34,545 nucleotides of DNA, taken from assembly GCA_023134165.1 (NCBI GenBank), contig JAGLUZ010000088.1, positions 1-34,545 of the forward strand, in the 5' to 3' direction. The translations under genes and the position numbers were made by a program. This DNA comes from Deltaproteobacteria bacterium (GTDB lineage Bacteria > Desulfobacterota > GWC2-55-46 > DRQE01). The notes beneath the pieces were generated by a model. That model was given only the letters and a program-made list of their open reading frames with translations, did not search any database and was not told the origin of the DNA. This document shows positions 1-34,545 of the stretch, piece after piece. Each line of letters begins with the position of its first letter. Position 1 is the first letter of the stretch.

Positions 1-1062
1 AATATCCATAAAATAAAGACTCCCTCCCGTATTATTTCCAGTAACCCTGTTATTAATTACCATAGCAAGTGTTGGTTTTGCGATATCTATACCGGAGCCA
101 ATATGTCTGGTAATTGTATTACCGATTAGAGTTACATCCGAATAACTACTTGCGTTTACTCCATTTCCATTCTCAGTAATCAGATTCCCTGAAATCGTAC
201 CACTGGAGTCATATACATGGATTGCATCGTAAGTTGCAGTCCCATAACCATTACCTATTAAAATATTCCCTGAAATTGTAAAACCTGAGACACTTTCAAG
301 TACTATCCCGTAATTATTTTCTGTAAAATAACTATCTCTTATCGTCATGTTTGAGCCACTGCCAGGATACATGCCAAAACTATTAGTCTTAAAGATATTC
401 TCTGAAATTGTAATATTAGTAAAAGGACCACTACCAATTCCATAGTTTCCATTGCTAACAGTGAGTCCGGATATCGCAGCATCGTCAACATTCCATAATG
501 AGATAACAGATCCACAAGCAGCCCCATCTATTATAGTAACCTCTTTACCTGCACCTCTTAAATGGACATTACTCTTCATATCAATACAATCTACATACGT
601 GCCAGGCATTACATCAATAACATACGGCGTACTCGCCGACGGCGTTATCGCCGCAAGAGCCGCTGTTATGGTCGCATAGTCACCACCTGAGATTGCTACG
701 ACAACTCTGTTACTTGCCTTCTCTAGGTTTGCCCTGCTAATTGGCCCTGTTATTTTTGCATCTGTTACCGCACCCGCGGCTAGGTCAACAGTATCAACTG
801 TTCCGTCTGCGATATCTATAGAAGTTACTGAGCCGTCTGTTATATCAGCTGAGCCAACGCTATTATCTTGAATGTCAGTTCCAGTTATTGTTCCGTCAGC
901 AATATCAGCCGACGTTACTGTGCCGTCCACAATCTCTGAAGAATCAATACACGGACTTGGGCACTGCACATCCGACGCTATCACCCCTGCTGAAAAGGCC
1001 TCGGGCGTGTAAAACACAAAAGAGAAAACAAAGACACATAATAAAATGATTACCTTTTTCAT
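1..1062 (-). CDS. Secreted right-handed beta-helix (NosD/pectate-lyase-like) protein with N-terminal degenerate DGTVTSADI-type repeats; 3' end outside the window
   Basis: Manual translation from ATG at 1062 (MKKVIILLCVFVFSFVFYTPEAFSA...) is open to the window edge, so it is absent from the ORF track. AGGAGG lies at 1071-1076. Beta-helix rungs such as ITISENIFKTNSFGM, FTISGNILIGNGYG and GTISGNLITENGNGV. Confidence 0.85.
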   Translation of the reverse strand, partial: MKKVIILLCVFVFSFVFYTPEAFSAGVIASDVQCPSPCIDSSEIVDGTVTSADIADGTITGTDIQDNSVGSADITDGSVTSIDIADGTVDTVDLAAGAVTDAKITGPISRANLEKASNRVVVAISGGDYATITAALAAITPSASTPYVIDVMPGTYVDCIDMKSNVHLRGAGKEVTIIDGAACGSVISLWNVDDAAISGLTVSNGNYGIGSGPFTNITISENIFKTNSFGMYPGSGSNMTIRDSYFTENNYGIVLESVSGFTISGNILIGNGYGTATYDAIHVYDSSGTISGNLITENGNGVNASSYSDVTLIGNTITRHIGSGIDIAKPTLAMVINNRVTGNNTGGSLYFMDI

Positions 1063-1311
1063 GATAAAACCCTCCTTTATTATCTTTAAGGTTAGATAAA
1101 ACTTGACTATCCCTTGTCAGAACAACACTTAAAATAAAGATTAATCAAAGCCTAGGGTACAACAACGTGCAAAGGTTGTCAATATTTTTTTAAAGTTAAA
1201 GTGTAATACTTAAACGCAAGCAAGTATAAATAACGACATTAACCTTTATAACTTTAAGGAAAATAAAAAAATATTAAAGTAATTCTTTTTTTTGATTGAT
1301 TAAAAGCGGGT

Positions 1312-2913
1312 TTAGTTTAATAAGAAAGACGGGGGTACGCTCTGGAAGGCAGATTTTCTAAATGCCTGTTGTGTTGCAGTATTATGGTATGAAAAGTTAT
1401 TATCTTCATCTGTAAGAAGGTTTGCACTCTTAATTAACCCTGAGTCAAGCGGGCGAGTACCATCAAAGGTAGAGCTTAGACGAGCCTTCACTGATTTTGG
1501 GGCATCAAATAAAGTAGCGTCTATTGCAGTAGGCTCTACACCCGCCCCTTTAAATGCAAGCAAGTAAACATTCTTTAGCCCTGCGACACGACCAAGTTTG
1601 TCGTGATACATAGTCACAGATGGAAAGACCGACTTTAAGGTCTTTACAATACTATAAAAAGGAGCCCAGTGGCTTGAATGGGCAAAGGTATTCATTACAA
1701 CAAAACCCTCACTACTTAGGCACTTACTTGCGTCTCTAAAGAACTCGCGAGAGAGCAGGTGATCAGGAGTACCATCACCTCTAAATAAATCAACTATAAG
1801 GGCGTCGTAGGAATTATCACAACCCCTAACAAAAGTGCGAGCATCCTCAGTAAAGACCTCTATATTCTTACTATCAAAACCAAAATAATCAGTTGCAACG
1901 CTCACCATCGAAGGGTTTAACTCTACTACATCAACCTCAATCTCGTCTCGCAAAAAACGCATGGGAACTATTCCAGCCCCGAGACCAAGGACAAGCACCT
2001 TTCCTTTCTCTGGTAAATTCTTAAGAGTCAGAGTCTCAAGTGCATAGGTAAATGCCTCGGATGAACGCTTGCTCTTATCCAAAAGTGCTTGGTAAATCCC
2101 ATCATTAAAGAGAGCCTTATGACCCCCGGAAGTAGTTATCACCTTTAAGTTTCCAAATACACTTGTATACTCCTTCTCTATCTTCCACTCAAGACCATTA
2201 TACTTTACAAGGTTACCCTCACCACCACGCATATAGATTGAGACCATTAAAACAAGCAGGGCAAAGACCACCCCACCGCCAGAGAGAATTGCCATGGGAA
2301 GGCTCCTGACCTCTTTGTCTATCTTTAGGAAGACCAACCACAGGGCAAGTAGCGAGAGTACGCCTGAGAGGATGAGCATGGAGTAAAGATTTGTGGCATT
2401 TGGAACGAGCAAAAAGGCCGTTAAAAAAACACCCACAACAGAGCCAATTGTGCTTACAAAAAAAACGCGACCTGAGACGTGCCCCCCACTTCCAGCCTCA
2501 GTTGAGGCCATAGCGATGAGTAACGGGCTCATTGCCGAGAGGAGGAAAAGAGGCAAGAACAGGATTAAGAGAGAGGCTAGAATAGAGCCAACTACAAGGT
2601 TAAAGCCTGCTAAGGAATAAAAAAGAGACGGATATATGAGGCAGACCAAAGGCAGAAAAAGACTCGTAAGCGAGGGCATAATAATAAAAAAACGTTTTTG
2701 AAATAAGATGCGTTTGGCCGGGGTTTTCTCTAGATTTGAGAGAATACCACCAAAAAAATAACCAAGCGAGAGTGCAAGGAGTGTTACTGACAATATGCTT
2801 GCCCAGATATAGAGGCTAACCCCAAAGTATGGGGTCATTACACGCGAGGCAACAAGCTCAAGCGAGAGAACAACAGCACCTGCAATAAATACAATTATAT
2901 AATAGGATCTCAT
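1312..2913 (-). CDS. Fused multi-TM transporter-like / spermidine synthase-like (SpeE fold) protein
   Basis: 533 aa; N-terminal multi-TM region, C-terminal Rossmann methyltransferase-like domain (VLVLGLGAGIVPM, DVVELNPSMV, YDALIVDLF). Confidence 0.8.
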   Translation of the reverse strand: MRSYYIIVFIAGAVVLSLELVASRVMTPYFGVSLYIWASILSVTLLALSLGYFFGGILSNLEKTPAKRILFQKRFFIIMPSLTSLFLPLVCLIYPSLFYSLAGFNLVVGSILASLLILFLPLFLLSAMSPLLIAMASTEAGSGGHVSGRVFFVSTIGSVVGVFLTAFLLVPNATNLYSMLILSGVLSLLALWLVFLKIDKEVRSLPMAILSGGGVVFALLVLMVSIYMRGGEGNLVKYNGLEWKIEKEYTSVFGNLKVITTSGGHKALFNDGIYQALLDKSKRSSEAFTYALETLTLKNLPEKGKVLVLGLGAGIVPMRFLRDEIEVDVVELNPSMVSVATDYFGFDSKNIEVFTEDARTFVRGCDNSYDALIVDLFRGDGTPDHLLSREFFRDASKCLSSEGFVVMNTFAHSSHWAPFYSIVKTLKSVFPSVTMYHDKLGRVAGLKNVYLLAFKGAGVEPTAIDATLFDAPKSVKARLSSTFDGTRPLDSGLIKSANLLTDEDNNFSYHNTATQQAFRKSAFQSVPPSFLLN

Positions 2914-2961
2914 AGTTTAAAAAAATTCATAAAATATCACGGCTAAAATTTACAAAAAAAA

Positions 2962-4590
2962 TTAATGCAAAGCTCCACCAGTTCCAGCCTCAACCTTTCC
3001 GATGATTGCGGAGAAGGCCTGAGTACCACGGATTGAATCAAGCTCTGGGTCTGTCCTTAATTGCTCTAAATCATTAAAGCCACGTGCAACAGCCCACTTT
3101 AGGGCATGTAGTGCCTTGTCTTTTTTTCCAGTTAATGCATGAACGCAAGCAATATTATAGTACGCACTATATAGTTGAGGATTTAATTCAATTACCTTTG
3201 TGTATTCCTCAATTGCCCTATCATAGTCCCCTCTCTCAGCAAGAACGAGCCCCAAGTTATAGTGTAAAGTCACGCTTCTTGGTGACTTTATCACGGTATC
3301 ACTCAAAAGTGAATAATTATCATGCCAAACCATATTTCTTGAGTAAGTAAGGACTGAGAAAACTATAAAAAATACAAGAGCAATGGGGCCAGCAATTTTT
3401 ATATGCCAAAGATAGGACAACTGTGAGAGAAGCAAACCAAAGAGTAGAGCAAGCCCAACAGAGGGTAAGTAGAGATTACTCTCACTCATTAGCTTTGGTA
3501 AAGGAAGCAGGTGCAGGGAAGGCAGTACAGAGAGAAGAATAAAGAAAAAGATAAACCCAAGTCGTTTGTTATATCTTAGTGCCACAAATGAGAGATAAAT
3601 TGAGAGACAAAAGACTTGAAGAGGGATTATAACCTCAAAGCTTAAGAAACGGCTTGGAGGTAAGAACTCATACCACGCACTTAGATTTAGCGGGATAAAG
3701 AGCTTTAGAAAATACAACCCAAAGATACGAAGCATCATGAGTGTCTTTTGAAAAAAACTAAGGCTTGATAAAAAATCGTCTGGCGTGAGTATTAGGTAAT
3801 AAGCAAGGTAAATTATCAGGATGATAAAAAAAGGGATTATTTTTTTTATCTCTTTTAGTCCTACAAAAGCAACCAGATATATTATAAGAATAAACGGAAG
3901 TGCAAGGGCTGTAACAGAAGAGAAAAGAGCAAGGATAAAGAAGACTATAGACCCAGTAGAGACCTTTGATTTATTAGAGCGGATAAAAAAACAGATAGAG
4001 AGGAGGGTAAATATTACAGCAAGAATCTCTCCAGCACCTCCAAGACCTGTAACAGCATCAGTATTAACAGGGTAAAGAGCAAAGGCAACGGCAGAAAATG
4101 CACCCGCCCTCATTGTGAAAAGCTCTCTTGCAAGTAAGCCAACGCAGACCGAGGCCACGGCGTGAAGCATGTTATTTATGAGATGAAAACCGTAAGGGTT
4201 TACACCCCAAATTGCATACTCAAGGCTGAAGAGAACACCTCGAAGTGGACTCTCAAAAGGTCTTAAGAAATAAGCAGGAATACTTGAGAGACTCTTTATC
4301 TGCTGGCTACCCTCGATAAAGGAATATGTCGTAAAAGGAAGCTCAAAGAAAAGAGCATTTAGATAAACCAGAAAACCAGCAATAACAGCAAAGGCCATAA
4401 AGGCTGGAAAACGATTAGGAAGGGAAGATACTATAACTTCACTACCTAAAGGAGAAAAGTTTTTTTCTGTAGGCTCTTCCACTACATCTTCAAGACGCTT
4501 GGAATGAGCCTCTGTTGACTTCTTTGTTTTCACTTTCTTACGCCTACTCTTTCCAAGCAACAAACTCTCCTTTTTCACCAACCCTAGCAA
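2962..4590 (-). CDS. Polytopic membrane protein with C-terminal TPRs (TMTC/GT-C glycosyltransferase-like)
   Basis: 542 aa; multiple TM segments, then TPR (SVTLHYNLGLVLAERGDYDRAIEEYTKVIELNPQLYSAYYNIACVHALTGKKDKALHAL). Start uncertain (TTG/GTG alternatives; overlaps the upstream gene). Confidence 0.7.
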   Translation of the reverse strand: MLGLVKKESLLLGKSRRKKVKTKKSTEAHSKRLEDVVEEPTEKNFSPLGSEVIVSSLPNRFPAFMAFAVIAGFLVYLNALFFELPFTTYSFIEGSQQIKSLSSIPAYFLRPFESPLRGVLFSLEYAIWGVNPYGFHLINNMLHAVASVCVGLLARELFTMRAGAFSAVAFALYPVNTDAVTGLGGAGEILAVIFTLLSICFFIRSNKSKVSTGSIVFFILALFSSVTALALPFILIIYLVAFVGLKEIKKIIPFFIILIIYLAYYLILTPDDFLSSLSFFQKTLMMLRIFGLYFLKLFIPLNLSAWYEFLPPSRFLSFEVIIPLQVFCLSIYLSFVALRYNKRLGFIFFFILLSVLPSLHLLPLPKLMSESNLYLPSVGLALLFGLLLSQLSYLWHIKIAGPIALVFFIVFSVLTYSRNMVWHDNYSLLSDTVIKSPRSVTLHYNLGLVLAERGDYDRAIEEYTKVIELNPQLYSAYYNIACVHALTGKKDKALHALKWAVARGFNDLEQLRTDPELDSIRGTQAFSAIIGKVEAGTGGALH

Positions 4591-5587
4591 CCTCTACAGA
4601 GCTTTGGTATTTGCCCTTATCATCAACACCTCCAAGGACGTATATATAATCATCATGGACAAGGACAGCTGGTGCGTCCCTTGGAATTTTAAGCGAAGGA
4701 AAGTTTTTCCACTCACCAAGGCCTCTGTCGTCTTTAATCCCCGCGGCCTCAACAAACGAAAGAGCCTTGCCATCATAGCCACCAATAAGGTAAACCTGTT
4801 TGTCTACCCTCACAGCCACAGCACCGTACCTTGGATGATTTATCGAAGGTGATTCTTGCCACTGCCCAAGGGTTGCGTCTTGAAGTATCTCTGCGTACTC
4901 AACCTTCTCTGTAGCCCCACCTGAGCTTTTATGATGACCTCCCATTACGTATAACATACAACCACTACCAACGGAAGAGTGGATATATCTCCTGTGCTCC
5001 ATTATTGACTCAAGAGACCACGAGCCAAGTGTACCATCTGCATTTATCTTTGCTCGCTCCACAGTGTCTAAAAATTCACCATTATAGCCACCTATTGCAT
5101 AGATGTATCCGCCCCTAACATAAGCCGTCGTGCCACGGCGTGCGGAGAAAAGTTTTTCCTTTTCTAGAACCCACTTACCAAGGCTTCCATCACGATTAAC
5201 CTTAACCCTCTCAACGGTATTTAATAATTCTTGGCCGTACTTGCCGTAAGCTCCACCCAGGACATAGATGTAGTGATTGTAATAAACCCCAGCCGAGTAC
5301 CCGCGCGGGGTATTTAGGGATCTTGATTTTTTCCAACCCGTAAAACCCCCATCTGCTCTAATCCTTGTCCACTCAACCTCCGAGATATAACCCTTATCAT
5401 TAGAGCCACCGATTATATAGAAGGTATCACCAACAGCAACATATGCTGGTGCCATCCTCGGAGTTAGCATCTCCCCTCCGTTAACCCACGCAGAGGTATT
5501 TTCCCCAACCTCACCATTACTGATTGAGCAAGAAGGTAGAGTCAGAACCATAAATAAAAATACCGAGAAAAAAAACTTAAACCTCAT
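4544..5587 (-). CDS. Kelch-repeat beta-propeller lipoprotein
   Basis: 347 aa; lipobox-like LPSC after a hydrophobic signal; repeated YVLGG/YIIGG/YVMGG kelch motifs. Confidence 0.85.
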   Translation of the reverse strand: MRFKFFFSVFLFMVLTLPSCSISNGEVGENTSAWVNGGEMLTPRMAPAYVAVGDTFYIIGGSNDKGYISEVEWTRIRADGGFTGWKKSRSLNTPRGYSAGVYYNHYIYVLGGAYGKYGQELLNTVERVKVNRDGSLGKWVLEKEKLFSARRGTTAYVRGGYIYAIGGYNGEFLDTVERAKINADGTLGSWSLESIMEHRRYIHSSVGSGCMLYVMGGHHKSSGGATEKVEYAEILQDATLGQWQESPSINHPRYGAVAVRVDKQVYLIGGYDGKALSFVEAAGIKDDRGLGEWKNFPSLKIPRDAPAVLVHDDYIYVLGGVDDKGKYQSSVEVARVGEKGEFVAWKE

Positions 5588-5652
5588 AAGAAAAACCTCA
5601 TGTAAAAAACTATATTTAGGTTTTAAAATAATTTTCAGGTTTTAGAAAAAAC

Positions 5653-8523
5653 CTAATACATAGGAATACCTTTTAAAAGTTTCTCAACTACTTCACGCTC
5701 AGTAGAGGCAACCTCAAAAAAACCTTTTTTCTTGTAGAGCTCAGAGAGGAGGAAATGCGTCCTCGGACTCTTTGGATTTAACCTCACACTTGTCTTTAAT
5801 GCCAAGCCAGCCTCTTTGCCACGCCCAGCCCTTAGGTGCAGACGACCAATATAGAACCACGCCTCTGCATACTCAGGGAAAAGCTCTACAGCCTTTTGAA
5901 AATAATTTAATGTTATTTTCTCTTCTTTTGTTGTTTTAAGCCCAACCCTGAGGTACTGTTTTGCAGCCGCCCTCTGTAAATCAACATTACCAGAGATAGT
6001 TGGGGTAATCTCATCCAAAAGAAAGACGGCTTTCTCTACTTCACCATCACTTATAAAGACCTCAGCATTTTTTATAATTGTGGCTAAGTGATAGGTATCA
6101 GCAATACGGCTTGCCTCGTCTTTTGTAACCCCTGAGAGGAGTGTCTCAGGGGAGGCTCTAAATTTTGTAACCCCCACATTTCTCTCCAAGGTCAGGGACT
6201 TAAAGATACAAGCGGGTGCCGAAAACTCTAAGAATGCATTATCATAGGTGTTAACCTTTGCACCCTTTGAGTACCTCTTCATTCCATCCTCATCAAAGGT
6301 ATAATAACTAATCAGGGTTGATAGATTATTTAGTCCCTTTTTATCAAGGTGATGAAGTTCCTTCTCTACCTCAAAACGATCCTTTAAGACTGAGTAATCA
6401 AGTTCCATGTGCTTAAGTGAACCCATAAGGATGTAATCGCCTTCAGCGGCATTTACCTCCCAGAGCGCACTGTGAGGAAAGTTCTTTGAGAAGGTTCTAA
6501 CAATTGACTTTAAGTCTATATCAGATAATCGAGTGCCATTTACCCACTGAGCAACTATTGCCTCACTACTTAACATACCCTTTAGCCCAGAATAATACTC
6601 ATCGGTGAAGAACCTTGAGCTACCATATATCCAAGGTGCTGGTGGGTTTGAGAGAATTACGTCGTAGCGTTTTCCGCTACTTAATATATCAGCTCTTCCA
6701 TCACCTGGAAGTAAACGCACACGCCAATCAAGCAAGGCCTCTCCGTTTACCTCCCTTAAAACCTTTGCCGCATTTACAATCTCTTCGGTGACCTCGACAA
6801 AATCTATTGACTCAACGGAGTGCATTGTTACGGCCTCTAGGGTAACGCCGCCTCCTAGCCCAAGGAGTAAAATATCCTTTGGACGACCGTGGAGGAGGAG
6901 AGCGATATCAGCTAATAGTTCGTGTACTGCGGTCTCATCACGATTAGAGCTTACCTCTACACTACCGTCAACAATTAAGGAAAGATCACCGTTAATATTT
7001 CTCGCTACCGCAACCGTTGAGGTGAGCCCCTCTTCGTAGTGAATTACAGAATTTTTCCGCTTCATCTCTCTTGCAATATCAGCCTTTAGGGTTCCACCAC
7101 TACCGTAAGTTGAGGAATAAAGAACCGGGCCACCAGAGATTAGATCATTATCCCAAGCAGGCAAAAGAAGAAAGAATATAGGAAAAACAAGTACCGCAGA
7201 GACGACAAAGCCGTGACGCCTAAGAGGTGTTAGCGAACAGGTGAGAAAAGCAAAAGAGCCAAGAGAGAGAAAAACAAGAGCAGAGAGGAGTAAGAGGTTG
7301 ATTAGTCCAAAGGATATTGTTAGTAGGTACATCGAGGTAACTACGCTAATTGAGGCACCAATAAAACCCATTATATATAAGGTGCCAACTCGCCGCATCT
7401 CTAGGCCAACGTCTTTTAGGGCAAGCCCGCTTGCACCTGCAAGATAAAGACCAAAGAAAAAAGATGGCAAGAATAAAACTGCAAAGATAATAAAAAACTG
7501 GAGAAGCCTGTAAACAAAAAAAGAATCGTAATGACCAAGTAGTATCTGAACAACGTAGATAGGGAGAATTACTTGAACCGCGGCAGAGATTAAGATTGAA
7601 ACTCCAGTTAAAACCTTAAAGATTGCAAGAGAGCTAGGGTGGTCTTTAAAGTATTTACTTAGGTAATGGGAAGTCATCGTAGCACTCGTCACTGCAAGTA
7701 TGAGGGCTAGAAAAAATAAGGAGATAGAATAAACCGTTGTGTCAAAGAGCATCAGTAGAATTCTGGCAGAGCCAAATAAGTAGAGTCCGATGGCAAAGAT
7801 TGAGATGGAGAGGTAGACAAAAACAGACCCTTTTTTAGGAGTTAAACCCTCACCACTCTTATCCCTTGTGGCTTCTTCTAAAGGTGTCTTATTTTTTTTA
7901 TAAACGAGAAAAGCAAGTAGTGCTGAGAGTAGAGTGAGAGCTACAATCACATACAAGGTAGTAGAATACCCAAGAGACGGAAGGAGAAAAAATATCATAA
8001 GAAAAAGACCAAGACCAAGGCCAAGACCAAAGAGAGAATAAAGACTTGCCCACGAGGATCTCTCTACTCTACTAAATTCCAATAGAGTTCTTATTAAAAG
8101 AGGAATAGAAAGACCAAGTATAACTGATGGAAGCATTAGTAAAAAAACACAGAACAAAGTGCTTGGAACTCCGAGGAGGCCAAAGGAGCCATAATAATTT
8201 GCGTAAAAAGCTATAAAAATACCGCTTGTTGCATCAAGAATAAAGGGGAGAAAAAAAGAAAACACCGCAGAGATAACTAGTACTATTGAATAAGACCTAA
8301 GAGACTTGGAGGAAGGTCTAAGGTATTTTAATGAGAGTAAGAAACCAATTGAAAGACCAAGGAAAGAGAAAATAAAGATAAGAAACGGAGTATAGTGAGT
8401 GGCGTCCATCACAGAGCCAAAAAAATGAGCCCAGAGGATTTGACTTGAGACGCAGAGCAAGCCGCTTAGAAAAATAAGAAGGCACACGCCCTTTAAGGGG
8501 TTCTTAAAGATAAGCACCTCCAA
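5653..8523 (-). CDS. Large fused multi-TM / spermidine synthase-like / TPR protein
   Basis: 956 aa; about 14 hydrophobic segments, SpeE-like domain (DILLLGLGGGVTLEAV, IDFVEVTEEIV, YDVILSNPPAPW), C-terminal TPRs. Confidence 0.8.
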   Translation of the reverse strand: MEVLIFKNPLKGVCLLIFLSGLLCVSSQILWAHFFGSVMDATHYTPFLIFIFSFLGLSIGFLLSLKYLRPSSKSLRSYSIVLVISAVFSFFLPFILDATSGIFIAFYANYYGSFGLLGVPSTLFCVFLLMLPSVILGLSIPLLIRTLLEFSRVERSSWASLYSLFGLGLGLGLFLMIFFLLPSLGYSTTLYVIVALTLLSALLAFLVYKKNKTPLEEATRDKSGEGLTPKKGSVFVYLSISIFAIGLYLFGSARILLMLFDTTVYSISLFFLALILAVTSATMTSHYLSKYFKDHPSSLAIFKVLTGVSILISAAVQVILPIYVVQILLGHYDSFFVYRLLQFFIIFAVLFLPSFFFGLYLAGASGLALKDVGLEMRRVGTLYIMGFIGASISVVTSMYLLTISFGLINLLLLSALVFLSLGSFAFLTCSLTPLRRHGFVVSAVLVFPIFFLLLPAWDNDLISGGPVLYSSTYGSGGTLKADIAREMKRKNSVIHYEEGLTSTVAVARNINGDLSLIVDGSVEVSSNRDETAVHELLADIALLLHGRPKDILLLGLGGGVTLEAVTMHSVESIDFVEVTEEIVNAAKVLREVNGEALLDWRVRLLPGDGRADILSSGKRYDVILSNPPAPWIYGSSRFFTDEYYSGLKGMLSSEAIVAQWVNGTRLSDIDLKSIVRTFSKNFPHSALWEVNAAEGDYILMGSLKHMELDYSVLKDRFEVEKELHHLDKKGLNNLSTLISYYTFDEDGMKRYSKGAKVNTYDNAFLEFSAPACIFKSLTLERNVGVTKFRASPETLLSGVTKDEASRIADTYHLATIIKNAEVFISDGEVEKAVFLLDEITPTISGNVDLQRAAAKQYLRVGLKTTKEEKITLNYFQKAVELFPEYAEAWFYIGRLHLRAGRGKEAGLALKTSVRLNPKSPRTHFLLSELYKKKGFFEVASTEREVVEKLLKGIPMY

Positions 8524-8730
8524 GCCCTATGTCAGAAGAACTACAAAAAGTGCGAGGACTTACGAGGTATTTAAAATTAAGGAACAAATCAAGAAAACAA
8601 GAAGACATAAGAACCTCACTTAAAAGTAATCAAATAACTTAGATTTAAGGTGCAAAAAGAGAGGTGTGTAAGAACGCCAGCAAAAAAAACCAAGCGTCTA
8701 TTCTCGGTGTCTCATCAAATTAAAAAATAA

Positions 8731-8764
8731 AAAAACCCCTAAAGACAATACTTGTCTATAGAGG
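8731..8764 (-). terminator. Rho-independent terminator downstream of the TPR gene
   Basis: Minus strand CCTCTAtAGACAagtatTGTCTtTAGGGG followed by TTTTTTT. Confidence 0.75.
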
Positions 8765-8898
8765 CTGCGTCACCTGAAATAACTTTTTGTTTCTAAATTG
8801 TTATATCAATCTTAATAAATAAAAGGAGTAAAGTCAAGAAGCAGTATCTTCGCTAAAAACAAAAAAACACCCTCCCCTAATTTATCAAAATAGGTTCT

Positions 8899-9648
8899 TT
8901 AATTACCCTGCACCCCAGAGAGCTGAAGCTCCATCCTTGAGAGCCTTTCTTTATAGACCTCATTATCAGGGGCAAGTGCCAGTGCTTTTTTCATATTGAT
9001 TATTGCTTTTTCCAGGTTACCACTAAGGACGTAGATCTCGGCTAGGCCATCAAAGAGATCAGGGGAATCGTCTTTTTCTTTAAGTGCAAGGAGCAAGGTC
9101 TTCTCTGCTTTCTCTAATTGCTTTATTTTGACGTAAAGTATCGCAAGCTCAAAGTGCTTTGTCCACTCAACTTGCCTGCCTTCAACTATTTTTTCAAGGA
9201 TTGCAATTCTGCTTTTAACTGCCGAGGCCTCACTAGCGCGCTCAATCATGTCCTGTAGGTGCGTAGCCTCTGGTGATATCTCAAGGGCTAAGTACCAGGA
9301 CTTTGTAGCCTCGCTATATTTTCCGTCTCTAAAAAAAGCCATGCCCAAGGCCTCTCGTATCTTAAAATTTTTTGGACGTAACTCAGTACCAAGCGTTAAT
9401 GTTTTTTGAGCTTCACTAAGTCGTAAGGAATGAAGGTATAAGATCCCAAGCGAGTAAGCGTCTTGCCAAGAAAAATTCTTTTGGTTTGATAAAACCTCTA
9501 GCCTTTTTATCTCTTGGTCTCGATCAGCTATATTTTGGTAGGTAAAGACCCCGAGTGGTTTTTCCTCTGTTTTTTCATTATGATAAAACCCCTTTACCGC
9601 AATTATTAGTACTGATATAAGTACTACAAAAACAATCATCTTTTTCAT
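8899..9648 (-). CDS. Membrane-anchored TPR protein
   Basis: 249 aa; N-terminal TM/signal (MKKMIVFVVLISVLIIAVKG) then several TPR units. Confidence 0.8.
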   Translation of the reverse strand: MKKMIVFVVLISVLIIAVKGFYHNEKTEEKPLGVFTYQNIADRDQEIKRLEVLSNQKNFSWQDAYSLGILYLHSLRLSEAQKTLTLGTELRPKNFKIREALGMAFFRDGKYSEATKSWYLALEISPEATHLQDMIERASEASAVKSRIAILEKIVEGRQVEWTKHFELAILYVKIKQLEKAEKTLLLALKEKDDSPDLFDGLAEIYVLSGNLEKAIINMKKALALAPDNEVYKERLSRMELQLSGVQGN

Positions 9649-9796
9649 AAAAAACTCCTAAGTGAAAATAAAAAACCCAACCCAAAATTGCAGGTTGAGT
9701 TAAAAGAATAAAAAGGTCTTGTACCTTTAAAAAGAAGTAAAAATCACTCAAAACTAATTAAGGATGACAAAGAACCTGGGAATCTACACGTGCCTG

Positions 9797-11005
9797 TTAC
9801 TGATTATGGCAACTATTGCAGGTGTTACGCATCCTGCCTTCTGCTACAACGTAGGCTGGATCTATATTTGCTCTACCAGTATCATCAGTCAAAACAAGCA
9901 TACTGTGGTCAACAAAACCTCCGCCTACATTACCCCCGCCGTGTGCGTAATGGCAAGAGAGACAAAAAGGCTGTTCGTCTCCATCAATTACACTTGGCCT
10001 ATCAAAATCGGCAAAACGAGCCCCTGAGGTAGCAGAGAGGTTGGTGGTCTCAGCATGGCCATTGCCCACAAGTGTGACATCAGCTACGGGATGTCGCCTC
10101 CACGGTGTTCCATTATTATCATCCCCCGCACCAATTCCTGCTAAAGCCGCTCCACCAAAGTTTATAGCGTCACCACCACTGATATTATAAAAATCAGAAT
10201 GGCAACGCGCGCACCACTCGGAAATGCGATTACCCTCCTCATTTGTTGCAATATTGAACTGGACGCTTGGTCTTAGAAAGGCATTAAAAGCAGTTGTATC
10301 ATCTATATTATTTACATCACAAGGAGCAAGCTGACCATCGGAGCAGGTTCCACCTGTATTCATCTCAAAGCTGACTATCACCCCATTTGTTGCATCATTA
10401 TTTGCTGAATTAGCTGGGTCATACAAAAGGTTACGATAATTCGGTGTGCCGTGCTGGGCATGACAATAAGTACAGACAAAGATAGAGCCTTTAGACTCTA
10501 TAACAGAGCCTGCACCACTCCACGGAATTGCGCCATTATAGCCAGGCGGTGGTGTCAATGTAATATCAGTACCGATATTGTGTTTATTTGCAGGGTTATC
10601 AATACCACTATGCATAAAATCCCCAGCCGAACTTACATAACCAAGGGTGTTGTTTGATACGTCCGGTGGTGTTGGGCTGAAGAGATTAGCCGAATTATTT
10701 TCATGGCAATACAAACAAAGGTCTGCGGCATTTGCCATCATCAAAAGTTTTGGAGGAGGTATTGCGGCACCGTCATAAGAGAGATAATTTATACCCCCGC
10801 CCTGCGTACCATGCATTACGTGGCACTGCGCGCAGGCAAGGCCAAATTGAGCAGAGTGATACTGTCCAGCAAAGGACGTGCGACCACCAAGGAGTGAGAA
10901 AAAAACCGCAAAAATAAATACAACAAAAACACGAGAGAAGAAGGATAGGAATATTCCCCCTCGGTTTTGAGTTTTCCTTTTAAATGTGATGACCTTTAAA
11001 GACAA
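9797..11005 (-). CDS. Secreted hexaheme c-type cytochrome, OmcS-like (paralogue 2)
   Basis: 402 aa; CXXCH motifs CAQCH, CLYCH, CTYCH, CARCH, CLSCH, CNSCH; N-terminal hydrophobic signal; same heme/His order as the 13637-14830 protein. Confidence 0.9.
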   Translation of the reverse strand: MSLKVITFKRKTQNRGGIFLSFFSRVFVVFIFAVFFSLLGGRTSFAGQYHSAQFGLACAQCHVMHGTQGGGINYLSYDGAAIPPPKLLMMANAADLCLYCHENNSANLFSPTPPDVSNNTLGYVSSAGDFMHSGIDNPANKHNIGTDITLTPPPGYNGAIPWSGAGSVIESKGSIFVCTYCHAQHGTPNYRNLLYDPANSANNDATNGVIVSFEMNTGGTCSDGQLAPCDVNNIDDTTAFNAFLRPSVQFNIATNEEGNRISEWCARCHSDFYNISGGDAINFGGAALAGIGAGDDNNGTPWRRHPVADVTLVGNGHAETTNLSATSGARFADFDRPSVIDGDEQPFCLSCHYAHGGGNVGGGFVDHSMLVLTDDTGRANIDPAYVVAEGRMRNTCNSCHNQ

Positions 11006-11062
11006 ATTAATTCCTCCAAAAAAGGCATCCTCACCTTAAAATTATATATAATTATTGGGTTT

Positions 11063-12154
11063 TTATTTGTAGACTTTTATTGAACGAGCACGCTTACTAA
11101 GTAAGTATACCATGCCTTTTACGTCAAAGTCAACATCACGAGGGGCAGAAACTCTCTCCCTTTGGGTAGGTGCTCTACCAAGGACACCGAGCAGTTCTCC
11201 GCCGCTACTTAAGATCTGAATTCCCTTGAATCTATCAATAACCCAAAGTCTTCCATGGGAATCTATTTTACCTGCTATTGGCGTGACAAGAATAGCCCCT
11301 CTTCCAGTCTCACTCTCAACCAAATTCGATACGAACTCCCCTGAGGTTGAAAAGACGCGAACTTTATAGTCTTCCCTAAGAGGCGTAAGGAGGTAAACCC
11401 TACCCCCTCCGACAGCAACCCCTGAGAGGGAAGCAAACCGAGGGCCAATTATTTTGGAGAATTTATCTTCCGTGTCCAAGACAACGCACTGCCGAGTAGA
11501 TTTATTTACGATATAAATATTTCCGTCCTCATCGATATCCATATCAGCTGGCATGAACGGAGTGTCCTCTGGGGCAAGCCTAGCAATTGTTTTTCCTTTA
11601 TAATCCAAGACCTGAACATAATCTACACCATCCTGTGTGATGTAAATTTTTCCTTCCCTGACGATCATATCAATTGCTTCACCAAGCATTGCACCCTTGC
11701 CAATGCGCGCGACTGGGCGAGCCTCAAGGTCAAAGATAAATATCTCGCCGTAATAAGAATCAACAACATAAATCTCTTGGTGGCGATTATCAACAAAGAT
11801 TGCCTGAGGTTTTTTAAAGGGGAGCTTAAAGTAGGAATTTATCTCAAACTTAAACCTTGGCTCAAGTATGGGCGGGGTCATCTTGATTTTGGGGGCTATT
11901 GGTTCTGCTTTTTTTTGAGGGATATTATCTATAATATCTGGCTCAAAGGGAAGCGGAAGAGGAACAAGAGCTGGGGTTGTGGTCGGTGAGAAAAACAAAA
12001 CAAGGGCGAGAACCAAACTCGCCCCAAAAGTTGCTAAGAGATATTTGCTGGTTGTTTTACCCAAATTACTTGACGACCATAAAGTCGACACGTCTTGACA
12101 TACCCATACCTTCTTCGCCCATGCCCTCAATGCCGACCTCGCCGAACGGAACAA
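11063..12154 (-). CDS. Inner-membrane-anchored NHL-repeat beta-propeller protein
   Basis: TM segment (YLLATFGASLVLALVLFF), Pro-rich linker, then NHL blades (QEIYVVDSYYGEIFIFDLE, GNIYIVNKSTRQCVVLD). The ORF-track start overlaps the upstream gene; a TTG near 12064 is a plausible true start. Confidence 0.75.
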   Translation of the reverse strand: MFRSARSALRAWAKKVWVCQDVSTLWSSSNLGKTTSKYLLATFGASLVLALVLFFSPTTTPALVPLPLPFEPDIIDNIPQKKAEPIAPKIKMTPPILEPRFKFEINSYFKLPFKKPQAIFVDNRHQEIYVVDSYYGEIFIFDLEARPVARIGKGAMLGEAIDMIVREGKIYITQDGVDYVQVLDYKGKTIARLAPEDTPFMPADMDIDEDGNIYIVNKSTRQCVVLDTEDKFSKIIGPRFASLSGVAVGGGRVYLLTPLREDYKVRVFSTSGEFVSNLVESETGRGAILVTPIAGKIDSHGRLWVIDRFKGIQILSSGGELLGVLGRAPTQRERVSAPRDVDFDVKGMVYLLSKRARSIKVYK

Positions 12155-13484
12155 CGATTAGCCTGTCTGGGTCAACGCCCTTCATGGCGAGGTACCCCAT
12201 GACGGCCTGAGCTCGTTTCTTTGAGAGAGCCATATTTTGCGCATCTGTGCCGGTAGGGTCAGCGTAGCCACGGATGTTTATTGTCTCTTTTGAGTTTCTA
12301 AAGAGCCACTTGGCGTTTTTGGTGAGAGCCGACCTTGCATCGTCGCTTAGGAGGAAACTATTAATCTCAAAATATACAGGTAAGAGACGCCCCTCTTCAC
12401 GGACAATTATCTCGACCTCATCCTCTTCTATGGGGATGATTACCTCTGGCTCTTCTGGTTCTTCTACTTTTGCTACAACAATCTGTGGCTTTGGCCGTGG
12501 CATGGTTGGTGGTACGTATTCTTGACCTTCGATTAATTCAAAGACCTTTATCTTACCAGATGTATCTGAGACGTAAATCCTACCAGTGTCATCGACAGTA
12601 ACTTTATAAGGTACTGTCATATCACGAGAATACCCAAATTCAAATAAAGGTAGCCCCTCTCTATTAAAGACAATTACACATTCCCTACGAAAATCAGGGA
12701 CAAAAATTCGTCCCTTTAATGTGTCAATGGCAATATCTACTGGTTGACTAAAGCCACCAAAGAGGCCAGACATAGTCCCAAATCTGCGTACTCCCTTGCC
12801 TGTGACTTTATCTAAAACAACAACTGAGAATGATGGTGTATCAAGGGCATAAACATAATCTCCATCAACTGTCAAACGTGCATTCCGAACAATATCCTCA
12901 CCTAGGAACTTTATAAATTCGTTCTTGGATAAATCAAAGACCGCAACCTTCCCATAAAAACCGATATAAAGCACCTCTCCTTCTAGGGTCACACTCTGTA
13001 TAACAAGTTCACCTATTCCTGGAATAGTAGAAAGGTCGAGTTCCTCAACAAACTTACCACTATAGTCTAATACAATAATTTTTTTTGCTTCAGATAAATA
13101 TAGATTACCGTCAGTGGCTACGGAGATAGTTAAAGGAGCCTTAATACGTGCATTACTATAATCTGTTGAATAAAGAAAAGATCCTTCCAAATTCATTATG
13201 ACAATTCTATTATTAAAAGAATCTAAGACAAATATCTCATTATGTTTTTCATCGACAAAAAAATCAGAGATCATACCAAAGCTACTTCCACTAACAATTG
13301 GATCAAGAGATTTTAGAAACTTAAGCCTAAGGTTCTTGTTCCAAGGCTCAATCTCAGACCAAGCATTTTGAGAAAACAGGAAGGGAGATAAAAAAGATAG
13401 TAAAACAACAACCACTGCAATTCTTAATGGTTGTTCTCCTCTACTGTTGTGTTTATTTAAAATTTTCAATAGAATATTTTTCAT
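12066..13484 (-). CDS. NHL-repeat beta-propeller fused to C-terminal OmpA-family peptidoglycan-binding domain
   Basis: Start trimmed to MKNILLKILNK...; signal sequence; NHL blades; C-terminal INIRGYADPTGTDAQNMALSKKRAQAVMGYLAMKGVDPDRLIVVPFGE...RRVDF typical of OmpA-like domains. Confidence 0.85.
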   Translation of the reverse strand: MKNILLKILNKHNSRGEQPLRIAVVVVLLSFLSPFLFSQNAWSEIEPWNKNLRLKFLKSLDPIVSGSSFGMISDFFVDEKHNEIFVLDSFNNRIVIMNLEGSFLYSTDYSNARIKAPLTISVATDGNLYLSEAKKIIVLDYSGKFVEELDLSTIPGIGELVIQSVTLEGEVLYIGFYGKVAVFDLSKNEFIKFLGEDIVRNARLTVDGDYVYALDTPSFSVVVLDKVTGKGVRRFGTMSGLFGGFSQPVDIAIDTLKGRIFVPDFRRECVIVFNREGLPLFEFGYSRDMTVPYKVTVDDTGRIYVSDTSGKIKVFELIEGQEYVPPTMPRPKPQIVVAKVEEPEEPEVIIPIEEDEVEIIVREEGRLLPVYFEINSFLLSDDARSALTKNAKWLFRNSKETINIRGYADPTGTDAQNMALSKKRAQAVMGYLAMKGVDPDRLIVVPFGEVGIEGMGEEGMGMSRRVDFMVVK

Positions 13485-13566
13485 TTCAAGTATGTTCAAA
13501 ACTAAGGTAAATAAAATATCAAAATGTACTGGAAAATTATATACCAAAACATAAGAAAAAGAAATA

Positions 13567-13602
13567 AAAAAAGGGAGAGGGTTTTAAAACCCTCTCCCTT
13601 TT
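13567..13602 (-). terminator. Rho-independent terminator downstream of the OmcS-like cytochrome gene
   Basis: AAGGGAGAGGGTTTT/AAAACCCTCTCCCTT inverted repeat with a flanking T-run on the minus strand. Confidence 0.85.
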
Positions 13603-13636
13603 AAATTATTACTAAATAATATCTAAGGTTCAGATA

Positions 13637-14830
13637 TTACTTATTGTGACATGCGTTACAACCTTGACCAACGGCCATGGCAAGACCAGTCTGGTTACCA
13701 GAAACTACAGCAGTGGTGTAATCCCATCTGAGACCATCAGAGTTTGGTCCACCATGAGCAAAGTGACAGCTCAAGCAGAAGACTTCATCTGTAGCAGGAG
13801 CAGTCTGATCGTAAGCACCAGTACCACCTGCAACACCTGAACCTGTAGCTACAGGTAGATTACCAGTACCTGCACCCCAAGTTGCATAGTTTGTAAGGTC
13901 GATTATAGTGTTTCCTGAACTTGAAGTAGCTGTTCCATCACCTGTTAGCTGAGTTCCAACTGGATGTCTTGTCCAGTCAACACCTGAAGCGTTGTTATCA
14001 ACTATACCGTCATTGTTCTGATCCTCATGCCATGCACCATGACACTGGGTACAGAAGTATGAGAATGATGTTGAATATACATTGTTGTTTAAACCCTGAT
14101 ATACAGGCCAGATGTTACCACCAAGGGCGTTACCTGTTGGAGCAGAGTTATCACCGGCATTAACACCACCAGTATAAGAATCACCTAAGTCGGTAATGAA
14201 CTCAAGTGTATTACCAAGGGTTGTCCAATCTCCAACAGCATTACCCTGTTCAGCTATATTAGCTCTAAGGTTTCTATAGACATTTACAGAAGCTGTTGTT
14301 ACGTTAGTACCATGTGGATCATGACAATTTGTACACTGTAAAGAAGGCATAACTGCAGGAACAGTTGCACCTGGAGGTGTACCAGCAGCGTTTAATGAAT
14401 GACCTGTATCGATTGAGGCTGCACCGTCTGCAACAAAGGTAATACCATTCCAAAGACCAGTACCACTAAAGTCTCCGCCAGCTCCAACAAGACTAAAGTC
14501 TGTTGCACCAAGAGCAAAAGGTGCCGTCTCTAGGTAAACAGATGGAGGAGTTGTTGCAGCAAGAAGTGCGTTATATACTATATCGTTGTTTGATGCTACA
14601 CCTGTATCTGCATGACATGAAAGACAGAAGTCTGATGTTGTACCAGTACCCCTTAAAAGAATTGCAGTTGGTGTACCACCAAGTGTTGCACCACCCTGGC
14701 TGTTATGCATTGTGTGGCATGAACCACAAGCAAGGCCGCCTGAGCCTTTGTGTACGGCCATTGCAGGTGTAGCGATCAAGATAAGACCGGCTACGATTGC
14801 TAGGGCTGTCATTACGAATGTTCTAGTCAT
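13637..14830 (-). CDS. Secreted hexaheme c-type cytochrome, OmcS-like (paralogue 1)
   Basis: Start at MTRTFVM (ATG 14830, AGGAGG just upstream); signal peptide ending APAMA-like (ATPAMA); CGSCH, CLSCH, CTNCH, CTQCH, CLSCH, CNACH; CGSCHTMHNSQGG, CTNCHDPHG and RHPVG motifs. Confidence 0.92.
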   Translation of the reverse strand: MTRTFVMTALAIVAGLILIATPAMAVHKGSGGLACGSCHTMHNSQGGATLGGTPTAILLRGTGTTSDFCLSCHADTGVASNNDIVYNALLAATTPPSVYLETAPFALGATDFSLVGAGGDFSGTGLWNGITFVADGAASIDTGHSLNAAGTPPGATVPAVMPSLQCTNCHDPHGTNVTTASVNVYRNLRANIAEQGNAVGDWTTLGNTLEFITDLGDSYTGGVNAGDNSAPTGNALGGNIWPVYQGLNNNVYSTSFSYFCTQCHGAWHEDQNNDGIVDNNASGVDWTRHPVGTQLTGDGTATSSSGNTIIDLTNYATWGAGTGNLPVATGSGVAGGTGAYDQTAPATDEVFCLSCHFAHGGPNSDGLRWDYTTAVVSGNQTGLAMAVGQGCNACHNK

Positions 14831-15041
14831 AGTTTCCTCCTGTTTTTTAGTGCGTAAAAGCAAGGCCTTTACGTCACTTGTTTGTTAAAACACTTTTTTT
14901 ATAAAAACATTTTAGTCGGTTTGAGCCAATAAAAAAGCCCCAATATGGTTGTGATGGTTGTTTTGGTCTTTTTGGGTAATACCTTTTGGACAACCTTATA
15001 ACAGGACACCCTAGCATTACTCGCAAACTCCAAACACCCTC

Positions 15042-15080
15042 GTTCCATATGAGGCACACATAACCTCGTCAGATAGGAAC
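15042..15080 (-). other. Possible structured 5' leader element of the cytochrome gene
   Basis: Nested inverted repeat: GTTCC(A)TAT/ATAGGAAC enclosing GAGG/CCTC; lies about 210 nt upstream of the 14830 start. Confidence 0.35.
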
Positions 15081-15404
15081 CTTCGTCAGCTCTTATCGTT
15101 AATTACAAATTAACAGATTTTAATCTTTGTGTCAAGGGAAAAATAATAAAATTTTTATATAAAAACAATCCTTATTTAATAGACCAGCACCCTTGCAAGT
15201 ATTAAGGAAAGTTAATATTATCACATTTGCAACTCATAAAAAGATAAAAAACTTTTTTGAAATCCTCGGAATATGCACTATATCAGTAATAAAAAAACCC
15301 TGTACGAATTGTGAAGATGTATCAGCATCAGATGGTGTATTCATTATATAGTATAAGGATTGGTTTTGGGGAGAAAATTAAAATAAAGAAGATGCTCTTT
15401 ATAC

Positions 15405-15433
15405 TTGACATTTTTACCAATAGATAAAATAAT
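15405..15433 (+). promoter_or_regulatory. Candidate sigma-70 promoter for the divergent cytochrome
   Basis: TTGACA (15405-15410), 17-nt spacer, AATAAT (15428-15433). Confidence 0.45.
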
Positions 15434-15477
15434 AAGGACGCACGCAGAAGTTTTAAAAATAAGGGGGAATTTTAATA

Positions 15478-16683
15478 ATGCAAAAAAATAAAGTACGCAA
15501 CATATTGATGGTAATGGTTGCGTTACTATCTCTTACGGCCTTTACGGGAACACTAGCCTCGGAGGCACTCGCAGTGGAGGAGAGTAAGTTTCGTAAGCGG
15601 TTTCAAAAGTATCATAAGGAACATAAATTTAAGCACCAAGTAAAAAACGTAAAAAAGAACAAGAAGAAGATAGTCGCCGAGGTTGAGGCAATCTTTATTG
15701 AGTTTGAGGCCGCAACAGAGGAGCGCGAAAAGCTCTACCTAATAGACCTAGCGATAAATATGGCGAACATGCATATGGAGTGGAACAAAGGGCCAAAAGA
15801 GCTATTAGAGAGAGCAGAGGCACATCGTCAACCAATCTTGAATGATATAAAGGCAAGGAAGAAGGCTGCAAAAGCAAGAAGGAAGGCCGAGAAGACACCT
15901 GGTAACTTTGTCTTAGATGCAAACGGCAAGGAGGCCATGGAAAAGGCCGGGGTTGCCGCAGTCATATACCCTCACTGGGTTCACAGGTCTTTTATGAGAT
16001 GTAAGGTATGCCACGAAGATATATTCCAGATGAAACGCGGGGCAAATGAATTAAACCATAAGAACTTTGATGAAGGAAAGTTCTGTGGTACGTGTCATAA
16101 TGGTGAATTATCCTTTGATACAAAACCAAAAGAGAACTGCGAAAGGTGTCATTCCTTTGGAAGTGTAGAGTCAAAGAAGCTTATGAACCTCAAGTACTAT
16201 GACCAAAAGAAGTTTGAGGAAATAGCAGAGAGACTCGGCACAGAATGGAATCATGACAAGTTACCAAATGGTAAGCTACCACGCACAAAGAAGTTTAAGG
16301 CCATCAACTGGGTTGAATTAGATAACTTAGAGGCATTTAAGCCACTCGTAGCCCTAGAGAAAGGCATGACCGTGGATAGTAAGGAAACAAACGGCGTTAG
16401 AGACACTGACATTCTCTTTAATGTTGATAGTTCCTTCATGAAGGACATTATCTTTAGCCACAAGATACACACGGCACGCCTAAAATGCGCCATGTGTCAT
16501 GATAAGATATTTAAGAAGGAGCTTGGCTCAAGCAAGGTAACGATGCTTCAGATAAAAGAAGGCAGTGCCTGCGGAACATGTCACGGTCGCGTTTCTTTTA
16601 GTAATAAGAACTGCAAGAGATGTCACGCTCAACCAAAAGGAGAGGTTCCTAAAGGCGTATTAATTCGCCCCGCCTCAAATTAG
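15478..16683 (+). CDS. Periplasmic/secreted multiheme cytochrome with two c7-type triheme repeats and a Lys-rich helical N-terminal region
   Basis: 401 aa; signal peptide; CKVCH, CGTCH, CERCH then CAMCH, CGTCH, CKRCH; RBS AGGGGG upstream. Confidence 0.9.
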   Translation: MQKNKVRNILMVMVALLSLTAFTGTLASEALAVEESKFRKRFQKYHKEHKFKHQVKNVKKNKKKIVAEVEAIFIEFEAATEEREKLYLIDLAINMANMHMEWNKGPKELLERAEAHRQPILNDIKARKKAAKARRKAEKTPGNFVLDANGKEAMEKAGVAAVIYPHWVHRSFMRCKVCHEDIFQMKRGANELNHKNFDEGKFCGTCHNGELSFDTKPKENCERCHSFGSVESKKLMNLKYYDQKKFEEIAERLGTEWNHDKLPNGKLPRTKKFKAINWVELDNLEAFKPLVALEKGMTVDSKETNGVRDTDILFNVDSSFMKDIIFSHKIHTARLKCAMCHDKIFKKELGSSKVTMLQIKEGSACGTCHGRVSFSNKNCKRCHAQPKGEVPKGVLIRPASN

Positions 16684-16715
16684 GTTTTTTTAAGGTAAAA
16701 GAATAACAAACATGC

Positions 16716-16752
16716 AAAAGGGGTGAGCAGATTTTCTGCTCACCCCTTTTTT
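16716..16752. terminator. Bidirectional Rho-independent terminator between convergent genes
   Basis: AAAAGGGGTGAGCAG-ATTTT-CTGCTCACCCCTTTTTT perfect inverted repeat. Confidence 0.92.
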
Positions 16753-16830
16753 AATTTTCTTGGAAGTAAAACCCAGCGTCATTTAACAAAACAAACAGTC
16801 AACTAAACCTAGCCCCGTAACTAAGGGCAG

Positions 16831-17679
16831 TTACTCGTACTTGTGTCGTTTCCATTTGTAGGGAAGATCTATAATGGTACCTGCTTCTTTGATGCTCTGA
16901 AATGCCTTTAGAGCGTCACAAAGAATTGTCCTGTGCTGGGGGGCGTTAAAGGGTTCCCCTAAGGGATGCCCCATAGGCCACTGAACAAATAAAGCCCTAG
17001 GTACACCTGTCTTCTCAGTTATATCCCTTACAAAGGTTACCCCAATTGTAGGAATACCTCCCTCTTCAAGTACTCTTTGTACCAATCCAACGGACCGGTT
17101 ACAGGTGATTCAGCCAGGGCTTAGGATAACAACATCGACTTTATCTTCTTTTAGACGACGCAAAACCTTTGGAGCTGATTCATTAATTAATACATCTACT
17201 AAGCCGCCAACGATATGCCCCATAAAACCGTAGTGACTTGTAGCAACCTCACTGATTACCCCCTCACCTGCAAGCTCACGCAGACGCTCTATTGGGAGTA
17301 CGATATTTACGTCTTTATCAGCATCACTGTGGTCGTAATAATCATGGGTAATCTTAAGATTTTTTGTATCTGTACCAGAAGGGATAGCCCTAAAAGTTGC
17401 GTCCCCTTCAGCGTCATACATATCAAATGGCTCATCTGCTGAGAGGTGAACGCCAGCTGTGGTGATAAGAGCTACCTTAAGCTCGCTTAAAGGTTTTTTA
17501 AGTGGCGTCCAGGGTATATTTGAGTCTGTGTCATTTAAATCATTATTATCAGTAGAACTCATTTTCATAGAAGAATCTCCTTTTGGGTTAGAGACAAGAT
17601 GCGGAGCAAGAAAGGCCACAACTGAGGGTAGCCTCGATAGTATTGAAGAGATAAGACGGTTCTTAAACCTTGAACTCAT
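16831..17679 (-). CDS. GrdB/PrdB-family (glycine/sarcosine/betaine/D-proline reductase selenoprotein B family) protein with in-frame UGA as selenocysteine
   Basis: ORFs 17110-17739 and 16831-17085 are in the same frame, separated only by TGA at 17110-17112 and nine sense codons: ...VDVVILSPG-U-ITCNRSVGLVQRVLEEGG.... Start ATG 17679 with AGGAG right after the upstream stop. Confidence 0.85.
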
Positions 17680-17692
17680 AAGGGAGCTCCTA

Positions 17693-20590
17693 CTAAGCGT
17701 CTTTTTCTGCTGTGCCTTCACCACTGGTAGTATCATCACTACCCGCAGAATCTGGATCTGGTTTAGGCTTTACAGGCAAGGTAAAGACAGGTGCCTTAAA
17801 CCACTTTAGTCTTAGTGCATTTAGAACAACACTTACAGAGCTCATTGCCATAACAGCGGCCGCATATACTGGATTTAGCACAATACCAAAGAAAGGGTAA
17901 AGGATGCCAGCGGCTACAGGGATAAGTGTTGCATTATAGAAAAATGCCCAAAAAAGATTTTGCTTGATATTCCTAATCGTTGCCCTGCTAAGTTCAATGG
18001 CAGTGACAATATGACGGAGATCATCTCGTATGAGGGTTATATCAGAGGCCTCCAAGGCAATATCAGCGCCACTACCAACGGTTATACCAACGTCAGCGCA
18101 GGCAAGAGCAGGTGCGTCATTTACACCGTCCCCAACCATTGCTACGTACCTTCCAGGTTGCTGAAGCCTCTTCACCTCAATGGCCTTATCCTCTGGTAAA
18201 ACCTCAGGGAGGATTCTTTTAATACCAAGCTCAGCACCAACTGCAAAGGCAGTTCGTCTGTTATCCCCAGTTAAGAGTACAACCTCTATACCAAGGGCTT
18301 GAACAGCTCTAATTGCCTCCCTTGAGTTTTCTTTTAGAGTATCAGCTACAGCAATAGCACCGAGGATAACGCTATCTAGTGCAATAAGGACCGGGGTCTT
18401 GCCTGCCTCAGCCAATTGGTTTATCTTCTCCTCAAGGCTACGAGGGATAAGTACGTCTTGCTCCTCCATAAAACTTTCATTACCAATTACAACCTCACCC
18501 TCATCTATTGTAGCACTAACACCGTAACCAGCATCAGCCTTAAAGCTCTCAATCTCTTCTACCTTGATATTACGTTTTTCTGCTTCTGCTACTATTGCCT
18601 TGCCAATTGGGTGCTCAGAGCCTGTCTCAACACCAGCGGCAATCCTAAGGACAGCATCTGCATCATGGCCAGTCTCCTCAGAAGCTATAACGTCAGTGAC
18701 CGAGGGCTCTCCTTTTGTAAGAGTCCCAGTCTTATCAAAGACCATAATAGAGACCTTATGGGCAATCTCCAAAGAATCTCCACCCTTAATTAACACCCCG
18801 AGTTCAGCCCCCCTGCCCGTACCAACCATAATAGAGGTTGGGGTTGCAAGCCCAAGTGCGCACGGACAAGCGATAATAAGGACAGTCACAAAGGCAAGAA
18901 CAGCGTGCGTAAAACTTGGCTCAGGGCCAAGGAGGACCCAGATAAAGAAGGTTACCATTGAGATGGCTATAACGACTGGAACAAAGTAAGAGGCTACGAG
19001 GTCTGCTGTCTTCGCAATTGGCGGCTTTGCACCTTGCGCCTCCTCAACCATCGTAATAATTCGTGAAAGTACAGTTTCTTTTCCAACCCTAAGGGCTTGA
19101 AACTTAAAGGCACCTGTCTTATTTATTGTCCCAGCCGTAACCAAGCCCCCTGCACTCTTATCAACAGGCATACTCTCACCTGTTACCATAGATTCATCAA
19201 CCGAAGAAGCCCCGCTTAGGATAACCCCGTCTACGGGAACTCTCTCACCAGGTCTAACAACTAGGATATCGCCTGCGACAATATCCTCAAGTGGAACTTC
19301 TGTCTCTGTGCCTTCCCTAAAGATACACGCAGTATCTGGGCGTAGGGATATAAGTTTTTTTATTGCATCTGTTGTGCGAGCTCTGGCACGAGCCTCCAAG
19401 AACCTGCCAAATAAAATAAGTACAATAATTGCCGCTGAGGTATCAAAGTAAACAGCAAGCTCGATAACTGAGGCCTCAAAAAATACAGGATAAAAAGTAA
19501 CCAAAACGCTGAAAAAGTATGCCGCACTAGTACCAACAACAATTAAGGTATTCATATCTGCGCCGTGACGAGTAAGAGACTTCCAAGCCCCGCGGTAGAA
19601 CTCAAAGCCGCACCAAAACTGGACAGGTGTTGCCAGGACAAACTGAGCAATAAATATCTCTTTTGTTGTGAGAGTGATAATATTACCAAGACCTAGGAAG
19701 GTGGCATTCATTAGGATAAATATCGGTACTGTAAGGAGTGTGCCAATACCAAGACGAAGCTTTAAATTCTTATCAATACTTTGTTTCTCTGGCGTCTCAC
19801 CAGAATACTGACTCTTCTCTTCATCTCCTAACTCATCAACTTCAAAGCCTGAGGTCTCAATGGCACGTATAATCTCTCTTAATGTAAGTGCTGTTGGTAG
19901 GTACTCAATTATTGCCTTGCTTGAGGAAGAAGTTACGTAGACCCCGACCATACCATCGAGTGCGTCAACTGCGGCCGTAACCAAGTCAGTACTATCAATT
20001 GAGGTCATCCCAACTACAGGAAGAGTTACTTTTTTGGTAGATACACCGTACCCAGTTGAACGAACAATATTTAATAAGTCAATTAAAGTAATATCTAGGC
20101 TATCATAGACAATCCTAATTTTTTCAATGGCAAAATTAACGCTCGCTGAGATTACACCATCAATACTATCAAAGGCATGCTCTATCTTTGAAGCACATGA
20201 GGCACAGGTCATCCCTGTAATTGCGATATGGATTGTTTTTCGTCCTCTATCAGAGGAAAAAACCGATTTTTTATTTTTTAGGAGTAAATTGACCTCAGGT
20301 AGGTTAGCCTTAGGCGTTTGGGACGCGTCCATTGCTCCATCTTCCGTATCATCAGCATTAGTATCACCATCAACCTCAAAGGAAAGGTTTTCCTTAAAGC
20401 GAACCTCTTCAGCCTCTGTCGTGGACTCTACTGCTTCCTCTGTAGGCTTTGAGAGAAAGACCTCTGGACTACGCACAAAGATATCCTTGCAGCTCGTTGA
20501 GCAAAAGTAGAAGGTATTACCTTCAAAATCAGAGTTAATACTTCGCTCAGAGCCCTCCACAAACATGCCGCAGACTGGATCTTGTACCAT
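17693..20590 (-). CDS. copA: P1B-type heavy-metal (copper-type) translocating ATPase with N-terminal YHS domain and HMA domains
   Basis: 965 aa; YHS (DPVCGMFV...[12 protein letters not shown]), HMA GMTCASC, CPC (IACPCALGL), [22 protein letters not shown]. Confidence 0.93.
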
Positions 20591-20668
20591 AGAATTATCA
20601 CCAAAGAGGCCTAGAAAAGAACCTCTGCCTTGCTAAATATAATATTAAGTACTAAGAAAAAAAGATAC

Positions 20669-20691
20669 CTCGGAAAAGCCGAGAAAAAAAC
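20669..20691 (-). terminator. Short terminator-like hairpin
   Basis: CTCGG-aaaag-CCGAG with T-run on the minus strand downstream of the 20770-21165 gene. Confidence 0.4.
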
Positions 20692-20769
20692 TTTTAGAAT
20701 ACTTTATGAGGGTTATAAAGAGAGAGCATCAATACCTCAAAGAGAGATGCCACGTGGAATGGGAGCTGA

Positions 20770-21165
20770 CTAATAACCAATCTTTCCGTGCTTTTCAGGT
20801 AAAACAGTACTCCCATCCATAAGGTTCCAAAGCAGGTAAGCCACCACTTCTGGGACAAGGGCTGTGTACTGGTTGCCTGAACGAGCAAGATCACTCCTCA
20901 TAGCTTTTTTTGCATCCTCATTGCCAGTAAGGTCAAAGATTATATCGATTTCCTCCCCCATAGCCACAAGCTCTTTTGGGTCATTTACAACATTAATCCC
21001 TTTATCCTTTGCAAGCTCAATGCCTGGAGCATCTTTATTTATCTCAGCAACGGCAACAATCTCGACGCCAGTGCCGATTTTATCTGCAAATTTCCTTAAA
21101 AAAGTAGTCCCAACCTGACCAAGTCCAGCTATTGCAACCTTTAAATCCCTCTTATTGTCTGTCAA
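20770..21165 (-). CDS. Standalone NAD(P)-binding Rossmann protein (homoserine dehydrogenase N-terminal-like)
   Basis: 131 aa; VAIAGLGQVGTTFLRKFADKIGTGVEIVAVAEIN and IDIIFDLTGN motifs. Confidence 0.65.
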   Translation of the reverse strand: MTDNKRDLKVAIAGLGQVGTTFLRKFADKIGTGVEIVAVAEINKDAPGIELAKDKGINVVNDPKELVAMGEEIDIIFDLTGNEDAKKAMRSDLARSGNQYTALVPEVVAYLLWNLMDGSTVLPEKHGKIGY

Positions 21166-21290
21166 GATGCGCCTCCGTTTTTTAAGTTGCCTCTAGAGCC
21201 AATTGCCCCAAGCCTTAAAAGATTAACTTAAGTCTTGGCTCTATGTCAAGGAAAAATAATAGCTTTTCCGTAAACTCGGCAACAAAAAAA

Positions 21291-21320
21291 AGGAAGAGGG
21301 GTTTAACGCCCCTCTTCCTT
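21291..21320 (-). terminator. Rho-independent terminator after pilA
   Basis: AGGAAGAGGGG-tttaacg-CCCCTCTTCCTT with poly-T on the minus strand. Confidence 0.9.
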
Positions 21321-21346
21321 CTTGATAAAAAAATATACGTTATCGC

Positions 21347-21733
21347 TTAGAAGTATTTAATTGATCCGTCTGCTGTTACATTCGCAGAATTCTGTGGTGC
21401 TGTCTTAAGCAATGTCTGCTTAAGCTGAATAAAACCAGCACCAGCACCATCTAGATTTGCACTTACAAAGCTGATACCAGCTGAGGTTTGATAGCCATAC
21501 TGTTGAAGAATTGCAAGAGTTGTTACTGTTCCATCAACCTTATCGGTTAAGTAAGCCATTGAAGCTGTGTAGGCATTCTTAATATCAGAGGTAAGACCAG
21601 CTTTGTAACCACGTTGCTTGTACTTACTGAACTGAGGAATAGCGATGGCTGCAAGAATTGCGATAATGGCCACAACTATCAAGAGTTCAATCAAGGTAAA
21701 ACCACTTTCTTTCTTGAGTAGTTTTTTAAACAT
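21347..21733 (-). CDS. pilA: Type IV major pilin (type IVa prepilin)
   Basis: MFKKLLKKESG|FTLIELLIVVAIIAILAAIAIPQF prepilin peptidase site and N-terminal helix. Confidence 0.96.
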   Translation of the reverse strand: MFKKLLKKESGFTLIELLIVVAIIAILAAIAIPQFSKYKQRGYKAGLTSDIKNAYTASMAYLTDKVDGTVTTLAILQQYGYQTSAGISFVSANLDGAGAGFIQLKQTLLKTAPQNSANVTADGSIKYF

Positions 21734-21795
21734 TTTAGTTCTCCTTTTTTTGTTTTATTCCTAAATTAAAATTGTTTGATATGTTCTGATTATAA

Positions 21796-21811
21796 TGCAA
21801 CCTCCGTGCCA
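21796..21811 (-). promoter_or_regulatory. Sigma-54 (RpoN) promoter of pilA
   Basis: Minus strand TGGCACGGAGGTTGCA matches the TGGCACG-N4-TTGCW -24/-12 consensus; lies about 65 nt upstream of the pilA start. Confidence 0.93.
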
Positions 21812-21886
21812 AAACTCAAACTTCTTTAAAAACAACTACTTACCATTTATGACCAGAGGCAATCTGTCAGATTATGACAAAAAACG

Positions 21887-24184
21887 TCACTTTGGTTGTT
21901 TTTTGTCATTTTTTGCGTCTTCTTTTGAGCTAAATTTCATAAGTTCTTTAATGAGTGTGCCAGCAATCTCTTCATATGTATCATCTTCCTCTACAGAAAA
22001 CCGATAATATTTCAAAGCATTTGGAATATCCCCTATCTCAAGGTAGGAATTTCCAAGGTAATACAGAGCCTTGGCTCGTAGTTGTTTTACCTCAATTGAA
22101 AATGCAGCCCTCGTTAGGTACCGAATAGAACATTCAAAATCCCCAACCTCAAAGCATGAGAGGCCAAGTGCCATCAAACCTTCCTTTTCAATCTTATCCC
22201 AGACCGTTGTTGCGTGCCTCTCTAAGTATTTAACGGCATTTACGTAGTCCTTTAACTCATAATAAGTAACCCCTAGGCCAAGGTTACCCTTACTAAACTC
22301 GCCACGTATTGTTTTAAAGACCTCTAAGGCCTCGCTGCGTCGCTCTAAGGCATTTAAGGCAATCCCTAAGTCATAACCAACAAAGGGGTCACTGCTAATT
22401 TCAAAGGCTTCTTGCAGTGTTTTTACGGCTTGCTCCTGATATTCCTTGCCAAGTTTCATCTCGATTAGTCCCTTAACCCGTAGAGGGGTGATAAATCTCT
22501 CGGTAATCCCCTCTTTTTTGTAAAAACCAAGAACCCTCTCAACCTCAAGTAAGCTCTTCTTTAGCTGAGCCTCACCAGTATCAAAGATATACTGCCTCTC
22601 ATCATCACTGCAAGGATTAAGAGAATTAAAGCCCCACCTTGATATTAGTTCTTTATTGGCTTCATTGTTTTTCAGGTAAAGAACTGAGGTGTCATCAAAG
22701 ACGACCGCACTCCAGTCCTTGGCACCCTCAAAGACAGAGCACACTTTGTCAGTTGTACTAATCAGTGCCACTTTAAAGCCGTGTTCTTGCTCGAGCCTAC
22801 CAAGGCGAGCCTGGTCACTTATCTGGCGAGTTTTCCAAAAATGATAAGGGGAATAAACAGTTGGAGTTCTACCATCGATAAAAGGAGCTATATCGTTATA
22901 AATAAGGTAACCACCATAAACATACTTATTATAGATTGCCCCCTCTGGTTCTTTATCTTTAATAAAACTAAGGCTACCTTCTGGAAAAACCCCACGCTTT
23001 AAATCAAGACCATAACCGTTTATAGTTCCAACAAGAAACGCATTATAGGAAAGGCCAAGGGTTAGGATAAGGACGAGTAAAAAAGAGAACTTCTCTACTA
23101 ATTCACCATTCTTCTTTGAGCCTTCTCGTTGAAAATATCCCCCGTAAGTAGCAACCATCGGAGCTGAGATAAAAGCAAAAAGAGGAATCCACCTAGCATG
23201 ACTTGTTGCCATATAAAGAAAAGCAGAGGTAATCATCAGATCACGAAGCTTTATCTCTTTTAGTTTACGCAACCACAAAAAGGCCAAGGAATAGAGAAGT
23301 ATTAGGAATGAAGTTTTTTGGAGCGAAAATGGGTACGCATCAAAGAATAACGCACCTAGAGGAACCCTCATCCACTCACCAATATACTGAAGAGCCTCAA
23401 CATTCTCACTGCTTTGATGAATAAACGGAAATACCACGAGTTCAGCACCGTAGGGGTTAATTACCGAGACAAGTGGAATCAGTAAAGAGATAATAAAGAG
23501 CCTTTTAAAATCCTTTGAAAAATCACTTATCCCGCGAGCTTTAATAACCTCAGAGACAAAACTCCCGATGGCATAAGAACCAACGAGAAAAATTCCAAGG
23601 ATAAAACTAGAGTGAATATTAACCCACAAAATTTGAAGCGGAAGAAGTGCTAAGAGGTAAACCGGCAACCCCTTACGCTCCTCTAATCGGTCTAAATTTA
23701 GGAGGAGCAAGTAGAGCGAGACAAAGAGAAAACCAAAGAGGTGTGGTCTTATAAAGAAACGCATCTGTGTTCCAGCAAGAACAAGAAAGAGAAGAGCCAA
23801 GCAGAACCAGGTACGTTTCTTACCTGCAAGGAGTGTAAAGTTTTTCCAAAGAACTATAAAGGTTGACCCGAGAATCACAAACTGGAACACGGCAAGACCA
23901 AACCAGCCACCAAGGTAGGTAAAGACAATATGGGCTATAACCTGAAAACCCCACGTAAAGTCAATCCACTTTGAGCCTCCAAAGGTATAGCTAAATGGGT
24001 CAAAGTCTGGTACTTGAAGGTTCTCAAATATCCACTGACCGCTCTTTAAGGCCCAAAATATATCACTATCCCAGCGTTGTTTCTGAAAAACACTTAACAA
24101 AAGAAATACAGCAAAGACTATAAAAAATAAGATACGCCCTTTATTTTCGTATCTCTGCAAGTAATTACTTATCTGAGTCTTCAT
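21887..24184 (-). CDS. Polytopic membrane protein (GT-C-like) with C-terminal TPRs, between pilR and pilA
   Basis: 765 aa; N-terminal WDSDIFWALKSGQWIFENLQVPDFDPFSYTF...WIDFTWGFQ, many TM segments, C-terminal TPRs. Confidence 0.75.
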   Translation of the reverse strand: MKTQISNYLQRYENKGRILFFIVFAVFLLLSVFQKQRWDSDIFWALKSGQWIFENLQVPDFDPFSYTFGGSKWIDFTWGFQVIAHIVFTYLGGWFGLAVFQFVILGSTFIVLWKNFTLLAGKKRTWFCLALLFLVLAGTQMRFFIRPHLFGFLFVSLYLLLLNLDRLEERKGLPVYLLALLPLQILWVNIHSSFILGIFLVGSYAIGSFVSEVIKARGISDFSKDFKRLFIISLLIPLVSVINPYGAELVVFPFIHQSSENVEALQYIGEWMRVPLGALFFDAYPFSLQKTSFLILLYSLAFLWLRKLKEIKLRDLMITSAFLYMATSHARWIPLFAFISAPMVATYGGYFQREGSKKNGELVEKFSFLLVLILTLGLSYNAFLVGTINGYGLDLKRGVFPEGSLSFIKDKEPEGAIYNKYVYGGYLIYNDIAPFIDGRTPTVYSPYHFWKTRQISDQARLGRLEQEHGFKVALISTTDKVCSVFEGAKDWSAVVFDDTSVLYLKNNEANKELISRWGFNSLNPCSDDERQYIFDTGEAQLKKSLLEVERVLGFYKKEGITERFITPLRVKGLIEMKLGKEYQEQAVKTLQEAFEISSDPFVGYDLGIALNALERRSEALEVFKTIRGEFSKGNLGLGVTYYELKDYVNAVKYLERHATTVWDKIEKEGLMALGLSCFEVGDFECSIRYLTRAAFSIEVKQLRAKALYYLGNSYLEIGDIPNALKYYRFSVEEDDTYEEIAGTLIKELMKFSSKEDAKNDKKQPK

Positions 24185-25595
24185 ACTTCTCCAGTTTATA
24201 TCTTATCGAGCGGAAGGTTATACCCAGAATCTCAGCGGCTTTTTTCTTCACCCCACCGGCCTTCTTCATAGCAGTCATTATTATCTTTTTCTCAAAATTA
24301 TTTACTGCACTCTCTAGGTTGAAACCCTGTTCAGAGAAATCAGCTGGAGGTGCCTCACTTAGCTCTCCTTGAAAATCAACTGACCTGCTACCAACACCAT
24401 TACCTAGGCCATCTGCAAACCCCTCTCTAATCTCTGGAGGCAAGCAAGGGGGCATTAACTTATCCCCCTTTTCTAGAGCAACACCACGCTCAATTGCGTT
24501 CTCAAGCTCACGCACATTCCCCTTAAAACCGAAGTCAAGGAACATCGCCATGACCTCTTCAGATACACTCTTAACCTCTTTTCCAGCCTCCAAGCAATGC
24601 TTACCTAGAAAATAACGTACAAGGGCAGGGATATCTTCCTTTCTATCCCTAAGGGGCGGGGTTTTTATCCTTATAACATTTAACCTATAGAAGAGATCTT
24701 CCCTGAAACGCCCAGCCTCGACCTCTTTCTCAACGTCCTTATTTGTTGCCGCAACGAGCCTTATATCTACAGATATATCTGTAAGCCCGCCAACGCGTCT
24801 AAAGTTCCTCTCTTGGATAAAACGAAGTAACTTAACCTGCAAGTTAAGTGGCAGTTCCGTTACCTCATCAAGGAAGAGAGTACCTTCATTTGCAAGTTCA
24901 GCAAGGCCTTTTTTATTTGCTACTGCCCCTGTAAAGGCACCTTTTTGGTGGCCAAAAAGCTCACTCTCAAGGAGGTTCTCTGGGACAGCCCCGCAGTTAA
25001 TAGTAACAAATGACGAGTCCTTCCTTGGGCTCTCACCATGTATGGCTCTCGCTATAAGCTCTTTCCCTGTCCCACTCTCTCCAGATATAAGGACATTTGC
25101 CTTGGTCTCTGAAACACTTAAGACCAGTTCATATATCTCCTTCATTGGCGCAGAGGTACCAATAATTCCCCCAAGACCAAAGATTGTCTTTTGATCTTTC
25201 TTCAGTATAAGGTTTTCACGCTTTACCCTTTGCCACTCTAGGGCTCTCTTTAGGTGTAACTTAATATCATCAATATTAAAGGGCTTTGTGAAGTAGTCGT
25301 AAGCCCCAGATTTCATCGCATCAATTGCAGTATCAACTGAGGCGAAAGCCGTAATAATCATAAATATTACCTCAGGGCAAAGCTCCTTTACAGCCTTAAG
25401 GAGACCAACCCCACCCATGCCAGGCATCTTTAAATCCGAGATAATAAGATCCACAGGTGAGCCTTCTATATACTCAAGAGCCTTCTCTGCGGAAGGAAAG
25501 GCAACTGTATCGTACCCCTCTTTACTTAACATTATTGAGAGTAGATCGCGCATACTCTCCTCATCATCCACTATAACTATCTTTTCATTTGCCAT
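24165..25595 (-). CDS. pilR: NtrC-family sigma-54 response regulator PilR
   Basis: Receiver (IVDDEESMRDLL, DLKMPGMGG), AAA+ GESGTGKELIARAIH and GAFTGA, C-terminal Fis-type HTH; adjacent to pilS. Confidence 0.93.
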   Translation of the reverse strand: MANEKIVIVDDEESMRDLLSIMLSKEGYDTVAFPSAEKALEYIEGSPVDLIISDLKMPGMGGVGLLKAVKELCPEVIFMIITAFASVDTAIDAMKSGAYDYFTKPFNIDDIKLHLKRALEWQRVKRENLILKKDQKTIFGLGGIIGTSAPMKEIYELVLSVSETKANVLISGESGTGKELIARAIHGESPRKDSSFVTINCGAVPENLLESELFGHQKGAFTGAVANKKGLAELANEGTLFLDEVTELPLNLQVKLLRFIQERNFRRVGGLTDISVDIRLVAATNKDVEKEVEAGRFREDLFYRLNVIRIKTPPLRDRKEDIPALVRYFLGKHCLEAGKEVKSVSEEVMAMFLDFGFKGNVRELENAIERGVALEKGDKLMPPCLPPEIREGFADGLGNGVGSRSVDFQGELSEAPPADFSEQGFNLESAVNNFEKKIIMTAMKKAGGVKKKAAEILGITFRSIRYKLEKYEDSDK

Positions 25596-25640
25596 TTAAT
25601 ACCACCGTATTGTATTGGTAAATAAGACTCCGTACTTTTT

Positions 25641-27311
25641 TTAATGCAATGAACGCTCTACAGCAAGAGGGAGAGATACTGAAAATGTCGTCCCCTTTCC
25701 AAGCGTGCTCTTTAGAGTAATTGAGCCGTCGTGTTCTTTTATAATCCTATGGGCAAGGACAAGGCCAAGACCTGTTCCGTTTTCTTTTGTTGAAAAAAAC
25801 GGATCAAATATCTTTGATGCAACATCCTCTGCCATTCCCTCTCCATTATCAGTTATCTCAATTAAGACGTCGTACCTGTCTTTAGTACCCCCTGCTCTAG
25901 GCCTCGACTGAGTGCCAAGTGAGGAGGTTACTTTTAGTACTCCACCACTTGGCATTGCACTTGCCGCATTTAAGAACAAATTCCAAAAAACCTGAGATAA
26001 CTGTCGTTTATCTCCCTCTACAACAAGCCCTGCACGAACACTATCCTCTATAGTTATGAGCTGAGCCTCGGGGGAATTTTCAAAAATATCGAGAGTCTCA
26101 TTGATGATACCACCAAGAGAGAATCTCTCGCTTTGCCCTTTCGCTGGTCTTGCAAAGACAAGGAAATCTGTAATAAGAGCATTTAACCTCTCACTCTCTT
26201 TTAGGACAATCTCCATAAGACGTTTCTTCTCACCATCGAGTTCTAATTCTTGCCCAAGGAGCTGGATTGAACCGCTCATACTGGCCAGAGGGTTACGAAC
26301 CTCATGGGCAAGGGAGGCTGAGAGTTCACCGAGTGCCTTTAATTTATCATCACGTCTAAGTTGCTCCTCAAGGGCCTTAATCTCAGTCATATTCTGAAAG
26401 ATTACAATCATCTCCATATCCCCGCCCTCACCCTTTGTTATTGAAAAACCAAGGCAAAGACCTTCGCTATCTTTAAAGGAGTAGACCCTCTCAAAGTCAC
26501 CAACAAGGTTATCTTTGTTTAAGTGGGTATCAAAGAGATCTGGGAAGACAAAGTTTATATCACCGTAATAAACCTCACGAAGTGAAAAACCAGTAATGGT
26601 CGAGGCCGCTTGGTTAAAAGAGGTTATCCTAAAACGCGCATCTAGGGTGATTATTCCACTCGTAATATTATCAACAATATGCCTGTTTAGTGCCTCCAAG
26701 CGACCGTAATCAATATCACGCTCCTCAAGGGCTCGCTCAATTGTTTCTGTCTTTTTTGCAAGGTAACCACCGAGGTAGGCAACTGTACAGAAGGCAAGTA
26801 TATTTATAGCAAGCGTTGTTAGGACATCCTCTGAGGTTGGGTCAACAACAGATGAGAAGACCTTATACTTTGCAGGGAGAACGCCGTAATAGTCAAGGTC
26901 AAGCAGTAACCCATACGCAAGACAAGATATAACTGCGGTATAGTAGCCACCCCTGCTACCAAGAAGAATTCCACCTCCAATAACAACAAATAGGTAGAGT
27001 ACAGAGAGGTAGCTCTCGGTTGCACCCGTTACAAAGACAATTACAGTTACGAGTGCTACGTCAGCACTTAATTGAAAAAAAGCAAAGAGGCCTAGGTTTT
27101 TTATCTTGTTAAGTAGGAGTGCGTAGATAATGCTAAGGAGCCCAACAACGACCACAACAACATGCATTGGGTAGTAAATGGGCTGGGTAAAGGAGTGACC
27201 GCTGACTTGGAACCAAGTTCCAACAATAAGAAAGGCAATAGCTAGGACAACCCTTAGCACCATCAGGCCAAGGAGCTTTGTCCTAATTGAGTGTTCTGAC
27301 ACAGATGTCAT
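25641..27311 (-). CDS. pilS: Membrane sensor histidine kinase PilS
   Basis: N-terminal TM segments, PAS-like region, SLAHEVRNPLASM H-box, DNGEGM and GTGLGL ATPase motifs. Confidence 0.92.
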   Translation of the reverse strand: MTSVSEHSIRTKLLGLMVLRVVLAIAFLIVGTWFQVSGHSFTQPIYYPMHVVVVVVGLLSIIYALLLNKIKNLGLFAFFQLSADVALVTVIVFVTGATESYLSVLYLFVVIGGGILLGSRGGYYTAVISCLAYGLLLDLDYYGVLPAKYKVFSSVVDPTSEDVLTTLAINILAFCTVAYLGGYLAKKTETIERALEERDIDYGRLEALNRHIVDNITSGIITLDARFRITSFNQAASTITGFSLREVYYGDINFVFPDLFDTHLNKDNLVGDFERVYSFKDSEGLCLGFSITKGEGGDMEMIVIFQNMTEIKALEEQLRRDDKLKALGELSASLAHEVRNPLASMSGSIQLLGQELELDGEKKRLMEIVLKESERLNALITDFLVFARPAKGQSERFSLGGIINETLDIFENSPEAQLITIEDSVRAGLVVEGDKRQLSQVFWNLFLNAASAMPSGGVLKVTSSLGTQSRPRAGGTKDRYDVLIEITDNGEGMAEDVASKIFDPFFSTKENGTGLGLVLAHRIIKEHDGSITLKSTLGKGTTFSVSLPLAVERSLH

Positions 27312-27313
27312 CG

Positions 27314-28519
27314 TTAACCGCCAGCGGCTCCAGCAAGAGAGAATATAGGCAAGTAAAGAGCCATAACAAGACCACCTACAACAATGCCAAGAAAGGCCAT
27401 TAGTAGTGGCTCAATGAGTGCGGTAAGTGAGGCAACTGCGGCGTCAACTTCATCCTCATAAAAGTCTGCGATCTTACCAAGCATATTATCAAGAGCACCA
27501 GTGGACTCACCAACTGTTATCATCTGGGTAACCATCCCTGGAAAAACCTTTGTTGCGGCCAGCGGCTCTGATAGGGTTTGCCCCTCACTTAGACTTTGAC
27601 GAGCCTTCATTATTGCATTTTCAATGACCTTGTTGCCAGCTGTCTTTGCAACAATCTCCAAGGCCTCAAGGATTGGAACTCCACTTGCCATCATTGTGCC
27701 AAGTGTGCGAGTAAATCTTGCAACAGCTGACTTTTTTAAGAGATCTCCAAAGACTGGCATCTTCAAGAAAAACCCATCCAAAACAAGCTGACCAGTGGCA
27801 GTTTTATACCACTTTTTTAGACCAAAAATAGTAGCACCTATGCCACCAAATATTACGTACCAATAATTACTCATTATATCACTTAAGTCGACAACAACCT
27901 GAGTTGGAGCTGGCAAGGCACTTCCAAAATCAGCAAACATACTCTCAAATATAGGGACAACAAAGACGAGAAGTCCTGTGACAACAAGACCAGCAATTGA
28001 GATAACAGCAGTTGGATAGGTAAGTGCGGCCTTTATCTCACCTTTAAGTTTCTCTGATTTTTCCATAAACTCAGAGAGTCTATTTAGGATTACGTCCAGA
28101 ATACCACCGACCTCTCCTGCGGCTACAAGGTTTACAAAGAGAGAATCAAAGATAACAGGGTGTCTTTTTAAGGCATCTGCAAAGGTGCTACCACCCTCAA
28201 CTGAGGCCTTTACTTCATAGAGGACCTTCTTAAATGGAGGTATCTCTTGCTGGCTCGCAAGTATCTCCAGACACTGCACTAGAGGGAGGCCTGCATCAAT
28301 CATAGTCGCAAACTGGCGGGTAAAGACAACAATGTCCTTGGTCTTTACCTTTGGACCAAAGCCTGGGATCTTAAGCTCAATAGAGCCAAGCCCCTTTTTC
28401 TCAGAAATAGAAGAAGTGGTAATTCCTTTCTGCCTAAGTGAGGCCGTTGCTTGAGCTAAATTGTCTGCTACGACCTGCCCCTTTACCCCGCCCCTTGCGG
28501 TATAAACAAAAGTTGCCAT
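27314..28519 (-). CDS. pilC: Type IV pilus inner-membrane platform protein PilC
   Basis: 401 aa; MATFVYTARGGVKGQV..., VFTRQFATMIDAGLPL, GEVGGIL and GESTGALDNML motifs. Confidence 0.95.
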   Translation of the reverse strand: MATFVYTARGGVKGQVVADNLAQATASLRQKGITTSSISEKKGLGSIELKIPGFGPKVKTKDIVVFTRQFATMIDAGLPLVQCLEILASQQEIPPFKKVLYEVKASVEGGSTFADALKRHPVIFDSLFVNLVAAGEVGGILDVILNRLSEFMEKSEKLKGEIKAALTYPTAVISIAGLVVTGLLVFVVPIFESMFADFGSALPAPTQVVVDLSDIMSNYWYVIFGGIGATIFGLKKWYKTATGQLVLDGFFLKMPVFGDLLKKSAVARFTRTLGTMMASGVPILEALEIVAKTAGNKVIENAIMKARQSLSEGQTLSEPLAATKVFPGMVTQMITVGESTGALDNMLGKIADFYEDEVDAAVASLTALIEPLLMAFLGIVVGGLVMALYLPIFSLAGAAGG

Positions 28520-28522
28520 CTA

Positions 28523-29767
28523 CTACCCCTTCCTTTGCGGAGCCGACCCTGGTCGCCTAAGAACTCCTGCATTTTGCAACATCTGCTTAAGCTCCTCAGG
28601 ATCAGAGCTTCTACCCATTGCCTCTTCCATTGAAATCTTTCTCTGAGTAAATAGATTCATAAGTGCTTGGTTCATTGTCTGCATGCCGTATTTTTGTTGA
28701 CCAACCTGCATCTGGGAATAAATCTGATGCACTTTATCCTCACGAATTAGATTTCTTATCGCCGAGTTTGGAACCATGACCTCAAGTACCATGGCGCGCC
28801 CTTTACCGTCTGCTGTTTTTGCAAGGAGCTGGGATAAAACACCTTCAAGGACAAAGGAAAGTTGAGCTCGTATCTGTGGTTGCTGATCTGATGAGAAAAC
28901 ATCAACAACTCTGTTTATGGTTTGAACGCATGAATTTGTGTGGAGCGTTGCAAAACAAAGATGACCAGTCTCGGCAATTGTTAAGGCTGTCTCAATTGTC
29001 TCTCTATCTCTAAGCTCTCCGAGGAGTACGACATCAGGGTCTTGCCTAAGGATTGCCTTTAGTGCGTTCTTAAAGGAATGAGTATCTGCGCCAACCTCTC
29101 TTTGATTAACAAGTGAGGTCTTTGATTGATGAAGATACTCAATTGGATCTTCAATGGTTATTATATGTTCTTGTCGCTCTAGATTTATCTGGTTTATAAT
29201 TGCCGCTAAGGTTGTGGATTTACCACTTCCTGTTGGTCCTGTTACAAGAATAAGTCCGCGTGGTTTCCTTGATAACTCTGTTACAACAGGAGGTAGCCCT
29301 AGCTCTGCCATATTTTTTATATCAAATGGAATTGCTCTAAATACACCTGCAACAGCACCTCGCTGGATAAAGAGATTACCCCTAAAACGGCTTACACCCT
29401 TGATACCAAAGGAGAAATCAAGCTCGTTATTTTCCTCAAAAACATGTTTTTGAGCATCCGTTAGGATTGCGTAACAAAGTTGCTTTGTCTCAACAGGTGT
29501 CATAGTTGGCACATTTAGAGGGGCAAGCTTGCCGTGTACACGAAACCTTGGAGGAGAGGACGCAGTTATATGGAGGTCTGAGCCGCCTTGATCAATTAGG
29601 CTACGCAAGAGAGTCTGGAGATCTATCTTCTTAGGTTGCGGTGGAACGGGCGCTCCAGCTGGTCTTTGTGGTGCTCCAGGCGCTCCAGGTGGTCTTTGTG
29701 GTGCTCCAGGCGCTCCAGGTGGTCTTTGTGGTGCTCCAGGTGGTCTTTGTGGTGGTGTTGCGTTCAT
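28523..29767 (-). CDS. pilT: Twitching-motility retraction ATPase PilT with Pro/Gly/Arg/Gln-rich N-terminal repeat
   Basis: GPTGSGKSTTLAAI Walker A, LGELRD Walker B, HTNS, AIRNLIRE. Confidence 0.95.
   Translation of the reverse strand: MNATPPQRPPGAPQRPPGAPGAPQRPPGAPGAPQRPAGAPVPPQPKKIDLQTLLRSLIDQGGSDLHITASSPPRFRVHGKLAPLNVPTMTPVETKQLCYAILTDAQKHVFEENNELDFSFGIKGVSRFRGNLFIQRGAVAGVFRAIPFDIKNMAELGLPPVVTELSRKPRGLILVTGPTGSGKSTTLAAIINQINLERQEHIITIEDPIEYLHQSKTSLVNQREVGADTHSFKNALKAILRQDPDVVLLGELRDRETIETALTIAETGHLCFATLHTNSCVQTINRVVDVFSSDQQPQIRAQLSFVLEGVLSQLLAKTADGKGRAMVLEVMVPNSAIRNLIREDKVHQIYSQMQVGQQKYGMQTMNQALMNLFTQRKISMEEAMGRSSDPEELKQMLQNAGVLRRPGSAPQRKG
29648..29752 (-). repeat. In-frame short tandem repeat encoding PQRPPGA(PGA)
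   Basis: Near-identical copies of CCACAAAGACCACCTGGAGC[A/G]CC(TGGAGCA) in the 5' end of pilT. Confidence 0.9.
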
Positions 29768-29888
29768 ATAGTATATTCCTTTTTGTCTTTATTAATAAAA
29801 TTAATATACCCTAAATATAAAAAAAATTCAAGAATATCAGAGTTTTTCACTAAAATAAAATAAAGGATTTTTTAAGATTATTCACACG

Positions 29889-31604
29889 TCACCTTGGTAA
29901 AACCCTAAGCACTTCATCAACTGTAGTTAAGCCTTCAGAGATCTTACCAATAGCACTTTCCATGAGAGTCTTTACGCCACCCTTCTTTGCAAGTTCTTCA
30001 ATCCCCCGAGCGGTTGCATTATTTAAAATAGCCTCTCTAATCTTCTCTGTTACTAGTATTCCCTCAAATATTGCAATGACCCCATTAAAGCCACTCTCAC
30101 CACAGGTTCCGCACCCCTTCCCGTACTTAAGGCTTGGCCTTAACCCTAGAGCTTGCTCCTCACTAAGGCCGAGTTTTTTTAAGGTTTCTTCAGTACAACT
30201 TGTATCATCGACAATACAATCAGTGCATATTTTTCTAAGCAGTTTTTGCGTAAGAATAAACCTTAGAAGGCTTGCAACTTTAAAGGTATCACTTGCCATC
30301 ACTGATAGTGCCATTGGAGCTGAGTATATGTCCAAAGAATTAATAGAGCTTAGGATAAGACAACCCTGAAGCGCACCTTCGAGGATAATATTACCAACCT
30401 CTTTAGTCTTAATATCGCTTACCATCACAACGTCTGGGAGGTGAGCAAGAACATTCTTTAGGGTTGTAGGAAAATCAAGATCACCAGAAGAATCTACCTC
30501 TACCTGACTGACCCCCTCTAGGCTTGAATAAACAGGATCTTCAACGGTCATGATATTTGTCTTTGGATTATTTAAATCTTTAAGAGCACCGTAGAGTGTT
30601 GTCTTTCTGCCACTTGGACCAGCACCTGAGATAAGTATGATTCCACAAGGTATCCTAAGTGCTGATTTAAATTGCTCTAAAAGGTCAGAGTCAAGGCCAA
30701 GGTCATTTAGGGAAAAGTTAAAAGCTTCTGGCTTTAAAAGTCGGCAGTGTATAACCTCACCAAACTTTGTTGGAAGAGCTGATAGCGAGTACTCGAATTC
30801 TTCACCGTCATCAAGACAAAGCTTAACTACAGCCTTCTTTTTGTCTTTTCCAACCTCAATATCAAGCTTACTCATAATCTTAAGACGCGCAGTAACAGCC
30901 TCACGAACTTTAAATGGCAACTCAAGAAGATCCCTAAGTACTCCGTCTATCTTATACCTAATACGAAAACTCTGCTCATAAGACTCAATATAAATATCAC
31001 TTGCTTTTTTCTTAAAACCCTCAACCAAGATATAATTAACGAGCTTTCTAAGAGATAATACGTCAATGTCCTCTGCATCGACAAAAGCTGTTAGGTCAAA
31101 GCCTGTGTCTTCTTCTGGGAGTAAACTTTCTTCCGCGGGCACCTCGTTAATGGGTTCAAAAAATTCTGCCTCTAGGGTATCCTTTACAAAGACATTATCA
31201 AGGGCTCTGACAATATCACTCTCAGATGCAACTGCAGTTTCAATATTATATCCAGTTAAAAATCTTATATCATCAAGAGCGAGCATATTGGAGGGATCTG
31301 CCATGGCAACAAGGAGAAGGTCATTTAAGAGAGAGATTGGCAAAACAAGGTATTTCCTACAAACCTCTTCTGGGACAAGCCTAAGAGTAGTTCCATCATA
31401 GAGCTCTGTACTTATACTAACTGTTGGAATTCCGTACTGTTTACTTAAAAAAACAGTTAGATCTTCTTCAGTTATAAAACCAAGTTTTGTGAGATTATAA
31501 CCGAGGCGACCACCTGTTTTCTCTTGGCCGTCAACTGCAAGTTGAAGTTGCTCTGGGTTAATTAGACTTTCTTTTATAAGTAAATCGCCTATTCTGTCAG
31601 CCAT
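29889..31604 (-). CDS. PilB/GspE-family ATPase homologue with degenerate nucleotide-binding motifs
   Basis: N-terminal MshEN-like domain (GRLGYNLTKLGFITEEDLTVFLSKQYGIP), secretion-ATPase core, CTDC...CGTC tetracysteine region; located in the pilB position. Confidence 0.85.
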   Translation of the reverse strand: MADRIGDLLIKESLINPEQLQLAVDGQEKTGGRLGYNLTKLGFITEEDLTVFLSKQYGIPTVSISTELYDGTTLRLVPEEVCRKYLVLPISLLNDLLLVAMADPSNMLALDDIRFLTGYNIETAVASESDIVRALDNVFVKDTLEAEFFEPINEVPAEESLLPEEDTGFDLTAFVDAEDIDVLSLRKLVNYILVEGFKKKASDIYIESYEQSFRIRYKIDGVLRDLLELPFKVREAVTARLKIMSKLDIEVGKDKKKAVVKLCLDDGEEFEYSLSALPTKFGEVIHCRLLKPEAFNFSLNDLGLDSDLLEQFKSALRIPCGIILISGAGPSGRKTTLYGALKDLNNPKTNIMTVEDPVYSSLEGVSQVEVDSSGDLDFPTTLKNVLAHLPDVVMVSDIKTKEVGNIILEGALQGCLILSSINSLDIYSAPMALSVMASDTFKVASLLRFILTQKLLRKICTDCIVDDTSCTEETLKKLGLSEEQALGLRPSLKYGKGCGTCGESGFNGVIAIFEGILVTEKIREAILNNATARGIEELAKKGGVKTLMESAIGKISEGLTTVDEVLRVLPR

Positions 31605-31762
31605 CAAAATGCCTCTGGTTACTTCATTTTTTCTGCTTTTATCACTTTACTATTTTATAGATTTACTTAAATATTGTCAAGGTTCAGAGGCTGTAACCAC
31701 CATATAATTAAGGAGTTTTTTATCTTTTTAATATGCACTAACTCTGTGGTAGTTTGCTAAGT

Positions 31763-31790
31763 TTGACACGCTTCCACAAACTTTGATACT
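31763..31790 (+). promoter_or_regulatory. Candidate sigma-70 promoter
   Basis: TTGACA (31763-31768), 16-nt spacer, GATACT (31785-31790), just before ATG at 31800. Confidence 0.5.
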
Positions 31791-31799
31791 ATTGCTTGT

Positions 31800-32054
31800 A
31801 TGGATAGCATCTACATTCTACTGCTCGGCGTAACACTCGCCGCCTTTGTTCTAAACCTTCCATTTGGGTATATGAGGACGAGTACAAAAAAATTCTCTGT
31901 GATGTGGTTCCTCTATATCCATCTGCCAATTCCGTTTATCTTTGTACTTAGAAAACTTGGCGGGCTTAGTTATAAGATTATACCAATCCTCGTCTTTGTT
32001 GCCCTCTTAGGCCAACTCCTTGGTGGCCGTTTTAACAAAAAAAGAATCTCCTAA
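31800..32054 (+). CDS. Small hydrophobic membrane protein of unknown function
   Basis: 84 aa with 2-3 hydrophobic segments. Confidence 0.65.
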   Translation: MDSIYILLLGVTLAAFVLNLPFGYMRTSTKKFSVMWFLYIHLPIPFIFVLRKLGGLSYKIIPILVFVALLGQLLGGRFNKKRIS

Positions 32055-32107
32055 AGAGCTTTATCTAAGAATATTTCATCTCATCAAAAAATTTCAAAAC
32101 AGAGTAA

Positions 32108-32611
32108 ATGGTAAAGAAGAAGAAAAAAAAGAATAAACGCGGCGACGGCCTTAAGAGTATAGCAAAGATACTTGGCCTTAGCTTTAAAGGTCTTGGTGTA
32201 AAGGAAAAAGTTGTAGAGCACTCTCTTGCAAGCACTTGGAGGCAAGCCGTTGGAGAGATGATTGCAAAAAAAACCAAACCCGGCAGGTTAATTGGCTCAA
32301 CTCTTTTTGTAAATGTCCTGAATTCTTCGTGGATGAATACGCTACTCTACGAAAAATCAGAACTAATTGAAAAACTGAATGCTACGCTTGGCAGGAAACA
32401 GATTAAGGATATTGTCTTTAGGACTGGGCCTGTGGAAAATACTACAGCAATACCAAGCCCCGAAAAAAGAGAAGTAGAAAGAATAAAAAGGCCGCTTAGT
32501 GCACTTGAAGAAGAGTTTATAGAGGAGACAACCTCAGAGCTGAAGGATGAAAAATTAAGAGAGCTTATTGCAAAAACAATGGCAAAAAGTAAAGAAACTT
32601 CAAGGCCTTAG
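32108..32611 (+). CDS. DUF721 / DciA-family protein
   Basis: W(R)QAVGEMIAKKTKPGRLIGSTLFVNVLNSSWMNTLLYEKSELIEKLN characteristic of DUF721; Lys-rich N-terminus. Confidence 0.8.
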   Translation: MVKKKKKKNKRGDGLKSIAKILGLSFKGLGVKEKVVEHSLASTWRQAVGEMIAKKTKPGRLIGSTLFVNVLNSSWMNTLLYEKSELIEKLNATLGRKQIKDIVFRTGPVENTTAIPSPEKREVERIKRPLSALEEEFIEETTSELKDEKLRELIAKTMAKSKETSRP

Positions 32612-33304
32612 AGAGGGTTTTTCCACTTCCACACTAAGCGAACAACCAGCCCCTGCCTCAATTAAAAAGAGTGACTTTTTTTCATTTAAACCATCAAGAA
32701 TTACGAGCCTTCCTGGGCTGATTTTGTTTTTAGCAAATTCCTCAAAGAGTTCCACTAACCTCTCAAGCGGAAAAATAAAATAAAGCCTACCAGTAGAGCC
32801 AATCAAATAAGCTGAGATTTTGAGAAGTTCCTCAAGAGTACCAGCAACCTCGGATCTTGCCAAAGCCCTTGATGAGTCAGGGCTTAGGCGTCCTGTGCCT
32901 TGTTTTTTGTAGGGTGGATTTGCAATCAGGCAATCAAAACTACCCCGTGGAAATTTACCGTAAAGAGAGCGCCAGTCACAATTAAGGAGGGCAACTCTAT
33001 CCTGCAAGTCATTGATTTTTAAATTTTTTTTTGATATTTGAAAGGTAGGATTATCAATCTCTATTCCAGTAATATTTAAATCTCGAAAACGCTCGGCGAG
33101 CATCAGCACTATTGCACCGATGCCCGTACCAAGCTCTATAACCCTTGAATTTTGTTGAAGAAAAGGAATGAATTTTGCAAGACTTACAGTATCTGAGGTT
33201 AATTGCTGCCCTGTTTTTCCATGAATCAAAGAAAAAGAACCAAGGCTATAAATACTTTCGTCATCCTGCAACTCAATGTTTTTATTAGCAATTTTCATTG
33301 CCAC
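32600..33304 (-). CDS. TrmN6/YfiC-like tRNA (adenine-N6) methyltransferase
   Basis: VIELGTGIGAIVLML, NPPYKKQGTGRLSPD, 234 aa. Confidence 0.8.
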   Translation of the reverse strand: MAMKIANKNIELQDDESIYSLGSFSLIHGKTGQQLTSDTVSLAKFIPFLQQNSRVIELGTGIGAIVLMLAERFRDLNITGIEIDNPTFQISKKNLKINDLQDRVALLNCDWRSLYGKFPRGSFDCLIANPPYKKQGTGRLSPDSSRALARSEVAGTLEELLKISAYLIGSTGRLYFIFPLERLVELFEEFAKNKISPGRLVILDGLNEKKSLFLIEAGAGCSLSVEVEKPSLRP

Positions 33305-33331
33305 CAGCCCAAAAAAAGTATCTCTGGGGAA

Positions 33332-34545
33332 TTAATCCCAAAGAGGATTAATAACAACACCAGAGAGAAGTTTTGGAAAAAAGTAGGTTGATTTCTGCGG
33401 CATAAGTAAGCCTGCATCGGAGATTTGCTTTACATCTTCAACACTTGTGGCATTCATTATAAAAGCCAATTGGTTTTCTTCGGCGTTTGCAAGCTCAATT
33501 GCCTCATCAGCATCCTTGACGTAAATGAGATTGGTTTTTTTCTCCTGCGCTTCGATACTAATACCGAGTAATTTTCCAAGAACAAGGGAGTGCAAAACCG
33601 TCACATCAAGAGCCTTATAAAGGCTCCCAATGCTATCGCCAAAGACCTTATCCATGACCTCTTTTCCCTTAAGCGTTAGGATTACGTAGCGGCTCTCGCC
33701 ATTCAAAGTGAGGCCAAGTTTGTTATGATCTTCCTCACCTATTTTCAGTTTTTCTAAAAATTCTGAGCGAACATAACTCTCATTTTTTTCTGTAAAATCA
33801 AGGACTTCCGTGTTGAAATATTCATCTAAAACTTTTAAGAAAGCTCCGCCAAGCTCGACATCTTTAAGGGCGTGTACGACCCTATGTGTGGGGTAAACCT
33901 CAAGGGTTTCATCCATTGGTGTTAGGTACATAAGGACTGATTCGTGAGGTAAATCAGGAGCTTCACCTGCCCCCTCAGCACGTTTTTTATTTCGGTAATT
34001 CAGTGCTGTTTCATAGCGGTGATGGCCGTCTGCGATATATAATTTTTTATCTTCCATTGCACTTGAAACGCCACTAATTACGGCTGGATCGTCAACAACC
34101 CAGAGCTTATTTAGCACCCCATCATCGCCGGTTACCTCTATCTGAGGAGGGCCGTTTAGAGCAGAATTGAAGTTATAAAGCACCCTCTCTTCGAGCGGTA
34201 AGTCCTTGGATTCATTGAATAAAGAGAAGATACAACTATAGTTAGTTTTGCATGTTTCCATAAGACTCAGGCGGTCCTTTTTTGGGCCAGATAAGGTTTT
34301 TTCGTGCGGGAATATGACCCCCTTGCCAAGTTCCTCAATCTTTACGCGGGCAATAAAACCCTTGCGTGATTTTGCCGCTCCGTCCTTGGTCTTGTAGCTC
34401 TGCTCATAATAGTAGAGCGACTCTTTTCCGTCGCGTTTAAGGCTCTCATCTTCGAGCCAATTCTGTAGCAATTCTGCTGAGCGGGAATATCTATCTGAGC
34501 CTGGATTATCATCAGCCTCAGTCTTGTTAAGTATTAATTTTACTA
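33332..34545 (-). CDS. DUF1015-family protein, N-terminus beyond the window edge
   Basis: The frame stays open upstream of the ORF-track start (VKLILNKTEADDNPGSDRYSRSAELLQNWLEDE...); LYIADGHHRYETALNYR and VHALKDV motifs typical of DUF1015. Confidence 0.85.
   Translation of the reverse strand, partial: VKLILNKTEADDNPGSDRYSRSAELLQNWLEDESLKRDGKESLYYYEQSYKTKDGAAKSRKGFIARVKIEELGKGVIFPHEKTLSGPKKDRLSLMETCKTNYSCIFSLFNESKDLPLEERVLYNFNSALNGPPQIEVTGDDGVLNKLWVVDDPAVISGVSSAMEDKKLYIADGHHRYETALNYRNKKRAEGAGEAPDLPHESVLMYLTPMDETLEVYPTHRVVHALKDVELGGAFLKVLDEYFNTEVLDFTEKNESYVRSEFLEKLKIGEEDHNKLGLTLNGESRYVILTLKGKEVMDKVFGDSIGSLYKALDVTVLHSLVLGKLLGISIEAQEKKTNLIYVKDADEAIELANAEENQLAFIMNATSVEDVKQISDAGLLMPQKSTYFFPKLLSGVVINPLWD

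What the first reader, a model, noticed from the sequence alone, without database searches (positions are those of the whole stretch)
8899..16683. Putative OmcS-like cytochrome-nanowire locus with dedicated beta-propeller/OmpA partners
Seen: two hexaheme cytochrome genes on the minus strand flank an NHL-propeller/OmpA fusion and an NHL-propeller membrane protein, followed by a TPR protein, with a c7-type hexaheme cytochrome divergent. Knowledge: six-heme OmcS of Geobacter polymerises into conductive extracellular filaments, and I recall an NHL-repeat gene next to omcS in G. sulfurreducens. Inference: this is a self-contained module. The c7-type protein would act as periplasmic carrier, the propeller/OmpA proteins as envelope scaffold or exit apparatus, and the hexaheme proteins as filament subunits.
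Basis: partly seen in the sequence, partly recalled or inferred. Interest (0 to 1): 0.9.

Follow-up and report, generated by a model that had tools for sequence, protein, structure and literature searches.

The report
OmcS-type nanowire and propeller gene cluster
This stretch of an uncultured bacterium's genome carries two distant relatives of the protein that Geobacter builds into electricity-conducting filaments, together with conserved helper genes, and a strong hairpin behind one of the two genes appears to mark which protein forms the filament.

Summary
Two six-heme cytochromes flank an NHL-propeller/OmpA fusion and an NHL propeller, followed by a TPR protein; a six-heme c7-type cytochrome diverges. 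Single-sequence search found no OmcS relationship. Family profiles do: OmcS is the best PDB match for both (7e-18 and 5e-12), and five non-CXXCH histidines of OmcS (H16, H110, H147, H257, H335) are invariant in both families. The cytochrome and propeller genes co-occur strongly across 59 genomes.

The kind is known: the osc (omcS-companion) and oet clusters of Geobacter and ANME-partner bacteria. The locus is not self-contained. PPIase, CsgG-like lipoprotein, 26-heme and 15-heme genes lie on two other contigs of this genome, and no Geobacter-type OetI barrel was found.

New here: a strong hairpin, usually terminator-like, directly follows the upstream cytochrome (CYT1) in 16 of 19 related genes but none of 15 CYT2 genes. 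In Geobacter relatives it follows 24 of 27 OmcS-clade genes, but 0 of 14 OmcT-type and 0 of 11 GSU2501-type genes. It probably marks the abundant filament subunit, so I assign filament formation to CYT1 and an accessory role to CYT2. AlphaFold models were too poor to test the fold; polymerisation is untested.

The parts
13637..14830 (-). CYT1: hexaheme OmcS-family cytochrome with signal peptide; proposed filament subunit (ORF extends to 14863)
   Evidence: Six CXXCH; profile hits OmcS 6ef8 at 7e-18; distal histidines conserved; followed by a conserved strong hairpin
13569..13602 (-). Intrinsic-terminator-like hairpin directly after CYT1 (15 bp stem, T tract)
   Evidence: counterpart after 16 of 19 CYT1 genes, 0 of 15 CYT2
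12066..13484 (-). NHL beta-propeller fused to a C-terminal OmpA-like peptidoglycan-binding domain (ORF extends to 13547)
   Evidence: Pfam NHL and OmpA; orthologue next to CYT1 in relatives, with or without OmpA
11063..12154 (-). Second NHL beta-propeller protein with N-terminal signal/membrane segment (true start uncertain; the ORF's 5' end overlaps the NHL-OmpA gene)
   Evidence: Pfam NHL; lies directly upstream of CYT2 in most relatives that have CYT2
9797..11005 (-). CYT2: second hexaheme OmcS-superfamily cytochrome, a separate deep clade; proposed accessory/adaptor
   Evidence: Six CXXCH; profile hits OmcS at 5.2e-12; one clade, support 100; no hairpin within 90 nt in 15 of 15
8899..9648 (-). 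TPR protein with N-terminal membrane anchor, conserved as last gene of the block
   Evidence: Pfam TPR; orthologue follows CYT2 in most relatives
5653..8523 (-). MFS/spermidine-synthase-like/TPR fusion; possible member
   Evidence: a homologue lies between omcS and omcT in Geobacter relative G203, and GSU2502 beside omcT is annotated spermidine synthase (PMC10599522); not found next to the cluster in near relatives
15478..16683 (+). c7-type cytochrome, two three-heme domains; probable periplasmic carrier
   Evidence: TIGR04257 7.4e-33, PF14522 6e-28; c7-type genes also sit at CYT1 loci of Nitrospinota and near the osc cluster of G274

Best explanation
The locus is the filament-and-accessory half of an OmcS-type (osc/oet) extracellular electron transfer system in an uncultured deltaproteobacterium. 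CYT1 is exported and probably polymerises head to tail through an interfacial heme shared between subunits. Its message is mostly ended behind the gene, with some read-through, so the subunit is made in excess over the rest. The NHL-OmpA protein is held to peptidoglycan by its OmpA domain and, with the second propeller and the TPR protein, acts in the periplasm in folding, docking or shaping of the filament. CYT2, beside the second propeller, is a low-copy OmcS-like cytochrome that probably joins the filament base to the conduit, or starts or caps it. The c7-type protein feeds electrons in the periplasm; the 26-heme and 15-heme proteins and a PPIase encoded elsewhere form the conduit and folding parts. 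Shown: homology, ligand conservation, co-conservation, hairpin pattern, presence of the other parts. Inferred: polymerisation, every functional role, electron direction.
For: Profiles of the CYT1 and CYT2 families hit OmcS first among all PDB sequences. OmcS H16, H110, H147, H257 and H335 are invariant in 11 CYT1 and 11 CYT2 proteins, and their CYT1 counterparts in 45 sequences of several phyla. CYT1, CYT2 and the CYT1-adjacent propeller co-occur (all 15 genomes with the propeller have both; Fisher about 1e-11 to 1e-10). In relatives the block sits beside PPIase-26heme-15heme-NHL-c7, the same set as in Geobacter relatives carrying omcS and in the published osc/oet clusters (PMC13194489; PMC10553843; PMC5539420). 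The own genome has CsgG-like lipoprotein-PPIase-26heme on C85 and 15heme-NHL-c7 on C52. Hairpin pattern; omcS makes monocistronic transcripts besides omcST in G. sulfurreducens (PMC2680965).
Against: Single-sequence search finds no OmcS match at E<=1. AlphaFold models are weak (pLDDT 50.6 and 37.9) and Foldseek found nothing. The OetI-type barrel of Geobacter was not found in this genome. Transcription and termination are predicted only. That OmcS filaments serve as conduits in vivo is itself disputed (PMC11077965, abstract).
Confidence: 0.66

Rival explanations
1. Both hexaheme cytochromes form filaments (two wires or one mixed wire), each with its own propeller partner.
For: Both belong to the OmcS superfamily with the same conserved histidines, including the H16 counterpart; each has a neighbouring propeller gene.
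Against: The hairpin that follows nearly all CYT1 and OmcS genes follows none of 15 CYT2, 14 OmcT-type or 11 GSU2501-type genes, which suggests unequal dosage; CYT2 is a separate long-branched clade.
Confidence: 0.17
2. The hexaheme proteins are non-polymerising extracellular or periplasmic electron carriers of the OmcS family, and the propellers organise a cytochrome complex rather than a filament.
For: No structure model supports a filament interface; among G. [quoted passage not shown]
Against: Conservation of the set of distal histidines including the one at OmcS H16, which by my recollection of the OmcS structure serves the neighbouring subunit; the gene company matches the assembly cluster reported for OmcS wires.
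Confidence: 0.14
3. The 3' hairpin is only an operon-boundary terminator or an mRNA-stabilising element with no bearing on which cytochrome is the subunit (this rival concerns the hairpin reading alone and can hold together with the best explanation).
For: Strong hairpins follow about 7% of unrelated genes (42 of 567); in the window a weaker hairpin lies between CYT2 and the TPR gene (9701-9674); half of the Geobacter hairpins lack a clear T tract.
Against: It lies inside a conserved gene order and singles out the same gene type in two distant groups, with 0 of 25 hits in Geobacter paralogues.
Confidence: 0.3

Closest known systems
osc (omcS-companion) cluster of Geobacter sulfurreducens, about GSU2494-GSU2504
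   Same: OmcS-family cytochromes, beta-propeller proteins, PPIC-type PPIase, CsgG/GNA1162-like lipoprotein, 26-heme and 15/16-heme cytochromes
   Different: Here split over separate contigs; the propeller carries an OmpA domain; the second cytochrome belongs to its own clade; Geobacter-type barrel not found
OetABI conduit clusters of ANME-partner sulfate reducers (SEEP-SRB, HotSeep-1)
   Same: PPIase, 26-heme and 15/16-heme cytochromes, propeller, OmcS-like and further six-heme cytochromes
   Different: No OetI barrel detected with a Geobacter profile; whether CYT2 equals their six-heme Apc2a could not be tested
OmcS (PDB 6ef8/6nef)
   Same: Six CXXCH in register, five further histidines shared, best profile match
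   Different: Too distant for single-sequence detection; fold and polymerisation untested

Membership tests
OmcS family (hexaheme filament cytochromes) | Six CXXCH motifs in register with OmcS | tested here: met
   all six motif columns align in CYT1 and CYT2
OmcS family (hexaheme filament cytochromes) | Significant homology over the length | tested here: met
   Profile against PDB: OmcS best, 7e-18 (CYT1) and 5.2e-12 (CYT2); single sequences gave nothing
OmcS family (hexaheme filament cytochromes) | Distal histidines outside the heme motifs, including the one at H16 | tested here: met
   H16, H110, H147, H257, H335 invariant in 22 proteins; the assignment of H16 to the neighbouring subunit's heme is from memory, the existence of such an interfacial heme from PMC9473688 and PMC12954529
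OmcS family (hexaheme filament cytochromes) | OmcS-like fold | tested here: inconclusive
   AlphaFold pLDDT 50.6 and 37.9; Foldseek no match for CYT1
OmcS family (hexaheme filament cytochromes) | Polymerises into extracellular filaments | not testable with these tools
   Needs protein and microscopy
osc cluster | PPIase, propeller and secretion-type lipoprotein in the genome | tested here: met
   Own contig C85: CsgG-like lipoprotein (28% identity, 2e-20 to the Geobacter one) and PPIC-type PPIase; propellers in the window and on C52
osc cluster | All parts in one cluster | tested here: not met
   C52 continues into ribosomal protein L21 and Obg, not into the window's block; contiguous in relatives L043, L044, L048
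OetABI conduit | 26-heme and 15/16-heme cytochromes | tested here: met
   C85 26-heme-type gene (23 CXXCH up to the contig end) and C52 15-heme-type fragment (7 CXXCH)
OetABI conduit | OetI outer-membrane barrel | tested here: not met
   A profile of five Geobacter barrels found none in G000 or its relatives bar one genome, G044; the draft is 84% complete and a divergent barrel would be missed

The most novel reading that the evidence does not exclude
A strong 3' hairpin directly after the gene is a conserved mark of the true filament subunit among OmcS-like paralogues across phyla, so that nanowire subunits can be told from their paralogues by sequence; CYT2 would then be a new class of dedicated adaptor or cap cytochrome.
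Probability: 0.4. Interest if true: 0.75.

Novelty: new variant of a known kind. Interest (0 to 1): 0.58.

Why it matters
A recent study states that its sequence models would lack the resolution to detect authentic OmcS wires outside a genus (PMC12977616). A hairpin that separates OmcS from OmcT-type and GSU2501-type genes in Geobacter, and CYT1 from CYT2 here, offers a criterion that uses no protein similarity and can be checked by RNA-seq or proteomics. The locus also extends osc-type clusters to uncultured deltaproteobacterial and Nitrospinota lineages, with a propeller directly fused to a peptidoglycan-binding domain, which suggests how the apparatus is anchored.

Tried and rejected
Single-sequence PDB search: nothing; profiles were needed. 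AlphaFold of both cytochromes and Foldseek of CYT1: confidence too low to count for or against. The immunoglobulin chains in the CYT1 profile search are low-complexity noise (best 8.6e-6 against 7e-18 for OmcS). G. sulfurreducens itself was not among the genomes reached, so relatives with OmcS up to 72% identical were used. The spermidine-synthase fusion as a core part: left unproven, since near relatives lack it at this place. The Rfam scan of the window found nothing. The original paper on the osc cluster is not in the library; it is cited through PMC13194489.

Full report
WHAT IS THERE. The window is contig C157 of a 1.6 Mb draft genome (84% complete, 169 contigs). On the minus strand, in order of transcription, they are CYT1 (six CXXCH), an NHL propeller with a C-terminal OmpA domain, an NHL propeller, CYT2 (six CXXCH) and a TPR protein. 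After a further 375 bp comes a fusion of an MFS-type membrane part, a spermidine-synthase-like domain and TPRs (5653-8523). A c7-type cytochrome with two three-heme domains diverges. Shine-Dalgarno sequences support an ATG start for CYT1 at 14830 and a TTG start for CYT2 at 11005.

THE HOST. All are titled 'Deltaproteobacteria bacterium' MAGs. The host is thus an uncultured lineage of that grade; nothing closer is claimed.

ARE THEY OMCS RELATIVES. phmmer with either protein found nothing in the PDB up to E = 1. Profiles of 11 orthologues each gave OmcS (6ef8) as best hit, 7e-18 for CYT1 and 5.2e-12 for CYT2, over nearly the whole length. In a joint alignment the six heme motifs fall in register. 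OmcS H16, H110, H147, H257 and H335, which lie outside the motifs, are histidine in all 11 CYT1 and all 11 CYT2 proteins. A further N-terminal histidine is shared by both families but lies outside the OmcS fragment I used. The CYT1 counterparts of these five stay invariant in 45 sequences from several phyla. In OmcS and OmcE one heme is held by histidines of two neighbouring subunits (PMC9473688; PMC12954529). That in OmcS this is H16, in the motif CHTMH, is my recollection of the structure paper. CYT1 has CHTMH and CYT2 CHVMH.

STRUCTURE. AlphaFold gave pLDDT 50.6 / pTM 0.50 for CYT1 and 37.9 / 0.27 for CYT2, and Foldseek found no PDB match for the CYT1 model.

CO-CONSERVATION. In 59 genomes (the window's own and 58 relatives), CYT1 (E<=1e-60) occurs in 19, CYT2 in 18, and the CYT1-adjacent propeller (E<1e-35) in 15. 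All 15 have both cytochromes. Fisher p is about 1e-11 to 1e-10 for each pair, though relatedness makes these p-values optimistic. The order CYT1 - propeller - (TPR proteins) - propeller - CYT2 - TPR is kept in most contigs long enough to show it, and in Nitrospinota without the last TPR gene. The OmpA domain is present on the CYT1-side propeller in G000, G006, G018, G049, G051, G056, G057 and in three Nitrospinota loci, and absent in others. It is a common option, not a constant.

THE LARGER SYSTEM. In relatives L043, L044 and L048 the block directly follows PPIase - 26-heme - 15-heme - NHL - (c7) - HD-GYP regulator. In this genome these parts exist but elsewhere. Contig C85 has a CsgG-like lipoprotein (28% identical, 2e-20, to a lipoprotein near the PPIase in a Geobacter osc cluster), a PPIC-type PPIase and a 26-heme-type gene cut by the contig end. 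Contig C52 starts inside a 15-heme-type gene and goes on with NHL, c7 and HD-GYP genes and then ribosomal protein L21 and Obg. So the window is not self-contained. In Geobacter relatives the cluster reads NHL - omcS - (spermidine-synthase fusion in G203) - omcT - propeller lipoprotein - barrel - lipoproteins - PPIase - 26-heme - 15/16-heme - NHL - hexaheme, with some members missing in some genomes. This is the published osc cluster (OscH folding, OscEFG secretion, OscD morphology; PMC13194489) and the oet/SEEP-SRB operon (PMC10553843, PMC5539420). A profile of five Geobacter barrels found none in this genome; a divergent barrel, or the missing 16% of the genome, could hide one.

THE HAIRPIN. 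One search showed a strong terminator-like hairpin right behind CYT1 (13602-13569; fold z = -5.1). Testing all orthologues, 16 of 19 module CYT1 genes have one within 90 nt of the stop, mostly 13-16 bp stems with a T tract. 0 of 15 CYT2 genes have one, and no other cluster gene type has more than one, apart from the diverse TPR set with 2 of 29. Stems of at least 13 bp with at least 6 G-C pairs follow 14 of these 19 genes against 8 of 779 other ORFs. In 60 OmcS-like genes of Geobacter relatives a tree separates OmcS, OmcT-type and GSU2501-type clades. A hairpin of at least 9 bp with at least 6 G-C pairs follows 24 of 27 OmcS-clade genes, 6 of 8 of a side clade, 0 of 14 OmcT-type and 0 of 11 GSU2501-type genes. 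With the stricter rule that demands a T tract the figures are 17 of 35 (OmcS plus side clade) against 0 of 25 (p = 1.7e-5), so some of these hairpins may act on RNA stability and not as terminators. Among distant OmcS-like genes 31 of 60 have one, against 42 of 567 unrelated genes. In 8 of 12 loci with several paralogues exactly one gene has it. OmcT and GSU2501 themselves were not in hand; those clade labels come from the tree and from cluster position. The genes are related, so counts are not independent. The pattern fits the report that omcS yields both monocistronic and omcST transcripts (PMC2680965).

HOW IT PROBABLY WORKS. CYT1 is the abundant exported subunit. Read-through past the hairpin makes smaller amounts of the propellers, CYT2 and the TPR protein. 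The OmpA domain would tie a propeller to peptidoglycan (general knowledge of the OmpA-like domain). CYT2, next to the second propeller and forming its own clade (support 100), may start, cap or connect the wire. The c7 protein would shuttle electrons in the periplasm. Only homology, order, co-occurrence and the hairpin pattern are shown; all roles are inferred, and the in-vivo role of OmcS wires is debated (PMC11077965, abstract).

NOVELTY. The kind is known. The OmpA fusion, the separate CYT2 clade, the split location and the lack of a detectable Geobacter-type barrel make it a variant. I did not find the hairpin rule in the papers searched: the one targeted search listed ten papers, none of which contains the word 'terminator'. 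That is a weak novelty check.

Noticed in passing
window 16831-17739 (-), TGA at 17110-17112: A GrdB-like protein (PF07355, 4.6e-10) is interrupted by an in-frame TGA in the context LSPG-U-ITC and reads on for 92 more residues: a probable selenoprotein (UxxC). The genome encodes SelB over the curated cut-off.
   Followed up: partly
window 17693-20590 (-): Heavy-metal (copper-type) P-type ATPase with YHS and HMA domains.
   Followed up: no
window 1312-5587 (-): A second spermidine-synthase-like protein, a PMT/TPR protein and a kelch-repeat propeller follow the cluster downstream; the kelch protein has a homologue behind the same cluster in L041.
   Followed up: no
window 21347-21733 (-): Small protein with a prepilin-type N-terminal methylation motif.
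   Followed up: no
window 15405-15433 (+): Near-perfect sigma-70-like promoter (11 of 12 matches) about 45 bp before the c7-type gene.
   Followed up: no
L065:1364-1930, L154:308-934: CsgG/GNA1162-like lipoprotein upstream of the PPIase; the L154 copy is homologous to a lipoprotein of the Geobacter osc cluster: a candidate secretion component.
   Followed up: partly
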